Shown here in pieces: positions 1-64,000 of a stretch of 64,000 nt of DNA (the first letter of the stretch is position 1; every line of letters starts with the position of its first letter). Under the pieces are notes generated by a model. It was not told the origin of the DNA, did no database searches, and saw only the letters and a list, made by a program, of their open reading frames with translations. Location of the stretch: IMG/VR virus record IMGVR_UViG_3300021962_000058, positions 1 to 64,000 of that record; one strand, given 5' to 3'. Source of the stretch: a virus. The position numbers and the translations under genes are program-made.

Positions 1-5
1 AACTG

Positions 6-152
6 ATGACCAACAAAGAAATCCTTGAACTTGCTAAATCCTGTGGGTTTGATAGTTTTACTGGTGAAAAAGGTGATTACTGGGAGTGTTGGGAAGAACA
101 ACTCTTGGAGTTTGCTTGGGAAATCTATAGAAACTTTTGTGATGAAAAATGA
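6..152 (+). CDS. hypothetical protein, 48 aa
   Basis: Small acidic protein rich in Trp and Glu. ATG start; its TGA overlaps the next ATG (ATGA), showing it belongs to the translationally coupled train that fills the first 2.2 kb. I do not recognise the family. Confidence 0.6.
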   Translation: MTNKEILELAKSCGFDSFTGEKGDYWECWEEQLLEFAWEIYRNFCDEK

Positions 153-325
153 CTGAAACCAAATACCTAGTCAGTTGGAAATCAGACACTCAACGCACTC
201 GTAAAGAAGCATATTTTGATACTCTTTGGGGTGCTGAAACTTGGTATAATGAGAAACTAACGGAGGGTAAGAAACCAAAACTCTGGCAGGAAGAAACCAC
301 CACGATTTTGAGGAAACTACGATAA
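149..325 (+). CDS. hypothetical protein, 58 aa
   Basis: Lys/Trp-rich small protein starting MTETKYLVSW. It overlaps the upstream gene by 4 bp and shares one base with the next start (TAATG). No recognised domain. Confidence 0.6.
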   Translation: MTETKYLVSWKSDTQRTRKEAYFDTLWGAETWYNEKLTEGKKPKLWQEETTTILRKLR

Positions 326-519
326 TGCCATTCTTTCCAGACTGCTACGACGAGTGGGGACTTTATAAGATTACCTACGATGGAGACCACAAGATGTATG
401 AAATGCTATTTGAGGGCACAGAAGAAGAGTGTCGTCAATATGCTTATGATAACTATACAGACAAGGAGCAAACTAATATGTGCCTGATGGATTGGGAAGC
501 AAGGGAATGGGATGTATGA
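325..519 (+). CDS. hypothetical protein, 64 aa
   Basis: Acidic, aromatic-rich protein with an EGTEEECRQYAYDNY segment typical of small alpha-beta phage proteins of unknown role. Start ATG directly at the upstream stop; 4-bp overlap with the next gene. Confidence 0.6.
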   Translation: MPFFPDCYDEWGLYKITYDGDHKMYEMLFEGTEEECRQYAYDNYTDKEQTNMCLMDWEAREWDV

Positions 520-782
520 CTCTTGAAGAAATCCTAGAAGAATACGGACAGGAAGTATTAGACACATACTACGAACTGTTTCCCGATAAAGACCTAGAAA
601 GGTTTGGTGATAGGTTCTGTGGTCCTGTTGGTGATTATGCAGACTTTGTGTTAGACTGTTATTATTCAACTGGTAGTGATGAACTTGAGTCTATTGAAGA
701 CTTTGAAAACGGAGTCTTTCAAGAGTATTATTACTACGATCATAAAACCTCAACTGGATTTGTGTTTTACAATGAACGATGA
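516..782 (+). CDS. hypothetical protein, 88 aa
   Basis: Starts MTLEEILEEYG at the ATGA overlap with the preceding stop; an upstream non-ATG extension exists but is unnecessary. Strongly acidic. No family recognised. Confidence 0.6.
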   Translation: MTLEEILEEYGQEVLDTYYELFPDKDLERFGDRFCGPVGDYADFVLDCYYSTGSDELESIEDFENGVFQEYYYYDHKTSTGFVFYNER

Positions 783-1557
783 TATGCCCTGGGTAGACCT
801 CACACCAGAAGAAATCCAAGAACTCCGCATTAAAAAACAAGAACTCACAGAATACGGCAAACAGAAAATCCGAGAACTTATGAATGATGGTAAGTTGAGG
901 TTTTATGATAAAGGAAAAGAAACTCTCACAATTGATGATAGTTCTTGTGGAAAAAACCAAACTCCAGAAATGAAACTAGAGGTCAAAGAAATGACACACG
1001 AAGAAATGCTTGAAGAAGCAGCAAAAAGAGAGAAAGAAAATGAAGTATTAAAGATTGCCATTGACTTTATTGAAGAGCATTCAGAAGCAATGAAACAACT
1101 TCGTAAGATTGAACATGAAGAACTGATTGAAGAACTACAAGCAAAGAAGAAAGAAAACTTCCAGCTGGTTGCTAATGCTTGTATGAAAGAATATGAGCAG
1201 AAGTATCATCGTGACGTATTTCCAGTAGATGAACACTGGGTTTATATGGTTTCTGAATACTTCGGAACTGGTGAAGGTCAAACCGTTTGTGTTATGATGA
1301 CACAGGCAAATCCTGGTCATCCTGAAGATTTTGAAACATCTACCAATAAGTATGTTGCTTGTACTACACAGCAATATCGTGCTGTTAGAGCATTCCACGA
1401 GCAGTTTGGCACTTGGTATCTTCATGGTCTCAGATTCCTCAGTAAAGAAGATTTCTTCGGTGAATATTCATACTACATTCCTCCTGCGATGATGAAGCTA
1501 CTCAATAGAAGTTGCTTTAAAGACTTCTACACCCGTGTTCACTATAACTTTTCATGA
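772..1557 (+). CDS. hypothetical protein with central coiled coil, 261 aa
   Basis: Residues about 15-135 are charged, heptad-like and rich in Glu/Lys, so probably coiled coil. A globular C-terminal part of about 120 residues is rich in Tyr, Phe and His. The start is either ATG 772 (11-bp overlap) or ATG 784; neither has a clear Shine-Dalgarno. It is the largest gene of the first operon. Function unknown. Confidence 0.65.
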   Translation: MNDDMPWVDLTPEEIQELRIKKQELTEYGKQKIRELMNDGKLRFYDKGKETLTIDDSSCGKNQTPEMKLEVKEMTHEEMLEEAAKREKENEVLKIAIDFIEEHSEAMKQLRKIEHEELIEELQAKKKENFQLVANACMKEYEQKYHRDVFPVDEHWVYMVSEYFGTGEGQTVCVMMTQANPGHPEDFETSTNKYVACTTQQYRAVRAFHEQFGTWYLHGLRFLSKEDFFGEYSYYIPPAMMKLLNRSCFKDFYTRVHYNFS

Positions 1558-1850
1558 CTTACAAACTCAACGAAGAAGCAAAAGCATTCTCATATACTCG
1601 TGAAGAGTTGTTTGAATGTATCACTAAAATTGTAGCACATCCTCATAAGACTATCACAGAACACGATAAATCCCGTGCTATGGCAATCTTCCTGACCTTT
1701 TCCGATTACTTAGATAACTATACAGAAAGTGACAATAGTGGTGGATTCTGTGTTTATGAGAGTGACAATACTGACTTTGAAGGTTATGTAATGGGACTAA
1801 TGAATGAAGAACTTCACGGATATTTGAAAGCAGATGAGGTTTTGAAATGA
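1554..1850 (+). CDS. hypothetical protein, 98 aa
   Basis: ATGA overlap with the gene upstream and with the gene downstream. Acidic C-terminal half with helical periodicity at the N-terminus. Not recognised. Confidence 0.6.
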   Translation: MTYKLNEEAKAFSYTREELFECITKIVAHPHKTITEHDKSRAMAIFLTFSDYLDNYTESDNSGGFCVYESDNTDFEGYVMGLMNEELHGYLKADEVLK

Positions 1851-2032
1851 GTCGTTTTACTGAAAATCCAGATGAAATTGTACTTCAAGACATTCAAATG
1901 TTTCATCTTGAAAGTATGAATGAACGTACACTTTGGATTGGGGTTTATGATGATGATGGTAAAATCTATCACTTGAATATTTCCGCAGATGGTGATAAAC
2001 TGAGATACTATTGGAGTGATGAAACGCCGTGA
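1847..2032 (+). CDS. hypothetical protein, 61 aa
   Basis: Short beta-rich-looking protein (alternating hydrophobics, DDDGKIYHLNIS). Coupled by 4-bp overlaps on both sides. Unknown. Confidence 0.55.
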   Translation: MSRFTENPDEIVLQDIQMFHLESMNERTLWIGVYDDDGKIYHLNISADGDKLRYYWSDETP

Positions 2033-2250
2033 GGTTTGAAAATCCAACAAAACTTGAACTCTTCCTTGATGGTTTTCATAACTTCTGGTATGCTTTGGAT
2101 AGTTATGATACTATAGAGCACTTCCCTGATGACTTCTGGGAGGCACTTTCTTATGGATGGATGCAGATGGAAATTTATGATTATGATGACCCATTTAATC
2201 CATCTGTATTAAGTAAACAAAGGAAAATGTTGTATGGGATTTATGAATAA
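2029..2250 (+). CDS. hypothetical protein, 73 aa
   Basis: GTG start overlapping the upstream TGA (GTGA). Trp/Tyr/Asp-rich. Last gene of the first operon; its stop lies in an AATAAATA sequence (2246-2253) and is followed by the hairpin region before the homing endonuclease. Confidence 0.55.
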   Translation: MRFENPTKLELFLDGFHNFWYALDSYDTIEHFPDDFWEALSYGWMQMEIYDYDDPFNPSVLSKQRKMLYGIYE

Positions 2251-2290
2251 ATAAAAATACCTAATTTGGTGGTTCTTTTTAGGTTGGGAT

Positions 2291-2310
2291 AAAGCACCTT
2301 CGGGTGCTTT
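2291..2310 (+). terminator. Rho-independent terminator with UUCG tetraloop
   Basis: AAAGCACC-TTCG-GGTGCTTT: 8-bp stem closed by a C(UUCG)G tetraloop and followed by TT. It ends the first operon. Confidence 0.8.
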
Positions 2311-2315
2311 TCCTG

Positions 2316-2323
2316 TATAAATA
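2316..2323 (+). promoter_or_regulatory. T4-type late promoter
   Basis: Exact TATAAATA, the T4-family late promoter octamer, 29 bp before the homing endonuclease ATG and just after the terminator. Confidence 0.75.
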
Positions 2324-2351
2324 CTAATAACCACCAAATTAGAGTAGAACT

Positions 2352-3011
2352 ATGGAAACTCCCAAGGAGTATTACTATACCTATTATTCTTATGAAGAAT
2401 GGGGTAGAGGTTATATAGGAAGTAGATTATGTTGCTGCTTACCTGAAGAAGATGTAAAGTATTTTGGTTCCTTCAAAGATAAAACATTCAAACCAACACA
2501 CAAAATAATACTCAAAAGTGGTTATTCCACAAGAGAGGAAGCATATGCTGATGAAATTATTTTGCAACATTATTATAAGGTAGTTGAAAATCCACATTTT
2601 GTTAATAAAGCATACCAAACCTCCACAAAATTTTATGTTCCAAGAAAACAAGCAATAGAATATGCTAAAAAAGGTGGATTAAAAAATAAAGAAAATCTTA
2701 CTGGTTTTTGTGGTCGCACAAAGGAAAAAATGAGAGAAGATGGAAAAAGAAATTATGAAATGGGTATAGGTATTCACGCACTAACTAAAGAAGAAAAAGG
2801 TGCTGCTGGTAAAAAGGGTGGATTAAAAAATAAAGAAAATGGAACTGGAATATGTGGTATTTCTTTAGAACAAAGGAGTAAAACTACTACAAAAACAAAT
2901 TTGCAAAGATGGATATGTACTGAAACTGGATTTGTAACTAATGCTGGAAATCTCTCAAGATATCAAAGAGCAAGAGGAATAGATACATCTAAAAGAAAAA
3001 GAATATCATAA
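2352..3011 (+). CDS. GIY-YIG-type homing endonuclease with NUMOD3-like repeats, 219 aa
   Basis: The N-terminal part has a degenerate GIY-YIG core (YYYTYYS, then RGYIGSR, then a YFGS stretch and a REEAYADEIILQ helix that may hold the catalytic Glu). The middle carries repeated GG-LKNKEN-TG-CG units like NUMOD3 DNA-contact motifs. The C-terminus (W-C-TETG-VTNAGNLSRYQRARG) is shared with the protein at 9101-9850. It is a free-standing, probably mobile gene inserted between operons with its own terminator, stem and late promoter. The degenerate first Tyr motif makes activity uncertain. Confidence 0.75.
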   Translation: METPKEYYYTYYSYEEWGRGYIGSRLCCCLPEEDVKYFGSFKDKTFKPTHKIILKSGYSTREEAYADEIILQHYYKVVENPHFVNKAYQTSTKFYVPRKQAIEYAKKGGLKNKENLTGFCGRTKEKMREDGKRNYEMGIGIHALTKEEKGAAGKKGGLKNKENGTGICGISLEQRSKTTTKTNLQRWICTETGFVTNAGNLSRYQRARGIDTSKRKRIS

Positions 3012-3044
3012 GGGATAGACGGTTCGCATACTGGAACATATCAC

Positions 3045-3073
3045 TTGATTATGTGTTCTGCCTGTGTTATGAT
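3045..3073 (+). promoter_or_regulatory. Sigma70-type promoter
   Basis: TTGATT, 17-bp spacer, TATGAT, located 23 bp before the ATG at 3096. It restarts transcription after the endonuclease insertion. Confidence 0.6.
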
Positions 3074-3095
3074 ACTTTCATAGATAAAAACAAAA

Positions 3096-3299
3096 ATGAA
3101 CTTTCTACTGCCATTATGGTATAAGTTTCAAGAGTGGAGATATGAAAGAAAATGTCTCAAACATCTTGGTATAAAACCCACAAAGATGTATGTAAGTAAA
3201 GAAGCATATGATGCTCTTATAGAAGCAATCAATAAACCACCAGAATATAACGAAAAGATTGCTAGATTATTAAGTCGTAAAGCACCTTGGGATGATTAA
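3096..3299 (+). CDS. TacA (DUF1778) antitoxin C-terminal-like protein, 67 aa
   Basis: The C-terminal half (residues about 31-67: VSKEAYDALIEAI, then NKPPEYNEKIARLLSRKAPW) matches the pattern I know from the toxin-neutralising C-terminus of TacA/DUF1778 antitoxins: hydrophobic helix, D/N-x-PP-x-x-N, LL-x-R-x-AP-W. The N-terminal 30 residues are basic/aromatic and show no ribbon-helix-helix. No GNAT toxin gene lies beside it. A phage-borne orphan antitoxin that blocks a host acetyltransferase toxin is plausible; this is inference. Confidence 0.6.
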   Translation: MNFLLPLWYKFQEWRYERKCLKHLGIKPTKMYVSKEAYDALIEAINKPPEYNEKIARLLSRKAPWDD

Positions 3300-3300
3300 A

Positions 3301-3459
3301 ATGTTTGAAACTAAAACATCTTGGTGGTTTGAAAAACAATACCGCAAAACTTGGTTAAATCGTGCTCAATCCAAACTAGAAGAAGTTGTAGAACGACACG
3401 ATGATGATATTGAACAGATTGGGCGAAGAATTCGTTATTTGGAGGATGAACTACCGTGA
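3301..3459 (+). CDS. hypothetical protein, 52 aa
   Basis: Charged, helical, probably coiled-coil in its second half (EEVVERHDDDIEQIGRRI). Follows the antitoxin-like gene by one base; its TGA overlaps the GTG start of the next gene. Confidence 0.55.
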   Translation: MFETKTSWWFEKQYRKTWLNRAQSKLEEVVERHDDDIEQIGRRIRYLEDELP

Positions 3460-3671
3460 CTACTGAACTACCTGAACTCTTTCAACAAACTTGTGACAAA
3501 CTGTATGATCGCCATCATTATAAGTTGGTGTATACTAATGGTCAGTCAGTCATTCTAGATGATTATATGGATGTACAAGCCCATTGGTTTCAAACACCAG
3601 CACAGTTTTTAAGTCACGTTGAAGTTCTTGACATTCCCCAAAAGAAAAGGAAAAGGAAGGGATTCCAATGA
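3456..3671 (+). CDS. hypothetical protein, 71 aa
   Basis: GTG start in a GTGA overlap. Ends in a strongly basic tail (QKKRKRKGFQ) that could bind nucleic acid. Family unknown. Confidence 0.55.
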   Translation: MTTELPELFQQTCDKLYDRHHYKLVYTNGQSVILDDYMDVQAHWFQTPAQFLSHVEVLDIPQKKRKRKGFQ

Positions 3672-3862
3672 TTTCTATCTACGATATTATGCACGATGAG
3701 CAACGTTATGGTTGGGTTGTAGACAAACGCTATGACTGGATTAATATGCTCACTAAAATGCAAAGGAACAACCCTCTTCGTTTCAAAGAGTTTAAGTATT
3801 CGCAAGAAACTATCTATCATTACTTAGATAGACTACAACAAGAACAAAATCTCTATGACTGA
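3668..3862 (+). CDS. hypothetical protein, 64 aa
   Basis: ATGA-coupled to the gene before it. Mixed charge, aromatic-rich, helical C-terminus. Unrecognised. Confidence 0.55.
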   Translation: MISIYDIMHDEQRYGWVVDKRYDWINMLTKMQRNNPLRFKEFKYSQETIYHYLDRLQQEQNLYD

Positions 3863-4043
3863 CACTGGATTTGAAAGTTGGTTTGATGAACTAGAAGGAT
3901 ACTCTTTTCGTTCTGAAAGATTTTATGATGACTTTGACTATGCAGCGAAGACAGGAGATTATAAAAAGATTATCAAGTGGTTGCAGGCTGCATATGATGT
4001 GGGATATAATGATGGACAACGACTTTATGGAGGAACAGAATGA
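3855..4043 (+). CDS. hypothetical protein, 62 aa
   Basis: Acidic N-terminal half (FDELEGYSF, FYDDFDY), amphipathic helix in the second half. Overlaps neighbours by 8 and 4 bp. Unknown. Confidence 0.55.
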   Translation: MTDTGFESWFDELEGYSFRSERFYDDFDYAAKTGDYKKIIKWLQAAYDVGYNDGQRLYGGTE

Positions 4044-4201
4044 ACTTTACCCCTGAACAATATAAACTAATCTTTACTGCTGTTCGTCGATATCAGTTTG
4101 AAAAGACTATTCTAGATAGTAAAGAATATCATGAATGTGGTGAAATACTTGACGAACTATTTAATGTAGTATACACACAAAAACAAGAACAAGTGACTTA
4201 A
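4040..4201 (+). CDS. small helical protein, 53 aa, paralogue of the next gene
   Basis: MNFTPEQYKLIFTAVRRYQ followed by a GEILDELF segment. It has the same layout as the next protein (F-x-x-EE/EQ, hydrophobic helix, RR-x-Q, then GxILDxL), suggesting tandem duplication. Function unknown. Confidence 0.6.
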   Translation: MNFTPEQYKLIFTAVRRYQFEKTILDSKEYHECGEILDELFNVVYTQKQEQVT

Positions 4202-4202
4202 A

Positions 4203-4364
4203 ATGCAATTTTCAAACGAAGAGATTGAACTTCTCATTGATGCCTCTTGGAGGCGGCAGAGGTGCTTTATTGCAGGGGATAGACGTTTCAAGGAGTATGG
4301 TGCTATACTGGATAAGTTACGGGCAATGATCCCGTACAACTACGTAATTGATGAGTTTAAGTGA
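4203..4364 (+). CDS. small helical protein, 53 aa, paralogue of the previous gene
   Basis: MQFSNEEIELLIDASWRRQR then GAILDKLRAM. Same length and motif order as the gene at 4040, one base downstream of it. One-base overlap with the next start (TGATG). Confidence 0.6.
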   Translation: MQFSNEEIELLIDASWRRQRCFIAGDRRFKEYGAILDKLRAMIPYNYVIDEFK

Positions 4365-4537
4365 TGGATTACACCGAAGAATTTCCTTTTGATCAGTTTC
4401 CCTGGAAGTTGATCCATAAAGATGGAAAAGAAACACGCAAATGTTACTTTCAAACTGAAGAACATCGCAAGAAACACATTGAACGCTACAACCTTAAAAA
4501 GAAAGACATTCAATTGAGTTATAAGTATGACAACTAG
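4364..4537 (+). CDS. conserved cyanophage-type small protein, 57 aa
   Basis: W-K-L-I-H-K-D-G-K-E...CYFQTEEH...YNLKKKDI: a lysine-rich alpha-beta protein of a pattern I have seen in other cyanomyovirus genomes, without assigned function. Confidence 0.6.
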   Translation: MDYTEEFPFDQFPWKLIHKDGKETRKCYFQTEEHRKKHIERYNLKKKDIQLSYKYDN

Positions 4538-4658
4538 AACTTTTATCGACAAGAATGGAAATTCCTGGGAATGGGAAGAAACTCCTGAAACTATTGAGGC
4601 ACTGAAACAACTTCATGAAACTGTAAAGCAAGTAAATGAGCGAAAAGAAACTAATTGA
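4527..4658 (+). CDS. hypothetical protein, 43 aa
   Basis: Short protein starting MTTRTFIDKNGNSWEWEE, a small beta hairpin then a helix. Overlaps upstream by 11 bp and downstream by 23 bp. Coding is supported by this well-formed sequence and the coupling. Confidence 0.5.
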   Translation: MTTRTFIDKNGNSWEWEETPETIEALKQLHETVKQVNERKETN

Positions 4659-4845
4659 CGAATGCTTCTATGTGGAGCAAAAAAGATATGGTCTTTGGGA
4701 TTCAACCGATCTTGAAGGTAAAGGACTGATCACATCTTTGACCGAAGAGGAATGTGTGAGAGCAACACGATTTTACTTAAAAGGACTCCAAGAGGGTTGG
4801 CCTGAAACTAAAACTTATGAAGGTCAAGTAGGTGGAAAACTCTGA
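4636..4845 (+). CDS. hypothetical protein, 69 aa
   Basis: Starts MSEKKLIDECFYVEQKRYG; helix at about 37-53 (TEEECVRATRFYLKGLQEG). Overlaps the next GTG-start gene by 14 bp. Unknown. Confidence 0.55.
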   Translation: MSEKKLIDECFYVEQKRYGLWDSTDLEGKGLITSLTEEECVRATRFYLKGLQEGWPETKTYEGQVGGKL

Positions 4846-4996
4846 TTATCCATATCACGTTTTAGATCCTACTACTCCTTGGTATGAGTGGTTGTGTTAC
4901 TGTGAAATTTGTCATCAATTGAATGTTCCCAATCAACCAAAGTGGCAAAGATATGCTGCTTATCGTAACTATTTGAAAGAAGTCGGTGTTTTATGA
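4832..4996 (+). CDS. hypothetical protein with CxxC, 54 aa
   Basis: GTG start inside the previous gene. Trp/Tyr-rich with a CYCEICHQ cluster (possible metal ligands, but no second pair seen). Ends in an ATGA overlap with the next gene. The reading is coherent from GTG to stop. Confidence 0.5.
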   Translation: MENSDYPYHVLDPTTPWYEWLCYCEICHQLNVPNQPKWQRYAAYRNYLKEVGVL

Positions 4997-5208
4997 AAAA
5001 ATTCATTGAATGGTTTCTTTCTCCATCAATCGAACCAATCCTAGAAATTGATGATGTATATTCTAAACTTATTGAACTAGAAAATCGTATCATTAAGTTA
5101 GAAGAGGAAAATGTAGAAACTACAAACGAACTCTATCGTATGGAAAATTCTCTTGATGCTCGCATAGATATTCTTGCCGAGCATTGTAGGATTGATTACG
5201 ATGTATGA
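4993..5208 (+). CDS. coiled-coil protein, 71 aa
   Basis: Residues about 20-65 show heptad spacing of Leu/Ile with Glu/Asn/Arg (KLIELENRIIKLEEENVETT). Probably an oligomerising helix. No family assigned. Confidence 0.6.
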   Translation: MKKFIEWFLSPSIEPILEIDDVYSKLIELENRIIKLEEENVETTNELYRMENSLDARIDILAEHCRIDYDV

Positions 5209-5380
5209 ACTAGATGACTTTGAAAAAGCACTTGCACATTTTGGAACAAGAGTAGATGTTATCATAGCAATGGAAATGGGGGGAAAGTTTGATGCTGAAA
5301 CTGCTTACAAAAATATTAAGATGGAACTCAAAGAACTCAAAAGAATTCGAAAGTCCATCAAAAAAGACAAGGATTTGTGA
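5201..5380 (+). CDS. hypothetical protein, 59 aa
   Basis: Starts MYELDDFEKALAHFG, chosen over a longer non-ATG start; 8-bp overlap upstream. Helical with a basic C-terminal stretch (KELKRIRKSIKKDKDL). Confidence 0.55.
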   Translation: MYELDDFEKALAHFGTRVDVIIAMEMGGKFDAETAYKNIKMELKELKRIRKSIKKDKDL

Positions 5381-5495
5381 TAAGTGTGGTGTAGAAAAAC
5401 CACTTGATAAAGATCATTATGATGTTGTAAAGTATTTCCGTGATGGATATTCGTATTACTGTCACGATTGTTCTAAACCAAAACCAAGAGATTGA
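5292..5495 (+). CDS. zinc-ribbon protein, about 67 aa, start uncertain
   Basis: The convincing part is residues about 29-65: CDKCG, about 20 residues including a DGYSYYCHDC second pair, a treble-clef/zinc-ribbon layout seen in phage HNH-associated fingers. The only in-frame ATG (5292) gives an 88-bp overlap with the previous gene and an unconvincing N-terminus. The true start may be a non-standard codon near 5355, or the region may be reached by frameshifting. Confidence 0.5.
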   Translation: MLKLLTKILRWNSKNSKEFESPSKKTRICDKCGVEKPLDKDHYDVVKYFRDGYSYYCHDCSKPKPRD

Positions 5496-5653
5496 TGGAA
5501 GACACGCTTAAAATAACACAGAATGAGGATGGATCATTCACGATGGACTGGGATCCAAAAGACCCAAAGTGGGAATGGTTAAATGGGTTGACTTCCAAAG
5601 AAATCCAGGTTATTATGGAGGACGCAATCAAAGACTACATCAATGACCTTTGA
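5495..5653 (+). CDS. hypothetical protein, 52 aa
   Basis: MEDTLKITQNEDGSFTMDWD start, then DPKWEWLNGLTSKEIQ: a compact acidic protein of a type common in cyanomyovirus small-gene clusters. Shares one base with the upstream stop and 11 bp with the next gene. Confidence 0.6.
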   Translation: MEDTLKITQNEDGSFTMDWDPKDPKWEWLNGLTSKEIQVIMEDAIKDYINDL

Positions 5654-6191
5654 CTATAAAAAGTATTCTCTTGAAAACTTGAAAACTTGGATGCAAGATG
5701 CTGTTTCTACTAGCGAGGCATCCCCACAAGAAATCTTTGATGTTATTAAAGAAGTAGTTCAAGAAGAATATTATACTTTCAAACACCACACATCACGTTG
5801 TTATGAACTTCTTTCTCTTCTGAATGGAAATGGTCAATCCTATGAAGATGTTATGAAAGAAAGAGAATACTATGAACCATCTATGCCACCTTGGGGTCAC
5901 AGTGATTTGGAAGCACTTCGTTATACCGAAGAAGAACTGAATGCGATGTGCGACAAAGCAGCATCGGACGAAGAAAAGCAGCAGTGTCAAGAATATAATC
6001 TGCGTGAGGCAGAATATTATGACAACAAAAAGAAATGGGTTCTTCCTGTTGAACTTGATGGTCCAAGTGGTGAGTATTTTATAACCTTTCCAGATGATTT
6101 GCAGCAAATTTCTGGAATCCATGAAGGTGATGAAGTGCAATGGATTGACAATAAAGATGGATCATATACACTACGCAAAGTTACCAAATAA
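5643..6191 (+). CDS. protein with AbrB/SpoVT-like C-terminal domain, 182 aa
   Basis: Residues about 138-182 (ELDGPSGEYFITFPDDLQQ, then GIHEGDEVQWIDNKDGSYTL) fit the AbrB/MazE swapped-hairpin pattern: beta strand, LP/FP-x-x-L, GD-x-V/L-x-W, then a final strand. The N-terminal ~130 residues are helical and acidic. This fusion recurs in cyanomyoviruses as a conserved protein. A DNA-binding regulator or antitoxin-like role is possible but unproven. Confidence 0.65.
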   Translation: MTFDYKKYSLENLKTWMQDAVSTSEASPQEIFDVIKEVVQEEYYTFKHHTSRCYELLSLLNGNGQSYEDVMKEREYYEPSMPPWGHSDLEALRYTEEELNAMCDKAASDEEKQQCQEYNLREAEYYDNKKKWVLPVELDGPSGEYFITFPDDLQQISGIHEGDEVQWIDNKDGSYTLRKVTK

Positions 6192-6361
6192 TGGTAGAAA
6201 CTCTTATCTGTGGTTATAATATATTCTGTCATGTAAAAAATGTGATAGAATATCCAAGAATACAAACGCCTGTGATAAGATATTATGAACCAGGCAAATC
6301 CTGTTATGTAAACGGAACTTTTTATACTAAATGTGAGGACAGATTAAATGGCATTAAGTGA
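6191..6361 (+). CDS. hypothetical protein, 56 aa
   Basis: Beta-rich sequence with four Cys (positions 7, 13, 38, 48). Start overlaps the previous stop by one base; 14-bp overlap with the next gene. Unknown. Confidence 0.5.
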   Translation: MVETLICGYNIFCHVKNVIEYPRIQTPVIRYYEPGKSCYVNGTFYTKCEDRLNGIK

Positions 6362-6578
6362 ATCAGTTGAACAAAGTTTGAAAGAAGCAGAAGCAAGTTT
6401 GCGTAACGCACTTGCATATGCCGCACGTCAAGAACGACCAATGGTTTGTAGTGTTGTTGCCGATATGATTTCTCGTATCGATACTCTGATGTCAACAGAT
6501 GCACTTCTGGATAAACTAGAAAATCGTAAACCTGGCGACTCTGGTATGTTTGGAAACTTTTTTCAAGATATGGGTTGA
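6348..6578 (+). CDS. hypothetical helical protein, 76 aa
   Basis: MALSESVEQSLKEAEASLRN start followed by ALAYAARQERP, then a second amphipathic helix. Ends GDSGMFGNFFQDMG. Conserved-looking cyanophage small protein; no function known to me. Confidence 0.6.
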   Translation: MALSESVEQSLKEAEASLRNALAYAARQERPMVCSVVADMISRIDTLMSTDALLDKLENRKPGDSGMFGNFFQDMG

Positions 6579-6829
6579 TGGCAACACCAAAAGACTTTGA
6601 TGGTAAGTTTACTTTAAAAAAAAGTAACGGACTTGACTTTCTACCAGAAGATGAAAGTGATGTATTCACTGTTTGGTTTTTTAGGAGAGAAAAAGAAACT
6701 AAATCTCTTAAAGAGTTTCTAAATGCTTTGGATCCAGAAAACATTGGATATGATAAACCATCAAATCAATTGTTTTATAGATCTCCATCTTCTAAACTGT
6801 ATCGCATAGATTTTACAGAAGTTAAATGA
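6578..6829 (+). CDS. hypothetical protein, 83 aa
   Basis: ATG directly after the upstream stop (TGATGG). Mixed alpha-beta, Lys/Asp-rich. Coupled to the next gene by ATGA. Confidence 0.55.
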   Translation: MATPKDFDGKFTLKKSNGLDFLPEDESDVFTVWFFRREKETKSLKEFLNALDPENIGYDKPSNQLFYRSPSSKLYRIDFTEVK

Positions 6830-7188
6830 CTGAACAACAACCTAATGATTTTGATAAATCACTAAAAGACTGGTGGGACTCTGATGCTTTCAAAGAAATG
6901 CAGAGAGCAAATCAAGAAGCAAAAGAACGAGCAATAGGAAAATACTTTATGCTATCTGAAAAAGATAGGATTGACATGGTAGAGGCAATCACTCATATTA
7001 TGTGCAAAGCAGAAAGTGAGGGAACTTCTCATCGTGGACTACAATCTGCATTAGGAATTTATCCTGCTGGTTTTTGGGTTGATCACTTGATGGATGTTCA
7101 CAATGCTTTGTGGTCTTATTATAATGATCAAAAGAAAGAACAAGAACTCAAAGATGATTTAGATGCTCTTGATGATTTTGTTAAGTAG
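6826..7188 (+). CDS. hypothetical protein, 120 aa
   Basis: Highly charged helical protein; the middle (MVEAITHIMCKAESEGTSHR, then GIYPAGFWVDHLMDVHNAL) looks globular, the C-terminus acidic. Function unknown. Confidence 0.6.
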   Translation: MTEQQPNDFDKSLKDWWDSDAFKEMQRANQEAKERAIGKYFMLSEKDRIDMVEAITHIMCKAESEGTSHRGLQSALGIYPAGFWVDHLMDVHNALWSYYNDQKKEQELKDDLDALDDFVK

Positions 7189-7240
7189 TGTAACGTGATC
7201 CCGAAGAAAACATTAAGTTTCTAGATAGTAGTATATTGAA

Positions 7241-7480
7241 ATGCTAACATTGGGACACATCGCAAAAAAACAAATGACTTTGCCGAAAACAAGCACCGAA
7301 ACTCTTACGGAAGAAGAGTGGAATGAACTTGTAGCACTAAAAGATGCGATTAGTTACGCTCCACAAACAGTTTCTGCTGAAAAAATGGAAAAGTTTGCAG
7401 AATTAATGGTTCGTACACTTGAAGGTAAATGTGATCCACCGCCACCTAAAAATTGGCGTGGTAATCCTTTGAGTGAATGA
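7241..7480 (+). CDS. hypothetical protein, 79 aa
   Basis: Two helices (EEEWNELVALKDAI and SAEKMEKFAELMVRTLEG) and a CDPPPPKNWRGNPLS tail. Preceded by a 52-bp gap without a clear promoter. Confidence 0.55.
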   Translation: MLTLGHIAKKQMTLPKTSTETLTEEEWNELVALKDAISYAPQTVSAEKMEKFAELMVRTLEGKCDPPPPKNWRGNPLSE

Positions 7481-7484
7481 AAAA

Positions 7485-7492
7485 AATAAATA
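7485..7492 (+). promoter_or_regulatory. Late promoter variant AATAAATA
   Basis: AATAAATA 21 bp before ATG 7513, matching the NATAAATA form of the T4-like late octamer. It favours 7513 as the late-expressed start of the next gene. Confidence 0.4.
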
Positions 7493-7512
7493 TATCATCA
7501 CGCTACAAAACT

Positions 7513-7725
7513 ATGGATAACATCGACCAACATATTCAGAAGGATGAAGATCTTCTGAGTGATCCTTTGATTTCTCCACAGTCAAGAAGACACACTGAGG
7601 AAGAATTGGAGGCGTTGAAAGCATACAAAGCAAATCACCCAGAAGATACTCACGATCCCACAGCATTGGAATTGTACTGTGATGCAAACCCAAATGCACT
7701 TGAATGTAGAGTTTACGAAGACTGA
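7513..7725 (+). CDS. conserved cyanophage small protein, 70 aa
   Basis: MDNIDQHIQKDEDLLSDP, then an SRRHTEEELEALKAYK helix and a C-terminal DANPNALECRVYED, a layout recurrent in cyanomyoviruses. An in-frame ATG at 7477 overlaps the preceding stop, but the recognisable sequence and the upstream AATAAATA favour 7513. Confidence 0.65.
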   Translation: MDNIDQHIQKDEDLLSDPLISPQSRRHTEEELEALKAYKANHPEDTHDPTALELYCDANPNALECRVYED

Positions 7726-7727
7726 AA

Positions 7728-7735
7728 AATAAATA
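7728..7735 (+). promoter_or_regulatory. Late promoter variant AATAAATA
   Basis: AATAAATA just after the stop of the previous gene and 23 bp before the ATG at 7758. Confidence 0.45.
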
Positions 7736-7757
7736 ATTTTAGTTATTACATATAAAA

Positions 7758-7904
7758 ATGTCTAGATTCACTGATCTACTTCAAGAACCAACTCCTGCAC
7801 CAGAACCAACACCAGCACCAGAACCTGTAAAGGTTAATAATGTTGTAGAGTTGAAACCAAAGGCAGAAGTTAAGACTACAAAGAAAAATTTCACAATGGA
7901 CTGA
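7758..7904 (+). CDS. Pro/Ala-rich small cyanophage protein, 48 aa
   Basis: MSRFTDLLQEP, then a PTPAPEP repeat and a basic tail KTTKKNFTMD. Conserved-looking in cyanomyoviruses; role unknown. Its stop codon sits beside the first TGTGACA/TGGCACA-type palindrome, the boundary of the cassette region. Confidence 0.6.
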   Translation: MSRFTDLLQEPTPAPEPTPAPEPVKVNNVVELKPKAEVKTTKKNFTMD

Positions 7905-7963
7905 GTGACAGTCTAAAAAGTGGCACAAGGGGCATCCTGGTTCGCTGGGGTGCCCCTTATAAT
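7904..7963 (+). promoter_or_regulatory. Cassette promoter 1: palindrome plus -10
   Basis: AGTGACA-N10-TGGCACA (7904-7927), then an AAGGGGCA/TGCCCCTT hairpin and a TATAAT box at 7958, 37 bp from the right half-site. ATG at 7989. First of 23 such sites. Confidence 0.65.
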
Positions 7964-7988
7964 ATATGGGTAATCAACAAACGCCCCA

Positions 7989-8405
7989 ATGGCAACCCGC
8001 TCCCGCATTGGTATCGAACTCGCTGATGGTTCTATTCTTTCTGCTTATTCTCATTGGGATGGTTATCCTGAGTGGATGGGACGCATTCTTCGCACTCACT
8101 ATAACACCAAAGAGAAAGTAGCAGAACTGATTGACGGTGGTGATATGAGTTCTCCTTGGACTGAGGATCGTTGGAACAGTGAGACTAAGGCACAAGAATA
8201 CGGTCCTCAATACTATTCTCAGCGTGGTGAAGATTGCCCTCCCCGCCACGATGCCGACCTCTGTGAGTATCTTCTGCCTGCTAATGGTGAAGAGTATCAC
8301 TATGTCTTCCGCAATGGTGAATGGGTGTGCTACAATATGAACTGCTATGTGGAAAGCAAACTTCCCGAAATCGTTGAAATTCCTTCCGCTGCTCTTGCTG
8401 TTTGA
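7989..8405 (+). CDS. conserved phage protein, 138 aa
   Basis: MATRSRIGIELADGSILSAY, then SHWDGYPEWMGRIL: a sequence pattern widespread in phages of diverse hosts, without established function. Preceded by a cassette promoter; no purine-rich ribosome site in the leader. Confidence 0.75.
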   Translation: MATRSRIGIELADGSILSAYSHWDGYPEWMGRILRTHYNTKEKVAELIDGGDMSSPWTEDRWNSETKAQEYGPQYYSQRGEDCPPRHDADLCEYLLPANGEEYHYVFRNGEWVCYNMNCYVESKLPEIVEIPSAALAV

Positions 8406-8408
8406 TCT

Positions 8409-8594
8409 ATGAAAACTTCTACTGCTCTTGGTATTGGATTTGGCATTCTTGTGATTGCCGTTGCCAGTGTATTCCTACAAACATGGGTGCTTGGCATTAT
8501 TCTGTCTTGGTTTAATGTGACCCTGACATTCTGGCAGAACTTCCTTATTATTCTGCTTGCTAACTCTTTCCGAACTAACGTATCTTCTAAGTGA
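8409..8594 (+). CDS. small membrane protein, 61 aa
   Basis: Two hydrophobic segments (residues about 5-25 and 27-52) make it an inner- or thylakoid-membrane protein. GTGA overlap with the next gene, which also has a membrane segment and an SPFH-like tail, suggests they act together. Confidence 0.65.
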   Translation: MKTSTALGIGFGILVIAVASVFLQTWVLGIILSWFNVTLTFWQNFLIILLANSFRTNVSSK

Positions 8595-9001
8595 TTATGA
8601 AACAACAAAACGGATTTGCTGACCCCGCAGTGGTCGCTATTGCTGTCGGTGTGGTTGTGATTGGTGGTCTTGCTTTTGGTCTCCCACAATACGGTGTTTA
8701 TACCAAAACCTTAAATGGTAAGGGTCAACTTTTAGAAGCAGAATATACCAGAAAAGTTTCTGTATTAGAAGCACAAGCAAAACTTGATTCTGCTGAAAAG
8801 TTGAAGCAAGTTCGTATTATTGAGGCACAAGCACTTGCCGAGTCTAATAAGATTATTGGAGCAAGTCTGAAGAATAATCCTGAATACCTGACTTTCCTTC
8901 AGATTCAAAATATTCAAGAGGGTGCAGAAAAAGGCAATAAGATTTACTTTGTTGCTCCTAATCAAGCGGGTGTTCCTGTTTTGACAGAACCAACTAAATA
9001 A
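8591..9001 (+). CDS. membrane protein with SPFH/prohibitin-like C-terminus, 136 aa
   Basis: One transmembrane helix (about 11-32), then an Ala/Glu/Lys helix (EAQAKLDSAEKLKQ) and a tail NPEYLTFLQIQNIQEGAEKG-NKIYFVAPN. This resembles the end of stomatin/prohibitin proteins, but the SPFH fold itself is absent. Start is GTG 8591 or ATG 8597. Probably an oligomeric membrane scaffold; inference. Confidence 0.6.
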   Translation: MIMKQQNGFADPAVVAIAVGVVVIGGLAFGLPQYGVYTKTLNGKGQLLEAEYTRKVSVLEAQAKLDSAEKLKQVRIIEAQALAESNKIIGASLKNNPEYLTFLQIQNIQEGAEKGNKIYFVAPNQAGVPVLTEPTK

Positions 9002-9035
9002 TAATACCTTGAGATGGTCGCACATTTAAGGTAGG

Positions 9036-9060
9036 AAGAGGGGTAGAAATGCCCCTTTTC
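9036..9060 (+). terminator. Rho-independent terminator
   Basis: AAGAGGGG / CCCCTTTT stem with an 8-base loop, running into T residues, after the SPFH-like gene. Confidence 0.65.
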
Positions 9061-9063
9061 TTG

Positions 9064-9071
9064 TATAAATA
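9064..9071 (+). promoter_or_regulatory. T4-type late promoter
   Basis: Exact TATAAATA, 30 bp before the ATG at 9101. Transcription should start near 9077, the first base of the right stem arm. Confidence 0.75.
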
Positions 9072-9100
9072 TTTTTTGCGACTATCTTAAGAGTAGAACT

Positions 9101-9850
9101 ATGCAACCACGCATTTATACATATAAGATTACCTTTGAAGAGGTTCCTTACTATTACTACGGAAGTAAAAAGGAAAGATATTATAATCAACCATACTGGG
9201 GTTCTCCAAAAGTAAATAAATGGTGTTGGGAACTTTATACGCCGAAGAAACAAATATTAGAAGTATTTGATTATACTGATGATGGATATGAAGAATGTAG
9301 AAGAGTAGAGAATAGATTAATCAAACCAGTTCTTAATGATATTTGGTGTTTAAATGAAATGTGTGGAGGAACTTATTCAACTAAAATATTGAAAGAAAGT
9401 GGAAAGAAAGGTGGAAATAAGGCAAAAGAACTCGGTGTAGGTATTTGTGGATTTACAAGAGAACAAAGAAGTGCAAATGGTAGAAAAACAAAAGAACTTG
9501 GTGTAGGAATATATTCTATGACTACAGAAGAACGAAGAAAAATTGCTAAAAAGAATGAAGAGGGCAGAATTGGAATATTTGCATTAACTCCAGAAGAAAG
9601 GTCATTTAATTCATCACAATCTGGTAAAATATCTGGAAAAGTTTGTTTTGAAAAAAGAGTTGGAATTTTTGGAATGGATTCTTCTGATAAAAAAGAAGCA
9701 GAAAGAAAAGGAGGGAGAGTAACAGCATTAAACTTAAATTCTCAAAAATGGATGTGCCTTGAAACTGGACATATTACAACTTCTGGACCTTTAACAAGAT
9801 ATCAAAAAACAAGAAATATAGATACATCCAAAAGAATAAGGTTGCAATAA
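9101..9850 (+). CDS. GIY-YIG-like homing endonuclease with NUMOD3-like repeats, 249 aa
   Basis: The N-terminus (YTYKITFEEVPYYYYGSKK, then QPYWGSP) is a divergent GIY-YIG core; ECRRVENRLIKP may hold the catalytic Glu. Four G-x-GI-(CG/YS/FA/FG) repeats follow, NUMOD3-like. The last ~45 residues (CLETGHITTSGPLTRYQKTR) closely match the 2352-3011 protein. A free-standing mobile gene, diverged or partly retargeted from its relative. Confidence 0.72.
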   Translation: MQPRIYTYKITFEEVPYYYYGSKKERYYNQPYWGSPKVNKWCWELYTPKKQILEVFDYTDDGYEECRRVENRLIKPVLNDIWCLNEMCGGTYSTKILKESGKKGGNKAKELGVGICGFTREQRSANGRKTKELGVGIYSMTTEERRKIAKKNEEGRIGIFALTPEERSFNSSQSGKISGKVCFEKRVGIFGMDSSDKKEAERKGGRVTALNLNSQKWMCLETGHITTSGPLTRYQKTRNIDTSKRIRLQ

Positions 9851-9908
9851 GTGACACTTGAATAACTGGCACAAGACCCGCCACACAAGGCGGGTTTTTT
9901 GCTATAAT
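9850..9908 (+). promoter_or_regulatory. Cassette promoter 2: palindrome plus -10
   Basis: AGTGACA-N10-TGGCACA (9850-9873); TATAAT at 9903, 36 bp from the right half-site. Between them lies a perfect terminator. Leader of the AAGGTAGTTGAGG class; ATG at 9932. Confidence 0.65.
9876..9900 (+). terminator. Rho-independent terminator
   Basis: ACCCGCC-acacaa-GGCGGGT followed by TTTTT: textbook intrinsic terminator for the endonuclease transcript, immediately before the -10 box. Confidence 0.85.
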
Positions 9909-9931
9909 GACAAGGTAGTTGAGGAACTCTC

Positions 9932-10057
9932 ATGGATCTCTCTGAAATGTTGGATGAACTGCGGGAAATTGAAATCTACGGATCAGAACCATCAGATTGG
10001 ATGGGATATATGGGTTCTGACGACTATTGGGTGCCAGATGAGGAACTGGCATACTGA
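9932..10057 (+). CDS. acidic hypothetical protein, 41 aa
   Basis: MDLSEMLDELREIEIYGSEP, then a Trp/Asp-rich end. Expressed alone from its own cassette promoter. The palindrome of the next cassette lies within its last codons. Function unknown. Confidence 0.55.
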   Translation: MDLSEMLDELREIEIYGSEPSDWMGYMGSDDYWVPDEELAY

Positions 10058-10089
10058 CTACCTTAGGGGCGCTTCTGTGCCCCTATAAT
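10030..10089 (+). promoter_or_regulatory. Cassette promoter 3: palindrome plus -10
   Basis: GGTGCCA-N10-TGGCATA (10030-10053), hairpin AGGGGC/GCCCCT, TATAAT at 10084 (37 bp from the right half-site). Leader ACGTTCATACGCAACC; ATG at 10111. Confidence 0.6.
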
Positions 10090-10110
10090 ACGTTCATACG
10101 CAACCAAGCA

Positions 10111-10551
10111 ATGACTACCACCTTCGCTGACTACTCCGCCCAAGCAGAGGCACGGAAGAACATCGCAGAGGCAGTTCTGGGGCACACCTACGCTCTCTGT
10201 GAGGCACTTCGTCAGAACTTCATTGATTACAGCATCAAGTCTCATCAAAAGTTTGTGGATGATATTGATACTCACGAATACCATCAAAAGCAGATTGCTA
10301 AATTGAAAGAGGGTATTTGTGGTTATGAGTTCTACCCTGAGACTGGTCGCAAGTATCACAAGATCATTATGGTTGCCAATGGTTCCCGCAGTGTTAGTTG
10401 CTTTGTAGACAAGAAAACTGGAGAGATTTATAAAGCAGCGTCGTTTCGTGCTCCTGCCAAAGGTGTTCGTTACGATCTTCGCCTGATCAGTGATCGTGAA
10501 TGGTTGCTTGAAAATGCAGACTGGGCAGGTGCTTATCTTTACGCAAAGTGA
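10111..10551 (+). CDS. conserved phage protein, 146 aa
   Basis: N-terminal helical part, then KYHKIIMVANGSRSVSCFVD and KAASFRAPAKGVRYDL: the latter is a recurrent motif in phage proteins of unknown function. Leads a short operon with a tiny membrane protein and a metallopeptidase. Confidence 0.7.
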   Translation: MTTTFADYSAQAEARKNIAEAVLGHTYALCEALRQNFIDYSIKSHQKFVDDIDTHEYHQKQIAKLKEGICGYEFYPETGRKYHKIIMVANGSRSVSCFVDKKTGEIYKAASFRAPAKGVRYDLRLISDREWLLENADWAGAYLYAK

Positions 10552-10554
10552 ATT

Positions 10555-10647
10555 ATGTTGATGATCTTCTTCTGGTGGTTTGTTGCTATGCTTGGCGCAG
10601 TCGCCTTTAATTATGTTCTAATGCAATTTACTGATGACGAAGACTGA
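10555..10647 (+). CDS. single-span membrane peptide, 30 aa
   Basis: Residues 1-23 are almost wholly hydrophobic, with an acidic TDDED tail. Four bases after the previous gene. Another frame (ATG 10634) encodes a second hydrophobic start overlapping the next gene, so boundaries here are less certain. Confidence 0.5.
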   Translation: MLMIFFWWFVAMLGAVAFNYVLMQFTDDED

Positions 10648-10695
10648 CAAACTGATTTTTCTTGGTTCTTTTGTTTGGTTTCTTCACTGGGGGCA

Positions 10696-11172
10696 ATGTC
10701 TTACATCACAACTTCTGGATATGGTTATCGCAAACTCCTCTGTGAGGATGTTACCACTTGGTTTCTGAATAAGTTTCTTCCACGTCATAAGATTGATGTA
10801 GAGATTCTACATCGTGGTCTGGTAAGAGAGGGAGTTTATGGGTATTGTGATTTTATTGATGATTACAGGCGTCCAAGAATGTTTTTGATTGAACTTCATA
10901 CTCATATGGAGGAGGAGTTGTATATAAAAACTCTTTTGCACGAACTGACCCATCTGCGTCAGTGGGTGGTCGGTTCACTGCGGTTGCGTCGTGGAAAAAT
11001 GTGTTATGGAAAAGAAAGTGTCGAAGATTATGAGTATTGGTATCAACCACACGAAATAGAGGCAAGAGAACAAGAAGAAACGCTATATCTGGAGTACTTA
11101 TTTGATAAAAATGGGTGGACGGTTCCACAAGTGGCACAGTTCTTTGGTAACCGCTTGTGCTCTGCCGTATAA
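10696..11172 (+). CDS. SprT-like zinc metallopeptidase, 158 aa
   Basis: HELTH at residues 82-86 is a clear HExxH zinc site in a helix, with HEIEAREQEE downstream as candidate third ligand or glutzincin-type Glu. Start ATG 10696 follows GGGGG, preferred over a TTG 21 bp upstream. Cytoplasmic (no signal peptide). Size and motif resemble SprT/WLM-like or phage metallopeptidases. The target is unknown. Confidence 0.65.
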   Translation: MSYITTSGYGYRKLLCEDVTTWFLNKFLPRHKIDVEILHRGLVREGVYGYCDFIDDYRRPRMFLIELHTHMEEELYIKTLLHELTHLRQWVVGSLRLRRGKMCYGKESVEDYEYWYQPHEIEAREQEETLYLEYLFDKNGWTVPQVAQFFGNRLCSAV

Positions 11173-11173
11173 T
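11115..11173 (+). promoter_or_regulatory. Cassette promoter 4: half-site plus -10
   Basis: Exact right half-site TGGCACA at 11132 inside the metallopeptidase gene, weak left half; TATAAT at 11168 (36 bp). Leader ACGAGGACAATCAAGG; ATG at 11198. Confidence 0.5.
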
Positions 11174-11197
11174 ACGAGGACAATCAAGGAAACTGAA

Positions 11198-11698
11198 ATG
11201 ACTCCCGAAGAACGCTATCAGGCACTCTATGAGGAGATGTATCAACTCTGTGAAGAACAGGGTTGGGGTGATCCTTTCAGTTATGCACGTTCCCGTGAGA
11301 TTCATATGGCGGGAGTGTTGGGTCATCGCATTGCGGAAGATTATAGTGGTGCCGATGCTTATGATGAAGATGGTGGTGCAGAGTATAAGTCTACTATTGC
11401 AAATTCTATCAATGCAACTTATAATGGTATTAGTGTTCAAAACACTTGGGAAGAACAAGAGCGTTATCTGATTGAAGATAAGATTGGTAAGTACAAGAAC
11501 CACTATTATGCACGTTATGAAGGTGGTAAGATTGTGGAAGTGTGGAAGTTAGATTGTAACGATGTTCTTGCTATTATTCTTCCCAAAGCAAAGAAACAGT
11601 ATCCTCAGAAAAAGAATGGCAATGCAAAAGATCCTCGCATTGGCATTACTATCTCTAAAAAGGAGATCTATGCAGTTGGCAAATGTATCATTGGTTGA
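11198..11698 (+). CDS. putative PD-(D/E)XK nuclease-like protein, 166 aa
   Basis: HRIAEDYSGADAYDEDGG followed by AEYKS gives D53/D56/D58 and E62-x-K64, the D...ExK arrangement of restriction-type nucleases. It is followed by YNGISVQNTW and a conserved-looking IEDKIGKYKNHYYARYEGGK. It sits 3 bp upstream of an adenine methyltransferase under one cassette promoter, which suggests a restriction-modification-like pair or a nuclease with a self-protecting methylase. Catalytic assignment is by motif only. Confidence 0.55.
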   Translation: MTPEERYQALYEEMYQLCEEQGWGDPFSYARSREIHMAGVLGHRIAEDYSGADAYDEDGGAEYKSTIANSINATYNGISVQNTWEEQERYLIEDKIGKYKNHYYARYEGGKIVEVWKLDCNDVLAIILPKAKKQYPQKKNGNAKDPRIGITISKKEIYAVGKCIIG

Positions 11699-11701
11699 GT
11701 T

Positions 11702-12271
11702 ATGATTGATTCCAGAAAAGTAGCATATTCTAGTGGTGGTGGAGATGAAGCATATACCCCTGCATATGGTGTAACTCCTATTCTCAAATACATCCCCAAA
11801 GATGCAAAGGTGTGGTGTCCATTTGATACCAAAGAGAGTGAGTTTGTCAAGCAGATTGGAGCACAAAATCTAGTCGTCTCCACACACATTTCAACTGGTC
11901 AAGATTTTCTTACTTACATTCCCGACTTTGAGTGGGATGTGATTGTATCTAATCCACCATTCACAAACAAGCGGAAGTTCTTTGAGCGGGCACTGTCTTT
12001 CAACAAACCATTTGCCCTGATTATGACTAACACCTGGTTGAATGATAGTGCTCCTAAGCAATTATTCAAGGATAAGGATCTACAACTGTTGATGTTTGAT
12101 AAGCGAATGAAGTTTCATAGTCCTGATGGACGCCCGAATGATAAGATCACGTTCAGTAGTAGTTACTACTGCTGGAACTTTCTACCAAAACAAATCATTA
12201 TGGAGAAACTGGATGTGCCAGCTTCCAAACTGGCACAACGCAGTCCAAGTGAGGCAGTGCTGCCCCTATAA
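11702..12271 (+). CDS. N6-adenine DNA methyltransferase-like protein, 189 aa
   Basis: NPPF at residues 84-87 (VIVSNPPFTNKRKFFERAL) is the class I amino-methyltransferase catalytic motif IV. VWCPFDTKESEFV (residues 37-49) occupies the AdoMet-site position as in the short phage adenine methylases. It also has a LIMTNTWLND strand. No target-recognition domain is obvious. It shares a transcript with the nuclease-like gene. Its stop overlaps the next -10 box. Confidence 0.75.
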   Translation: MIDSRKVAYSSGGGDEAYTPAYGVTPILKYIPKDAKVWCPFDTKESEFVKQIGAQNLVVSTHISTGQDFLTYIPDFEWDVIVSNPPFTNKRKFFERALSFNKPFALIMTNTWLNDSAPKQLFKDKDLQLLMFDKRMKFHSPDGRPNDKITFSSSYYCWNFLPKQIIMEKLDVPASKLAQRSPSEAVLPL

Positions 12272-12272
12272 T
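12214..12272 (+). promoter_or_regulatory. Cassette promoter 5: perfect palindrome plus -10
   Basis: Perfect TGTGCCA-N10-TGGCACA (12214-12237) inside the end of the methylase gene. TATAAT at 12267, 36 bp from the right half-site. Leader AAGGTAATCGAGG; ATG at 12299. Confidence 0.7.
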
Positions 12273-12298
12273 AAGAAGGTAATCGAGGCACTCCACCG

Positions 12299-12466
12299 AT
12301 GAAGACCTACCGAATGCTGATTGAGTATTGGGTTCCTGATGAGGATGAGAATCTCTTTGAAGAGAAGATCATTCAGTCCCGTTCTTCTTGTGGTAAGATT
12401 GCAGATGATTATCTGGCACAAGATCGTACTAATCTCATTCGCTCTGTTGAAGTCACTCCTGTTTGA
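12299..12466 (+). CDS. hypothetical protein, 55 aa
   Basis: MKTYRMLIEYWVPDEDENLF start resembles the start of the 14534 protein (strand followed by YWVP). First gene of a five-gene operon that includes the RlpA-like gene. Confidence 0.6.
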   Translation: MKTYRMLIEYWVPDEDENLFEEKIIQSRSSCGKIADDYLAQDRTNLIRSVEVTPV

Positions 12467-12469
12467 ATC

Positions 12470-12673
12470 ATGCAACTCTCCACACAATCTGTTTCTAAAA
12501 TTGCAGATGCACTCAAACCAGTAGTAATTGATTACATTCATGAAGATGAAGGTTATGTTGAGTATATGCAAACGGCAGTAATTGAAGGTATTCGTAATAC
12601 GATGGGTGATATGGATGAAGATTTACTTTTTGAACTGGGTATGCTAATCTTTGATAGGATCGAACTGAAATGA
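12470..12673 (+). CDS. acidic hypothetical protein, 67 aa
   Basis: Helical, acidic (DYIHEDEGYVEYM; MGDMDEDLLFELG). ATGA-type overlap with the next gene. Unknown. Confidence 0.6.
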   Translation: MQLSTQSVSKIADALKPVVIDYIHEDEGYVEYMQTAVIEGIRNTMGDMDEDLLFELGMLIFDRIELK

Positions 12674-12906
12674 TGACTGAAAAGCAAAACAAAATCATTA
12701 AGTATGTTCTGGTCGGTGGAGTTGTTATCAATACGTTAATGTGTCTGAATCTTTACCGACAGATGCTCTCACTTCAATATCAATTTACACAACTTGAAAG
12801 CGATTCGATGAGTGCCATTCAATCATTGAGTCGTTATGTTTGGGAGATGAAGAATCCTCATCTGAATAATTCAAATAACTATCCTGCTGCTGGTGACTTT
12901 GAATGA
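12670..12906 (+). CDS. single-span membrane protein, 78 aa
   Basis: Transmembrane helix at residues about 11-28 after a short Lys-rich N-terminus, then a polar Gln/Ser/Asn-rich domain, probably outside the membrane (positive-inside rule). Start ATG 12670 or 12673. Neighbours are the RlpA-like and secreted proteins, which suggests a cell-envelope role. Confidence 0.6.
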   Translation: MMTEKQNKIIKYVLVGGVVINTLMCLNLYRQMLSLQYQFTQLESDSMSAIQSLSRYVWEMKNPHLNNSNNYPAAGDFE

Positions 12907-13217
12907 TTGAAACTCTAATTGCTGGTCTTGCATGTGGTGTTGCTACATACTACGGAATTGGTGACGGATTTCATGGACAAGTTACGGCAAATGGTGAGCG
13001 GTTTGATGCTTATCGTTGGACTGCAGCTCACCCTTATCTTCCTATGGGTTCACGCATACGGGTAACCAATCAGGATAACGGTAAGCAGGTGATCGTAAGA
13101 GTCAATGATCGTGGTCCTTATTCACATGCAGACCTAGATCTTTCTTATGCAGCATTTGCTCATATTTCTTCTACGTCAAAAGGTAACGCTACTGTTTGTT
13201 GGAGAGTGATCGGATGA
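12903..13217 (+). CDS. RlpA-like double-psi beta-barrel protein, 104 aa
   Basis: TYYG-x4-GFHG, TANGERFD, TAAHPYLPMGSRIRVTN, then VNDRGPY (67-73) and LDLSYAAFA: all the hallmarks of the RlpA/expansin barrel, including its catalytic-type Asp in NDRGPY. RlpA proteins are lytic transglycosylases acting on peptidoglycan lacking stem peptides. The N-terminus (IETLIAGLACGVA) may be a weak export signal. SPOR domain absent. Possibly remodels the cell wall during infection, or contributes to lysis. Confidence 0.8.
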   Translation: MIETLIAGLACGVATYYGIGDGFHGQVTANGERFDAYRWTAAHPYLPMGSRIRVTNQDNGKQVIVRVNDRGPYSHADLDLSYAAFAHISSTSKGNATVCWRVIG

Positions 13218-13585
13218 AAAAACTAATTCTTCTTGCCACACTGATGCTGTCGTCTCCTGTCTATGCACAGACAGAATCGACCTATCGACCATTTCGTTAT
13301 GAAACCTCTTGTGCATTGATGAATGATGGTGAACCAATGACTGATCTGTGTGTGGTGATTGAAACTCGCAACAAGGGTGGATTTCTTCGCACTCGTAATA
13401 TCTTCTCCAATCGATTTGGTCTGACAATCAAATCGTGGTTTGATAAGGAGAAAGGATTTATGACTTGGGATAGTCATAATCAGTTTGCCTATAAGTGGGA
13501 ATATAAACTTGGTGAGGTTGGTGAACTTGGTAACTGGTCAAATGTAATGCCAGGATTTTTTGTACAAAATGTAAGTTGGGACTGA
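13214..13585 (+). CDS. secreted protein with signal peptide, 123 aa
   Basis: MKKLILLATLMLSSPVYAQ is a textbook Sec signal (two Lys, hydrophobic core, VYA cleavage site). The mature part is beta-rich with two Cys that may form a disulphide. ATGA-coupled to the RlpA-like gene, so the two are likely made together and meet in the periplasm. No family recognised. Confidence 0.7.
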   Translation: MKKLILLATLMLSSPVYAQTESTYRPFRYETSCALMNDGEPMTDLCVVIETRNKGGFLRTRNIFSNRFGLTIKSWFDKEKGFMTWDSHNQFAYKWEYKLGEVGELGNWSNVMPGFFVQNVSWD

Positions 13586-13590
13586 AACAA

Positions 13591-13794
13591 ATGAAAGAAG
13601 TTAATGTAAGTTTAAATGTTCATGAAATCGGTGTGATTTTATCTGCACTACAAGAACTGAATCTACGTGAGGAAAATAGAATTGCACGTGAATATGGAAG
13701 TGTACCTGCACTGTATGCAAAACTTCACGATCTCTGGGAGCAGATGGACACTTCCGAAACTGGTCTACGGTACGATGTGGTGCCGTCGTTCTGA
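13591..13794 (+). CDS. small helical protein of a paralogous family, 67 aa
   Basis: MKEVNVSLNVHEIGVILSAL, then GSVPALYAKLHDLWEQMD. The VPALYxKL motif recurs in the 18260 protein, and the general helix-helix plan recurs at 13828 and 14350. A TTG start 15 bp upstream is less likely. Confidence 0.6.
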   Translation: MKEVNVSLNVHEIGVILSALQELNLREENRIAREYGSVPALYAKLHDLWEQMDTSETGLRYDVVPSF

Positions 13795-13802
13795 CCTATA
13801 CT
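13744..13802 (+). promoter_or_regulatory. Cassette promoter 6: degenerate palindrome plus -10
   Basis: ATGGACA-N10-TGGTCTA (13744-13767), weak match; TATACT at 13797 at the standard 36 bp. Leader ACAAAGGTAGTCAAGG; ATG at 13828. Confidence 0.5.
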
Positions 13803-13827
13803 ACAAAGGTAGTCAAGGGAACACCTG

Positions 13828-14031
13828 ATGAAACCCATTTCATTCACGTCTGGGCAACTGCTGGATCTGATTGCTCTTCTTGAAGAGAAAGAGGATGCTC
13901 TCTATGATGCAGAAGACAAGGGACTCTCCGCTTACTATATGCAAATGGGAGTGCAGTTTCAGCGAATGTATGATCGTCTGCAAAGTCTTCCTGGTGAAAA
14001 GCGTGTTGTCGAACTTGTAGCACAACAATGA
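13828..14031 (+). CDS. small helical protein, 67 aa
   Basis: SGQLLDLIALLEEKEDALYD then MGVQFQRMYDRLQSLPGEK: two helices, same plan as 13591. Heads an operon running to 16022. Confidence 0.6.
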   Translation: MKPISFTSGQLLDLIALLEEKEDALYDAEDKGLSAYYMQMGVQFQRMYDRLQSLPGEKRVVELVAQQ

Positions 14032-14174
14032 AAACGTCCTACTGGTTTCTGGGTGTCATTGCCATTCTGATGTGGAATGGAATGATTGCCCGACGTGATG
14101 CAGAACTGTTTCGGGCATATGATCAAATCTGTGCTCAACAACCACACAATCCACAGTGCATTTATTCCAAATGA
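14028..14174 (+). CDS. membrane-anchored peptide, 48 aa
   Basis: Hydrophobic residues 5-20, then a polar domain with two Cys (CAQQPHNPQC) that could form a disulphide if exported. ATGA overlaps on both sides. Confidence 0.55.
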   Translation: MKTSYWFLGVIAILMWNGMIARRDAELFRAYDQICAQQPHNPQCIYSK

Positions 14175-14353
14175 ACGACGAAGACATTCGACAGTTTATG
14201 AATGCTTTTGAAGATTTCACCAAACATGTAGAGGTTGAAGAGTTCAATCATTCTGCCTGGACTGCTGCCCGACAGTATACGGATCACTTCTATGAGCAAA
14301 AAGCGGCAGAGTTAGAAGTGACGGTTGATTATTATATGCAGGAGTTTCTATGA
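14171..14353 (+). CDS. hypothetical helical protein, 60 aa
   Basis: Acidic two-helix protein (DEDIRQFMNAFEDFTKHVE). Start at the ATGA overlap; 4-bp overlap with the next gene. Confidence 0.55.
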   Translation: MNDEDIRQFMNAFEDFTKHVEVEEFNHSAWTAARQYTDHFYEQKAAELEVTVDYYMQEFL

Positions 14354-14520
14354 CTGATGAAATGAAACTGATTCTTGCACTGATGCAGATTGAGAATCTG
14401 ACCAATCTGATTGAAGGAAATGAGTATCAAAAGTTTCTTTATGGACATCTCATTTCAGTGCAGGTTGAACTACAAAGACAGTTGACAAACCTAACTCATT
14501 CATCTAAAATTAAGGAGTAA
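14350..14520 (+). CDS. small helical protein, 56 aa
   Basis: MTDEMKLILALMQIENLTNL, then YQKFLYGHLISVQVELQRQL: a two-helix protein of the same general plan as 13591 and 13828. Function unknown. Confidence 0.55.
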   Translation: MTDEMKLILALMQIENLTNLIEGNEYQKFLYGHLISVQVELQRQLTNLTHSSKIKE

Positions 14521-14533
14521 TTTACCAAAAGAA

Positions 14534-14764
14534 ATGAAATCACTTTATATCGTTGACTACTGGGTGCCGTTTCCTTCTTCTGAATACGGTGGTGTAGTTT
14601 CTCTGATTGCCGAGAATGATACAGAGGCATTTGAATTGCTTTCTAATGAGGAAGGATTCGATGATCGTTATACGAATCTGATTATGCCCAATGTCGTCAA
14701 GGCACAGAAGTTTCAACTGGTAGATGATTATCAGTCTGGTATCATTGACGCATTTACGACCTGA
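14534..14764 (+). CDS. conserved cyanophage-type small protein, 76 aa
   Basis: MKSLYIVDYWVPFPSSEYGG, then a VSLIAENDTEAFELL helix and a C-terminal strand-helix. Similar layout to the 20002 protein, a common small family in cyanomyoviruses with no assigned role. Confidence 0.6.
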   Translation: MKSLYIVDYWVPFPSSEYGGVVSLIAENDTEAFELLSNEEGFDDRYTNLIMPNVVKAQKFQLVDDYQSGIIDAFTT

Positions 14765-14770
14765 TTAACT

Positions 14771-14962
14771 ATGGAAAGACTCTATCGCATTGAAGAACTG
14801 TGTACAACTGGTTGGGAACTGGTTGATGAGAAGTATGTTGATATGACAAAGGAAAGAACGAAAGAAGTTCTTGATCAACTGATTGCAGACGGTTATAATC
14901 CGAATACACTGAGAGCAGTTCCAAATCCCCAACCACAAAACTTCATTCCCAGTGACAATTGA
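14771..14962 (+). CDS. hypothetical protein, 63 aa
   Basis: MERLYRIEELCTTGWELVDE followed by a KERTKEVLDQLIADG helix and a Pro-rich tail. The pattern (strand, TGWE, helix, DGYNP) is recurrent in cyanophages. Confidence 0.6.
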   Translation: MERLYRIEELCTTGWELVDEKYVDMTKERTKEVLDQLIADGYNPNTLRAVPNPQPQNFIPSDN

Positions 14963-15233
14963 ATTTCCACACACTGCACCACAAGGTTATTCTTATGAAT
15001 TCGTTCAGTTCAAAACTCATGTTATTGCAGTGTGGATTCATAATCATTACAGGTTTGTTTACAATGGTGGTGGCATCACTCGTAGTATCTGGGGATTCTA
15101 CAACACAAAGACAAAGTGCTACCACTCTCCTATCAACGCCAAGACAGTCGGTGATCAAGTAAAGATCGAACAAACAACTCCTTACTCTGCAATGATTATC
15201 AAACGTACACCATTAGAACTTGCGTATGTATAA
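14952..15233 (+). CDS. hypothetical protein, 93 aa
   Basis: Beta-rich, Tyr-rich. GTG start with an 11-bp overlap upstream; no ATG gives a comparable N-terminus in this frame. Unknown. Confidence 0.55.
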   Translation: MTIEFPHTAPQGYSYEFVQFKTHVIAVWIHNHYRFVYNGGGITRSIWGFYNTKTKCYHSPINAKTVGDQVKIEQTTPYSAMIIKRTPLELAYV

Positions 15234-15480
15234 ACCAAGACTGAATGATTATGTCAAGTGGACAAAGGGTGTTGAGGGTTGGGTTTACTTCGTGGATCAA
15301 GAGTATATTACGATTGAGACAATGGTAGTGCCCAAAGATCCAATTAACATCGAACATTGTTCATTGCACAAGAATCATCGTCTTTTGGTTATTTGTTATC
15401 AGGAACAATGGAAAGAGTTGAATCAGATTGGGTATCGTACTGATAAGTATTCAGAGTCCATTATTCCCAAAGAGTTATGA
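15226..15480 (+). CDS. hypothetical protein, 84 aa
   Basis: MYKPRLNDYVKWTKGVEGWV, then ITIETMVVPKD: strand-turn-strand spacing like a small SH3/KOW-type barrel, but not firm. Start ATG 15226 with an 8-bp overlap; TTG 15220 is an alternative. Confidence 0.55.
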   Translation: MYKPRLNDYVKWTKGVEGWVYFVDQEYITIETMVVPKDPINIEHCSLHKNHRLLVICYQEQWKELNQIGYRTDKYSESIIPKEL

Positions 15481-15728
15481 AGCATAGGAAAACAGTATGG
15501 CGTTTATGGGCAAAGGCAATCGGTGAAAAGGCAAGTAAAGATGACAGAGAATCAGATCACATTGCTCATATACGCACTGTTATATTTCTCACTTATCTCA
15601 TTACTAACGTATTCATTGTTGCAGGCGTAATTCGACATTGGAATGACAATCAAAATGAAATACCAGGTTGTATACTACAAATTGAAGAAGGACAACAAGA
15701 AAGCGAAACAAGAAGCAATTTTCTATAA
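15477..15728 (+). CDS. single-span membrane protein, up to 83 aa
   Basis: Lys/Arg-rich N-terminus then a transmembrane helix (TVIFLTYLITNVFIVAGV, residues about 34-51). The C-terminal ~25 residues overlap the next gene in another frame by 74 bp and look random, so the ancestral end may be near residue 60. Confidence 0.55.
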   Translation: MKHRKTVWRLWAKAIGEKASKDDRESDHIAHIRTVIFLTYLITNVFIVAGVIRHWNDNQNEIPGCILQIEEGQQESETRSNFL

Positions 15729-15810
15729 CATTGAGGATGCTACATTATGGGAACAACACGTGAAGAAACAAGGTTACCTGAACTCAGAGATCGTACCACT
15801 GTTTCAATGA
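15655..15810 (+). CDS. hypothetical protein, 51 aa
   Basis: MKYQVVYYKLKKDNKKAKQE, then IFYNIEDATLWEQHVKKQG: a clean small protein (strand, basic loop, helix) in a frame different from the gene it overlaps by 74 bp. It ends in an ATGA overlap with the next gene. Confidence 0.6.
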   Translation: MKYQVVYYKLKKDNKKAKQEAIFYNIEDATLWEQHVKKQGYLNSEIVPLFQ

Positions 15811-16022
15811 AGAATAGAGTTATCTACTATCCTTCATTAATCCTAATCAGTATTGTATCGTTTGCGTTAGGATCAAATGTATACAGAGAGTCAATCATTA
15901 ATGATACTTTGAAACTGTGTAATCAAAAGCAATTAGAGTGTAAGTTCAAGTATGATATGGTGATGTATCAAGAGACAGGTAAAGTACCTTATACTCAACC
16001 TACTAAAGATAAAACCAAATAA
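15807..16022 (+). CDS. single-span membrane protein, 71 aa
   Basis: N-terminal hydrophobic segment (VIYYPSLILISIVSFALG, residues 5-22), then a polar tail with two Cys (CNQKQLEC). Start at the ATGA overlap. Its last 20 bp overlap the convergent endonuclease gene. Confidence 0.6.
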   Translation: MKNRVIYYPSLILISIVSFALGSNVYRESIINDTLKLCNQKQLECKFKYDMVMYQETGKVPYTQPTKDKTK

Positions 16023-16812
16023 AACCTTTCCAGGTATAGCGACCTTTACTTTTTAATGCTTTTGTAAGACCAGTTCCTCTACTATTACCACCAACTTTTC
16101 TAATAGCATCAGCAATACTCTCAAAGTGATATTCTTCCCAAGTTACTTTATTGATAGCTTTAACTGCTTTTTTCTTACTTTTAGTTTCAAGTAATTTCCA
16201 TCTGTAACCATAACACTTATATCCCTTACGAGCAGATAAAAGGATATTGCTATTTTTATTACGGTCACCAGCAACTTCTTCTGCTGCATCACGAGCATTA
16301 TCCCATTCTCTGATTTCACCAGTTTCTATATTCAGTCCTTGTATCTTTATACCACAGTGCTTACCGTTACCTCTATTTTCATCTGTTAAGAATCCCCATG
16401 GTTGATATTTCGCTTTTTCGGTTAAAGTAGTTTTTATATTATTAACCTCTTCATCTGTTCTTTCTCTATTAGATGCTATTTCACTTAATTTTTGTTTTGT
16501 TTCATTACTGAATACTGGACGACTTCCACCGCTTGTTGCATTATAACCTTCTGCACTTTCAAAGGTATTGTATTTTTCTATCCAGTATTGTTCTTTTTCA
16601 TCTAATAAACTTTCATCACATTCATCTATTTCTTTAATCATGAAGTTGTGATTACCATACTTACGCATAGCACGATGTAATGGTTTATCACTCATTCTTA
16701 ATGCTTCTTGTATGTGTTGTTGCCACCTTTTATTCATACCTTGGGTGGTCTGTCCAACATATTTGTGTCCGTTCTGTTTATTGACGATGAGATAGATGAT
16801 TCCTTGGGACAT
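16003..16812 (-). CDS. GIY-YIG homing endonuclease with NUMOD-type modules, 269 aa
   Basis: A canonical core: GIIYLIV (residues 4-10), KYVGQT (17-22), catalytic-type Arg 29 in KRW, and EKEQYWIEKYNT with the metal-binding Glu. The C-terminal part has repeated DNA-binding modules (GEIREWDNARDAAEEVAG; YHFESIADAIRKVGG) like NUMOD1/IENR1. It is the only minus-strand gene, convergent with the preceding operon and next to the repeat-rich 17-kb segment, so probably a recent insertion. Confidence 0.85.
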   Translation of the reverse strand: MSQGIIYLIVNKQNGHKYVGQTTQGMNKRWQQHIQEALRMSDKPLHRAMRKYGNHNFMIKEIDECDESLLDEKEQYWIEKYNTFESAEGYNATSGGSRPVFSNETKQKLSEIASNRERTDEEVNNIKTTLTEKAKYQPWGFLTDENRGNGKHCGIKIQGLNIETGEIREWDNARDAAEEVAGDRNKNSNILLSARKGYKCYGYRWKLLETKSKKKAVKAINKVTWEEYHFESIADAIRKVGGNSRGTGLTKALKSKGRYTWKGFIWFYL

Positions 16813-16903
16813 TTATATTTTAGATAACACTTTTAATATTTTATATATTCTTTATGTTATTTTATATTATTATTTTGGTTAATTTGTGATTAAATATTTT
16901 GTA

Positions 16904-16955
16904 ATTCTCAATAAGGTTTTGTAATTGATAATAAATAACAGGTTTTATTGAGAAT
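16904..16955. repeat. Inverted repeat of ATTCTCAATAA
   Basis: ATTCTCAATAA (16904-16914) and its exact complement (16945-16955), 30 bp apart, in a very A+T-rich gap (16813-17060) that otherwise shows no gene. The same 11-mer forms another inverted repeat at 17617-17646. Confidence 0.7.
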
Positions 16956-17060
16956 AATAAGAAAATGCTGAGTCTTGTTGCAGCCTTTGCCAGCGTAGCA
17001 TAAGACACGCAGTTTGTCAAGTCCACCGCCCGCGAAAATGCCACGAGACCCACACAAAAA

Positions 17061-17345
17061 CTCGACGAGATCCATACTAGACTTATGAGATCTCGACGAG
17101 ACCTTATGTTACGAGATGCACATAATTCTCGACGAGAGTACATATATATTGGTATGATTCTCGACGAGACACACATCTAGACTAGATTGTATCTTGTCGA
17201 GTTTTATGGTATAATACGAAAGCGTTCACACAATCTCGACGAGCTTATGTACGACGATTACGATCTCGACTATACGTATAGTAACGATTATGTAGATCTC
17301 GACGAGGACACATACCACGAGTATGGTATAACGGATCTCGACGAG
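17061..17345. repeat. Iteron-like array of CTCGACGAG
   Basis: Seven exact copies (17061, 17092, 17128, 17160, 17235, 17298, 17337) and two variants (17193 CTTGTCGAG, 17265 CTCGACTAT). Start-to-start spacing is 31, 36, 32, 33, 42, 30, 33, 39 bp. Each site is an odd palindrome, CTCG-A-CGAG, usually preceded by AT or GAT. The array runs from non-coding DNA through a -10 box into the 17247 gene, where copies read Leu-Asp-Glu. It resembles replication iterons or a multi-site operator; no function is shown. Confidence 0.75.
17210..17215 (+). promoter_or_regulatory. -10 box of a cassette-type promoter
   Basis: TATAAT followed by ACGAAAGCGTTCACACAA, like the other cassette leaders. No TGGCACA lies upstream; CTCGACGAG copies occupy that region instead. 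Confidence 0.55.
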
Positions 17346-17402
17346 GATTATGCACGAGATACACAAGATTATAACGATCTTGCGTATCGTCATTATGCAT
17401 GA
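17247..17402 (+). CDS. highly acidic Tyr/Asp protein, 51 aa
   Basis: MYDDYDLDYTYSNDYVDLDE and further DLDED units: about half the residues are Asp, Tyr or Glu. The CTCGACGAG repeats encode its LDE steps. Possible DNA mimic or simply a repeat-derived ORF. Start chosen because it follows the -10 box and leader. Confidence 0.5.
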   Translation: MYDDYDLDYTYSNDYVDLDEDTYHEYGITDLDEDYARDTQDYNDLAYRHYA

Positions 17403-17408
17403 TATAAT
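17403..17408 (+). promoter_or_regulatory. -10 box
   Basis: TATAAT right at the stop codon of the previous gene, 30 bp before ATG 17433. No upstream palindrome seen. Confidence 0.4.
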
Positions 17409-17432
17409 CTAGACACATCGCACTAGACACGT

Positions 17433-17585
17433 ATGTTAGCACAGAAGCGCCTAGTCACAGTCACACTCGACATCATGTGTTATGATGACCTGGATCTAGA
17501 CAATATTAACTGGCGAGATGTATTAGATCTCGAACCCAATGAGGATGTCCATTGTAAGATCCAGGAGCACGATATCGATTGGTAG
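17433..17585 (+). CDS. acidic small protein, 50 aa
   Basis: MLAQKRLVTVTLDI then CYDDLDLDNINWRD and DLEPNEDVHC. The acidic part resembles the 17247 protein (YDDxDLD), so they may be related. An internal ATG (17475) is an alternative start. Confidence 0.5.
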   Translation: MLAQKRLVTVTLDIMCYDDLDLDNINWRDVLDLEPNEDVHCKIQEHDIDW

Positions 17586-17609
17586 TGTGCCAGTTTAAAT
17601 ATTGGCACA
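17586..17609. repeat. Orphan TGTGCCA-N10-TGGCACA palindrome
   Basis: Perfect copy of the cassette palindrome directly after the 17433 gene, but with no clear -10 box 36-38 bp downstream; the ATTCTCAATAAG hairpin lies there instead. Confidence 0.65.
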
Positions 17610-17616
17610 GTACTTC

Positions 17617-17646
17617 ATTCTCAATAAGCAACCCCTTATTGAGAAT
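17617..17646. repeat. Hairpin ATTCTCAATAAG
   Basis: Perfect 12-bp arms (17617-17628 and 17635-17646) with a 6-base loop. It carries the same 11-mer as the inverted repeat at 16904-16955, so the two bracket the CTCGACGAG segment. Confidence 0.7.
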
Positions 17647-17663
17647 TCTAATATTTCATAATA

Positions 17664-17794
17664 TTTCAAGGCAGGGGGAGTGGCGATGTATTTTCGTCGG
17701 CAGGGATACCCTTCCCCTCATTGAATTTCTTATAAGATAGCAGGCGGCCGACCCCAATTGCAAGGGGTCTTGTGCCAGTTCTTCTAGTGGCACA
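17664..17794. repeat. Duplicated non-coding element, copy A
   Basis: Collinear with 22756-22885: TTTCAAGGC, a G(G/A)CGA...TCGTC stem with TTTTCGTC, CAGGG-TACCC, a TATAAG, then a TGTGCCA-N10-TGGCACA palindrome at nearly the same offset (107 versus 106). No open reading frame of note. May encode a structured RNA. Confidence 0.6.
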
Positions 17795-17830
17795 ATGTTG
17801 CCCCAAAGCACCCTGATCGGGGTTTATGTT
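17771..17830 (+). promoter_or_regulatory. Cassette promoter 7: perfect palindrome plus -10
   Basis: Perfect TGTGCCA-N10-TGGCACA (17771-17794), CCCC/GGGG hairpin, TATGTT at 17825 (37 bp). Leader TTCGTTCAACACAAAACC; ATG at 17855. Confidence 0.65.
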
Positions 17831-17854
17831 GGTTTCGTTCAACACAAAACCCCG

Positions 17855-18058
17855 ATGATTTTCATCACTTACCCCGATCACGGTTGTGTATACACTCTGT
17901 CGCAGGAAGATGGGGATGAGTTGTATTATGCTCCAATCTACCAGAACGGTAGTATTAATCTAGAAGAATTTGCACCCGTTGATTTAGATTCAGCAGACAT
18001 GGATCAGATGGAATTGTTTGACATTCGTAACCGCCTGGTGGAGATGTGCCAGATCTAG
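17855..18058 (+). CDS. acidic hypothetical protein, 67 aa
   Basis: MIFITYPDHGCVYTLSQEDG, then a strongly acidic C-terminal half. The start follows the -10 box and leader; an upstream ATG (17795) would place the promoter inside the gene. Confidence 0.6.
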   Translation: MIFITYPDHGCVYTLSQEDGDELYYAPIYQNGSINLEEFAPVDLDSADMDQMELFDIRNRLVEMCQI

Positions 18059-18104
18059 AAGTGGCACACGGGCACTTTACAAGTGCCCTCATCCGTTCTA
18101 CATT
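18045..18104 (+). promoter_or_regulatory. Cassette promoter 8: perfect palindrome plus -10
   Basis: TGTGCCA-N10-TGGCACA (18045-18068), hairpin GGGCACTT-tac-AAGTGCCC, TACATT at 18099 (37 bp). Leader ACATTCGTTC; ATG at 18130. Confidence 0.65.
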
Positions 18105-18129
18105 ACATTCGTTCCTGAGGGATTCACCA

Positions 18130-18258
18130 ATGTTTGATGAGATGTGGCAGGAGATTCAAGATGCTCCTGGTGAGATCTTTGACATTCCCGAACTTCGTGA
18201 TCTGGATGATGACAAGTTCGATTACAATGAGTACATTCTCTCCAACATTGATTACTGA
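18130..18258 (+). CDS. acidic hypothetical protein, 42 aa
   Basis: MFDEMWQEIQDAPGEIFDIP, then DLDDDKFDYNEY: very acidic. Two bases before the next start. Unknown. Confidence 0.55.
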   Translation: MFDEMWQEIQDAPGEIFDIPELRDLDDDKFDYNEYILSNIDY

Positions 18259-18259
18259 A

Positions 18260-18409
18260 ATGACCACCACTTCGTTGACATTTGAAGAACTGGATGCCAT
18301 TCTGGCATTGATTGAGTTTCACGATGATTGGGATGAAGTGAGTGAGATCGTGGGGGCAGATGTTCCTGCCCTCTATGAGAAACTGTCCGAAATGCGTGAT
18401 GAGGTCTGA
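18260..18409 (+). CDS. small helical protein of the VPALYxKL family, 49 aa
   Basis: LTFEELDAILALIEFHDDW, then ADVPALYEKLSEMRDEV, clearly related to the 13591 protein. One-base overlap with the next gene. Confidence 0.6.
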   Translation: MTTTSLTFEELDAILALIEFHDDWDEVSEIVGADVPALYEKLSEMRDEV

Positions 18410-18678
18410 TGTACCGCACACTTTCTGAACTTCGTGACTCTATCAATTCAATGATTGAGAGTCAAGGTGAGAACGCTCCCTGTGCTGCATTTGTATTCAC
18501 CAAAGAAGATGTGTTTGAGTATGATGTAGATGACAATGAGGACAAGTATTTTCCTACTGTCTTCACAGAAGATGTGCTCTGTGATGTAGGTGGATCATCT
18601 TACATTTACGAACAGGTAGGTGAGATGATTGATGATGCAATCCGCCTTCGTAAGAAACTCCCACTCTACGCTAACTGA
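18409..18678 (+). CDS. acidic hypothetical protein, 89 aa
   Basis: Helix, then FTKEDVFEYDVDDNEDKYF and a C-terminal helix. Coupled on both sides by TGATG overlaps. Unknown. Confidence 0.55.
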   Translation: MYRTLSELRDSINSMIESQGENAPCAAFVFTKEDVFEYDVDDNEDKYFPTVFTEDVLCDVGGSSYIYEQVGEMIDDAIRLRKKLPLYAN

Positions 18679-18866
18679 TGATGAACCGCACTGAACTCCA
18701 GGATCAACTCATTCAGCAGATGTTGGATGACATGGATCTCAAAACAATGACCCAACTTTGTTATGATTATCTGGATGAGGGTTATGCAAAGTATTCTGAT
18801 GAAGAATTGACCGAAGAGGTTAATCAATACTATCCTGAACTGCTGGATGGTGTGACAGTCGACTAA
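18678..18866 (+). CDS. acidic helical protein, 62 aa
   Basis: ELQDQLIQQMLDDMDLKTMT, then a YSDEELTEEVNQYYPEL helix. Start 18678 or 18681. Its last codons contain the left half-site of the next palindrome. Confidence 0.55.
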   Translation: MMNRTELQDQLIQQMLDDMDLKTMTQLCYDYLDEGYAKYSDEELTEEVNQYYPELLDGVTVD

Positions 18867-18910
18867 GTGGCACAAGGGGGGTTGCAATGCCCCCTGATCT
18901 GGTCCATACT
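18851..18910 (+). promoter_or_regulatory. Cassette promoter 9: palindrome plus -10
   Basis: TGTGACA-N10-TGGCACA (18851-18874), GGGGG/CCCCC hairpin, CATACT at 18905 (37 bp). ATG at 18936. Confidence 0.65.
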
Positions 18911-18935
18911 ACTCAAGTCAACGCAACCGACCCCA

Positions 18936-19283
18936 ATGCGTAAGATCGAACAGCAAATGAACGCCGCCATTCGTGACTCCCGCGATTGGAAGTCTGGCAA
19001 CACTGAAGTTACTTTTGACTCTGAAACCAATGAGTCGAAAGTGTTCCTGCATGGCAACCACATTGCTACCATCGGTGATGACTTCGTGCAAATCTTTGAT
19101 GGTGGTTGGCAGTCTAACACCACCAAATCCCGCCTGAACGCTATTCTTCAAGATCACGGAATCAAGGGCGAATGTGTATTCCAGCGCAACTGGAATTGGT
19201 TCGTTCATAAGTTCATCGGGCAGGCAGGAACTTCTCCTGTGTTCAACGAACTCGAGTTCACCAACGGATTCGTGTTCGCCTGA
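18936..19283 (+). CDS. conserved phage protein, 115 aa
   Basis: MRKIEQQMNAAIRDSRDWKS, then VFLHGNHIATIGDD, DGGWQSNTTKSRLNAIL and HGIKGECVFQRNWNWFV. I recognise this as a hypothetical family found in many phages of cyanobacteria and proteobacteria. No known activity. Confidence 0.75.
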   Translation: MRKIEQQMNAAIRDSRDWKSGNTEVTFDSETNESKVFLHGNHIATIGDDFVQIFDGGWQSNTTKSRLNAILQDHGIKGECVFQRNWNWFVHKFIGQAGTSPVFNELEFTNGFVFA

Positions 19284-19330
19284 CGAACTGGCACATCGGG
19301 TGCCCACACGGCACCCTCACCCCCTATACT
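19272..19330 (+). promoter_or_regulatory. Cassette promoter 10: half-site plus -10
   Basis: Right half TGGCACA at 19289 with a poor left half (GTGTTCG), GGGTGCC/GGCACCC hairpin, TATACT at 19325 (36 bp). Leader ACATTCGTTCACACAAAACACC; ATG at 19354. Confidence 0.6.
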
Positions 19331-19353
19331 ACATTCGTTCACACAAAACACCA

Positions 19354-19920
19354 ATGGAAACCTTCCTCGAGACTTCCTTCCAGAACGTTCGTTCTTCCAA
19401 GCGTACTGATGAGTTTCATAAAGTTCTGCTGGATGAGATTCTGAACGCAAATCCTTCGTGGGCAGAGTATGATTGGAAGTTTGAGTATCAACTTCCCGTA
19501 GATGGTTTTGGTGGTACATTTGACATTGACATTGCTGGGTTTAGTAATGGTGAACTTAAGGTTGCTATTCTTGGCAAAGCACTCAACAGCAACATTAACA
19601 AAAACATCAAAAACTACGCTAACACTAGTGTAGGTGAAGCAGCACGTTTGATGTTCGCTCCTGACATTGAGATGGAAAAAGTGCTGTTCGTGAGTGTTCT
19701 TCCCCGTGTGGCACCACGTTTCAACAAAGCGGGTGAAGTTCAGGGTTTCGATGATGTCGTGAGTGCCAAAGAGCGTACCAAGATTAACCACGTTCTGCAA
19801 GCACAATACGATGGTATTGTTGAGGCAATCGACCTGTACTTTGACATTGAAGGTGTAAAGACTCTGCAAGAGTTCAACACCATTAGCATCAACAATCTGG
19901 ACACTCTGACTCTGGTGTGA
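19354..19920 (+). CDS. conserved hypothetical, possibly nuclease-fold, 188 aa
   Basis: METFLETSFQNVRSSKRTDE, FGGTFDIDIAGFSNGELKV, LGKALNSNINKN. An Asp followed by E-L-K in strand-like context hints at a PD-(D/E)XK fold, but the motif is loose. Monocistronic under a cassette promoter. Long minus-strand ORFs across it are shadows. Confidence 0.6.
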   Translation: METFLETSFQNVRSSKRTDEFHKVLLDEILNANPSWAEYDWKFEYQLPVDGFGGTFDIDIAGFSNGELKVAILGKALNSNINKNIKNYANTSVGEAARLMFAPDIEMEKVLFVSVLPRVAPRFNKAGEVQGFDDVVSAKERTKINHVLQAQYDGIVEAIDLYFDIEGVKTLQEFNTISINNLDTLTLV

Positions 19921-19975
19921 CAGTCTGACAAGTGGAACACGGGGGGTTGAGTTCCCCCCTTCTTCGTGCCATACT
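19916..19975 (+). promoter_or_regulatory. Cassette promoter 11: palindrome plus -10
   Basis: TGTGACA-N10-TGGAACA (19916-19939), GGGGGG/CCCCCC hairpin, CATACT at 19970 (37 bp). Leader ACGTTCATCAGCAAACAACC; ATG at 20002. Confidence 0.65.
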
Positions 19976-20001
19976 ACGTTCATCAGCAAACAACCCGACC
20001 A

Positions 20002-20250
20002 ATGCAACTCTACATCCTCAAAGAAGTTCTTTACGATTACACTGACGGAATGGCAGTTATCGCTGCTGAATCTATGCCTCAGTGTGAACAGATCTTTATG
20101 GAAGAGTTTGGGTATTTCACTGATCGTAATGGTGAACGGGTGAAGGATGAAAAGGTACAAAAAGAGTTCAACAATGCTAAGGTTACTATCATCGAAAGCG
20201 TAGGACTTGATGAGGCAGGTATTGTAGAATACGTTTACGGTGGGGGTTGA
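20002..20250 (+). CDS. conserved cyanophage-type small protein, 82 aa
   Basis: MQLYILKEVLYDYTDGMAVI, AAESMPQCEQIFMEEFG, then VTIIESVGLDEAGIVEYVYG: same strand-helix-strand plan as the 14534 protein. Heads a six-gene run to 21223. Confidence 0.6.
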   Translation: MQLYILKEVLYDYTDGMAVIAAESMPQCEQIFMEEFGYFTDRNGERVKDEKVQKEFNNAKVTIIESVGLDEAGIVEYVYGGG

Positions 20251-20252
20251 TA

Positions 20253-20420
20253 ATGACACCATCTACCCGTGCAATCGTAACCACAAGAATGGCAACTCAC
20301 ACACAGAATACGCCAGTCAATTCTGAAGCATTTCGTGCTAATGAAACTGATACGATTGGACTGGTAGTTGTTCTCAGTGGTCTTGCTGTTATTTGTCTCT
20401 TCTCTGCTCTGATTGACTGA
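20253..20420 (+). CDS. single-span membrane protein, 55 aa
   Basis: Thr/Asn-rich N-terminal 34 residues, then a transmembrane helix (IGLVVVLSGLAVICLFSALI) reaching the C-terminus. One-base overlap with the next gene. Confidence 0.6.
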   Translation: MTPSTRAIVTTRMATHTQNTPVNSEAFRANETDTIGLVVVLSGLAVICLFSALID

Positions 20421-20569
20421 TGACTGATTTTGTTTCTGAATCCGAAGTGAAGCAAATGATGCTCATTGAGGCACTTGAGTATTACATTCAAGGATTGAAA
20501 GATGATAATTGTAATCAGGCAGCGATTGATGCCTTCACCGACCTTTTGACTGAGATTGAGAATGACTAA
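20420..20569 (+). CDS. acidic helical protein, 49 aa
   Basis: MTDFVSESEVKQMMLIEALE, then AAIDAFTDLLTEIEND: two helices, similar in plan to the small paralogous proteins at 14350 and 18260. Confidence 0.55.
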   Translation: MTDFVSESEVKQMMLIEALEYYIQGLKDDNCNQAAIDAFTDLLTEIEND

Positions 20570-20729
20570 CGAACAAAAGATCCAAGCACTACCCACAATC
20601 CGTACCTTCCCATATACGATTGGTCTCCGTACATACTTCTCGGAAGAAGAATATCAAAAAGCACTCCACGATTTCCTGACTTGGAGAAACCATCAACAGA
20701 GCAAAAGGAACCGCACTAATGATGACTGA
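20562..20729 (+). CDS. hypothetical protein, 55 aa
   Basis: MTNEQKIQALPTIRTFPYTI, then a FSEEEYQKALHDFLTWR helix and a basic tail. Overlaps neighbours by 8 bp on each side. Conserved-looking. Confidence 0.55.
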   Translation: MTNEQKIQALPTIRTFPYTIGLRTYFSEEEYQKALHDFLTWRNHQQSKRNRTNDD

Positions 20730-20892
20730 CACAGACAAAGTAGAAGCACTGAGTGACCTTCTCTCTAATGTCATTCACTCTCTGGAGATGACAAAATATC
20801 TTATTGATGATGCAGATAAAGCATCATCGGTCGTTCGTGAAGCAGACAAGTTTCACCAACAAATGCTGAACATTCTTTACCCTGACGCCTGA
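20722..20892 (+). CDS. helical protein, 56 aa
   Basis: MTDTDKVEALSDLLSNVIHS and a KYLIDDADKASSVVREADKF helix: probably an alpha-helical hairpin. ATG 20719 gives one extra Met. Confidence 0.55.
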   Translation: MTDTDKVEALSDLLSNVIHSLEMTKYLIDDADKASSVVREADKFHQQMLNILYPDA

Positions 20893-20893
20893 A

Positions 20894-21223
20894 ATGATTA
20901 CCGCAACTGAACTGCTGGACTTTCTCACCAAAGCACAAAAAGTTTCTCCTTGTGGAGCAACCTTTCGTCAAACTGATGAAGGTTATAAAATCACTCTGTA
21001 TTGTGATTGGCACGATGATGGCAATAACTATAAACAATCTATTTTCATTGACAACGAAGGTGAATCCACTTGGAATAATGGAGGAGACTATGATTTCTAC
21101 ACAATGGATAACATTTTGGATGAAATGCTTGTGAAACAACAAGAGAAAGAAATCAAAGCACAAAAGCGTAAAGAACTGATTGAATCTCTCACACCAGAGC
21201 AAAGAGAACTGCTGGGGGTGTGA
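20894..21223 (+). CDS. hypothetical protein, 109 aa
   Basis: Small alpha-beta domain with a beta meander (GYKITLYCDWHDDGNNYKQS) and a long charged C-terminal helix (QQEKEIKAQKRKELIESL). The following palindrome overlaps its stop. Confidence 0.6.
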   Translation: MITATELLDFLTKAQKVSPCGATFRQTDEGYKITLYCDWHDDGNNYKQSIFIDNEGESTWNNGGDYDFYTMDNILDEMLVKQQEKEIKAQKRKELIESLTPEQRELLGV

Positions 21224-21278
21224 CAGTTGACCTAGTGGCACACACCCCCTTGTGCTGCCTTCCCATTCGTGCCATACT
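21219..21278 (+). promoter_or_regulatory. Cassette promoter 12: palindrome plus -10
   Basis: TGTGACA-N10-TGGCACA (21219-21242), CATACT at 21273 (37 bp). The leader is nearly identical to that at 19976 (ACGTTCATCAGCAAACAACC). ATG at 21302. Confidence 0.65.
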
Positions 21279-21301
21279 ACGTTCATCAGCAAACAACCAC
21301 G

Positions 21302-22201
21302 ATGCAAAACAAGCACCAAGAGCACCCCGAAGATACCATCCTCACGGGTGATTTGACCGTGCTCGACTGGTTCGTGACACCTGGCACCCTGAGCGTTAAG
21401 ATTGACGGAGCACCCGCAATCGTGTGGGGGATTGATCCTGCGACTGGTACGTTCTTCGTGGGTACAAAAGCAGTATTCAACAAAAAGAAGATTCGTATTG
21501 CACACTCTCACGATGAGATTGACCAACACTATGAAGGCAACGTTGCAGACATTCTGCACACTTGCTTTGACATTCTGCCCCGTACTGAGACAATCTATCA
21601 GGCAGAGTTCATCGGGTTTGGTGGATCTGATGAGTACACTTCCAACCTGATTACGTATCAGTTCCCTGAGATTGTCACTCAAACTATTATCATCGCTCCG
21701 CATACTTGCTATTATGCTGAGAATGATCTGCGTGAGGCAGTAGCGTATCCTGATCGTGCAACTTGGAATGATACTGAAACGGTCAAGTTTGTGAAACCTG
21801 ATGCCTACATTCTGCACGGTCAAGAATCGTTCGCTGATGTAGAAGAAGTGTGCAACTTTGCCCGCCAGATGGCAACCACCTGCCAGTTCGTTTCTAACAC
21901 CGAAGCGGCAAAGATTAAAGTTGCCATTAACGCTTGCATCCGTGAGCAACGTGAGATCGAAGATGATGCATTTGGATGTGATCCTAACCTGATTCGTTTG
22001 TGGAAACTGGTTAAATCTATCAAAGAGGATTGCCTATTCCTGTGCCGCAACAATGGTCCCGCAGCATACATCAAACAGGACCGAATTGATGCGGAAGGTT
22101 ACACAATGACCAATGAGTTTGGTATGTTCAAACTGGTGAAGCGTGAAGTGTTCTCCTACCACAACTTCACCAGCGGACGCTTTCAGTGTACCAGTGCCTG
22201 A
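21302..22201 (+). CDS. KxDG nucleotidyltransferase/ligase-like protein, 299 aa
   Basis: SVKIDGAPAIVWG (KIDG at 33-36) looks like nucleotidyltransferase motif I of ATP-dependent ligases and capping enzymes. FFVGTKAVFNKKK (51-63) fits motif III-type placement and YQAEFIGFGG (99-108) resembles motif IIIa/IV (E-F-x-G). I connect it with a T4-like-phage family usually listed as a DUF (I believe DUF6267). It could ligate or nick-seal nucleic acid, or adenylylate a target. The C-terminal ~100 residues are helical. No OB fold is obvious. Confidence 0.6.
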   Translation: MQNKHQEHPEDTILTGDLTVLDWFVTPGTLSVKIDGAPAIVWGIDPATGTFFVGTKAVFNKKKIRIAHSHDEIDQHYEGNVADILHTCFDILPRTETIYQAEFIGFGGSDEYTSNLITYQFPEIVTQTIIIAPHTCYYAENDLREAVAYPDRATWNDTETVKFVKPDAYILHGQESFADVEEVCNFARQMATTCQFVSNTEAAKIKVAINACIREQREIEDDAFGCDPNLIRLWKLVKSIKEDCLFLCRNNGPAAYIKQDRIDAEGYTMTNEFGMFKLVKREVFSYHNFTSGRFQCTSA

Positions 22202-22246
22202 ACCGTCCACCTGAACCCGCAGGGGGGCACTGCTGCCCCCTATACT
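22187..22246 (+). promoter_or_regulatory. Cassette promoter 13: degenerate palindrome plus -10
   Basis: TGTACCA-N10-CGTCCAC (22187-22210), AGGGGGGCA/GCCCCCT hairpin, TATACT at 22241 (37 bp). First leader of the GATCTCAGTTCAC class; ATG at 22271. Confidence 0.55.
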
Positions 22247-22270
22247 GATCTCAGTTCACAAGCGAACCCA

Positions 22271-22468
22271 ATGCCTAACACCGCTACCCTGATTGCCATC
22301 GGTGAAATGATCGTTAATGCATCTGAGACGTTGCCTGCAACCACCAATGCAAACATCCGCATTATGCAGGGTGAGAAGTGTGGCGCTGAGATTCTACGTC
22401 TGATCGTTCGTGATAACTTAGGTGGCGCTGCCAATGTTATCACCAATGCCCTTTGGGTCACTCGCTGA
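22271..22468 (+). CDS. hypothetical protein, 65 aa
   Basis: Ala/Thr/Ile-rich, helical, near-neutral protein, unlike the acidic neighbours. Single gene between two cassettes. Confidence 0.6.
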   Translation: MPNTATLIAIGEMIVNASETLPATTNANIRIMQGEKCGAEILRLIVRDNLGGAANVITNALWVTR

Positions 22469-22513
22469 ACTGGCACAGGGGGGACTGAGATCCCCCCACC
22501 AACCCCCTATACT
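22454..22513 (+). promoter_or_regulatory. Cassette promoter 14: half-site plus -10
   Basis: TGGGTCA-N10-TGGCACA (22454-22477), GGGGGG/CCCCCC hairpin, TATACT at 22508 (37 bp). ATG at 22536. Confidence 0.6.
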
Positions 22514-22535
22514 GACTTCAGTTCAAACGAAACCA

Positions 22536-22697
22536 ATGCAACGCCTTGACGTGATTTGCCCCTCCGCTCCTTGGGAGAACACTACCACCGATGAGGATCG
22601 TGCCTGGGATCTGTGCCTGTCACTCTCTGAGGAATACGGTTACGCTCAGGTTCGCCAGAACGGTATGATCATCGGTGACTACACTGACGGTCGCTGA
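22536..22697 (+). CDS. hypothetical protein, 53 aa
   Basis: MQRLDVICPSAPWENTTTDE, then a RAWDLCLSLSEEYGYAQV helix-strand. Ends before a strong terminator. Unknown. Confidence 0.6.
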   Translation: MQRLDVICPSAPWENTTTDEDRAWDLCLSLSEEYGYAQVRQNGMIIGDYTDGR

Positions 22698-22704
22698 ATG
22701 ATAC

Positions 22705-22735
22705 AAAAGGGGGAGCACATACGCTCCCTTTTTTT
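22705..22735 (+). terminator. Rho-independent terminator
   Basis: GGGAGC-acatac-GCTCCC followed by seven T residues: strong intrinsic terminator. The rest of the gap to 22755 is T-rich and featureless. Confidence 0.85.
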
Positions 22736-22755
22736 ATACTTTTTCTTTTTTTTTA

Positions 22756-22885
22756 TTTCAAGGCTGCCCCCGTGACGACCTTTTTCGTCATCAGGGCTAC
22801 CCCGCCCCTCCTTCGCTTGTGACCTTAGTATAAGGCCGCGGCAACCCCATACAACCCCCAGTGTGCCACTTTCTGAACTGGCACC
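22756..22885. repeat. Duplicated non-coding element, copy B
   Basis: Second copy of the 17664-17794 element. In copy B the stem is GACGA...TCGTC; in copy A it is GGCGA...TCGTC, so pairing is kept through a G-U change. It ends with TGTGCCA-N10-TGGCACC and again precedes a cassette promoter. Confidence 0.6.
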
Positions 22886-22922
22886 CTACCCCCACCATCC
22901 TGCCCACTGCTGCCTCTATACT
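22862..22922 (+). promoter_or_regulatory. Cassette promoter 15: palindrome plus -10
   Basis: TGTGCCA-N10-TGGCACC (22862-22885), TATACT at 22917 (38 bp). Leader GATCTCATCAGCAACGGACC; GTG start at 22945. Confidence 0.65.
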
Positions 22923-22944
22923 GATCTCATCAGCAACGGACCCC

Positions 22945-23124
22945 GTGCAGACCCTCAAAGCAACCGCCATCGCCCTGCTAGTCATCACACTGGCAACCGC
23001 TGGTTACTTTGCTCTGCTTCGCAATGGCAATGCCCGCATCGAAGCGAAGTGCCAGGCATCAGGTGGGCAGGTGCTTGTGACACCTGGTCAAGTGTCCAAA
23101 TGCCTCCTGCCCGCTGCCCGCTGA
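22945..23124 (+). CDS. single-span membrane protein, 59 aa
   Basis: GTG start fixed by the leader spacing (28 bp from the -10). Transmembrane helix at about 6-27, then KCQASGGQVLVTPGQVSKCL: two Cys likely to form a disulphide outside the membrane. The type is common in cyanophages. Confidence 0.6.
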   Translation: MQTLKATAIALLVITLATAGYFALLRNGNARIEAKCQASGGQVLVTPGQVSKCLLPAAR

Positions 23125-23135
23125 CCCCTTATACT
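23076..23135 (+). promoter_or_regulatory. Cassette promoter 16: palindrome plus -10
   Basis: TGTGACA-N10-TGTCCAA (23076-23099) inside the 22945 gene; TATACT at 23130 (37 bp). Leader GATCTCAGTTCACACAACACC; ATG at 23158. Confidence 0.6.
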
Positions 23136-23157
23136 GATCTCAGTTCACACAACACCG

Positions 23158-23322
23158 ATGAGCACCGCAACCCGCCTCACCGCAAACCAGGCAAAGAGCG
23201 CCATCTACGATCTGGCGGATGACTTCTCATGGGAAACCGTTGCTAAGGAGATGGTCGCCCGCATGAGTGGTGATGAGGCACGGGACTTCCTCGAGGACTT
23301 CCAGCGCCTCTATGCCGACTGA
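23158..23322 (+). CDS. hypothetical helical protein, 54 aa
   Basis: MSTATRLTANQAKSAIYDLA then WETVAKEMVARMSGDEARDF: a helical protein rich in Ala, Arg and Asp. G+C-rich codons. Unknown. Confidence 0.6.
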   Translation: MSTATRLTANQAKSAIYDLADDFSWETVAKEMVARMSGDEARDFLEDFQRLYAD

Positions 23323-23371
23323 GGCACTGGCACAAGGGGGGCACAGACCCCCCACCCCGACCCGCTACAAT
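23311..23371 (+). promoter_or_regulatory. Cassette promoter 17: half-site plus -10
   Basis: TATGCCG-N10-TGGCACA (23311-23334), GGGGGG/CCCCCC hairpin, TACAAT at 23366 (38 bp). Leader ACTCTCACACGCAACC; ATG at 23394. Confidence 0.6.
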
Positions 23372-23393
23372 ACTCTCACACGCAACCGATCCG

Positions 23394-23567
23394 ATGCGAA
23401 TCGAAGTCCGTTACCAGACCCCCTACAACGCTTGTGAGTGGCGGTCGCAGTGGTTCCCCACGCTGGCAGAGGCAGAGCGTATGGTAGAGTTCTACCGCTC
23501 CTGCGGATCGCCCTCTCACATCGCCCCCAGCAGCATGGCACAGTTCGCTCACCTGATTCCCGACTGA
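23394..23567 (+). CDS. hypothetical protein, 57 aa
   Basis: MRIEVRYQTPYNACEWRSQW, then a TLAEAERMVEFYRSCG helix. Strand-helix mini-domain; one-base overlap with the next gene. Confidence 0.6.
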   Translation: MRIEVRYQTPYNACEWRSQWFPTLAEAERMVEFYRSCGSPSHIAPSSMAQFAHLIPD

Positions 23568-23653
23568 TGATCACCGCAGCATTCTTCCTGATCGGTTACA
23601 CTATGGGAGCAGGGCACATCCTGCTCCTGCAACGTATCCTCCGCCACCGATGA
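23567..23653 (+). CDS. membrane peptide, 28 aa
   Basis: ITAAFFLIGYTMGAGHILLL is a single hydrophobic span with a basic end (QRILRHR). ATGA/TGATG coupling on both sides supports it despite its length. Confidence 0.5.
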   Translation: MITAAFFLIGYTMGAGHILLLQRILRHR

Positions 23654-23817
23654 TCAACACCCTGACCCGCTCACGATCCCCTGAGTTTCACCGCGCCACA
23701 ATGCTCCGCCTGACAATCGCCGCGCTGCTACTCTGGGGGTTCTGGGGTCCACTGTACCCCGTCCGTAGTGTGACAGCAGACGTACTGTCCACTACCGCCG
23801 ACCTCCTGCGTCGCTGA
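23650..23817 (+). CDS. single-span membrane protein, 55 aa
   Basis: Arg-rich N-terminus, transmembrane helix LTIAALLLWGFWGPLYP (about 21-37), short polar C-terminus containing the left half-site of the next palindrome. Confidence 0.55.
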   Translation: MINTLTRSRSPEFHRATMLRLTIAALLLWGFWGPLYPVRSVTADVLSTTADLLRR

Positions 23818-23828
23818 CCCCTTATACT
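23769..23828 (+). promoter_or_regulatory. Cassette promoter 18: palindrome plus -10
   Basis: TGTGACA-N10-TGTCCAC (23769-23792) in the end of the 23650 gene; TATACT at 23823 (37 bp). ATG at 23852. Confidence 0.6.
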
Positions 23829-23851
23829 GATCTCAGTTCACAAGCGAACCG

Positions 23852-24040
23852 ATGACCCGCACCAACGTCCTGCCCAACGACCTCTGCTCCATCACCCTGA
23901 CTGAGGCACAGTGGAGCACCATCCGCACCGCCGTGCTCTGCCTGGCAGTCGATTGCCGCGTTGCTGGTAAGGGTGCTGACGCAGACTACTACCTGAACGC
24001 CTACAACATCCTGCGGGATGCGATGGGGATGGACGCCTGA
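23852..24040 (+). CDS. hypothetical helical protein, 62 aa
   Basis: LTEAQWSTIRTAVLCLAVDC then a DADYYLNAYNILRDAMG helix: same two-helix plan as the small paralogous family. Single-gene cassette. Confidence 0.6.
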   Translation: MTRTNVLPNDLCSITLTEAQWSTIRTAVLCLAVDCRVAGKGADADYYLNAYNILRDAMGMDA

Positions 24041-24089
24041 GGCACTGGCACACGGGGGGTTCCACCCCCCTACCCTGACCCCTTATACT
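24029..24089 (+). promoter_or_regulatory. Cassette promoter 19: half-site plus -10
   Basis: ATGGACG-N10-TGGCACA (24029-24052), GGGGGG-ttcca-CCCCCC hairpin, TATACT at 24084 (38 bp). ATG at 24115. Confidence 0.6.
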
Positions 24090-24114
24090 GATCTCAGTTC
24101 ACACCCGAACCCCA

Positions 24115-24543
24115 ATGACCGTCACTCTCACCGCTTCCTACCGCGACATGCTTGCCGCTGACACTGTAAGCAAGATCGACGAACTCCAGGAGGAGAACTA
24201 CTCCCTGGAGGACATGCTGGAGTTCATTGATACCTACAATGAGAATGATTTTATCGCATACTATGAGGAGTATGTGCGTTGTGGTGAAGCAATCGGTTAC
24301 GATGCTGTTGATGCTCTGATCGATGAAATGGGGTGCGTTTCTGACATTGAAGATTGTGATGAGCGTTTCCAAGGTTGGTATGAAAGTGAGGCAGATTTCG
24401 CTGAGCAGTTCTACTCTGATCTCTACGATGTCCCCTGTGCTCTGGTGATAGATTGGCAGGCAACCTACGATTCCTCCCTGCGTTACGATTTCACCTGCTG
24501 CGAGAAGTCCTACCGTCAGGTGGCAGTGTTTCGGGACTGCTGA
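24115..24543 (+). CDS. ardA: ArdA-like antirestriction protein, 142 aa
   Basis: Very acidic. The second half (CDERFQGWYESEADFAEQFY, then VPCALVIDWQATYDSSLRYD) follows the ArdA pattern: F-x-G-x-Y-x-S-x-x-DFAE, a short linker, then the IDW/Y-x-A-x-x-x-S-L-x-x-D block, ending VFRDC. ArdA mimics bent B-form DNA and blocks type I restriction enzymes. At 142 residues it is shorter than typical plasmid ArdA (about 165). An early, self-promoted position suits an antidefence role. Confidence 0.7.
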   Translation: MTVTLTASYRDMLAADTVSKIDELQEENYSLEDMLEFIDTYNENDFIAYYEEYVRCGEAIGYDAVDALIDEMGCVSDIEDCDERFQGWYESEADFAEQFYSDLYDVPCALVIDWQATYDSSLRYDFTCCEKSYRQVAVFRDC

Positions 24544-24603
24544 GGGACAGTTGAGGGGGTGGCACACTGCTGCCCCCACTGCCCCCACTCCTGCCCTTAT
24601 ACT
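24543..24603 (+). promoter_or_regulatory. Cassette promoter 20: palindrome plus -10
   Basis: AGGGACA-N10-TGGCACA (24543-24566), TATACT at 24598 (38 bp). Leader GATCTCAGTTCACACCCGAACC; ATG at 24630. Confidence 0.6.
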
Positions 24604-24629
24604 GATCTCAGTTCACACCCGAACCACCA

Positions 24630-24890
24630 ATGGCAACCGCAACCTACCAGACCAACCTCACCGACCGCACCTACAACGGTTGGACTAACTACGAAACCTG
24701 GAACGTTGTGCTCTGGATTGAGAATGATGAGAGCATCTACAACTTCATTCAAGAGAATGACATTTGCTGCTATGAAGAACTGCTGGAAGCATTCTATGAT
24801 CACGGCAGCATTCAGACCCCTGATGGTGTGATGTGGAACGACCCTAAGATCAACCGCGCTGAGATCAACGGCGACGTGTTCGATTCCTAA
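24630..24890 (+). CDS. NGWTNYETWNV-family protein, 86 aa
   Basis: YNGWTNYETWNVVLWIENDE is a signature I recognise from a small protein family present in many phages and some prokaryotes (DUF7249, as I recall). The remainder is acidic and helical. Function unknown. Confidence 0.7.
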   Translation: MATATYQTNLTDRTYNGWTNYETWNVVLWIENDESIYNFIQENDICCYEELLEAFYDHGSIQTPDGVMWNDPKINRAEINGDVFDS

Positions 24891-24936
24891 ACTGGCACAA
24901 GGGGGGCACCAACCCCCCATCCTGACCCCTTATACT
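24876..24936 (+). promoter_or_regulatory. Cassette promoter 21: half-site plus -10
   Basis: GTGTTCG-N10-TGGCACA (24876-24899), GGGGGG-caccaa-CCCCCC hairpin, TATACT at 24931 (38 bp). ATG at 24959. Confidence 0.6.
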
Positions 24937-24958
24937 GATCTCAGTTCAAACGAAACCG

Positions 24959-25129
24959 ATGACCGCTGACCTTGCTGCCTCCCTGCTCAACCGTGCCGCT
25001 AACGGTGCCGAACTGCTGAGCATCCTGGATACGATCGCCAACGACATTGCAGACGCCAACATCGCTGACTGCGCCGCCCATTATGCTCGCATCAGTGCCC
25101 AACCTACCCTGAGCGAAGTCCAGTTCTGA
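24959..25129 (+). CDS. hypothetical Ala-rich helical protein, 56 aa
   Basis: MTADLAASLLNRAANGAELL then DTIANDIADANIADCAA: Ala/Asn/Asp-rich helices. Unknown; single-gene cassette. Confidence 0.6.
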   Translation: MTADLAASLLNRAANGAELLSILDTIANDIADANIADCAAHYARISAQPTLSEVQF

Positions 25130-25176
25130 TAGTGGCACAACGGAGGGGGATGACCCTTCCCTTTTGCCTCTATACT
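25116..25176 (+). promoter_or_regulatory. Cassette promoter 22: half-site plus -10
   Basis: AAGTCCA-N10-TGGCACA (25116-25139), TATACT at 25171 (38 bp). ATG at 25199. Confidence 0.6.
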
Positions 25177-25198
25177 GATCTCAGTTCAAACGACCACT

Positions 25199-25405
25199 AT
25201 GTGCCCAATCGACGCCTTTGAGATCCACCTGCAACTGTGTGAGGATCTCTACGATCTGGCAAACGCCATCGCCGCTGAGATGTATGGTTGCGATCTGCAC
25301 CGCCTGGACCCCTCTGAGATCGAATGGTACAATGAGCGGGTGACCGCCGACAATCTGGAGGAGATGGCAAACGACCTTGCCGCTGCCGCTTGGCAGTCCT
25401 ACTGA
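25199..25405 (+). CDS. acidic helical protein, 68 aa
   Basis: HLQLCEDLYDLANAIAAEMY, then ADNLEEMANDLAAAAW: amphipathic acidic helices. Unknown. Confidence 0.6.
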   Translation: MCPIDAFEIHLQLCEDLYDLANAIAAEMYGCDLHRLDPSEIEWYNERVTADNLEEMANDLAAAAWQSY

Positions 25406-25410
25406 TCTGC

Positions 25411-25436
25411 TACAATACTCTCAGTTCACAAGCAAC
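25411..25436 (+). promoter_or_regulatory. Cassette promoter without palindrome
   Basis: TACAAT then ACTCTCAGTTCACAAGCAACC; GTG start at 25443. No TGGCACA-like sequence 36-38 bp upstream. Confidence 0.55.
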
Positions 25437-25442
25437 CGACCC

Positions 25443-25613
25443 GTGTTCATCACCAACGACACTGCTGCCAACGACCCCGCCTGCCAGGCAGCGATGAAAG
25501 CATACGCCGCCCAACTCAAGCGGGAGGAGGAGCGCCGCCAGCAGATCCTGGCAGGCACCTACATCCCCTGCCCTGTCCAATCTACGGTCTGGCACATCAG
25601 CGACCGCGACTGA
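25443..25613 (+). CDS. hypothetical protein, 56 aa
   Basis: GTG start set by the leader. MFITNDTAANDPACQAAMKA, then a charged helix KREEERRQQILAG. Its end contains TGGCACA of the next cassette. Confidence 0.55.
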   Translation: MFITNDTAANDPACQAAMKAYAAQLKREEERRQQILAGTYIPCPVQSTVWHISDRD

Positions 25614-25633
25614 CCCCACCGACCGACTAGGAT
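25590..25633 (+). promoter_or_regulatory. Cassette promoter 23: right half-site plus -10
   Basis: TGGCACA at 25590 inside the gene end, TAGGAT at 25628 (38 bp, aligned with TACAAT of sister leaders). ATG at 25656. Confidence 0.5.
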
Positions 25634-25655
25634 ACTCTCAGTTCAAACGAAACCA

Positions 25656-25841
25656 ATGACCACCACTCAGAACCTCCGCTCCCTGATCGCTCACACCCTG
25701 ACTGAGATCGACCGTGAGTTTCACGGTTGGACCTTTACCGCTGATGACTTCGCTGGTGAGTCGATCCACGATCTGCGGGAGTTCTGCTACCGCCACCACT
25801 CCCCCATCGTTCGGGCACTGCCCACGACGGTGATGATCTGA
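25656..25841 (+). CDS. hypothetical protein, 61 aa
   Basis: MTTTQNLRSLIAHTLTEIDR, then FTADDFAGESIHDLREF. Helical, near neutral. Unknown. Confidence 0.6.
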   Translation: MTTTQNLRSLIAHTLTEIDREFHGWTFTADDFAGESIHDLREFCYRHHSPIVRALPTTVMI

Positions 25842-25862
25842 GGGGTCCGCCCCTTTATCTGC

Positions 25863-25888
25863 TACAATACTCTCAGTTCACAAGCAAC
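25863..25888 (+). promoter_or_regulatory. Cassette promoter without palindrome
   Basis: TACAAT then ACTCTCAGTTCACAAGCAACC, preceded by a small GGGG/CCCC hairpin. ATG at 25895. Confidence 0.55.
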
Positions 25889-25894
25889 CGACCG

Positions 25895-26095
25895 ATGACC
25901 CGCCCCAACCTGGAAACCGAACTGATCAACGCCCTGAATGATCTCACCCCAGCAGAGCGCCAGGCATTGGCCGCGGCAACCCCTGCCGACTGGGCTGAGG
26001 CAGGTGCTGAAGTTCTGAATGACCCCACCTTCTGGGGTGAGATCGCTGCCGCTTTTGCTGAGGGTTTCACACGCGGTTTTGAGAATCGCCGCTGA
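25895..26095 (+). CDS. hypothetical Ala-rich protein, 66 aa
   Basis: LNDLTPAERQALAAATPADW then FWGEIAAAFAEGFTRGF. Helical with a basic end. Unknown. Confidence 0.6.
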   Translation: MTRPNLETELINALNDLTPAERQALAAATPADWAEAGAEVLNDPTFWGEIAAAFAEGFTRGFENRR

Positions 26096-26113
26096 TCTGA
26101 CCCGCTGATCTGC

Positions 26114-26140
26114 TACAATACTCTCAGTTCAAACGACCCC
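26114..26140 (+). promoter_or_regulatory. Cassette promoter without palindrome
   Basis: TACAAT then ACTCTCAGTTCAAACGACC. ATG at 26147. Confidence 0.55.
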
Positions 26141-26146
26141 AGACCG

Positions 26147-26347
26147 ATGACCGAAGCATACGCGATCTTCACCACTGGCACCGACTACTACGACCGCCCC
26201 GAACTGTTCGGACTCTATGTTTCCGCTGAGAAGGCAGAGGCAGAGGCAGCGGTGCTCCGCGAGCGCCTGGAGGATCCCGACTGTGCAGAATTCGAAGGGC
26301 AGCGCCTCTACGATCAGGTGACCGTGACCTACGTTCCGATCCGCTGA
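26147..26347 (+). CDS. hypothetical protein, 66 aa
   Basis: MTEAYAIFTTGTDYYDRPEL, then SAEKAEAEAAVLRERLED and a C-terminal strand VTVTYVPIR: strand-helix-strand. The same plan is common in small phage proteins of unknown role. Confidence 0.6.
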   Translation: MTEAYAIFTTGTDYYDRPELFGLYVSAEKAEAEAAVLRERLEDPDCAEFEGQRLYDQVTVTYVPIR

Positions 26348-26385
26348 GATCCGATGGGGGGTTGACCGATCGCCCCCCTACCCTC

Positions 26386-26411
26386 TACAATTCTCTCAGT
26401 TCACAACCCGA
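26386..26411 (+). promoter_or_regulatory. Cassette promoter without palindrome
   Basis: TACAAT then TCTCTCAGTTCACAACCCGAAC, preceded by a GGGGGG/CCCCCC hairpin (26355-26379). ATG at 26416. Confidence 0.55.
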
Positions 26412-26415
26412 ACCG

Positions 26416-26604
26416 ATGAACGACACCTTCGCTCAGATCCTCTGGAACGCCACCAACCCTGAGACTGGTACGATCCGATTCTCCACCGCCGCTCAGGCAG
26501 CAAAGGAACATGGTCTGTGGGATGACTTCCGCAGCGACTATGCCACCCTCTCTCAGTTCGGCGGTGTTGATACTGGTGAGTTCCTGGAGTGGTTGGGGTA
26601 TTGA
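26416..26604 (+). CDS. hypothetical protein, 62 aa
   Basis: MNDTFAQILWNATNPETGTI, then STAAQAAKEHGLWDDFRSDY. Start fixed by the leader rather than the longer ORF. Unknown. Confidence 0.6.
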   Translation: MNDTFAQILWNATNPETGTIRFSTAAQAAKEHGLWDDFRSDYATLSQFGGVDTGEFLEWLGY

Positions 26605-26623
26605 CCCCTGCCCCCTGATGCCT

Positions 26624-26648
26624 TACAATTCTCTCAGTTCACACCCCA
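26624..26648 (+). promoter_or_regulatory. Cassette promoter without palindrome
   Basis: TACAAT then TCTCTCAGTTCACACCCCACC. ATG at 26655. Last member of the cassette array. Confidence 0.55.
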
Positions 26649-26654
26649 CCGATC

Positions 26655-26840
26655 ATGGCAATCTACTCCGCCTGCTCCAACCTTGAAACCCGCGAAACCA
26701 TGTGGGTTGCACGCAAGACTGATGACGCCCCCCAGTACACGTTCGCTGGTCAGATCAACCCCGTAGAGGGTTGGTGGTTGGCAGGTGTCTCCGCCGATCG
26801 CTACGCTTCGGACGTGGTGGCACCCCAGTGGGAGGGGTGA
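26655..26840 (+). CDS. hypothetical protein, 61 aa
   Basis: Trp-rich beta-type protein (MWVARKTDDAPQYTFAG; VEGWWLAGVS). Last gene of the G+C-rich array. Unknown. Confidence 0.6.
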   Translation: MAIYSACSNLETRETMWVARKTDDAPQYTFAGQINPVEGWWLAGVSADRYASDVVAPQWEG

Positions 26841-26928
26841 CCCCCCATCCTAGCACACGGGCAGTGGGTGCGTGGGATGCAGGTCCCCCGCCGCCCGCCC
26901 CGTGCGGTCGCGGCGCGTGATGGGGGGT
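26840..26928. terminator. Long G+C-rich inverted repeat closing the cassette region
   Basis: ACCCCCCATC (26840-26849) pairs perfectly with GATGGGGGGT (26919-26928). The ~69 bases between are G+C-rich and themselves fold-prone. TTGTTATAAAAA follows. Probably terminates cassette transcription. The remaining gap to 27079 is A+T-rich and shows no gene. Confidence 0.55.
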
Positions 26929-27079
26929 TGTTATAAAAACCCCTAACTACCCTAACCTACAAAGTGTTACGGACGCGAGAGAAATATCAGACTCATTAAA
27001 CATCGAAAATCAAAAAATTTTTCGCCAATAAAAAGTTCTCATAAGGTTGATATATAAAAAATAAAAAAATATCAAAAGA

Positions 27080-27250
27080 ATGAGAAAAAAATCCGGAGAA
27101 GAAAAACGCCCCATAGAAGTCGATCCGATCAGTGGGGAGTATTCGATTAAACTACCAGAATGGATGGTCAATGAGCTTTCGTGGTACGAGGATACTGAGA
27201 TTACGTTTACCTTAGAGGGTAGTGAACTTATACTTTCAGAATCCGAATGA
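27080..27250 (+). CDS. AbrB/MazE-like small protein, 56 aa
   Basis: VDPISGEYSIKLPEWMVNEL then YEDTEITFTLEGSELILSE: the strand, LP-x-x-hydrophobic, ED/GD-T-x-hydrophobic, final strand order of AbrB-like swapped hairpins. Second such protein in the window (other at 5643). ATGA overlap with the next gene. DNA-binding regulator plausible. Confidence 0.65.
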   Translation: MRKKSGEEKRPIEVDPISGEYSIKLPEWMVNELSWYEDTEITFTLEGSELILSESE

Positions 27251-27405
27251 AAAAATATGATATCTATGTAAAAGATAGATGTATCTTTCATTCAGTAACT
27301 GAAAGTGAATTCAAAACGACATGGAGCACTTTGAATATTATGGTCGGAATTATGAAGACTGAATACTGTTCAGAGGACCTCCATTACAAAGAAGTAGTTG
27401 ATTGA
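27247..27405 (+). CDS. conserved cyanophage-type small protein, 52 aa
   Basis: MKKYDIYVKDRCIFHSVTES, then EFKTTWSTLNIMVGI: a short strand-helix protein often found beside the AbrB-like gene in cyanomyoviruses. Its stop overlaps the -35 box of the next promoter. Confidence 0.6.
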   Translation: MKKYDIYVKDRCIFHSVTESEFKTTWSTLNIMVGIMKTEYCSEDLHYKEVVD

Positions 27406-27430
27406 CAATCACTACATAATACTGTATGAT
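27402..27430 (+). promoter_or_regulatory. Consensus sigma70-type promoter
   Basis: TTGACA, 17-bp spacer, TATGAT: the best -35/-10 pair in the window, 23 bp before the ATG at 27453. Confidence 0.75.
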
Positions 27431-27452
27431 ATGACTGAAAATTAATCAAGTT

Positions 27453-28208
27453 ATGACAAAAGGATTTACTGTAAAGGCAAAGAGTCCAGTAGTCACCAAA
27501 GAACCTGAATGGGACTACGACAAGGCAAGAGAAATGGTACGTGGAAAGACAATTGTATTTTGTCTTCCTGGACGTGGTGTTTCCTATACATATCTGAAAA
27601 ACTTTGTACAACTTTGTTTTGATCTTGTACAAGCAGGTGCAAGTATTCAGATCTCACAAGATTATAGTTCAATGGTGAACTTTGCACGTTGTAAGTGTCT
27701 GGGTGCAAATGTTCTGCGCGGTCCTGATCAAAAGCCTTGGGATGGAAAACTGAATTATGATTGGCAACTGTGGATTGATAGTGATATCGTCTTTAACAGT
27801 GAAAAGTTCTGGCAACTCGTTCTGATGGATCAAGACATTGCCGCTGGTTGGTATTGTACCGAAGATGGTATGACCACCTCAGTTGCACACTGGTTGGATG
27901 AAGATGATTTCAGAGGCAATGGTGGTGTCATGAATCACGAAACTCTGGAAAGCATTCAGAAGCGTCGGAAACCATTTACTGTTGATTACACTGGATTTGG
28001 TTGGGTTCTGATCAAGAACGGTGTGTTTGAGCACGAAGAGATGAAGTATCCTTGGTTTGCACCGAAGATGCAGGTCTTTGAATCTGGTGAAGTTCAAGAC
28101 ATGTGTGGAGAAGATGTATCCTTCTGTTTGGATGCAAAAGAAGCAGGATTTGAAATCTGGTGCGATCCTCGCATTCGCGTCGGTCACGAAAAGTCACGTA
28201 TTATCTAA
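27453..28208 (+). CDS. glycosyltransferase-like protein (GT-A fold), 251 aa
   Basis: Starts with a strand TIVFCLPGRGVS; the nucleotide-sugar DxD motif is in WIDSDIVF. Downstream GFGWVLIKNGVF and GEDVSFCLDAKEAGFEIWCD-P-RIRVGHEK match the ED-x-x-x-C acceptor-side block of family-2-like enzymes. A soluble enzyme, perhaps glycosylating phage DNA, virion or host polysaccharide. Cyanomyoviruses carry similar genes next to speD. Confidence 0.7.
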   Translation: MTKGFTVKAKSPVVTKEPEWDYDKAREMVRGKTIVFCLPGRGVSYTYLKNFVQLCFDLVQAGASIQISQDYSSMVNFARCKCLGANVLRGPDQKPWDGKLNYDWQLWIDSDIVFNSEKFWQLVLMDQDIAAGWYCTEDGMTTSVAHWLDEDDFRGNGGVMNHETLESIQKRRKPFTVDYTGFGWVLIKNGVFEHEEMKYPWFAPKMQVFESGEVQDMCGEDVSFCLDAKEAGFEIWCDPRIRVGHEKSRII

Positions 28209-28209
28209 G

Positions 28210-28374
28210 ATGGCACAAGAGCGGTATAATATTCTCTGTAACGGTCGGAAAATATACCAAAACCTTACAGAGGAAGAATACTTCGATACTATGGAGGATC
28301 TGTCCCAACAGTTTTATGAGACAGGTTCTCCAAGTCCAAGCGAACTTGAAACTGAAATTTATTTGGAGAATTAA
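28210..28374 (+). CDS. acidic small protein, 54 aa
   Basis: MAQERYNILCNGRKIYQNLT, then an EEEYFDTMEDLSQQFYETG helix. Start ATG right after the glycosyltransferase stop. A common cyanophage small ORF of unknown role. Confidence 0.65.
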   Translation: MAQERYNILCNGRKIYQNLTEEEYFDTMEDLSQQFYETGSPSPSELETEIYLEN

Positions 28375-28377
28375 ACA

Positions 28378-28533
28378 ATGGCTGCAAAATCCAGTGGTGG
28401 TCTCAACAAAAGAACGTCTTATATTCCTGGACCTCCTAAAAAGTCTCGCCAAGGCGATGGCATGGGAACCAAATATGCCGCGTCTTCTCGCAATGGAGCA
28501 CGTAAAAAGTATAGAGGACAAGGTAAAGGATAA
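28378..28533 (+). CDS. basic Gly/Lys/Ser-rich protein, 51 aa
   Basis: MAAKSSGGLNKRTSYIPGPP, then KKSRQGDGMG and RKKYRGQGKG: disordered, strongly basic, probably nucleic-acid binding. TAATG overlap with the next gene. Confidence 0.65.
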   Translation: MAAKSSGGLNKRTSYIPGPPKKSRQGDGMGTKYAASSRNGARKKYRGQGKG

Positions 28534-29168
28534 TGGCATATTTAAACCATAGTCTTCCTGATTGGTCTTGTTATATTCGTAATGAATTCTTATTCAACCA
28601 TAAAAAGGGACATGGTGAAGTAACCAAATGTGATGTACATTCGGTCGCAAGTATTGAGAAAAGAGTTCCTCTATTTGAGGCATTTCTTGAAAATGGCGTG
28701 AATTGGACTCGGCGTCCTCTTCACGCTTTTTGCTGGAAACCCGATGCTGCAATCGAACCTCTTGAAGATATTATGTATTGGGATTGCTTTTCACCATATA
28801 TTGATGTGCAAAAACGTGCTCGTCTTGCTGGATTACAGGCAGAATTGATTCGTCCAGATGGAAAAAAGGTTCTTGGAACCTATATGTTCACTCTTGATTG
28901 GTCATGGGAGAACAAAGGAGTTCCAGATCTTAATTTTTCAGAAACTCCTGAGCATAAATGTGCTCATTTGTTCAAAGTTGAGACTGGAAATTACTATGCT
29001 TATCCAAATAATCGCATTATTTGGTATGATAATGCCTGGACTTTTAATCGAATTAATAAAAATCCTGGATATGAGATTGATTTAACGACATATTCGGTCG
29101 AAAATAAGAGAAAACTTGAAACTTCCGACCATTATATGTACGAAATTACAGATTTGGATCAGAAATAA
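28533..29168 (+). CDS. conserved cyanomyovirus protein, 211 aa
   Basis: LPDWSCYIRNEFLFNHKKG, WTRRPLHAFCWKPD, GTYMFTLDWSW, ETPEHKCAHLFKVETGNYYA. I recall this protein from cyanomyovirus genomes near speD and the baseplate genes, without known activity. Mixed alpha-beta, probably soluble. Confidence 0.65.
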   Translation: MAYLNHSLPDWSCYIRNEFLFNHKKGHGEVTKCDVHSVASIEKRVPLFEAFLENGVNWTRRPLHAFCWKPDAAIEPLEDIMYWDCFSPYIDVQKRARLAGLQAELIRPDGKKVLGTYMFTLDWSWENKGVPDLNFSETPEHKCAHLFKVETGNYYAYPNNRIIWYDNAWTFNRINKNPGYEIDLTTYSVENKRKLETSDHYMYEITDLDQK

Positions 29169-29171
29169 ATA
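29164..29171 (+). promoter_or_regulatory. Late promoter variant AATAAATA
   Basis: AATAAATA overlapping the stop of the 28533 gene, 36 bp before the speD ATG (21 bp before the alternative TTG). Confidence 0.45.
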
Positions 29172-29206
29172 AATTTTTTAATCAAACTGAGTTGAAACAA
29201 TATTCG

Positions 29207-29533
29207 ATGGGCAAGCACCTGCTCCTAGAGGTGTATGATGTGGATTTTGAAGCGATTAATGACGTAGAATCGCTTCAAAATGCAATGATTAGAGGTATTA
29301 ATCGTGCCAAAATGACGATTTTGAACACTTTTTCACATTGTTTCATACCACAAGGGTGTACAGTCGTCATTGCACTTGCAGAAAGTCACGTTTCTTGCCA
29401 CACTTGGCCAGAAAATGGGTGTTTGGCAGTAGATGTGTACACTTGTGGAGATGGAAACCCACGACTAATTGCTCTTGAAATCTTAAAATATCTCAATTCA
29501 GACTCATATTCACTTCGTGAAGTCGATCGTTAA
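29207..29533 (+). CDS. speD: S-adenosylmethionine decarboxylase (SpeD), 108 aa
   Basis: MGKHLLLEVYDVD, LNTFSHCFIPQGCTVVIALA, then ESHVSCHTWPENGCLAVDVY-TCG. ESHVS supplies the Ser that self-cleaves to the pyruvoyl group, and the HTWPE-G-x-AVDVYTCG block is the active-site signature of the prokaryotic class. It makes decarboxylated AdoMet for spermidine synthesis; in phages it is thought to support polyamine supply for DNA packing. A typical cyanophage auxiliary gene. TTG at 29192 is an alternative start adding five residues. Confidence 0.9.
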   Translation: MGKHLLLEVYDVDFEAINDVESLQNAMIRGINRAKMTILNTFSHCFIPQGCTVVIALAESHVSCHTWPENGCLAVDVYTCGDGNPRLIALEILKYLNSDSYSLREVDR

Positions 29534-29541
29534 ATAGACAT

Positions 29542-29592
29542 AAGGAGATAGCAACCTCCTTTATAAAAGTTCTGTTTTATTCATTAAAACAG
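29542..29592 (+). terminator. Terminator-like tandem hairpins
   Basis: AAGGAG...CTCCTT (29542-29561) is followed by CTGTTTT-attcatt-AAAACAG (29572... to 29592). The second hairpin runs into the AGGAG ribosome site of the next gene and may modulate its translation. Confidence 0.5.
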
Positions 29593-29600
29593 GAGCTAAA

Positions 29601-29843
29601 ATGTCGAATTTACCAGTCGATAGAGACTCAAACTACATGTATCAGATGTGGGGAACCACTAGACTTACAAGTGATTATGGTAGTTTAGAGGAAAAAAGGG
29701 TGATTCAAGAGGTCATACACGATCTTGCACCTAGACATGATTTAAAAAAACAAGAAGAATTGCATGAAAAGATTCGTAATGATGAAGATTATGATGATTG
29801 GGAGTATGGAACAGAGCCAACATATGGAATTCCTTGGAAATAG
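29601..29843 (+). CDS. conserved cyanophage small protein, 80 aa
   Basis: MSNLPVDRDSNYMYQMWGTT, then a charged middle and an EYGTEPTYGIPWK end. Good AGGAG site six bases before the ATG. Sits between speD and gp25 as in other cyanomyoviruses; role unknown. Confidence 0.65.
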   Translation: MSNLPVDRDSNYMYQMWGTTRLTSDYGSLEEKRVIQEVIHDLAPRHDLKKQEELHEKIRNDEDYDDWEYGTEPTYGIPWK

Positions 29844-29845
29844 CG

Positions 29846-29853
29846 AATAAATA
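29846..29853 (+). promoter_or_regulatory. Late promoter variant AATAAATA
   Basis: AATAAATA 23 bp before the gp25 ATG, the expected place for a T4-type late promoter of the baseplate block. Confidence 0.6.
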
Positions 29854-29875
29854 ATCTGAGAAAATCTATATCTCA

Positions 29876-30274
29876 ATGGCAGTTACAAGAATATCCAGAG
29901 GATATAAAGATATTAGTCTTTCTTTTGATCCACATCCTGTGACAAAAGATTTACCTACTTTGACGAATGAGAGAGCAATTTCAAGATCTGTCCGTAATTT
30001 GGTTGAAACTAACTTGACGGAAAGATTTTTTAATCCCTTTCTCGGATCGAATGTACGTAGATCTTTATTCGAATTTATTGATTATGGTACTGCATCTGCA
30101 ATCCAAGATCAAATTGTAACTACCATTGAGAACTTTGAACCAAGGGTTAATAATGTTCGGGTTGAGGTAGAACCAAGACCTGATGAAAATACTTTTGAAG
30201 TGGCAGTTTTTTTTGATATTATTGGAGAAACTTTAAGACAACAATTTTCATTCTTATTAGAGGCAACAAGATAA
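29876..30274 (+). CDS. 25: Baseplate wedge subunit gp25, 132 aa
   Basis: NERAISRSVRNLVETNLTER, FFNPFLGSNVRRSLFEFIDY, then IENFEPRVNNVRVEVEP: the T4 gp25 / T6SS TssE-type fold, with the EPR motif that starts sheath polymerisation. Length equals T4 gp25 as I remember it. One base before gp6, as a coupled baseplate pair. Virion structural, cytoplasmic assembly. Confidence 0.93.
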   Translation: MAVTRISRGYKDISLSFDPHPVTKDLPTLTNERAISRSVRNLVETNLTERFFNPFLGSNVRRSLFEFIDYGTASAIQDQIVTTIENFEPRVNNVRVEVEPRPDENTFEVAVFFDIIGETLRQQFSFLLEATR

Positions 30275-30275
30275 A

Positions 30276-32201
30276 ATGCCTTTTACACAGTTTACGAATC
30301 TAGATTTCGATCAAATTAAGACTCAAATCAAGAGTTATCTCCGTGCAAATTCAAATTTCACGGATTTTGATTTTGAGGGATCAAACTTTTCTGTGTTGAT
30401 TGACACGTTAGCGTATAACACGTATATTACGGCATTCAACTCTAATATGATCGTGAATGAATCCTTCTTGGATTCTGCCGTTTTAAGAGAAAACGTTGTT
30501 TCGCTAGCAAGAAATATTGGTTACGTACCACGTTCCAGAAGCGCCGCTAGGGCGTCTATTACGTTTGATGTACCAACTAATACCTCCAGTCCTTTCATCA
30601 CTCTACAAGCGGGTCTGGTGTGTGTTGGCGTATCAGATGACACTTCATATAGATTCTCAATTTCTGAGGATATTACTACAACAGTAAAGGATGGAATTGC
30701 AAGATTTGGATCTTCTTCATCTCCTATCTTAGTCTATCAAGGAACATACCTGACCAAACAATGGGTAGTTGATGGATCCCAAGATCAAAGATTTATTTTA
30801 GAAAATTCTGGAATTGATACTTCCAGAATTGTTGTGTATGTAAGAGGTATCAATGATAGTGGATTAGGAAGAGAATATTTCAAAGTTGATAATATTTTAA
30901 ATATTGATAAGAATTCTGAAATTTATTTAATACAAGAAGTTCAGGATGAGAAGTATGAACTTCTTTTTGGTGATGGATATTTTGGCAAAAAACTTGAAAA
31001 TAATGCAGTAATCACTGCACGATATATTGTGACAGAGGGAGTGGACGGAAATGGAGCGTCTTCTTTTGCATTTCAAGGAAATTTTGTTGACGCATCTGGT
31101 GTAAAAGTTATTCCATCAAGACGCATTAGTATTAATACGATTGATAGGGCTAGAAATGGTGGGGACATAGAACCCATTTCATCCGTAAAATATTTTGCGC
31201 CTAGACTATACTCATCACAATATAGAGCAGTTACTTCAAGAGACTATGAGGCGATTATACAATCAATATATTCAAATACAGAATCTGTCGCTGTTGTTGG
31301 TGGAGAAGAACTAAGTCCACCAGAATTTGGAACAGTTCAGATTAGTATTAAACCAAAAAATGGTACATATGTTTCAGATTTTGATAAGCAAAATATTCTT
31401 TCAAAATTGAAGCAGTATTCGATTGCAGGAATTAATCAAAAGATAGTCGATCTTAAAATTCTTTATGTCGAAATTGATAGTTCCATTTACTATAATGCAA
31501 ATCAAGTTTCGAATGTTAACGAGTTAAGGACTCTGATTATCAATTCATTAACTGATTACTCTAAAAATATTGACATTAATAGATTTGGTGGAAGATTCAA
31601 GTATAGCAAAATAGTTCAATTGATTGATAGGGTTGATTCTGCAATCACTTCTAATATTACAAAGGTTAAGATTAGAAGAGATATGAAGGCACTGGTGAAT
31701 CAATTTGCCCAGTATGAATTATGTTTCGGCAATCGTTTTCATATTAACCCACAAGGATATAATATAAAGAGTACAGGATTTACCGTACAAGGTTCTGATG
31801 ATATTGTTTACTTTACAGACGTTCCAAATAAAGATGCAAACGGCAATCTAGATGGAAGTGGTAAAGGTGTCTTGGCGGTAATTAGACAAACTGATAGAGG
31901 TCAAAGTCAGGTTATTTTAAAATCTATCGGAACAGTTGATTACACTAATGGGGAAATATTAGTCAATACTATTAATATTACTTCAACAGTTGCTGAAAAT
32001 GATATCATTGAAGTTCAGGCATTCCCAGATTCAAATGATGTTATCGGTCTAAAAGATTTGTATTTAAGTTTTAATGTTTCCACCAGCAAGATAAATATGC
32101 TTAAGGATGTTATTGCCTCCGGAGAGGATATCTCTGGGGTTACTTTTACAAGAGATTACTACACTTCAAGCTATTCTAACGGAGCAATCGAGAGGGAATA
32201 A
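30276..32201 (+). CDS. 6: Baseplate wedge subunit gp6, 641 aa
   Basis: Starts MPFTQFTNLDFDQIKTQIKS, then DFEGSNFSVLIDTLAYNTYI and YVPRSRSAARASITF: the N-terminal signature of T4 gp6/baseplate J-type proteins. Length is close to T4 gp6 (about 660). gp6 forms the inner baseplate ring with gp25 and gp53. The gene order gp25-gp6 supports the call. Confidence 0.92.
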   Translation: MPFTQFTNLDFDQIKTQIKSYLRANSNFTDFDFEGSNFSVLIDTLAYNTYITAFNSNMIVNESFLDSAVLRENVVSLARNIGYVPRSRSAARASITFDVPTNTSSPFITLQAGLVCVGVSDDTSYRFSISEDITTTVKDGIARFGSSSSPILVYQGTYLTKQWVVDGSQDQRFILENSGIDTSRIVVYVRGINDSGLGREYFKVDNILNIDKNSEIYLIQEVQDEKYELLFGDGYFGKKLENNAVITARYIVTEGVDGNGASSFAFQGNFVDASGVKVIPSRRISINTIDRARNGGDIEPISSVKYFAPRLYSSQYRAVTSRDYEAIIQSIYSNTESVAVVGGEELSPPEFGTVQISIKPKNGTYVSDFDKQNILSKLKQYSIAGINQKIVDLKILYVEIDSSIYYNANQVSNVNELRTLIINSLTDYSKNIDINRFGGRFKYSKIVQLIDRVDSAITSNITKVKIRRDMKALVNQFAQYELCFGNRFHINPQGYNIKSTGFTVQGSDDIVYFTDVPNKDANGNLDGSGKGVLAVIRQTDRGQSQVILKSIGTVDYTNGEILVNTINITSTVAENDIIEVQAFPDSNDVIGLKDLYLSFNVSTSKINMLKDVIASGEDISGVTFTRDYYTSSYSNGAIERE

Positions 32202-32204
32202 AAT

Positions 32205-35200
32205 ATGTCGAATTTTGAGAAGAGAGTACAAATCAATAAAATTATTGAGAGTCAACTTCCAGAATTTTTAGTTTCTGATTTTCCAAAGGCAGTAGAATTT
32301 TTAAGACAATACTACATTTCTGAGGAATTTCAAGGTGGTAATGTAGATCTTGCTGATAACCTAGATCAGTACCTGAAACTTGATAATCTAGTTCCAGAAG
32401 TTATTGTAGGCGAAACAAAACTAACTTCTAATATTTCAGCATCTGCTGGAATTGTTACTGTTACATCAACAAAAGGATTTCCATCTGAGTATGGACTTCT
32501 GAAAATCGATAATGAAATTATTACCTACACTGGTATAACCACAAATACTTTTACTGGTTGTATTCGTGGATTTAGTGGAGTTACTGGATATAATTATCTG
32601 TCTAAGTTTGATATAGATGATGGATCAAACAAAAAATCTTTGGTATTTGAGGACACTGATTCTTCGAGTCATACATCTGGATCTACCGTTAAGAATCTAA
32701 GTGTTTTATTCTTACAAGAATTTTACAAGAAGTTAAAATATACCTTTACGCCAGGACTAGAAAATAATGATTTTGTTTCCGATTTAGATGTAGGAAATTT
32801 TATTAAACATGCAAGAGATTTTTACCAGTCAAAAGGAATTGAAGAATCGGTAAAAATTCTGTTTAAAGTTCTTTATGGTGTAAATGCGGATGTCATCGAC
32901 TTAGAAAGTAGATTAATTAAACCATCATCTGCAAACTACATACGCAGAGAAATCGTTACTGCTAAAAATATTTCTGGCGATCCCCTCAAATTAGAAGGAC
33001 AAACTATATTCAAGTCTAGTGATATCAATACAAATGCTGCGGTATCAAACGTAGAAATTTTAACAAGAGATAATGAAACTTTCTATAAATTAGAACTTTT
33101 TGTCGGATATGATGAAAAAGATTTAATTAATGGAACTTTCACAGTTCCTGGAAAAACAAAAGTACTTGAAAATGTTTCAATTGGATCTTCAATAATTTCA
33201 GTCGATTCAACCATTGGTTTCTCAGAGTCTGGAACTTTAAACTTAATTAGTAGTGGAAACTCTATAAAGTATACTTCGAAATCAGTCAATCAGTTCTTTG
33301 GATGTTCTGGAGTTGTTTCATTAATTCCTCTTGGATCTGATCTCAGATCTGATGAAACAATATATGGTTATGAAAATGGAAATATCAACAAAAGAGTTGA
33401 TCTAAGAATTACTGGTGTTATTTCTGATCTTGTATCTGTTGATGATAGTTTATTAATAGATGAGGGTGAAGAGATTTTAGTAAGAAATCTTGGAAATATT
33501 ATTGAAAATCCACCAAATGGAGAAAAAACATATAAAGAAGTATTTGCAAATACTTGGATCTACAACACAAGTACTAGATATCAAGTAAGATCTATTGTAG
33601 GGTCAACTTTCACATTATACAGTTATATTGATAAATCTAGTCTTAGTGTAGGTGATAATGTTGATATTTTAGTCAGATCTAGTAATACAGTTGTTTTTAG
33701 TAATGCAACAGTAACTAGTATCAATACTGCTGTAAATCAAATTATTTTAAGTGGAATAACTGGATTTACTCCCCAACCTCTGGTTGAATATGATATAAGA
33801 AGAAAAATAAAGAAATCTAGTAGTTTAAACGTAAATATTGATGCTGGAAATAATTCTTATATTTCAAATGTACTGAATCTATATACCGACAAAGAATATG
33901 GATATGTTGTTTCCAATTCTTTACCATCATATCAAATTAATGACGAATTAATTGAATCTTCCATACCAAATGGTTCTACATTGTATCTTTCTGGTTCAAA
34001 TGATGATCGTAAAGCATACTCTAGTATAAAATTTCCACAAAATGTTAGATTCATTGATGGAGATATTGTAATATATACTTCTTCTCAACCTTTGAATGGG
34101 TTAACTTCTGGATCAAAATATTATGTAAGATTACTTCAACCCAATGAGATAAGATTATATGAATCAAGATCACTATTGGATGCGGTAAACTTAACTGATA
34201 TCAGTGGAAACGTTATAGTTCCATATCTATTTTTTGGAAATACACAGAGTTTAAATACATCCAGTCACAGATTTACATTAGCAAAGCAAGAAAATAGAAA
34301 TATATCAGCAAATAAAATATTAAGAAAGTTTCCACTACAATCCACAAAAATTAATAATAGTGAACCAGTAAAAAGATCTATTGAAACAATTTCTGGTGGA
34401 ATAGGAGTTTTAATCGACGGTGTTGAAATTACAAATCCAGAATCAATAGAAAAAATATATTATGGACCACTAAAACAATTTGACGTTCTTAATAGTGGAA
34501 ATAATTATGATATTGTCAATCCTCCCAAAATTGTAATATCAACGGGTGCTGGCACAACCGCTTTGGTTGAACCAGTAATCAATGGAAATGTTAAAAATGT
34601 TTTTGTTGATGTTCAAGATTTTGATGTTGATGATGTTGTATCAATATCTTTAACAGGAGCAAATGGATCTGGTTGTATTTTAGAACCAGTCATAGGTGAA
34701 AGGTTTAGAGAAGTTGAATTTGATAGTAGGTCACTTAATGTAGGTGGTGGAGTAGATATTAGTGATGAGACTATTACATTTTTGAAACCACATAATTTTT
34801 ATGATGGCGAACCTATCATTTATAATCAGAATGGAAATCCTGCAATATTGACAGGAAGTTTCCAAGATATATCAAATACTGTAACTGGATCATTGGTCAC
34901 TAATGACCAATACATTGCAAAATTTGTTAACACAAGAACGATTAGACTTTTTAACAACATAAATGATTTTAATGCTGGAATTAATACTGTTGGATTCTCA
35001 ACATTAACTACATTCGGAGGAATTCATAAATTTAGAACTTTACCTAGAAGGACACTAAGATCGGTAAAAGTTTTAAATGGAGGATCCGGATACACTTATA
35101 GGAAATTAAGAGTCAAACCAACTGGAATATCCACAGATTATAGTACTGTTAATTATGAAAACCATGGATTTTCTACAGGAGAAGTCATCCACTATTCGAC

Positions 35201-38200
35201 AACAGGTACAGCAATTGTGGGTCTATCTACCCTTAATAGTTATTCTGTTGATGTAGTTAATACTGATAGTTTTAAACTTATTAATGTTGGAATTGGTGCA
35301 ACATTCCAAGATGACCTTGCCAAAAATAAACACGTTTCCTTACAATCAACAGGATCTGGATATCATATTTTTGAATATCCACCTATTACAATAACGGCAA
35401 ACGTTTCTTACGGATCAACTTTTACAGGTTCTTTTAATTTTACTCCAATAGTTACTGGAAGCATCGTTGATGCATACCTATATGAAAGTGGATCTGGATA
35501 TGGATCAACTACTTTAAATCTACACAAAAAACCAACAGTTACAGTCAAAAATGGAAAAAATGCCGAACTAAAACCAATCATATCTAATGGTAGAGTAATA
35601 GAAGTACAAATATTAAGTTCTGGATATGATTATTACTCCATACCTGAAATTTCTGTTCAGGGAAACGGGTCTGGTGCGATTATTAGACCAGTTATTTCAA
35701 ATGGATTAATTGTTGATGCGATTGTATTAAATCAGGGAATTGGATATGATTCCTTAACTACAACAATTAATGTTATTCCAAGAGGATCTGGTGCTATTTT
35801 TGATTTAAGAGTTAGAGATCTTACTCTAAATGATGCTGAAAGATATGCAAAGCACGCTAGAACAAGAACTCCAAAGATATTTTCAAGTCTGACTAATAAT
35901 AAAAAAGACGACTCTTTGGTATATGGAATTTATGGATATTCACAAGATTTGGCAAATAATTATCTTGATACTGGAAATTCACACTCACCGATTATAGGAT
36001 GGGCATATGATGGAAATCCAATATATGGTCCATATGGATATTCTAAACCAGATGATGTTCAGTCTGGAGTTAGACTTATAAATTCAAGTTATGTTTTAGA
36101 TCCATCTTCTGTTTTTGATAGACCTCCTTCTTTCCCATCAGGATTTTTTATCGATGATTATCGTTATGCAAGTAATGGAGACCTTGATGTGCATAATGGA
36201 AGATTTTGCAAAACACCAGAATTCCCTAAAGGAATATATGCATATTTTGCATCTGTTAAAACAAGTAGTCTATCCAATACATTAGAACCTGGATATCCCT
36301 ATTTCATAGGTAATACTTTTAAGTCAACTTTTATTGAAGAAAATTCTTATCTTGACCATTCATTTGACTTCAATAACTCAAATCTTATTAGAAATACTTA
36401 TCCATATAAAATTAATGATAGATACGCTGGTTATGATTTTCTATTAGAACCATATGAAAGATTTTCGCAAGTATCTGTTGTAGAATCTGTCAGTAAAGGT
36501 TTTGTAAAAGATATTAAGGTTAATGACGGTGGATCTGGTTATAATATAGGTGATCGAGTTATCTTTGACGAATCTAATACGGGTGGATATGGACTAAGAG
36601 CAGAAGTTTCAGAACTAATTGGAAAAAATGTTACAAAGATAGAAACAAGTTTAGAATCATATACACCATGTGTCCTTGTTTGGGATGATGATAATTATAT
36701 TTCAGCTTATTACAGACCTGGATTTAATTTAAGAGATAATGATACTGTTTTAGTTGGAAGCATTTCAACTTCCATCAGTGATGTTCTTGGATCTAAAAAA
36801 GTAGGATTCAGCACGCAAACTATCGGACTTGCTGCGTCTATGACTAGTTACTCTGATCCATCCGGTAAAGTAGAAGATATTTTTACAAGTTCAAGTGCCA
36901 CTATTTCTATCGGAAATAGTATTTCCATTCAATCCGGTTTGGGTAGTGAAATTATAAGAGTGCTTAATGTATATGATAATGGAATACTTAGAGTAAAAAG
37001 ATTTGGTACTACTGGTGTAGCACACTCTTTTGGAACTCAACTTAATATTTTAAGTGATAAAATTAAAATACCTGCCAAGACTACAAAATTTACCTCAGAA
37101 GTAGATAATTTAATCTACTTTAATGCAAAAAATTCAGTGGGAATTGGAACAACTCTTGGCGGCGCGGTATCGAAAACATTTACGATAGGTGGTATTTCAC
37201 AAACAATTTCTATTCCATATAGAAGCATTTACATACCCAATCATCCATTTAAAACTGGTCAAAGACTAACCTTTGAAAAATCAACCTATCCAGGCATTGA
37301 TTCTTTAATAGTTGGTGATAATCCATCCAATTTAAATACTTTCCAAATTCCAGATGCAACTTCATCTGTTTATGTCATTAATAAAGGAAAAAATTATATT
37401 GGATTAGTAACTCAGGTTGGATTGACAACTAATAGTGAAGGACTATTTTTCTACAGTGATGGATCTAATAATTCCGAATATTCACTAGAAACAAACTTAA
37501 CTCAAATTACAGCAGAAATTAGTAAAGTTGTCTCCACAATAAGTGTTGGACAGACTCATGGGTTATCAGAATTTGATACTATCAAATTGAACGTGGTTCC
37601 AAATACTGTTGTTGGACTTGGTACAACTGGACCAGTTTCTGTTAAATTTAATGAATTTGGTAAAAAACTCCTGATTAATTCTATCGGTATTAATTCTTCA
37701 CAAATTAATACTGTTACCAACACTATTACCATTCCAAATCATGGGTACAATACAGGTGATAAGGTGTTTTATGATAGTGCAGAAGTTGCTTCTGGACTAT
37801 CAACAGGATCTTACTTTGTAGTTAAGACAGGAACAAATACGTTTAAGTTAGCAGAAACTCTATATGAATCCCAACCAGAAACAGAAAATGTAGTAAACAT
37901 TGTTGGAACAGGAGCATCAGTTCATAACATTGGTCTCATTAATCCCCAAATTAATGTTGTTAGAAATTCTACTTTAAAATTTGACATTTCCGACTCATCT
38001 TTACGAGGATATAATTTTAAGATTTATCAGGATAAAGAATTTAAAAATGAATTTTTATCAACTACTGATAACAATGATTTTAATGTAACTGGAATTGGAA
38101 CAATTGGTTTTGGAACAGCATCATTGTCAATTAAGTACACCCAAAATGTTCCATCAAAATTATATTATACGTTAAAAAAATCAGGATACATTAGCACTGC

Positions 38201-41200
38201 AGATAACTATTTTTCGAATCATTCAGAAATTAATTATGTCAACAGTGAGTACAATGGAACATATTCCGTTTTTGGAATATCGACAAGTAGTTTTAAAATT
38301 ACACCTACAAGAGTTCCAAGTGTATTAACTTATACTAGTGATCAAGTAGAAAAAATAGAGTATTCAACTAAATCATCAACTGCTCTTAATGGTTCTATTG
38401 GAAAACTCAAGATTATTTCCGAAGGATTTGGATTCAAAAAACTTCCAAAATTTGTTGAAGTAATTAGTAATAAAGGTTCTGATGCTAATTTAGTTGCGAT
38501 ATCTACAGATATTGGAAAAATTAAAGAAACCAGATTTAAAGCAATTGCATATGAGTATCCATCTGACAAGACTTTAAATCCAGAAGCAGTTGTTTCTCCA
38601 ATCATTACTTTGGATAATTTTGATACAATAGGAGAAATAGATATCGTTTCTGGTGGATCAAGATATGTCAATGCACCTGATCTGTTACTATTTGATGATA
38701 CAACTAAACAAGTTGTAGATAGATTATCTTTAATTGCAGTAACTCCAAGTGGAGCAATTGCGGATGTAACACAAGTAGCACCAATATATGGATTAAAATC
38801 TAATCCACATAAAATAATTGCAATTAATAATTCAAATGGTGTTGGTATAAGTTCAATGGTTACCGATAGTACTTCGGGAATTGCCACTTGTACATTGTCA
38901 ACTCCAATTCTTGGATTCTCTTCTCCATTGTTTAATGTTGGTGATGAAATTTATGTAGAAGGAATACAACTTGTAAATGGTTCGACTGGAACAGGATATA
39001 ATTCTGATAACTATGGATATAGATTTTTCAAAGTTGCTTCTTACACTAATACAAATCCTGCAATATTATCTTTTGCTGTTGTAGATGAACTAGGTGTTGG
39101 ACTATCAACAAATCCAGGAATAGCTAAAACTTTCCAGTCTGGATATGCAACTATTATAAACAAAAAACATTATCCAGTAATTAATGTTATCAAGAAGAGA
39201 GGTAAATTCTTAGATAATGAGCAACTTTTTGTTGATAGTGGCAGAGGATTTTTGGAAGAAGATCTTCATGTTAAGAGTTCCAGAGATGAATTCATTAAAG
39301 TAACTGGAACATATAATTTAAAACCAGGTAATAAAGTTAGGGGAAGATCGACAGGAGTAGTTGCAGAAGTTGTTTCATCGTCCGCAAATACATCCAAATT
39401 TAGATACAAAATCGATTATTCTACAAAACAAAACATTGGATGGTCCGATGATGTTGGCAAGATTAGTGAGGATTATCAGGTAACCCCAGACAATGATTAT
39501 TATCAGAATTTATCATACACAATTAAGAGTCCTATAACTTGGGATAAGTTATCAGGACCAGTGAACAGTATTATACACCCTGCTGGACTCAAAAATTTTG
39601 CAGATGTTGGTATAGTATCATCGACAGGTGCAATTGGTCTTTCTGGAACAACAAACAGTTTAGTCATACTTGATGTTATTGAAGAGAAACGGGTAGATAC
39701 TATTAATAATTTTGATAATACCGTAGATTATGATGTTAGAACTAATCCAGATAGATCAAAATATTTAAAACTACAAAATAGAAAGTTAACAGACTACACA
39801 GAATGTAGAACTAATAGAGTGATTATTCACGATGATATTAGTAATAGATTTTCAAGTAGAGGATTTGAGGATCCTTTTGTAGAAATTGAAGAGATTGATG
39901 TCGCAGATACTCACGTTAGATATGTTATTCAGGTTGTAGACCCTGATACCTTCGAATGTCAAATATCAGAATTGGTATTACAGACAACTACCCTTGATTC
40001 TATATTATTTGAAAAATACACAGAATATTCAAAAGAAATTTTAGGATATTTCAGTGCCAATGTAGATCTTTCTGGAAGAAAAACATTAGTCTTCACTCCA
40101 ACAAACAGATTTACACGAGATCATGATATCAAAATTTTAAAGAAAACTTTTGATTTCGGTCCTTCGTCTGGAATTGGAACTCAAAGTTTTGGTTCTGTCA
40201 ATTTGATAGGAAGTAATATTATTGGAATTTCTAGTATTGGTGGTACTGATAATGTAAAAACTATTGCTCAATTTTCGTCTAATAATTTTAATGGATTATT
40301 TGCAAACATTGAAATAATTAATAATATTACCAGAGAAGTAAATTATATTGATGCTACTTTAGATTTTGATGGATCAAATACATATCTTAGTGAGTATTAT
40401 TTTGATAGTGCTCTCCAAGGTTACAGTTCTTCATCAATTGGATTAGTAACTGCAATCTATGATTCAACATCAGGAATAGTTTCTTTCAGAGTAAGAAATG
40501 AAGAGGATTATACAATTGATGTCAGGACAAGTATTGTTGGATTTGGCAGTACAGGTTCTGGTGGTTCTGGTATTGGAACATATAGATTTTTAGTTCCTGG
40601 ACAACCATATGGTTCCGAAAGGAGTGCAAGATTAGAATCAACGGTTGGATTTGGTACAAATAAAGTAAGAGTAGGAATATTTGAATCTGATCTCATTTCA
40701 TCATTAACATCTATTGTTAGAGTTTCTTGTGGAAATAGTTCAGCAATACATCAAGTTTCCTTAGTAAAGGGTGGGCAAGATATCATTGTTTCTCCTGGAC
40801 CATTTGCTGCAACAAACAATACAACTGGTTTAGGAACTTTTGGATCTGAAGTTATTGGAAATCAATTCTTATTGAATTTCTACCCAGATTTTTCAAATAC
40901 AAACAATACTATTCAAGCATTTAATGAAGTTTTCTACACATTCAGTGATTTTGAAAATGCACCTATTGATTTAAATTACGGTAAGAGTTCTCAAAAAGTA
41001 TTCCTTTCAGCTTATGATGGTATCAATGGAGCTCGTGCAAATAAAGTCAATTTTAACTTGACACATAATGGCAGACCGATTTATAAAAAAGTTTTCAATC
41101 CTTCTGATTCTACCGTAGTTGATTTTGCAACTGGTATTTTCACCATTATTGATCACATGTTTAATACTGGTGAAGAACTAATTTATACTCCAAAATCATC

Positions 41201-44200
41201 ATTTATTGGAGTTGGTCAAAGCGCAATAGGAATAGGATCAACTGCAAATTACTTGGGTATTGTTACTAATAGGTTGCCTGAAAGAGTATATCCAATTGCT
41301 CTTACACCAGACACATTTAAACTAGCAACTAGAAGATCTTATGCAAATCTAGGAATTGCTGTCACTTTTACTGATGCTGGATTAGGTAATGCTCATGAAT
41401 TTGAAATGACAAAGAAACTATCAAAGAGTGTAGTTTCTCTGGATGGAATAGTACAGCAACCGATTACATTTACTCCAATATCTCACACACTTCAATATAA
41501 TAGTGGTTCTATTTCTGTCGGCATAGCAACTTTCAATCTTAGTGGAATAACTTCTATTCAACCAAGAGACTTGATAAAAATTGATGATGAATATATGAAA
41601 GTTGTTGAAGTTGGTTTTAGCACTAATGTTGGCGGAGCTCTTCTTGGACCAATTAATGGTATTATTCAAGCAGGAACAGCAGCAACTATTCCAACAATTT
41701 CTGTTGTAAGAGCTTCTGTTGGTAGTGCTGCAACCACTCATAGTGATGGTGCCAATGTTCAAGTTTATAGAGGATCATTTAATATTATTGGTTCTGAAAT
41801 TTGGTTTATTGATCCACCAAAAGGTAACACAAGATCAAGAAGAGACGAAAGTAATCTACCATATGTAAGAGCTCAATATGCAGGAAGAACTTTCCTGAGA
41901 TCAAACTATGATACTAATATGGTATTTGATGATATTTCTGATCAATTTACTGGTATAGGTAAAACATATACAATGACAGTTGAAGGTATTAATACCACCG
42001 GTGTTTCCATTGGAAATGGTATACTCTTTATTAATGGAGTTTTCCAAACACCAACTACTATTAATAATTCTGGAAATAATTATGAATTCCAAAATGACAA
42101 TATTGCCGGAATTTCTAGTGTTGTATTTACTGGAATTACATCAATAGATGGTACTTATATTAAATCAGATTTTGATATCAACCAAAATCAACTACCAAGA
42201 GGTGGATTAATTGTATCACTCGGTTCTACACCTGGTCTTGGATATGCACCACTATTGGGTGCAAAGGTTAGAGCAAATCTTGATGGATCTGGTTCTATCG
42301 TAAGTATTACTGGAATTTCCCACACTGGTCCGGGTCAATCAATTAGTACTGCATCATATAATAATCAAACTGGTATTGTTGAAATTACAACAACTACTGA
42401 TCACAACTTTGTTGGTGGAGATAGAATTAAGTTAGTTGGATTAGGATTTACTTGCCCATCTGGAGCTGGAATAGTATCTTACTTCCCATCAACAGGACTA
42501 GATTATTCTTATGATATTGCTGGTATTATATCGGCAAGAACTTTCATTGCAAAAGTAGGAACTAGCACTTTACCCCATTCTTATATTGGATTTGGAACCG
42601 TATTCCCATGGTATGACTTAACAGAAGGTTCTGGATATAGAAGTCCAGTTTCTATTGGAATTACAGATCCTAATCATACTGGTGCGGCGGCAAGTATTAC
42701 TGCGGTTGTTGGTGCTGGTGGAACACTTGGATTTATAGTTAATAGTGGTGGATCTGGATATGTTAATCCTTATATTAAAATTCCTGAACCAAATTATGAA
42801 AATATTCAAGTTGTTGGTGTTTCAAGAGTTGGAGTAGGTTCAACATCCAAAACTGGATCTAATTTACTATTAAACATTAAAATTGGACCTGCACGTGGAA
42901 ACGTTGGAATTGGATCTACATTAGGAGGAATCTCATATGGTGCAGATCCACAATTTGAATTACAAAGACGTGCAAGCACTGATGTAAAACAAACCGATAT
43001 ATCTTATAGTGTTGGAACTGGATCAACTCTATTCCAAGTTGAATCATTTGAAATTGCAAGAAATGGTTATGCATTCCAAGTTGGAGATGTTTTCAAACCA
43101 ATCGGTCTTGTAACTGCAAAGGGACTATCAGAACCAATATCTGAGTTTAAATTAGAAGTAGTAGAGACATTCCAGGATTATTTCTCTGCTTGGTCTTTTG
43201 GTGAAATGAATTATATTGACAGTACAGCAAGCCTACAAAATGGATCTAGAACTAGATTCCCACTGATTTATAACGGACAATTATTAAGTTTTGAAATTGA
43301 TCCTAATAATCCACTTTCTAGTTCAATTGACTTAGACGCTGTTCTGATCATCTTTGTTAATGGTGTAATACAAGAACCAGGATATGCCTATAAGTTTATA
43401 GGAGGAACTTCATTTGAATTCACTGAGGCACCAAAGGCATCTGATAAAGTAGATATTTTCTTCTATCTTGGTCAAAATGGAGTTGATATTACCTTTATTG
43501 ATGTCAATGAAACAATTAAAATTGGTGATGAAGTTTTTGTTGGAAAACATCCAAACTATCAATTAATTCCTGTACAAGATAGAGATAGAACTATTTTAGA
43601 TATTACTGGATCAGACATTATTGAAACTGATAATTATGTTGGTTTCGGAATTAATGAATCTGATTTCAGGCCAATAGAGTGGACAAAACAAAAGAAAGAC
43701 AAGTACATTAAAGGTGATGTTGTTTACAAATCAAGAGATTCAATTGAACCATTTATTTACCCAACAGCGAAAATTATAGGAAATATTGATTCTGCAAGTT
43801 CTCAGATATTTGTAGATGATGCTCAATTCTTTAATTTTGAAGAAAATAATTATGGAATTACTATAACTTCATTTGATGCTTTAATTGTCGATTCAAACGA
43901 TCCAGTTTCCGCAGCATTTACTGCAACAGTTTCTATTGCTGGAACTATTTCAAATATTACAATTACAAATGCTGGACTAGGTTATTCAACAGCGACAATT
44001 CCAGTTAAAATTTCAGCTCCACCATTAATTGGTGTTGGTGTTGGAACAACGGCAACTGCAACAGCAACTATTTCTAACGGTAGCGTGGTATCCGTCTCAA
44101 TCTCTAATCCTGGACTTGGATATACTATTGCTCCTAAATTGATAGCGGAAATTCCCAAATCAAAAACTGAACTTATTAAAACAGTTGCAAATGTTCAAGG

Positions 44201-44708
44201 ATTTTCTGGAATTATTACTGGCATTACTACAACAACAGGTATTGGTGGACATCCATTAGCACTAAAAATTAATTTCCGTGCAAATGCGTCAGATGCAAAT
44301 GATCTTCAAGTAGGTTATCCAATACTTGTATACAATACGAAAGTTGGAAATGGAGTAACTTCAGTAGATAGTGGAAACACATCTATTGTAGGAATAGGAA
44401 CTAGTTTCCTTGACAATGTTTACATTGTTAATTCGAAAACAAATGCTGGACCAAACGCAGAAATAATCTGCAATATACATAGTTCGACTACTATTTCTGG
44501 AATTCCAACAACAGGATCTTTAACTTTACCATTAGGAAACATTTCTTGGGGTAGAATTTACAATTTCAGTTCTAGGGTGAATCCAGTTTCTATTGGAGTT
44601 ACTGGTTTGACTGTGGATTCTGGTCTTTCCACTTTCCCAACAATTCAAAGGAGAACTTTTGGATTGAGAAATAGTGGTGCGATCAGAAAACTTTCCAATC
44701 TTCCTTAA
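32205..44708 (+). CDS. Giant baseplate/tail structural protein with YHYH domain, 4167 aa
   Basis: The N-terminal ~250 residues (KRVQINKIIESQLPEFLVSD; FPKAVEFLRQYYISEE) match the large structural proteins next to gp6 in cyanomyoviruses. Near residue 1262 is IIGWAYDGNPIYGPYGY, a YHYH-domain motif. Long stretches contain repeated G-SGY-x-x-x-P-x-I / NG-x-I-x-x-I units, probably beta-solenoid. The reading frame stays open for 12.5 kb without frameshift. By position it replaces T4 gp7 (about 1030 residues), so it is probably the wedge hub arm greatly extended, perhaps reaching the cell surface. Confidence 0.85.
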   Translation: MSNFEKRVQINKIIESQLPEFLVSDFPKAVEFLRQYYISEEFQGGNVDLADNLDQYLKLDNLVPEVIVGETKLTSNISASAGIVTVTSTKGFPSEYGLLKIDNEIITYTGITTNTFTGCIRGFSGVTGYNYLSKFDIDDGSNKKSLVFEDTDSSSHTSGSTVKNLSVLFLQEFYKKLKYTFTPGLENNDFVSDLDVGNFIKHARDFYQSKGIEESVKILFKVLYGVNADVIDLESRLIKPSSANYIRREIVTAKNISGDPLKLEGQTIFKSSDINTNAAVSNVEILTRDNETFYKLELFVGYDEKDLINGTFTVPGKTKVLENVSIGSSIISVDSTIGFSESGTLNLISSGNSIKYTSKSVNQFFGCSGVVSLIPLGSDLRSDETIYGYENGNINKRVDLRITGVISDLVSVDDSLLIDEGEEILVRNLGNIIENPPNGEKTYKEVFANTWIYNTSTRYQVRSIVGSTFTLYSYIDKSSLSVGDNVDILVRSSNTVVFSNATVTSINTAVNQIILSGITGFTPQPLVEYDIRRKIKKSSSLNVNIDAGNNSYISNVLNLYTDKEYGYVVSNSLPSYQINDELIESSIPNGSTLYLSGSNDDRKAYSSIKFPQNVRFIDGDIVIYTSSQPLNGLTSGSKYYVRLLQPNEIRLYESRSLLDAVNLTDISGNVIVPYLFFGNTQSLNTSSHRFTLAKQENRNISANKILRKFPLQSTKINNSEPVKRSIETISGGIGVLIDGVEITNPESIEKIYYGPLKQFDVLNSGNNYDIVNPPKIVISTGAGTTALVEPVINGNVKNVFVDVQDFDVDDVVSISLTGANGSGCILEPVIGERFREVEFDSRSLNVGGGVDISDETITFLKPHNFYDGEPIIYNQNGNPAILTGSFQDISNTVTGSLVTNDQYIAKFVNTRTIRLFNNINDFNAGINTVGFSTLTTFGGIHKFRTLPRRTLRSVKVLNGGSGYTYRKLRVKPTGISTDYSTVNYENHGFSTGEVIHYSTTGTAIVGLSTLNSYSVDVVNTDSFKLINVGIGATFQDDLAKNKHVSLQSTGSGYHIFEYPPITITANVSYGSTFTGSFNFTPIVTGSIVDAYLYESGSGYGSTTLNLHKKPTVTVKNGKNAELKPIISNGRVIEVQILSSGYDYYSIPEISVQGNGSGAIIRPVISNGLIVDAIVLNQGIGYDSLTTTINVIPRGSGAIFDLRVRDLTLNDAERYAKHARTRTPKIFSSLTNNKKDDSLVYGIYGYSQDLANNYLDTGNSHSPIIGWAYDGNPIYGPYGYSKPDDVQSGVRLINSSYVLDPSSVFDRPPSFPSGFFIDDYRYASNGDLDVHNGRFCKTPEFPKGIYAYFASVKTSSLSNTLEPGYPYFIGNTFKSTFIEENSYLDHSFDFNNSNLIRNTYPYKINDRYAGYDFLLEPYERFSQVSVVESVSKGFVKDIKVNDGGSGYNIGDRVIFDESNTGGYGLRAEVSELIGKNVTKIETSLESYTPCVLVWDDDNYISAYYRPGFNLRDNDTVLVGSISTSISDVLGSKKVGFSTQTIGLAASMTSYSDPSGKVEDIFTSSSATISIGNSISIQSGLGSEIIRVLNVYDNGILRVKRFGTTGVAHSFGTQLNILSDKIKIPAKTTKFTSEVDNLIYFNAKNSVGIGTTLGGAVSKTFTIGGISQTISIPYRSIYIPNHPFKTGQRLTFEKSTYPGIDSLIVGDNPSNLNTFQIPDATSSVYVINKGKNYIGLVTQVGLTTNSEGLFFYSDGSNNSEYSLETNLTQITAEISKVVSTISVGQTHGLSEFDTIKLNVVPNTVVGLGTTGPVSVKFNEFGKKLLINSIGINSSQINTVTNTITIPNHGYNTGDKVFYDSAEVASGLSTGSYFVVKTGTNTFKLAETLYESQPETENVVNIVGTGASVHNIGLINPQINVVRNSTLKFDISDSSLRGYNFKIYQDKEFKNEFLSTTDNNDFNVTGIGTIGFGTASLSIKYTQNVPSKLYYTLKKSGYISTADNYFSNHSEINYVNSEYNGTYSVFGISTSSFKITPTRVPSVLTYTSDQVEKIEYSTKSSTALNGSIGKLKIISEGFGFKKLPKFVEVISNKGSDANLVAISTDIGKIKETRFKAIAYEYPSDKTLNPEAVVSPIITLDNFDTIGEIDIVSGGSRYVNAPDLLLFDDTTKQVVDRLSLIAVTPSGAIADVTQVAPIYGLKSNPHKIIAINNSNGVGISSMVTDSTSGIATCTLSTPILGFSSPLFNVGDEIYVEGIQLVNGSTGTGYNSDNYGYRFFKVASYTNTNPAILSFAVVDELGVGLSTNPGIAKTFQSGYATIINKKHYPVINVIKKRGKFLDNEQLFVDSGRGFLEEDLHVKSSRDEFIKVTGTYNLKPGNKVRGRSTGVVAEVVSSSANTSKFRYKIDYSTKQNIGWSDDVGKISEDYQVTPDNDYYQNLSYTIKSPITWDKLSGPVNSIIHPAGLKNFADVGIVSSTGAIGLSGTTNSLVILDVIEEKRVDTINNFDNTVDYDVRTNPDRSKYLKLQNRKLTDYTECRTNRVIIHDDISNRFSSRGFEDPFVEIEEIDVADTHVRYVIQVVDPDTFECQISELVLQTTTLDSILFEKYTEYSKEILGYFSANVDLSGRKTLVFTPTNRFTRDHDIKILKKTFDFGPSSGIGTQSFGSVNLIGSNIIGISSIGGTDNVKTIAQFSSNNFNGLFANIEIINNITREVNYIDATLDFDGSNTYLSEYYFDSALQGYSSSSIGLVTAIYDSTSGIVSFRVRNEEDYTIDVRTSIVGFGSTGSGGSGIGTYRFLVPGQPYGSERSARLESTVGFGTNKVRVGIFESDLISSLTSIVRVSCGNSSAIHQVSLVKGGQDIIVSPGPFAATNNTTGLGTFGSEVIGNQFLLNFYPDFSNTNNTIQAFNEVFYTFSDFENAPIDLNYGKSSQKVFLSAYDGINGARANKVNFNLTHNGRPIYKKVFNPSDSTVVDFATGIFTIIDHMFNTGEELIYTPKSSFIGVGQSAIGIGSTANYLGIVTNRLPERVYPIALTPDTFKLATRRSYANLGIAVTFTDAGLGNAHEFEMTKKLSKSVVSLDGIVQQPITFTPISHTLQYNSGSISVGIATFNLSGITSIQPRDLIKIDDEYMKVVEVGFSTNVGGALLGPINGIIQAGTAATIPTISVVRASVGSAATTHSDGANVQVYRGSFNIIGSEIWFIDPPKGNTRSRRDESNLPYVRAQYAGRTFLRSNYDTNMVFDDISDQFTGIGKTYTMTVEGINTTGVSIGNGILFINGVFQTPTTINNSGNNYEFQNDNIAGISSVVFTGITSIDGTYIKSDFDINQNQLPRGGLIVSLGSTPGLGYAPLLGAKVRANLDGSGSIVSITGISHTGPGQSISTASYNNQTGIVEITTTTDHNFVGGDRIKLVGLGFTCPSGAGIVSYFPSTGLDYSYDIAGIISARTFIAKVGTSTLPHSYIGFGTVFPWYDLTEGSGYRSPVSIGITDPNHTGAAASITAVVGAGGTLGFIVNSGGSGYVNPYIKIPEPNYENIQVVGVSRVGVGSTSKTGSNLLLNIKIGPARGNVGIGSTLGGISYGADPQFELQRRASTDVKQTDISYSVGTGSTLFQVESFEIARNGYAFQVGDVFKPIGLVTAKGLSEPISEFKLEVVETFQDYFSAWSFGEMNYIDSTASLQNGSRTRFPLIYNGQLLSFEIDPNNPLSSSIDLDAVLIIFVNGVIQEPGYAYKFIGGTSFEFTEAPKASDKVDIFFYLGQNGVDITFIDVNETIKIGDEVFVGKHPNYQLIPVQDRDRTILDITGSDIIETDNYVGFGINESDFRPIEWTKQKKDKYIKGDVVYKSRDSIEPFIYPTAKIIGNIDSASSQIFVDDAQFFNFEENNYGITITSFDALIVDSNDPVSAAFTATVSIAGTISNITITNAGLGYSTATIPVKISAPPLIGVGVGTTATATATISNGSVVSVSISNPGLGYTIAPKLIAEIPKSKTELIKTVANVQGFSGIITGITTTTGIGGHPLALKINFRANASDANDLQVGYPILVYNTKVGNGVTSVDSGNTSIVGIGTSFLDNVYIVNSKTNAGPNAEIICNIHSSTTISGIPTTGSLTLPLGNISWGRIYNFSSRVNPVSIGVTGLTVDSGLSTFPTIQRRTFGLRNSGAIRKLSNLP

Positions 44709-44713
44709 TGGGA

Positions 44714-44721
44714 TATAAATA
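44714..44721 (+). promoter_or_regulatory. T4-type late promoter
   Basis: Exact TATAAATA between the giant gene and gp8, 25 bp before the gp8 ATG. Confidence 0.75.
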
Positions 44722-44738
44722 CATAAAAAAGTTTAAAA

Positions 44739-46292
44739 ATGTCCGCAATTGTTACTGATCAATTCAGAATTTTGAATGCTGGTAATTTTGTAGATTCTGT
44801 TGGGTCTATGACCAATTCATATTATGTTACTGTCGGATTACCTAATCCTACTGTGGTGGGGTTTGGCAGATCTACTGCCTGGAATACAAATACTCCGGCA
44901 CCAATTGATAATTTATCATATTTGAGTCATTATGGAGATACAATTTTATACGGTAAAAAAATAACCTCAGAAAATATTAGAAGAATAATCAGAAGAATTC
45001 AGTGGACTCCTGGAAGCAGATACGAAATGTATCGAGATGATTATAGTATTGTCAATCCAAGCCCTCTGACAAATTCTTCTAGATTATATGATGCAAATTA
45101 TTATGTAATGAACCAAGATTATAGAGTTTACATATGTATAGAGAATGGTTCTAGCGGTTCTAATACACGTGGTAACGTTTCTCAGGATGAACCAACGTTT
45201 ACCGATTTGGAGCCATCAAGAGCTGGTACTAGTGGTGATGGGTATGTATGGAAATATCTATTCTCAGTTTCCCCAAGTGATGTTGTTAAGTTTGATTCGA
45301 CAGAATATATAACTGTTCCTAATAATTGGTTGTCTTCTACAAACTCTCAGATACAGGCAATTAGGGAATCTGGTGATTCAACTTTAAATAATAACCAAAT
45401 TAAAACAGTTTATATTGAAAAATCAGGTTCGAACTACTCTAACGGATTGGGTCAAGAACTATCAATCATTGGTGATGGTACGGGTGGTAGAGTAAGGGTT
45501 GATGTTGAAAATGGTAAGATAACGAATACGATAGTAACTTCTGGCGGCAGAGATTATAGTTATGCTCTGGTTGATCTTGGATCAATAAACATAAACTCAG
45601 TTGGAACTAGTGCAAAGTTAGTTCCAATTATACCTCCGTCAAGAGGACATGGATATGATATTTACAATGAATTAGGAACCGATAGGGTATTAATTTATGC
45701 AAGATTTGACGATTCAACAAAGGATTTTCCAGTAGATACTAGTTTTGCACAAGTATCGATCATAAAAAATCCAACCTCAATAGGTTCAACATCAGTTTAT
45801 AATGGAGACACTTTCACTAGTTTATCATCATTAAAGTTCTCACTGATTTCTGGTACTCCAACAATTGGTGAAAAAATAGAACAAATTGTTACTGGTGGAA
45901 GAGCATATGGTTATGTTGCTTCGTGGGATACTGAAACAAAGGTTCTAAAATATTTTCAGGATAGATCACTTTATTATAACCAGACAACACTTGATCAACA
46001 AGATTATGTTGGAATTTCCACAAATGGAAGACCATTTGCATTCGAATCATCATCGAACCAAATTCTTGGAAAATCTTCTGGATTTTCAGCCTCTATTGAT
46101 ACTCAATTTGATGGTAGAACAACTAATCCAACAGGATCAAAATTAATTGATCTTGGTGTCAATTTCCAAGATGGATTAGCAGGACCTGAAATAAATAAAG
46201 GATCAGGCGATGTAATTTACGTTGATAATCGCCCAACAATTAGTAGAAATTCGCGCCAAAAAGAAGACATTAAAATTGTACTGGAATTTTAA
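44739..46292 (+). CDS. 8: Baseplate wedge subunit gp8, 517 aa
   Basis: VTDQFRILNAGNFVDSVGSM, YYVTVGLPNP, then a SPSDVVKFDSTEYITVPNNW block: cyanomyovirus gp8 pattern. It is longer than T4 gp8 (334). Part of the excess (about residues 225-290, SGSNYSNGLGQELSIIGDGT and a GGRDYSYA block) is a G-x-x-Y module like those of the giant protein. Own late promoter. Confidence 0.85.
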   Translation: MSAIVTDQFRILNAGNFVDSVGSMTNSYYVTVGLPNPTVVGFGRSTAWNTNTPAPIDNLSYLSHYGDTILYGKKITSENIRRIIRRIQWTPGSRYEMYRDDYSIVNPSPLTNSSRLYDANYYVMNQDYRVYICIENGSSGSNTRGNVSQDEPTFTDLEPSRAGTSGDGYVWKYLFSVSPSDVVKFDSTEYITVPNNWLSSTNSQIQAIRESGDSTLNNNQIKTVYIEKSGSNYSNGLGQELSIIGDGTGGRVRVDVENGKITNTIVTSGGRDYSYALVDLGSININSVGTSAKLVPIIPPSRGHGYDIYNELGTDRVLIYARFDDSTKDFPVDTSFAQVSIIKNPTSIGSTSVYNGDTFTSLSSLKFSLISGTPTIGEKIEQIVTGGRAYGYVASWDTETKVLKYFQDRSLYYNQTTLDQQDYVGISTNGRPFAFESSSNQILGKSSGFSASIDTQFDGRTTNPTGSKLIDLGVNFQDGLAGPEINKGSGDVIYVDNRPTISRNSRQKEDIKIVLEF

Positions 46293-46295
46293 AAA

Positions 46296-49200
46296 ATGCC
46301 ACAAAAGACTAACCTAAACATAAATCCTTATTATGATGATTTCAATAAGGATGACAATTATTATAGAGTTCTGTTCAAACCTGGTAGACCAGTTCAGGCG
46401 AGAGAATTAACAGGCCTCCAGTCAATTTTACAAAATCAAATAGAATCCTTTGGAAGTCATATATTCAAAGAAGGATCTATGGTAATTCCTGGTGGAGTTA
46501 CTTGTGATAATGCATTTACTACTGTTAAAGTAAATAAAGATCATCTAGGTATTGATGTTACTGTATACTTAGATGCTATCACAAATTATAATAATGGAAG
46601 AGGAACAAAAGTAAAAGGCGTAAAATCTGGGGTAGTTGGAACGTTAAAGGGATATTTACTACCACCAGAAGAAGGAGTAGAAGATATTACACTTTTTGTA
46701 AAATATGTGGATGGTGGAAATGACGGACAAACATCACAATTTTCAGATGGTGAAATTTTAACCCTTGAAGAAAATATTACCTATGGTAATACTTCTTTAA
46801 ATATCGGTGATAGTGTACTTACCCTAGTTTCAATTGATGCTACTAAAACTGGATATGCAGTTGGTGTATCAAAGGGTGTCTATTTTATTAGAGGAGTTTT
46901 TGTCGATGTTCCAAATACTCAAATTGTTTTAGACCCATATAATAATGAACCATCATATCGTGTAGGTTTTGATGTTTTAGAAGAAATTGTTACTTCGAAT
47001 GATGATCCAGATTTAAATGATAATGCCAGAGGATTTACAAACTTTGCAGCTCCTGGTGCAGATAGATTAAAAATCAGTGTTAAACTTGCTAAAAAACAAT
47101 TAACAGATTTTGATGACGTAAACTTTATTGAACTCGTCAAAGTTGATCAAGGTAAAATTAAAAAATTACAAAATAAATCAGAATATAGCATAATTAAAGA
47201 ATACTTTGCAAAAAGGACATTTGAAGAATCAGGAAACTATGCATTAAAACCATTTACAGTATCTGTTGCAAATTCGTTAAACAACGAAACTGGTAATGGC
47301 GGACTTTACAGAGAAGGTCAGAGAACAGAACAAGGTAATCTTCCAAATGATAACTTAATGTCTGTTACTGTTTCATCTGGAACAGCATATGTTAAAGGGT
47401 TTGATATTGATCTTGTTGGAACAACAGTTGTTGATGTCGAAAAACCAAGATCTGTTAAAACGGTTGATGGTGCATTAGTACCATTTGCTATGGGAAGTTT
47501 GTTAAAAGTAAATAATGTCTATGGTGTTCCATATATCAACATTGGAGCATCGTCGAGTGGAGCACAGACAACTCAGGCTAACATTATAGAACTCTACAAC
47601 AGAAGAAGGGATGGTGCTGGTACAGGGGGTACAGTTGCAAATGCTTCTGGACTAGGAACTAAAATTGGTGAGGCAAGAGTATATTGGTATGGAGTTGCTG
47701 ATGCCCCATACACTGCCAATAACACCGAATGGGACTTATATCTATTCGATGTTCAAACATATACAACTCTCTATCTTGGAAGATCATATACTACAACTGA
47801 AGTTCCACTAACATCATTTGTTAGAGGTCTTTCTAGTGGAGCAACTGGTTATTTGGCAGCAAAACCAAATGGCGCTGCATTTAGTTTATCGCAAACTTCT
47901 GGAACATTTTTAGTTGGTGAGCAAATCATTATTAATGAAAATCCAGAATTAAAAGTTGGCGTCAGTGCTATAAACGTTTATACAACAGAGGATATTAAAT
48001 CTGTATATCAAGATGCATCAACTATAAGTGGATTATCAGTTGATTTTCTAGCAGATACAGTTCTTTATGAGAGAACACCTCCAAATTTTGCAATCACTGA
48101 CAAATTGAGAATTACCAGTAGTACTGGCGTATCTCGTGCTCCTGGTAGATTTTTCTCAGGAGCAACTGGGATTAAAACAGAATCTATTATAAAGTATCAG
48201 GAAGGAACAAATACTGATCCAACATTTAATAGAATAGCATCAATAAACACAACAGGAACTGAGATAACTCTTGCTGCAACTGGCGCTGCAGTTGCTGGTG
48301 TTTGTGATAATGGAATAGCGGCAGCAGATACTGAATCTGTATTTTCTTTAATGGAACCAAAGATTGTTAATTTGGTTTCTTCTGGACTTTATACTAATCT
48401 GCCAAGACCTAATATAGCATCTGTTGATCTATCCTCATCGGAACTTACTATTTCTAGACAAGTTACTGGAAAATCAACAGATGCCAATGGACAATTAACA
48501 CTAACTACTTCCGATGTTCTGGATGTTAGTGCTGGAATCAGTAGTGTATTTTTTGAATCTTTCGATGCTGAAAGGTATTCCGTACACTATTCGGATGGAA
48601 CAACTGATCAATTGACGGCTAGTAAATTTACACGTAGCATTGATGGTTCGTCAATTACATTTACAAAATTAACAGCAAATCAAACTAATAATGTAACTGT
48701 TAATGTTACTCTTAAAAAGAGAGCAGTTACAAATAAGTCGAAAGATTTTATAAGAAGTAGGCAAGTATCTATTACAAGAACAAGTGGTATTTCCACTCAA
48801 TCTGGACCAACTTCAAGTGGACTTTCTACCAGTAAATATTATGGATTAAGAGTAGAAGATGCTGAGATATGTCTGAATGTTCCTGATGTTGTAAATATCA
48901 GGGCTGTTTATGAGTCTACAAACACTTCAGCACCTGTTTTAGATAAGTTGGTTTTTGCGAGTGGATTAAATCTAGATAATAATGTTATTGTTGGTGAAAA
49001 AATTGTAGGTGAGGATAGTAGAGCAGTTGCTCAGGTTGTAACTAAAACATCTACAACAGTAGAATTTGTATATTTAAACCAAAATAATTTTAAAGTTGGA
49101 GAACTGGTTAAATTTAACGAGTCTTCATTAAATATAGCAATTCAATCAATAACAGAAGGTAGCTATATTGATAAGACTTCAAATTATGTTCTAGATAAAG

Positions 49201-52200
49201 GACATAAAGATCAATATTGTGACTATTCAAAAATAAGAAGGAGAGCAGGAAGTGCGCTTCCAGCTCGTCAACTATTAGTTATTTTTGATTATTATAAGGT
49301 TGCATCTGGAAATAATGGAGACATATTTACAGTAAATTCATATACCGAAGACAGATATTCTAGTGATATTCCATCTGTTCCAGATGGAACACGTGTTTCG
49401 GATATGATTGATTTTAGACCAAGAGTAGTTGAATTTGATCCAGCAACGGCAACTACATCTCCATTTGCATTTAGTTCTAGATCATATGAAAGTACTTATA
49501 GATATGTAATATCACCAGATGAAACTTCTTTCGTAGGATATAGTTACTACTTACCAAGAGTTGACTTGGTAACAGTAAATCGTTTTGGTGAAGTTGAAAT
49601 TGTTAAAGGAGAATCTAGTGATACTCCACGTGCCCCAATCCTAGCCGATGATGCTATGGAATTGGCTCAAATTAGTTATCCACCATACCTCTTCAATCCA
49701 CGTAAAGATCCCAGAATTCTATTAAGAGATAATAGAAGATTTACAATGAGGGACATTGCAAAATTAGAAGAGAGAATTGAAAATCTAGAAGAAGTTACCA
49801 GTTTAAGTATGCTTGAACTGAAAGCACAAACTCTAGAAGTTCTCGATGCCAACGGAAATAATAGATTTAAATCAGGTTTTATTGTTTCTAGTTTTAAAGA
49901 TAAGTCACTTTGTGATCAAAGATATAGCACAATTGATGTTAGTGCATCTGAGGCACTAGGAATTGCTCCTATTGATTTCTGGTCACTTCAAGCAGAATTG
50001 GCATTAGATCCTGCAATTGATAAGACAACAGCAGATCTTACTCAAAATCTCAAATTATTAGATCCAAATATCCAAAAGACTGGTGATTTACTAACTCTTA
50101 AATATGAAGAAGTAGGTTGGATCGAACAACCACATGCCACAACAGTTGAAAATGTCAATCCATTTAATGTTATTGTTTTCGTTGGTGGTGTTGTATTAGA
50201 TCCTGCATCTGATAACTGGGTAAGAACAATTTATATTGATGATCAAAGAATTGAATCAACTGGTGCTGAATGGAAGCAACAGGCAAAAACTAAGGTTGAT
50301 GTAGATACTAAAACTGAAAAAGAAACATATAAGAAGGGTGGTAATAGAAGTGAGAAGGGAGTAAGAAATGTAACAACTACAACTACAACCACGACTACAA
50401 AATATAAACCGGTTTTAAAAGGTCCATCAAGAGAATTTGATTATGTTGAAGATGTAAAAATTAGTGGCACTGTTGATCCATTCATGCGTTCTAGAAACGT
50501 ATATTTCGCAGCAAATGGACTTAAACCATTTACAAAGCATTATCATTATCTGGATAGTCAAGAAGTTGATATTATTCCAAAACTTTGTGAAATTGAAATG
50601 CAGTCAGGCACATTCCAAATTTATGAAAATGCCAGAATTTATTTGGCTGGAAAGCAAATAGGATATATCAGAATACAAAAACCAAAACATAAATTTGGCG
50701 ATACTGGTAGACCTGATATTGGTGCAGGATTAGGATCTCTATCAGTTCTTGTTGAAGAATACAGTGTTGATCCATATGATAGAACTAGACCTGGACCTGG
50801 AGATGCTTATTCTGCAACATCAAAGTTAATTAATTTTGGTGTTAGAGTTTTGGCAACTGAACCAGAAAAGTATTATGGTTATGTTGCCGAAGGTGCAACA
50901 GTTGTCGGTGAAACTAGTGGAGCAACTGCAAGAATAATTAGAGCTGAATTAATTTCAGACAACTGGGGAGATGTTATTGGAAACTTCTTCTTCAGAGATC
51001 CAAATACAAATCCACCACCACCAGTAAGAGTCACTAGTGGAACAAAAACTGTAAAAATTACGGCGGTTCCTCCTGGCGTTACACCATTACCAGGATCAAC
51101 GGTATTTGCGAGTGAAGCTATTGGAACTTATAGTGGATCTGGAACAATTTTAACACAAGAAACGAGTAGAGTTTCTGTAAGGAATCCACCCAAACCAGCA
51201 GCTTTACCAACAGATGTTAAAGTTGAAGTTAAGGCACCACATAGAGATCCATTAGCTCAATCATTTACAGTTGATGGTAAAGGTGCATTCTTAACCTCAT
51301 TTGATCTTTATTTTGCAACCAAAGATCCATCTGCAAAAATTTATGTTGAACTAAGAACCGTTGAACTTGGCACCCCAACTCAATTCCTTGTTCAAGATTA
51401 TACACAAGTAGCTTTAAATCCAAATGATATAAACATTGCTGAGGATTCTTTTGAAGTTAAGAGTATGGCAGGATTCGATGATGCTGCTAGCGGATTTACT
51501 CCTGGACGGTTTGGTTATGAACAGGACTATCCTTATGCAAAATCACTTGGTTTCTCTGATGCGGATATTAGATATTTCTTAGAAAATGTCTATAAAGGTG
51601 TAATCGGTCCTAAGATGCAAGATGTATTAAAGGATCCAAATTGGGGTAGATATAAGAGAAAGAGTATGGTAGGATTCGATGATGCTGCCAGTGGATTTAC
51701 TCCTGGACAGTTTGGTTATGAACAGGACTATCCTTATGCAAGATCACTTGGTTTCTCTGATGCAGATATCAGATATTTCTTAGAGAATGAATATAATGGG
51801 ATAATTGGTCCTAAGATGCAAGATGTATTAAAGGATTCAAATTGGGGTAGATATGAAAGACCACGTATACCAGAACCAGTTCCAACAAGAGTTCGTTTCC
51901 CATCCCCAGTTTACTTAGAAGCTGGTAAAGAATATGCAATTGTTATTTTATCACCAGCATCGGATGGTTATGAAATGTGGACTGCCACTATGGGAGAGAA
52001 GACTGTTAAAACTAAAAATCTTCCAGATGTTCAAAATGTTGTTGTTACTAAACAATACATTGGTGGATCGTTGTTCAAGTCACAAAATGGAACGATTTGG
52101 ACAGCAAGTCAATATCAAGATCTTACCTTTAAACTTTACAAAGCAAAGTTTGTTCCTTCTGGTACTTTAACATTCTATAATACTGATATTAACACCTTTG

Positions 52201-54119
52201 GAACAAATGTATCTACCCTGCAAAATAATCCAATTGAAGGATTACCAAGAAAACTAATGATTCCTATTACAGGAACACTAAATGCTGCTGTTGTTCCTGG
52301 AACTAAAATTGGTCAGGGATCTAGTCCAAGTGTAACTGGAATTGTTGAAAATCTTGGTGGTCCTGTTGGTGTTGTAACTGTTATTAGTGGTGGATCTGGT
52401 TATCCAGCGTCTGGAACTACAAATAATGTTCCCCTATACTCTATTAGTGGAAAAGGAACTGGTGCAACGGCAAATGTTACCGTAAGTAATGGTAAAGTAA
52501 TTTCAGTTACTCCAACTGCAACAACTGGAAGTGGTTATGTAAATGGAGAAATTCTTGGAATTACTACAAGTAATATTGGTAGTGGTTCAGGAGCAAGAGT
52601 TTCTGTTGCATCTCGTGGTGCTGCTAACACAATTTACTTGACAGGTGTTCAAGGTGAAAACTTTACAAATACATCATCCATTGTTTATTACACAAATCCA
52701 ACAAATGAATCTTCTAGAACAACTAGTGGGGCAACAGTAAGTGCAAACTCAACACTTATTGACGATAAATTCTCTGGAAATGTTTTTAGAATTAAACAAT
52801 ATAATCATGCACATCATGGCGGAAACAATGTAATCGAAGTCAAAGATGTTCTACCTGATAGAGAAAATATCCAACTCACTGTACCTGTTGGATTGAACGA
52901 CACTGTTGTTTCTGTTGCAAATACAACTGTTTTTGCAAGGTTTGAGGGAATAACAACTAGTCGTGGATATGCGTTAATAAACAATGAAGTTGTATCTTAT
53001 AGTGGAATAACACAAACTTCTGGTGATAGTGGAACACTTATCATCGATGGAAGAGGATTAAATGGTAGTGCTAAAGTAGCACATACTATTGGATTTGTAA
53101 CTCCATATGAAGTTAATGGTGTTTCTCTAATGAGAATTAATAAAACACATAATATTCCTGCAACTTATTATAATTTGGAAAACTCCAACCTGGATAATTA
53201 TTTCTTAGAATTTGATAGGACAACACCAACTGTCAGAAGTACAGGAACTTCAATGCTTAATTTCGAATCTCAAAAGGGATTTGGTGGAAATAGTGTTAAA
53301 ATTTCCCAAAACCATCAATTTAGTTCTATTGAACCAATATTCAATATAATTACTCCTGGAAAAGGTACAGCAGTTTCTTCACAGATAAGAACTATTTCTG
53401 GAACTAGTGCAGGTGGAACGGAAGTATCATTCTTAGATCTTGGATATGAACCAATTCAGTTAAATAGAGTTACACATTTCCCAACTCCAAGACTAGTTGC
53501 CTCTAAGGTAAATGAAAATGCCAGATTGACAACACTTCCATCAAATAAATCTCTAACATTAAGAGTTGATTTTGTCACTGAGGATGAAAACCTGTCTCCA
53601 GTTATGGATTTGCAAAATTCAACCTTTATACTTGGTAGAAATAGAGTCAATAAACCAATTTCTGATTATGTTCTTGATTCTAGGACGAATGAAATTAATG
53701 GAGATCCTCATGGAGCAGTATTTGTAACTCAGATTATTTCTCTGGCACAACCAGCTACCAGTTTAAAAGTTTTAGTTGCAGCAAACAGACAACCAGAGGC
53801 AGACATTAGAGCATTTTATAGATTATTCAAGGCAGATTCTAGTGACGTTCCACAAAGTTATGTTCCATTCCCTGGATATGATAATTTATCAGATACTGAT
53901 GGTGATGGATTTGGTGATTTAATTTTAGATCTGTCCGCAAACAGTGGAAGACCTGATGCATTTGTAAATCCAGACGGACCAGAATCTTTTTCAGAATATC
54001 AGTTTAGTGTAAACAATCTAGAACAGTTCAATGGATTCTCAATTAAAATTGTAATGTCTTCAACCAATGAGTCAACACCAGTAAAACTTAAAGATTTTAG
54101 ATGTATTGCCTTAGCATAA
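46296..54119 (+). CDS. DUF4815-type baseplate/tail structural protein, 2607 aa
   Basis: NINPYYDDFNKDDNYYRVLF then KPGRPVQARELTGLQSILQN and GSMVIPGG: the DUF4815 N-terminal domain of cyanomyovirus structural proteins at the gp9/gp10 position. Residues about 1722-1855 hold a 67-residue tandem duplication. Further on are GGSGYPASG-type modules. The C-terminal ~500 residues (LNRVTHFPTPRLVASKVNEN) are conserved-looking. Probably links short or long fibres to the baseplate. Confidence 0.82.
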   Translation: MPQKTNLNINPYYDDFNKDDNYYRVLFKPGRPVQARELTGLQSILQNQIESFGSHIFKEGSMVIPGGVTCDNAFTTVKVNKDHLGIDVTVYLDAITNYNNGRGTKVKGVKSGVVGTLKGYLLPPEEGVEDITLFVKYVDGGNDGQTSQFSDGEILTLEENITYGNTSLNIGDSVLTLVSIDATKTGYAVGVSKGVYFIRGVFVDVPNTQIVLDPYNNEPSYRVGFDVLEEIVTSNDDPDLNDNARGFTNFAAPGADRLKISVKLAKKQLTDFDDVNFIELVKVDQGKIKKLQNKSEYSIIKEYFAKRTFEESGNYALKPFTVSVANSLNNETGNGGLYREGQRTEQGNLPNDNLMSVTVSSGTAYVKGFDIDLVGTTVVDVEKPRSVKTVDGALVPFAMGSLLKVNNVYGVPYINIGASSSGAQTTQANIIELYNRRRDGAGTGGTVANASGLGTKIGEARVYWYGVADAPYTANNTEWDLYLFDVQTYTTLYLGRSYTTTEVPLTSFVRGLSSGATGYLAAKPNGAAFSLSQTSGTFLVGEQIIINENPELKVGVSAINVYTTEDIKSVYQDASTISGLSVDFLADTVLYERTPPNFAITDKLRITSSTGVSRAPGRFFSGATGIKTESIIKYQEGTNTDPTFNRIASINTTGTEITLAATGAAVAGVCDNGIAAADTESVFSLMEPKIVNLVSSGLYTNLPRPNIASVDLSSSELTISRQVTGKSTDANGQLTLTTSDVLDVSAGISSVFFESFDAERYSVHYSDGTTDQLTASKFTRSIDGSSITFTKLTANQTNNVTVNVTLKKRAVTNKSKDFIRSRQVSITRTSGISTQSGPTSSGLSTSKYYGLRVEDAEICLNVPDVVNIRAVYESTNTSAPVLDKLVFASGLNLDNNVIVGEKIVGEDSRAVAQVVTKTSTTVEFVYLNQNNFKVGELVKFNESSLNIAIQSITEGSYIDKTSNYVLDKGHKDQYCDYSKIRRRAGSALPARQLLVIFDYYKVASGNNGDIFTVNSYTEDRYSSDIPSVPDGTRVSDMIDFRPRVVEFDPATATTSPFAFSSRSYESTYRYVISPDETSFVGYSYYLPRVDLVTVNRFGEVEIVKGESSDTPRAPILADDAMELAQISYPPYLFNPRKDPRILLRDNRRFTMRDIAKLEERIENLEEVTSLSMLELKAQTLEVLDANGNNRFKSGFIVSSFKDKSLCDQRYSTIDVSASEALGIAPIDFWSLQAELALDPAIDKTTADLTQNLKLLDPNIQKTGDLLTLKYEEVGWIEQPHATTVENVNPFNVIVFVGGVVLDPASDNWVRTIYIDDQRIESTGAEWKQQAKTKVDVDTKTEKETYKKGGNRSEKGVRNVTTTTTTTTTKYKPVLKGPSREFDYVEDVKISGTVDPFMRSRNVYFAANGLKPFTKHYHYLDSQEVDIIPKLCEIEMQSGTFQIYENARIYLAGKQIGYIRIQKPKHKFGDTGRPDIGAGLGSLSVLVEEYSVDPYDRTRPGPGDAYSATSKLINFGVRVLATEPEKYYGYVAEGATVVGETSGATARIIRAELISDNWGDVIGNFFFRDPNTNPPPPVRVTSGTKTVKITAVPPGVTPLPGSTVFASEAIGTYSGSGTILTQETSRVSVRNPPKPAALPTDVKVEVKAPHRDPLAQSFTVDGKGAFLTSFDLYFATKDPSAKIYVELRTVELGTPTQFLVQDYTQVALNPNDINIAEDSFEVKSMAGFDDAASGFTPGRFGYEQDYPYAKSLGFSDADIRYFLENVYKGVIGPKMQDVLKDPNWGRYKRKSMVGFDDAASGFTPGQFGYEQDYPYARSLGFSDADIRYFLENEYNGIIGPKMQDVLKDSNWGRYERPRIPEPVPTRVRFPSPVYLEAGKEYAIVILSPASDGYEMWTATMGEKTVKTKNLPDVQNVVVTKQYIGGSLFKSQNGTIWTASQYQDLTFKLYKAKFVPSGTLTFYNTDINTFGTNVSTLQNNPIEGLPRKLMIPITGTLNAAVVPGTKIGQGSSPSVTGIVENLGGPVGVVTVISGGSGYPASGTTNNVPLYSISGKGTGATANVTVSNGKVISVTPTATTGSGYVNGEILGITTSNIGSGSGARVSVASRGAANTIYLTGVQGENFTNTSSIVYYTNPTNESSRTTSGATVSANSTLIDDKFSGNVFRIKQYNHAHHGGNNVIEVKDVLPDRENIQLTVPVGLNDTVVSVANTTVFARFEGITTSRGYALINNEVVSYSGITQTSGDSGTLIIDGRGLNGSAKVAHTIGFVTPYEVNGVSLMRINKTHNIPATYYNLENSNLDNYFLEFDRTTPTVRSTGTSMLNFESQKGFGGNSVKISQNHQFSSIEPIFNIITPGKGTAVSSQIRTISGTSAGGTEVSFLDLGYEPIQLNRVTHFPTPRLVASKVNENARLTTLPSNKSLTLRVDFVTEDENLSPVMDLQNSTFILGRNRVNKPISDYVLDSRTNEINGDPHGAVFVTQIISLAQPATSLKVLVAANRQPEADIRAFYRLFKADSSDVPQSYVPFPGYDNLSDTDGDGFGDLILDLSANSGRPDAFVNPDGPESFSEYQFSVNNLEQFNGFSIKIVMSSTNESTPVKLKDFRCIALA
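51461..51862 (+). repeat. Tandem duplication within the 2607-aa structural gene
   Basis: Two 201-bp units (51461-51661 and 51662-51862), each encoding 67 residues beginning SMAGFDDAASGFTPG or SMVGFDDAASGFTPG and ending NWGRY. A few substitutions separate the copies, so the duplication is in frame and fairly recent. Confidence 0.9.
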
Positions 54120-54122
54120 AAT

Positions 54123-54344
54123 ATGGAAGATTCAAATTTCATTCCCGTTGAGGGACACAACAACCTTTTTAGAGATCGACAAACAGGTGCAATTTTGAAT
54201 AAAGATAAATCAGCATACCTCAATTATATGAGGTTAAATGAGATCAAAGAAAAGGAAAAAAATGAAATTAATGAAATTAAAAAAGATATTGACGAGATTA
54301 AATCTTTATTAAAGGAACTTATTAATGGACCCAGACAAAATTAA
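54123..54344 (+). CDS. small coiled-coil structural-block protein, 73 aa
   Basis: HNNLFRDRQTGAILNKDKSA, then a long Lys/Glu/Ile helix (NEINEIKKDIDEIKSLLKEL). T4-like phages carry this type of small protein in the baseplate region; role unknown. Overlaps the next gene by 20 bp. Confidence 0.7.
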   Translation: MEDSNFIPVEGHNNLFRDRQTGAILNKDKSAYLNYMRLNEIKEKEKNEINEIKKDIDEIKSLLKELINGPRQN

Positions 54345-54525
54345 TCTAGAAAATTTAAGTAAGAGTTTTGAATACTATAAGGCAGCATCAGAAATTGATG
54401 CCATTGATTCTGTTGATACTCTTAGAAATATTGCAAAATCTTATGTGAAACTTTATTTTAAACAACAAGAGGTTATCTCATCATTTGGATCTTCAATTGA
54501 ACCTTTTGGATTCAATGAAGTATAA
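54325..54525 (+). CDS. small helical protein, 66 aa
   Basis: MDPDKINLENLSKSFEYYKA, then a VDTLRNIAKSYVKLYFKQQE helix. Recurrent cyanomyovirus ORF in this location. Its stop lies inside the late promoter. Confidence 0.65.
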   Translation: MDPDKINLENLSKSFEYYKAASEIDAIDSVDTLRNIAKSYVKLYFKQQEVISSFGSSIEPFGFNEV

Positions 54526-54528
54526 ATA
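54521..54528 (+). promoter_or_regulatory. T4-type late promoter
   Basis: Exact TATAAATA overlapping the previous stop, 34 bp before the ATG at 54555; it drives the fibre-type genes. Confidence 0.75.
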
Positions 54529-54554
54529 TATTTTAGATCCTGAACTGTTTATAA

Positions 54555-54782
54555 ATGGCAGAAATTAAGGTCAGAGTAGGACAACAACCTGCGGTAAAAG
54601 TTATATCTTCACTTGCTGGTGCTCAAGGTCTTTCTTTGTCTGAGCTTAGTGATGTTAATGCCACAAATTTACTTGATGGTATGGTTCTTGTTTATAATGG
54701 TGCCACTAGAAAATGGGACGCTACACTAACCCTTACACCAGGGGCAACACAGAATTTAGACATCAACGGGGGAAATTTCTAA
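54555..54782 (+). CDS. fibre-associated small structural protein, 75 aa
   Basis: IKVRVGQQPAVKVISSLAGA, then LSELSDVNATNLLDGMVLVY and an NGATRKWDATLTL end: the LSDVN-x-x-x-L-DG-x-VLVYN-x-x-x-x-KW module found at fibre N-termini. Ends one base before the next ATG. Confidence 0.7.
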   Translation: MAEIKVRVGQQPAVKVISSLAGAQGLSLSELSDVNATNLLDGMVLVYNGATRKWDATLTLTPGATQNLDINGGNF

Positions 54783-56456
54783 ATGGCAAGTATTATCAGG
54801 ATCAAAAGATCCTCAGGTACTAATAAACCTTCTAGTCTAAATTGGGGTGAATTAGCATACGTAACTGGTATTGGTAGTTATGGTGGTATTAACCAGTACA
54901 AAGATAGAATTTTTGTAGGTGATGATGGCAACAATGTAAATCCAGTCGGTGGATATTACTATGCTTCTATGATGGAGCATTCGCCAGGAGCAATCGCTGG
55001 CGTAACAAATACAAGGAATAGTGATGGTGGTATTGTTGCTATTCTTGATAGCAATAGAAAAGTAGATCAGTGGAACGTTGATAATTTAAGACTCGATTTA
55101 AATACTTTATCATCTACTAATACTGATGGTGATATTGTTTTAGATCCAAACGGAACTGGTGAGATTAATATTGTCGATGATACGTACTTATCATTTGGTA
55201 ATGATAAAGACGTTAAAATGCGTTATGATGAAGCAACTGATAATAGATTTGAAATTGAGGGAGCTGACTGGGCATTTGCCAATGGTGTAGCAATTAATAT
55301 TGGCGATGTTACAGAATCTGGTGATAAAGATAGTGGTGCCCTTGTCGTTGAGGGTGGAGTAGGAATTGAAAAAAATCTGAATGTAGGTGGAACAATAGGT
55401 GTTAGTGGTTTCGCCACAATTGATCAGATCAAGATAAAGGATAATGTAATATCAACTATTTCCGGCAATGAATTATACTTAGATCCATATCCAGATGGAT
55501 TAAGTAATGAAGGAACAGTTATTGTAAAAGGAAATTTACAAGTAGATGGAACTACAACATCTGTAAATTCAACAACTGTCGATTTAAATGATCCTATTAT
55601 TGTTCTTGGTGATGTAACAAGCACAACAACAGTAATGACTACTGTTGTTGCTGGTGTAAGCACAATTAGATTAGATTCTGTTACAGGAATCAATACTGGT
55701 GACGTAGTTAGTGGAAATGCCGCCCTTTCAGTATCGGGGGTAAATACAATAACTTCTTATGATACTGTTAATAAAATTATAACTTTAACAGATGCGACTA
55801 TTGCTCCTGGAATTTCTACAACTACACAATTAACAATTACCCACGCATACGATACTAATACTGATCGTGGTGTTGCATTTAATTATAATACAAGCACTGG
55901 AACTGCAAATAATAAAATTGGATTCTTTGGATATACTGATCAAAATAATGTTGGAAGTGCTGCCACTGCAAGATCTTGGACCTATATCCCAGATGCAACT
56001 ATCACCAATAGTGTAGTAACTGGAACCAGAGGATACCTTGATATTAAAGGTATTTACTATCAAACTGGCGACTTCAATACTCACGGTGTTGTATATTTTG
56101 ATGCTGATGGATTACAAACTTCCACAAATAATCCAGCATCCCCTGCCATTACTTCAAAGCAGATTCTAACTGCTATTACAAAGGTTACTTTATCACTCCC
56201 AACATCGATTACAGTATCTACCGGAGACATAATTAGACAAGATACAAGCAACGCTTATGGTGTTGTTGAAACTGGTGGAACATTAACCACATTAAATCTT
56301 ATTGGTGTTGAAGGAACATTTGTTAATACTTATAACATTATAAAAGAAGGTGATAATGGATCTGTACAAAATCTATCAGTAATTCCTTCCTCAGTTTCGA
56401 CAATATATACTAATAAACCACACTGGACATCAACCCTTGACGGAGGAACATTCTAA
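54783..56456 (+). CDS. tail fibre-like protein, 557 aa
   Basis: N-terminal IIRIKRSSGTNKPSSLNWGE-LAY attachment motif, then DGGIVAILDSNRKVDQWNVD and a repetitive beta-rich region (GVGIEKNLNVGGTIGVSGFA) typical of phage fibres. C-terminal chaperone or adhesin domain not evident. Likely a short-fibre or whisker component. Confidence 0.75.
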   Translation: MASIIRIKRSSGTNKPSSLNWGELAYVTGIGSYGGINQYKDRIFVGDDGNNVNPVGGYYYASMMEHSPGAIAGVTNTRNSDGGIVAILDSNRKVDQWNVDNLRLDLNTLSSTNTDGDIVLDPNGTGEINIVDDTYLSFGNDKDVKMRYDEATDNRFEIEGADWAFANGVAINIGDVTESGDKDSGALVVEGGVGIEKNLNVGGTIGVSGFATIDQIKIKDNVISTISGNELYLDPYPDGLSNEGTVIVKGNLQVDGTTTSVNSTTVDLNDPIIVLGDVTSTTTVMTTVVAGVSTIRLDSVTGINTGDVVSGNAALSVSGVNTITSYDTVNKIITLTDATIAPGISTTTQLTITHAYDTNTDRGVAFNYNTSTGTANNKIGFFGYTDQNNVGSAATARSWTYIPDATITNSVVTGTRGYLDIKGIYYQTGDFNTHGVVYFDADGLQTSTNNPASPAITSKQILTAITKVTLSLPTSITVSTGDIIRQDTSNAYGVVETGGTLTTLNLIGVEGTFVNTYNIIKEGDNGSVQNLSVIPSSVSTIYTNKPHWTSTLDGGTF

Positions 56457-56459
56457 AAT

Positions 56460-56672
56460 ATGTCAAATGAAAGTGAAGTCGATATCAATATTTTAGTGCG
56501 TTTATATAATCAAAAATTAGCAGCACTAACAAACCAAAATATATTGCTAGAAGCAAAGTTGCAAACATTATCAGACGATTTTGCAAAAGAAAAAAATGAG
56601 CTTCTAGCAGTAAACCTTGATTTACAAAACAAATATGATGAATTGAAAAAGTCTAAAAAACCTGAAGCGTAA
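56460..56672 (+). CDS. coiled-coil protein, 70 aa
   Basis: Near-continuous heptads (LTNQNILLEAKLQTLSDDF; NLDLQNKYDELKKSKKPEA). A small protein of this type commonly precedes gp13 in cyanomyoviruses. Role unknown. Confidence 0.7.
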   Translation: MSNESEVDINILVRLYNQKLAALTNQNILLEAKLQTLSDDFAKEKNELLAVNLDLQNKYDELKKSKKPEA

Positions 56673-56677
56673 CAAAA

Positions 56678-57520
56678 ATGGCAAAACCAGCAAGTAGGCA
56701 AGAACTAATTGATTACTGTCTAAGGCGTCTAGGAGCGCCTGTGCTGGAAATTAACGTTGATGATGACCAAATAGATGATCTAGTGGACGATGCCCTTCAA
56801 TACTTCAATGAGCGCCACTTTGATGGTGTAGAGAGAATGTATTTGAAGTATCAGATAAGTCAAGCAGATATTGATAGAGGGTCGGCAAAAGGTAAAAATG
56901 GTGTTGGAATTGTTACAACAACAGGAACATCCAATGTAATTGGATATGGTACAACATCATTTAACTTCTATGAAACATCAAACTATATTCAAGTTCCAGA
57001 TTCAGTCATAGGTATTGAAAAGATATTTAAGTTTGATACTAGTTCCATTTCTGGTGGAATGTTTAGTATTAAGTATCAACTATTTTTAAATGATCTATAT
57101 TATTTCAACTCAGTTGAACTTTTACAATATGCTATGGTTAAAAGTTATCTTGAAGATATTGACTTCTTACTAACAACTGATAAGCAAGTTAGATTTAACA
57201 AAAGACAGAATAGATTATATCTGGACCTTGATTGGGGAGCACAGTCTGCTGGTAATTTTTTAGTTTTAGATTGTTACAGAATTTTAGATCCAACTACTCA
57301 TACCAAAGTTTATAATGATAGTTTCTTAAAAAGATATCTTACAGCACTAATTAAGAGACAGTGGGGTCAAAACTTAATTAAATTTAGAGGAGTTAAACTT
57401 CCTGGTGGTATTGAATTTAATGGCAGAGAAATTTATGAAGACGCAGAAAGAGAACTAGATGAAATAACTAAGAGAATGTCAATGGATTATGAACTTCCAC
57501 CATACGACTTTATTGGGTAA
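56678..57520 (+). CDS. 13: Neck protein gp13, 280 aa
   Basis: SRQELIDYCLRRLGAPVLEI, NVDDDQIDDLVDDALQYFNE-RHFDG, YVDL-type end replaced by YELPPYDFIG. This is the T4 gp13 head-completion pattern (T4 length about 309). Forms the neck with gp14. TAATG overlap with gp14. Confidence 0.92.
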   Translation: MAKPASRQELIDYCLRRLGAPVLEINVDDDQIDDLVDDALQYFNERHFDGVERMYLKYQISQADIDRGSAKGKNGVGIVTTTGTSNVIGYGTTSFNFYETSNYIQVPDSVIGIEKIFKFDTSSISGGMFSIKYQLFLNDLYYFNSVELLQYAMVKSYLEDIDFLLTTDKQVRFNKRQNRLYLDLDWGAQSAGNFLVLDCYRILDPTTHTKVYNDSFLKRYLTALIKRQWGQNLIKFRGVKLPGGIEFNGREIYEDAERELDEITKRMSMDYELPPYDFIG

Positions 57521-58947
57521 TGGCACTTAATCCATTTTTCCTACAAGGAACATCATCTGAACAGAGATTGATTCAGGACTTAATAAATGAGCATCTTAGG
57601 ATGTATGGTGTTGAAGTCATTTATATACCAAGAAAATTTGTAAATAGAAAAACTATCATAGAAGAAGTTCAATCTTCAAGATTTGATGATAATTTTGCGA
57701 TTGAAGCATATGTAAATACTTACGATGGTTATTCTGGTGCGGGAGATATTTTAACAAAATTTGGAATGAGTCTTAGAGATGAATTATTGATTACAATATC
57801 AAAAGAAAGATTTGAAGATTTTATCGCTCCATTTATGGGAGCATTAGATGATGGAAGTGGTGAAGGTGAAATTATATTATCTACTCGCCCAAGAGAGGGG
57901 GACTTAATTTACTTTCCACTTGGAGAAAGAATTTTTGAAGTTAAGTTTGTTGAACATGAAAATCCTTTTTATCAACTAGGTAAAAATTATGTTTATGAAT
58001 TGAAGTGTGAACTATTTGAATATGAGGATGAAATTATTGATACTTCTATTGAAGAAGTAGATACACAAGTTGAAAATGAAGGATATATTACTACACTAAA
58101 ACTGATTGGTGTTGGTAGAACTGCAACAGCATCTGCCACAATTGGTAGTGGATATGTTAGGGAAATTTTCCTTAATAATGATGGATATGGATATACTTCC
58201 ACACCTGTAGTTGCTATAAGTAGTTCTCCCACTGGACAACCAGGAGATAATGCAACAGCGGTTGCACTAATGTCAGTTAGAAATGGAATTAGATCTGTTG
58301 ATAGAATTTATTTGACTAATGCAGGTGCTGGATATAGCACTCCACCAACTATAAGAATTACTGGTGGTGGTGGAGCAGGTGCTGCTGCTACTTGTTCAAT
58401 CGAAACTTCATATAATGGTGTAGTTAGATTTATTGTTAATGATAATGGTGTTGGATATGGTACTGCCCCCGTCGTTACAGTTTCAGCACCAGGACAAACT
58501 GGAATAGGTAGAACTGCTGTTGGTATTGCCTCTATTGGACTTGTCGGATCTGATAGCGTAGTTCGTTTAGTATACGTTGCAAATCCAGGAATAGGATACA
58601 CTTCAAATCCAACTGTGGTTATTGCAAATCCAGAAACACTTACGGGTATTGGAACTTTCTTATTCAACGAAGTCGTTAGAGGATCTAGATCTCAAATTAG
58701 AGCAAGAGTTAAATCGTGGGATAAAGATACCAACATTCTCAAGGTTGCTAATTTAGGTATTGGAGCAACACAACCATTATTTTTACCAGGCGAAAATATT
58801 ATTGGAACAGAGTCGGGAGCGATATTTACTGTTCAATATTTTGATCAAATGGATACATATGATAAATATAGTCAAAATGATGAGATTGAAGAAGAAGCAG
58901 ATCTCATTTTAGACTTTACAGAATCAAATCCATTTGGTACTTATTAA
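57520..58947 (+). CDS. 14: Neck protein gp14 with inserted repeat domain, 475 aa
   Basis: The first ~195 residues (SSEQRLIQDLINEHLRMYG; VEVIYIPRKFVN; GDLIYFPLGERIFEVKFVEH) and the last ~90 are gp14. Residues about 200-385 consist of four G-x-GY-(T/S/G)-x-x-P-x-V units absent from T4 gp14 (256 residues). The insert probably decorates the neck surface. Couples by one base to both neighbours. Confidence 0.9.
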   Translation: MALNPFFLQGTSSEQRLIQDLINEHLRMYGVEVIYIPRKFVNRKTIIEEVQSSRFDDNFAIEAYVNTYDGYSGAGDILTKFGMSLRDELLITISKERFEDFIAPFMGALDDGSGEGEIILSTRPREGDLIYFPLGERIFEVKFVEHENPFYQLGKNYVYELKCELFEYEDEIIDTSIEEVDTQVENEGYITTLKLIGVGRTATASATIGSGYVREIFLNNDGYGYTSTPVVAISSSPTGQPGDNATAVALMSVRNGIRSVDRIYLTNAGAGYSTPPTIRITGGGGAGAAATCSIETSYNGVVRFIVNDNGVGYGTAPVVTVSAPGQTGIGRTAVGIASIGLVGSDSVVRLVYVANPGIGYTSNPTVVIANPETLTGIGTFLFNEVVRGSRSQIRARVKSWDKDTNILKVANLGIGATQPLFLPGENIIGTESGAIFTVQYFDQMDTYDKYSQNDEIEEEADLILDFTESNPFGTY

Positions 58948-59747
58948 TGTTAGGAACGTACTATTATCACGAAATCATAAGAAAGACTATAATAGCTTTC
59001 GGAACATTATTTAACCAAATTCACATTCGCCATACCGATCAAAACGGTAATAGCATAAGTGATATGAGAGTTCCTATCGCTTATGGTCCGAGACAAAAGT
59101 TTCTTGCAAGAATTCAACAGCAACCAGAATTAAATAAAGCGACTCAGATTTCACTGCCAAGAATGTCATTTGAGATGACTTCTATACAATATGATCCAAG
59201 TAGAAAGTCGAGTGTTGTTCAAACTTTCAAGACCTGTGATGTTAATGGTAATGTAAAAAAAGTTTTTATGCCAGTTCCCTATAATATTGGGTTTGAACTT
59301 AATATTTTAACTAAATTAAATGATGATGCTCTACAAATTATTGAGCAAATTTTACCATATTTCCAACCAGGATTTAATGTAACAATAGATATGATTGAAT
59401 CTATTGGTGAGAAAAAAGATGTTCCGATGGTTTTGGAAAGTATAAATTTTCAGGATGATTATGAAGGTGATTTTTCAACAAGAAGAGCGTTAATATATAC
59501 ATTATCATTCACAGCAAAAACATATCTGTTTGGTCCAGTTGCTGATAGTACTGATGGACTAATTCGTAAGATTCAAGTTGATATGTACACCAGTACAGAT
59601 ACAGAAAATGCTAAAAGAGAACTTAGATATACATTACGTCCAATTCCAACTGATGCAGGTCCAGATGATAACTTTGGATTTGACGAAAGATGGGAATTCC
59701 TCGATGATTCGAGAGAATATAGTCCAACACGCAAAATAGATGTTTGA
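58947..59747 (+). CDS. 15: Tail sheath stabiliser/completion protein gp15, 266 aa
   Basis: MLGTYYYHEIIRKTIIAFGT, then LFNQIHIRHTDQNG and VPIAYGPRQKFLARI: the standard gp15 start in T4-like phages; length near T4 gp15 (272). It caps the tail tube and sheath before head joining. Follows gp14 directly. Confidence 0.92.
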   Translation: MLGTYYYHEIIRKTIIAFGTLFNQIHIRHTDQNGNSISDMRVPIAYGPRQKFLARIQQQPELNKATQISLPRMSFEMTSIQYDPSRKSSVVQTFKTCDVNGNVKKVFMPVPYNIGFELNILTKLNDDALQIIEQILPYFQPGFNVTIDMIESIGEKKDVPMVLESINFQDDYEGDFSTRRALIYTLSFTAKTYLFGPVADSTDGLIRKIQVDMYTSTDTENAKRELRYTLRPIPTDAGPDDNFGFDERWEFLDDSREYSPTRKIDV

Positions 59748-59753
59748 TAGATT

Positions 59754-60176
59754 ATGTCAGAAAATTATGATAGTATCGATAACGCTTTAAACATTAAGAG
59801 TGAAATCGTAAACGTAGAGAAAGAAACTCCTATCGTTAAAGTAGAATCTACTAGCGATGGAGATATTAGAAAAGATTATGAGTATACTAGGGCAAACTTA
59901 TATTCTCTTATAGAAAAGGGTCAAGAAGCAATTAATGGAATAATGGAGCTTGCTGCTGAAAGTGATCAACCAAGAGCATATGAAGTTGCGGGTCAATTAA
60001 TTAAAAGTGTTGGAGATGTAACTGATAAACTTATTGATTTACAAAAGAAACTCAAAGATGTTGAAGAAGATGTGGTAAAAACAACAAATAATGTTACTAA
60101 CAATGCGGTGTTTGTTGGTTCAACATCAGAACTGTCTAAACTTCTGAAACAAGGTTTTCTAAATAATAAAGAGTAA
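59754..60176 (+). CDS. 16: Terminase small subunit gp16, 140 aa
   Basis: DYEYTRANLYSLIEKGQEAI then MELAAESDQPRAYEVAGQLI-KSVGDVTDKLIDLQKKLKDV: the central coiled-coil region of T4-like gp16 and its conserved flank; T4 gp16 is 164 residues. It forms a ring regulating the packaging motor. The large subunit does not follow immediately here. Confidence 0.9.
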   Translation: MSENYDSIDNALNIKSEIVNVEKETPIVKVESTSDGDIRKDYEYTRANLYSLIEKGQEAINGIMELAAESDQPRAYEVAGQLIKSVGDVTDKLIDLQKKLKDVEEDVVKTTNNVTNNAVFVGSTSELSKLLKQGFLNNKE

Positions 60177-60189
60177 ACTTTTCAGATGT

Positions 60190-62211
60190 ATGAGTTGGTC
60201 TAATGATTACAAAAAATCAATAGACTGTAAAAATCCAAAGGGTTTTTCTCAAAAGGCACATTGTGCTGCCAGAAAGAAAAGACAAAGAGGCGAAGAGACA
60301 AAATCAATGTCACCATTTAACGAAGACGTGCAAAGTGTAAAGAAGATTAAGTTCTCCAAATTTACACACAAAACTCCCCATCTAAAAGGCGGTCAACACG
60401 TTTTAGATCCAAATGTGGATTTAAAGCAATTAGTTCATCACGCAACTGTTCAGTATCTTGATCGTGATGCTGATGGTGATATTGACATCTATGATGCTTC
60501 TAGTAAAAAAACACCTGATGAAAATGTTATGAGTGCTCCTGGTGAAGCACAAAAGAGATCTTTGAAACTAATTGCAAAGCAAAAAGGTGAAATGCTTCAT
60601 ACAAAAAGAGGCTCAGCATTTGAAGGTGTTGAAATGAGATATTGCAAACTTTGCAGAAAAATGGAAGCAAGAACGGATTGTTCATATGGACCTACAATGT
60701 GGGATAAGTATTCGGTAGCAAAAGTTCATCCAGCCAACGAAGCGAAAGATCACGAGTATTCAATGGCTCGTTCGGAACTCTCTACCATTGTTAATGGTGC
60801 CAAGAGACTTCAGAAAAAAATGAAGAAAGGTGAAGGTGAGATTGAGGCTTGGGTTCAGTCAAAAATCACCAAAGCAGCAGATTATATTGATTCGGCAGCA
60901 GATTATGTTGATAGTGGTGAAATGAATAAGGAAGAAGTTGAAATATTAGAAGGTAAAAGAGACGGTAAATCTGCAAAGGATCCTGGTTATTCATTAAGAG
61001 ATTGGTTTAAAGGTGGTGGATGGGTTCAGGCAGGTGGTAAGTATGATGGTAAACCTTGTGCCAAACAACCAGGTCAAAAAACAAAGCCATTCTGCCGCGA
61101 TGCCGATGATCGTGCTGCAATGAGCAAATCTGAAAGAACAAGAAGAGCAGCAAAAAAGCGTAAAGAAGATCCAAATCCAAATAGAAGTGGAAAAGCAAAA
61201 TTTGTAAGTGCTTCTTATGAACCACAAGGTCAGCAACTTGATGAGTTATGGGGAAAGGTTGCTCTTGGTGCAGGTGCAATGTTTATTCCATATCTTTTGA
61301 AAAAATTTGCAAAACCTGCTGTAGATAAAGTAATTAATGAACCAGCAACTGGATCTGGAACTTTAGTTGATAAATTAAAGCAGAAAAGAGATACTATCAA
61401 TCAGATGAATTCTTATGAATTACAAGGTGAAGTGATTGATGAAGCAGGAAAAAAATGCTGGAAAGGATATAAGAAGGCAGGAACTCAAACACTTTTTGGA
61501 AAAACTTATAATCGCTGCGTAAAGGAAGAAGTTTGTCCCGTTTGTGGATATGATCCCTGCGAATGTTTAGAAGGATCTCTCCAAGAGAAAAAAGATGCTT
61601 GCTATCATAAAGTAAAGTCACGTTATAAAGTTTGGCCAAGTGCATATGCATCTGGTGCATTAGTTAAGTGTCGTAAAGTTGGAGCAGATAGTTGGGGAAC
61701 TAAATCAGAAAGCACTGATGCACTTGGATATGATTGGGATACACCAATTAGAGAAAGACCAGATAGATATTGCCCCAAATGTGAAAAACTAGAACTAAGA
61801 AATGAATGTAAATATGGAACTAGATACTGGGATATGTTTTCACTTCCAGCAGAATTGATCGGATCAAAAAAAGAATATAATATAACTATGCCTTATGCAG
61901 GCAATGTGAAAGAAAAATATCAGTTTTCAAATTGGAGAGAAGAACTTGCAGAGGACTGGCAAAAAGTTAATCGTCAAGACAAAACTGATGGATTAAGTCC
62001 CGCTGCAGTAAAAGCATATCGTCGTGAGAATCCAGGTTCAAAACTTCAAACTGCAGTAACTGAAAAGAAACCAAAAGGTAAGAGAGCAAAGCGTCGTGCA
62101 TCATTCTGCCGCAGAATGAAGGGTATGAAGTCTAAACTGACTTCTGCAAAAACTGCAAGAGATCCAGATTCAAGAATTAACAAAGCACTACGTCGTTGGA
62201 GGTGTAACTAA
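60190..62211 (+). CDS. Cys-rich basic mosaic protein with DUF5872/DUF6321-like modules, 673 aa
   Basis: N-terminus DCKNPKGFSQKAHCAARKKR is a module seen in marine phage proteins. About residues 257-340 (DPGYSLRDWFKGGGWVQAGG and a PCAKQPGQKTKPFCRDADD block) resemble DUF5872. KSRYKVWPSAYASGALVKCR and the final DGLSPAAVKAYRRENPGSKL ... INKALRRWRCN resemble DUF6321. Two copies of an RYCxxC-xK-xE-xR-x2-C-xYG-x3-WD unit lie near residues 156 and 527. A short hydrophobic stretch follows residue 350. Lysine-rich and possibly DNA- or zinc-binding. It sits where gp17 is expected. Confidence 0.65.
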   Translation: MSWSNDYKKSIDCKNPKGFSQKAHCAARKKRQRGEETKSMSPFNEDVQSVKKIKFSKFTHKTPHLKGGQHVLDPNVDLKQLVHHATVQYLDRDADGDIDIYDASSKKTPDENVMSAPGEAQKRSLKLIAKQKGEMLHTKRGSAFEGVEMRYCKLCRKMEARTDCSYGPTMWDKYSVAKVHPANEAKDHEYSMARSELSTIVNGAKRLQKKMKKGEGEIEAWVQSKITKAADYIDSAADYVDSGEMNKEEVEILEGKRDGKSAKDPGYSLRDWFKGGGWVQAGGKYDGKPCAKQPGQKTKPFCRDADDRAAMSKSERTRRAAKKRKEDPNPNRSGKAKFVSASYEPQGQQLDELWGKVALGAGAMFIPYLLKKFAKPAVDKVINEPATGSGTLVDKLKQKRDTINQMNSYELQGEVIDEAGKKCWKGYKKAGTQTLFGKTYNRCVKEEVCPVCGYDPCECLEGSLQEKKDACYHKVKSRYKVWPSAYASGALVKCRKVGADSWGTKSESTDALGYDWDTPIRERPDRYCPKCEKLELRNECKYGTRYWDMFSLPAELIGSKKEYNITMPYAGNVKEKYQFSNWREELAEDWQKVNRQDKTDGLSPAAVKAYRRENPGSKLQTAVTEKKPKGKRAKRRASFCRRMKGMKSKLTSAKTARDPDSRINKALRRWRCN

Positions 62212-62528
62212 TGAAATCTTTTAGAGAGTTTCTTTCCGAAAGTGTAAATATAGCAGGTGACTTTAATGGAAACCTTTATATTAATGGTTCTGAACAACAA
62301 TCAGAACCTGTTGGAGAATCTTTCTTTGCTGACGTAGTTTGGGAAGGAAAGATGTATCGTTTAGAAGTTGAAGGTAAGATGATGCATAAAAATGAACTTG
62401 CTGAACAAATTCAAGAAGAATATCCTGGTGCAATTGTTCATAACATTTATCCTTCACAATCACAAAGTTCTTTAAGAATCAAAAATTCACAAAGATATCA
62501 ACCAGAAAGACTGACTTGGACTGATTAA
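62211..62528 (+). CDS. conserved cyanophage protein, 105 aa
   Basis: MKSFREFLSESVNIAGDFNG, then SFFADVVWEGKMYRLEVEG and YPGAIVHNIYP and NSQRYQPERLTW: a sequence recurrent across cyanomyoviruses. The MKSFREFLSE start resembles short signals seen on several virion proteins of these phages. TAATG overlap upstream. Confidence 0.7.
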   Translation: MKSFREFLSESVNIAGDFNGNLYINGSEQQSEPVGESFFADVVWEGKMYRLEVEGKMMHKNELAEQIQEEYPGAIVHNIYPSQSQSSLRIKNSQRYQPERLTWTD

Positions 62529-62530
62529 TT

Positions 62531-63865
62531 ATGGCACAATGGAATAAGAATACACAGGACTTTCTGAATCAAGAAAGAACTTTATTTGAAGTTAATGGTG
62601 TTGCTACCAGAGACGGAAAAATTGTAGATAAATTTAATCGGTTTCCAGTAGATGTTCTTCCAGCAAATGCAGATGCTTTTGGAAGAACAAGAGTATCAAA
62701 CCCATTAACACTTTTCGATTCATCTCATAGGTACAGAGATAATAACCTGTGGGATAGTTTAATAGTTGGAACTGGTTCTACTGTTGGATTTGCAACTACA
62801 GCAGGTTTGGTTGATATGACTGTTGGTGTTGGAAGCACCGCATCAGTTATCAGAGAAACTACAAAAGTATTTTCATATCAACCAGGAAAATCTCTGTTGA
62901 CTATGAATACTTTTATATTGAATCCACCAAAAGAAAATCTAAGGCAAAGAGTTGGGTATTTTGGTGCCGATAATGGAATATATTTTGAGGTTGATGGTAC
63001 TACAGCATATTTTGTAGAAAGAAGTTTGTCATTAGGAACAGAAACAAGAGTTGCTCAATCAAATTGGAATATTGATAAGTTAGATGGAACAGGTGTTTCT
63101 GGAATTACCTTAGACCTATCCAAAGCACAAATTCTTTGGATGGATATTGAATGGTTAGGACTTGGAAATGTAAGACTTGGATTTATAATTAATGGAAATT
63201 TTATTCACGCACATACTTTCCAACACGCAAATATAATTCAATCAACATATATTACAACAGCATCACTTCCTTTGAGGTATGAAATTAGCAACACTGGAAT
63301 TACAACGAGTACAAGCACACTAAAACAAGTTTGTTCTACAGTAATTTCCGAAGGCGGATACGAACTTCGTGGATTGCAGCAAGCAGTTTCAACACCTATT
63401 ACAGCACCAGTAGATTTGCCAACTCCTGCTGGGACATATTATCCAGTCATTTCCATTAGACTTAAAGCACCAATTAATGGACAACCAGATAGATTAGATG
63501 CAATTGTTATTATGACGGCACTATCAATTATGGGAACTGGAAATGGTCCCCAATATAATTGGCAGGTGAGAGCAAGTGCAACTACATCGGGAGGAACTTG
63601 GGTGAGTGCTGGAACAGACTCTGCGATTGAATATAAAATAGATGGTGGAACCGTTAGTGGTGGAAGAGTCCTAGCATCTGGATTCCTTACGTCGGCAAAC
63701 CAATCATCACAATCAGTAGATATTCTTAAAGAAGCACTCTTCAAGTTTCAGTTAGAAAGAAATGGATTAACTAAAACTCCATATGAACTAACGTTAGTTG
63801 CGGCATCTGATACTGCGGGTGCTGATATTTTTGCTTCATTAGACTGGGAAGAAATTAGTAGGTAA
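62531..63865 (+). CDS. structural protein, fibre/decorating type, 444 aa
   Basis: KFNRFPVDVLPANADAFGRT, RVSNPLTLFDSSHRYRDNNL-WD, then a beta-sandwich-like region with a carbohydrate-binding look (GYFGADNGIYFEVDGTTAYF; GNFIHAHTFQHANII). I know this type as a virion protein in marine phages. Two bases after the preceding gene. Confidence 0.7.
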   Translation: MAQWNKNTQDFLNQERTLFEVNGVATRDGKIVDKFNRFPVDVLPANADAFGRTRVSNPLTLFDSSHRYRDNNLWDSLIVGTGSTVGFATTAGLVDMTVGVGSTASVIRETTKVFSYQPGKSLLTMNTFILNPPKENLRQRVGYFGADNGIYFEVDGTTAYFVERSLSLGTETRVAQSNWNIDKLDGTGVSGITLDLSKAQILWMDIEWLGLGNVRLGFIINGNFIHAHTFQHANIIQSTYITTASLPLRYEISNTGITTSTSTLKQVCSTVISEGGYELRGLQQAVSTPITAPVDLPTPAGTYYPVISIRLKAPINGQPDRLDAIVIMTALSIMGTGNGPQYNWQVRASATTSGGTWVSAGTDSAIEYKIDGGTVSGGRVLASGFLTSANQSSQSVDILKEALFKFQLERNGLTKTPYELTLVAASDTAGADIFASLDWEEISR

Positions 63866-63890
63866 TTAATTATGAGTGAAGTTTATCTTG

Positions 63891-63898
63891 TATAAATA
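63891..63898 (+). promoter_or_regulatory. T4-type late promoter
   Basis: Exact TATAAATA 30 bp before the GTG start at 63921. Confidence 0.7.
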
Positions 63899-63920
63899 TT
63901 TTTTAGATTGGGATTGAAAT

Positions 63921-64000
63921 GTGTCTGCTATTATTAAAGTTCCAAGAGAAAGATTAAGTCCTAAAACAGTAAGAAATATTGCTCGCAAAAATTGGGGATT
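63921..64000 (+). CDS. partial CDS at window end
   Basis: GTG start giving MSAIIKVPRERLSPKTVRNI-ARKNWG before the window ends. The overlapping ATG frame (63919) stops after 12 codons. The late promoter supports a gene here. Identity cannot be judged from 26 residues. Confidence 0.5.
   Translation, partial: MSAIIKVPRERLSPKTVRNIARKNWG

Follow-up and report, generated by a model that had tools for sequence, protein, structure and literature searches.

A conserved array of short palindromic sites around an early promoter of T4-like cyanophages, probably serving as operators

The viral DNA analysed here (64,000 nucleotides, hereafter the window) contains an array of short palindromic sites, CTCGACGAG, which lies in and around a sigma70 promoter and is widely conserved among related phages. 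The array appears to be new to the open-access literature, in which no account of the motif was found; of the 144 papers that contain the nine letters, the 20 sampled look like primers or unrelated sequence. We consider it likely that the sites are the operators through which a DNA-binding regulator, probably a repressor, controls an early promoter and a small regulon. Few viruses in water are as common as T4-like cyanophages and, to our knowledge, neither a phage-specific early operator nor a mapped replication origin has been described for them. The conserved array in the cultured model phage P-SSM2 offers a direct handle on the timing of cyanophage gene expression, and an adjoining element made of DnaA boxes and a leftward promoter makes the replication start site in these phages directly testable.

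Results

Sites in the window

Seven exact copies of CTCGACGAG start at positions 17061, 17092, 17128, 17160, 17235, 17298, and 17337, whereas dinucleotide shuffles of the window gave a mean of 0.10 and a maximum of 1 exact copy in 64 kb. Two variants, namely CTTGTCGAG at 17193-17201 (minus-strand reading CTCGACAAG) and CTCGACTAT at 17265-17273, bring the array to the nine sites that the earlier note had described. This cluster (17061-17345) is the only one in the 91-kb viral record.

The sites surround a rightward promoter, PR, whose -35 box TTGTAT (17187-17192, plus strand) is separated by a 17-bp spacer from the -10 box TATAAT (17210-17215, plus strand), the latter read from the sequence and in a promoter survey of relatives. 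The -10 box and the tiny gene behind it (17247-17402, 51 amino acids) had been correctly described earlier. Four exact copies precede the -35 box, all on the plus strand: the outermost one (17061-17069), one of class O5 (17092-17100), one of class O4 (17128-17136), and one of class O3 (17160-17168). The variant CTTGTCGAG forms class O2 on the minus strand, in the promoter spacer and abutting the -35 box, and an exact copy of class O1 (17235-17243, plus strand) falls between the -10 box and the ATG. Three further plus-strand sites are located within the tiny gene, namely the variant CTCGACTAT and two exact copies (17298-17306 and 17337-17345) that are translated as Leu-Asp-Glu. Start-to-start steps among the nine sites are 31, 36, 32, 33, 42, 30, 33, and 39 bp (mean 34.5). 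The proposed spacing of three helical turns holds for upstream steps, which cluster at 31-33 bp, but not for the promoter-proximal ones, which are mostly 26-36 and 35-43 bp and follow the geometry of the promoter.

Conservation of the array in relatives

Relatives were represented by 57 distinct (dereplicated) IMG/VR loci with a homologue of the tiny gene, which are phylogenetically related, so that the counts given for them are not independent. The 220-bp region upstream of the gene holds 3.96 sites per locus on average, compared with 0.04 in shuffled sequences. Class O1, 8-18 bp 5' of the ATG, was found in 57/57 loci, class O2 (40-68 bp 5' of the ATG) in 51/57, and class O3 (70-100 bp 5' of the ATG and upstream of the -35 box) in 55/57, while O4 and O5 occurred in 27/57 and 21/57, respectively. 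Most site positions carry 1.5-2 bits of information, compared with mostly less than 1 bit between sites; the sites have the consensus AATCTCGACGAGA, to the left of which A/T flanks are conserved. The array also exists in S-SRM01, S-T4, P-SSM2, S-SKS1, and two marine single-cell phages (AG-345-L05 and AG-345-F15), so the search of other cyanophages suggested earlier did reveal conservation, both in IMG/VR relatives and in named phages.

Two kinds of variation are informative about how the sites may be read. First, O2 is reversed in most relatives (CTCGTCGAG, CTAGTCGAG) with its arms kept, while O1 is not; such free flipping of the odd centre fits recognition of double-stranded DNA. Second, the motif may change at several sites of a locus together. 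S-T4 has CTCGACTAG at all three upstream sites, and in another lineage (L024) each of the five upstream sites is centred on G or C; two further lineages (L008 and L030) are mixed, the change being incomplete. The coordinated changes in S-T4 and L024 suggest that one protein reads all sites. No Rfam family was detected at the gathering score in a scan of the locus, and no match was found in the plasmid collection searched.

Sites at this and other promoters

A site falls within the core of a sigma70 promoter, between its two boxes, in 51 of the 57 loci, and in 38 of these 51 it starts 6-7 bp past the start of the -35 box. P-SSM2 and AG-345-F15 have a consensus promoter (TTGACA-N17-TATAAT) with CTCGACTAG in the spacer. 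Furthermore, the same sites occur at other promoters in relatives. The promoter of a tRNA-Leu(UAA) gene at locus L027 reads CTCGACGAG-tg-TTGACA-ttatCTCGACGATacac-TATAAT-aTCGTCGAG, that is, site, -35 box, site, -10 box, and site, and another tRNA-Leu promoter, at locus L010 (TTTACA-aatCTCGTCGAGatgtgg-TATAAT), has a site in its spacer. In our view, this repetition of the O3/O2/O1 layout at an unrelated tRNA-Leu gene argues more strongly than any other finding for a role of the sites as promoter operators, most simply those of a repressor. Site clusters in relatives also precede a 62-aa family and an approximately 55-aa family of small genes, and S-SRM01 has three clusters (85.57-85.73, 88.14-88.25, and 90.91-91.01 kb). 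The apparent regulon is visible only in relatives, since the genome studied here has a single cluster. At locus L346, from AG-345-F15, five AACACGAA repeats (17835-17934) are interleaved with CTCGACTAG sites and two promoters.

The earlier suggestion that the sites take the place of the TGGCACA element of nearby cassettes is not supported. TGGCACA adjoins the array cassette on its downstream side in the window, and a TGTGCCA...TGGCACA inverted repeat lies between two CTCGACGAG sites of another cluster in relatives. Many TGGCACA-marked small genes are found in a GC-rich block (22000-27000, approximately 56%), whose GC skew is negative and whose composition sets it apart from the remainder of the window; a tRNA-Cys gene (26842-26927) is located in the same block.

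The tiny gene and its operon

The 51-aa acidic protein encoded under PR (17247-17402, plus strand; MYDDYDLD...LAYRHYA) has at least 372 relatives in IMG/VR and no match in Pfam or PHROGs. Variable sites number 16, 14, and 40 at the first, second, and third codon positions among 20 distinct copies of 50 codons, which indicates that the protein is under selection. It is also encoded in S-SRM01, a phage of freshwater Synechococcus, and in S-T4, with weaker similarity in S-SKS1 and AG-345-L05. P-SSM2 (PSSM2_098) and AG-345-F15 have a similarly composed gene in the same place, as recognised by eye. No gene is annotated at this position in S-T4, and in S-SRM01 the annotated gene begins at the end of the tiny gene. 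The open-access literature yielded no mention of PSSM2_098 or PSSM2_102. A second small acidic gene (17433-17585, plus strand, 50 amino acids), which matches phrog_12516, probably shares an operon with the first, and a sequence related to it, matched by eye, follows PR in S-SM2, which has no array.

Within the coding region, the Leu-Asp-Glu triplets of the sites in the 57 loci are encoded by CTC in 102/104, GAC in 100/104, and GAG in 92/104 cases, while the same amino acids elsewhere in the tiny gene use these codons in 62/157, 209/643, and 37/76 cases, respectively. This strong bias indicates that the DNA itself is under selection. The earlier argument against coding constraint as the explanation of the sites stands; even the copies within the gene are biased to CTC-GAC-GAG.

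A candidate regulator

A phylogenetic profile of S-SRM01, in which reading frames were judged by eye to be real, was compared between array-bearing and array-free cyanophages, and a 58-aa protein, QPX48150, tracked the array. It was the only small non-structural protein to do so besides the array genes. Its homologue in the window is a 56-aa protein (27080-27250, plus strand), a weak candidate for the regulator according to the profile, a family scan, and a fold match. The family scan matched MazE_antitoxin in 14 of 28 members (best 6.2e-6), and the closest structures in a fold search were a MazE-DNA complex and AbrB (TM 0.57-0.63, E about 0.1; mean pLDDT of the model 73), while a PDB sequence search gave nothing significant. 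Downstream of the array, the gene is 9.8 kb away in the window and 2.4-10 kb away in 19 array loci; seven loci with this gene have at least 9.5 kb of upstream DNA, and all of them show a site cluster there. A further 21 array loci, covered for at least 5.5 kb on the downstream side, showed no such gene within the DNA analysed, which reached at most about 7 kb, as against 9.8 kb in the window. Strict co-occurrence failed, in that S-CAM7, ACG-2014f, and Sf-CH8 have the AbrB/MazE-like protein and no array, and nothing convincing emerged when these three phages were searched de novo for other arrays near the gene. The acidity of the protein is a further point against it. On these grounds, the AbrB/MazE-fold protein can be named as a tentative array binder only, and we think it rather doubtful. 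A second AbrB/MazE-like protein (5643-6191, plus strand) matches phrog_661 in its C-terminal part (E 1.1e-6).

The leftward promoter and the question of an origin

To the left of the array lies a divergent promoter, PL (TTGACA-N17-(TGC)-TACGCT, 16992-17020, minus strand), which is kept in nearly all lineages examined with a -10 box of TACGCT or similar. Its extended -10 TG is present in 52 of 56 distinct PL sequences, and TGTCAA is absent in 10 of the loci examined for PL. Downstream of PL, and divergent from the array, is a GIY-YIG homing endonuclease gene (16003-16812, minus strand; Pfam GIY-YIG, E 1.6e-11), and in many relatives PL is followed by a comparable protein start (MSQGIIYLI...). 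PL is also present where no endonuclease gene follows, and its predicted transcript would enter AT-rich repeats. The stretch to the left of PL (16813-16990, assigned to neither strand) is 80% AT and contains ATTCTCAATAA/TTATTGAGAAT repeats; in array loci it averages 72% AT, often has variable CATTTATAAG repeats, and in some relatives holds DnaA boxes. The ATTCTCAATAA/TTATTGAGAAT repeats are located at 16899-16960 and again at 17617-17646, where the second pair forms a terminator-like hairpin. A TTCTCAA core is approximately 6-fold enriched to the left of arrays.

The cyanobacterial DnaA box is TTTTCCACA (PMC4674748). Six cyanophages each have a single cluster of at least two exact TT(T/A)TCCACA boxes, next to PL or to a sequence that resembles it: S-PM2 (19231-19264), Syn9 (52565-52597; -35 box of the PL-like promoter TTGTGT, matched by eye), Syn33 (46718-46749), S-SM2 (58064-58093), DSL-LC02 (24407-24449; PL-like -35 box TTGCCA), and S-SKS1 (151414-151464). 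Shuffles gave 0-0.05 such clusters per genome in the four of the six genomes tested. The clusters sit upstream of gp25, approximately 3-9 kb away. As the sole DnaA-box cluster is beside PL in six cyanophage genera, this neighbourhood may be a replication origin, in which the array may take part. No account that combines cyanophage, origin, and DnaA box was found in the open-access literature.

The sites could accordingly be replication iterons, as the earlier note had also considered. An initiator would bind the CTCGACGAG repeats beside an AT-rich unwinding region, and the transcript from PL would serve as primer or activator, as at T4 oriF/oriG or oriE. The array does adjoin PL and the AT-rich stretch, DnaA boxes are 13-fold enriched to its left (0.36 versus 0.027 per kb), and T4 oriE likewise combines repeats at even intervals with an early promoter and tiny genes (PMC3016281). 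Against this, the role of the T4 iterons is itself unproven, S-PM2, Syn9, S-SM2, DSL-LC02, and Syn33 have PL and DnaA boxes and no array was found in them (by exact-motif search in all but Syn33), and most array loci have no DnaA box: S-SKS1 and 5 of 62 array loci carry such boxes, and none lies near the array in the window. Moreover, the positions of the sites track the promoter, and the sites recur at other promoters, with three clusters in S-SRM01. In the suggested check, the GC skew of five genomes did not turn at the array, but this is a weak test, since the skew climbs or declines steadily over the length of these genomes. The neighbouring PL region carries the sole DnaA cluster in several related genomes, yet we consider the iteron reading unlikely. 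A broader scheme is, in our estimate, slightly less probable still. According to this, AT-rich DNA, DnaA boxes, PL, the CTCGACGAG array, and PR would together form the origin of T4-like cyanophages; some genera would start replication through host DnaA, and in array-bearing lineages a phage protein bound to CTCGACGAG would partly have assumed control of both initiation and early genes. In S-PM2, five AAATCTCA repeats on both strands (19470-19566; spacings 17, 17, 38, and 17 bp) lie on the far side of PL from the DnaA boxes, in the place of the array.

Other explanations

The sites might instead be operators for a host transcription factor that phages exploit. Phages that infect Prochlorococcus share the motif with those of Synechococcus from both marine and fresh waters, and NtcA and Pho sites have been reported in cyanophages (PMC3037559). 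Nevertheless, a search for paired sites in a one-genome-per-species collection of prokaryotes gave no cyanobacterial-titled record, a result in which single host operators would be missed because it covered exact paired sites only. Further, S-PM2, recorded on WH 7803 like S-T4 and S-SKS1, has no array. We therefore hold a host factor to be quite improbable, and the idea of a host regulon was dropped; the matches obtained resemble Leu-Asp-Glu-coding DNA in GC-rich bacteria. A locus filed as a Flavobacteriales MAG (L407) carries the paired site and also encodes the cyanophage AbrB/MazE-like protein, and for this reason is probably a misbinned cyanophage contig.

The repeats could also act in mRNA, by binding a translational regulator or as processing sites, given that O1 directly precedes the start codon and that the coding mRNA contains two to three sites. 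This is very improbable, since O2, whose orientation flips, and everything upstream of it are outside the PR transcript, and the Rfam scan named no family. Neutral repeat expansion or coding repeats alone are hardly credible: Leu-Asp-Glu repeats in acidic proteins can by themselves yield CTCGACGAG, as the apparent matches in GC-rich bacteria suggest, but sites are kept at fixed promoter positions in non-coding DNA while the intervening DNA has diverged.

Discussion

The earlier proposal of a cooperative operator array is well supported by the sites in and around sigma70 promoters, the layout at the tRNA promoter, the sites before other small genes, and the codon-level selection. Under the operator reading, a putative DNA-binding protein, probably a dimer that reads AATCTCG-A-CGAGA, would fill several sites together, presumably in a cooperative manner: one directly behind the -35 box, one in the stretch from the -10 box to the start codon, and others farther upstream or within the first gene. 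With such a protein on the sites at and around PR, RNA polymerase would be blocked there and the early operon, which encodes the two small acidic proteins, would be off. In related phages, the tRNA-Leu promoter and other small genes would be controlled at the same time. It should be noted that six or more sites are more than simple repression needs, which is a point against operators.

Several known systems resemble the array in part. The control regions of lambda OR/OL type, which are multi-operator regions of temperate phages, likewise consist of divergent sigma70 promoters whose elements are overlapped by several short palindromic operators. By comparison, the array belongs to T4-like cyanophages, for which, where they bear the array, we know of no lysogeny; its sites are 9-13 bp long, number up to eight or nine, and reach into the gene, and no repressor gene was identified beside it. 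The operators of AbrB/MazE-type proteins (MazE, VapB, and AbrB) come to mind because a phage protein of this fold is encoded 2.4-10 kb downstream in 19 loci. However, the candidate here is acidic and also present without the array, and we know of no AbrB/MazE operator made of CTCGACGAG sites at 30-bp spacing. Iteron plasmid origins share spaced repeats beside AT-rich DNA, and DnaA boxes in relatives, but the sites of the array follow promoters and recur at other loci, and no Rep protein gene was identified beside them. Finally, T4 oriE with repEA and repEB, both annotated as antisense to gene 5, shares evenly spaced repeats, an early promoter, tiny early genes, and baseplate genes nearby. It differs in gene order, and the sites described here are palindromes that stand at promoters and are found elsewhere in the genomes of relatives as well.
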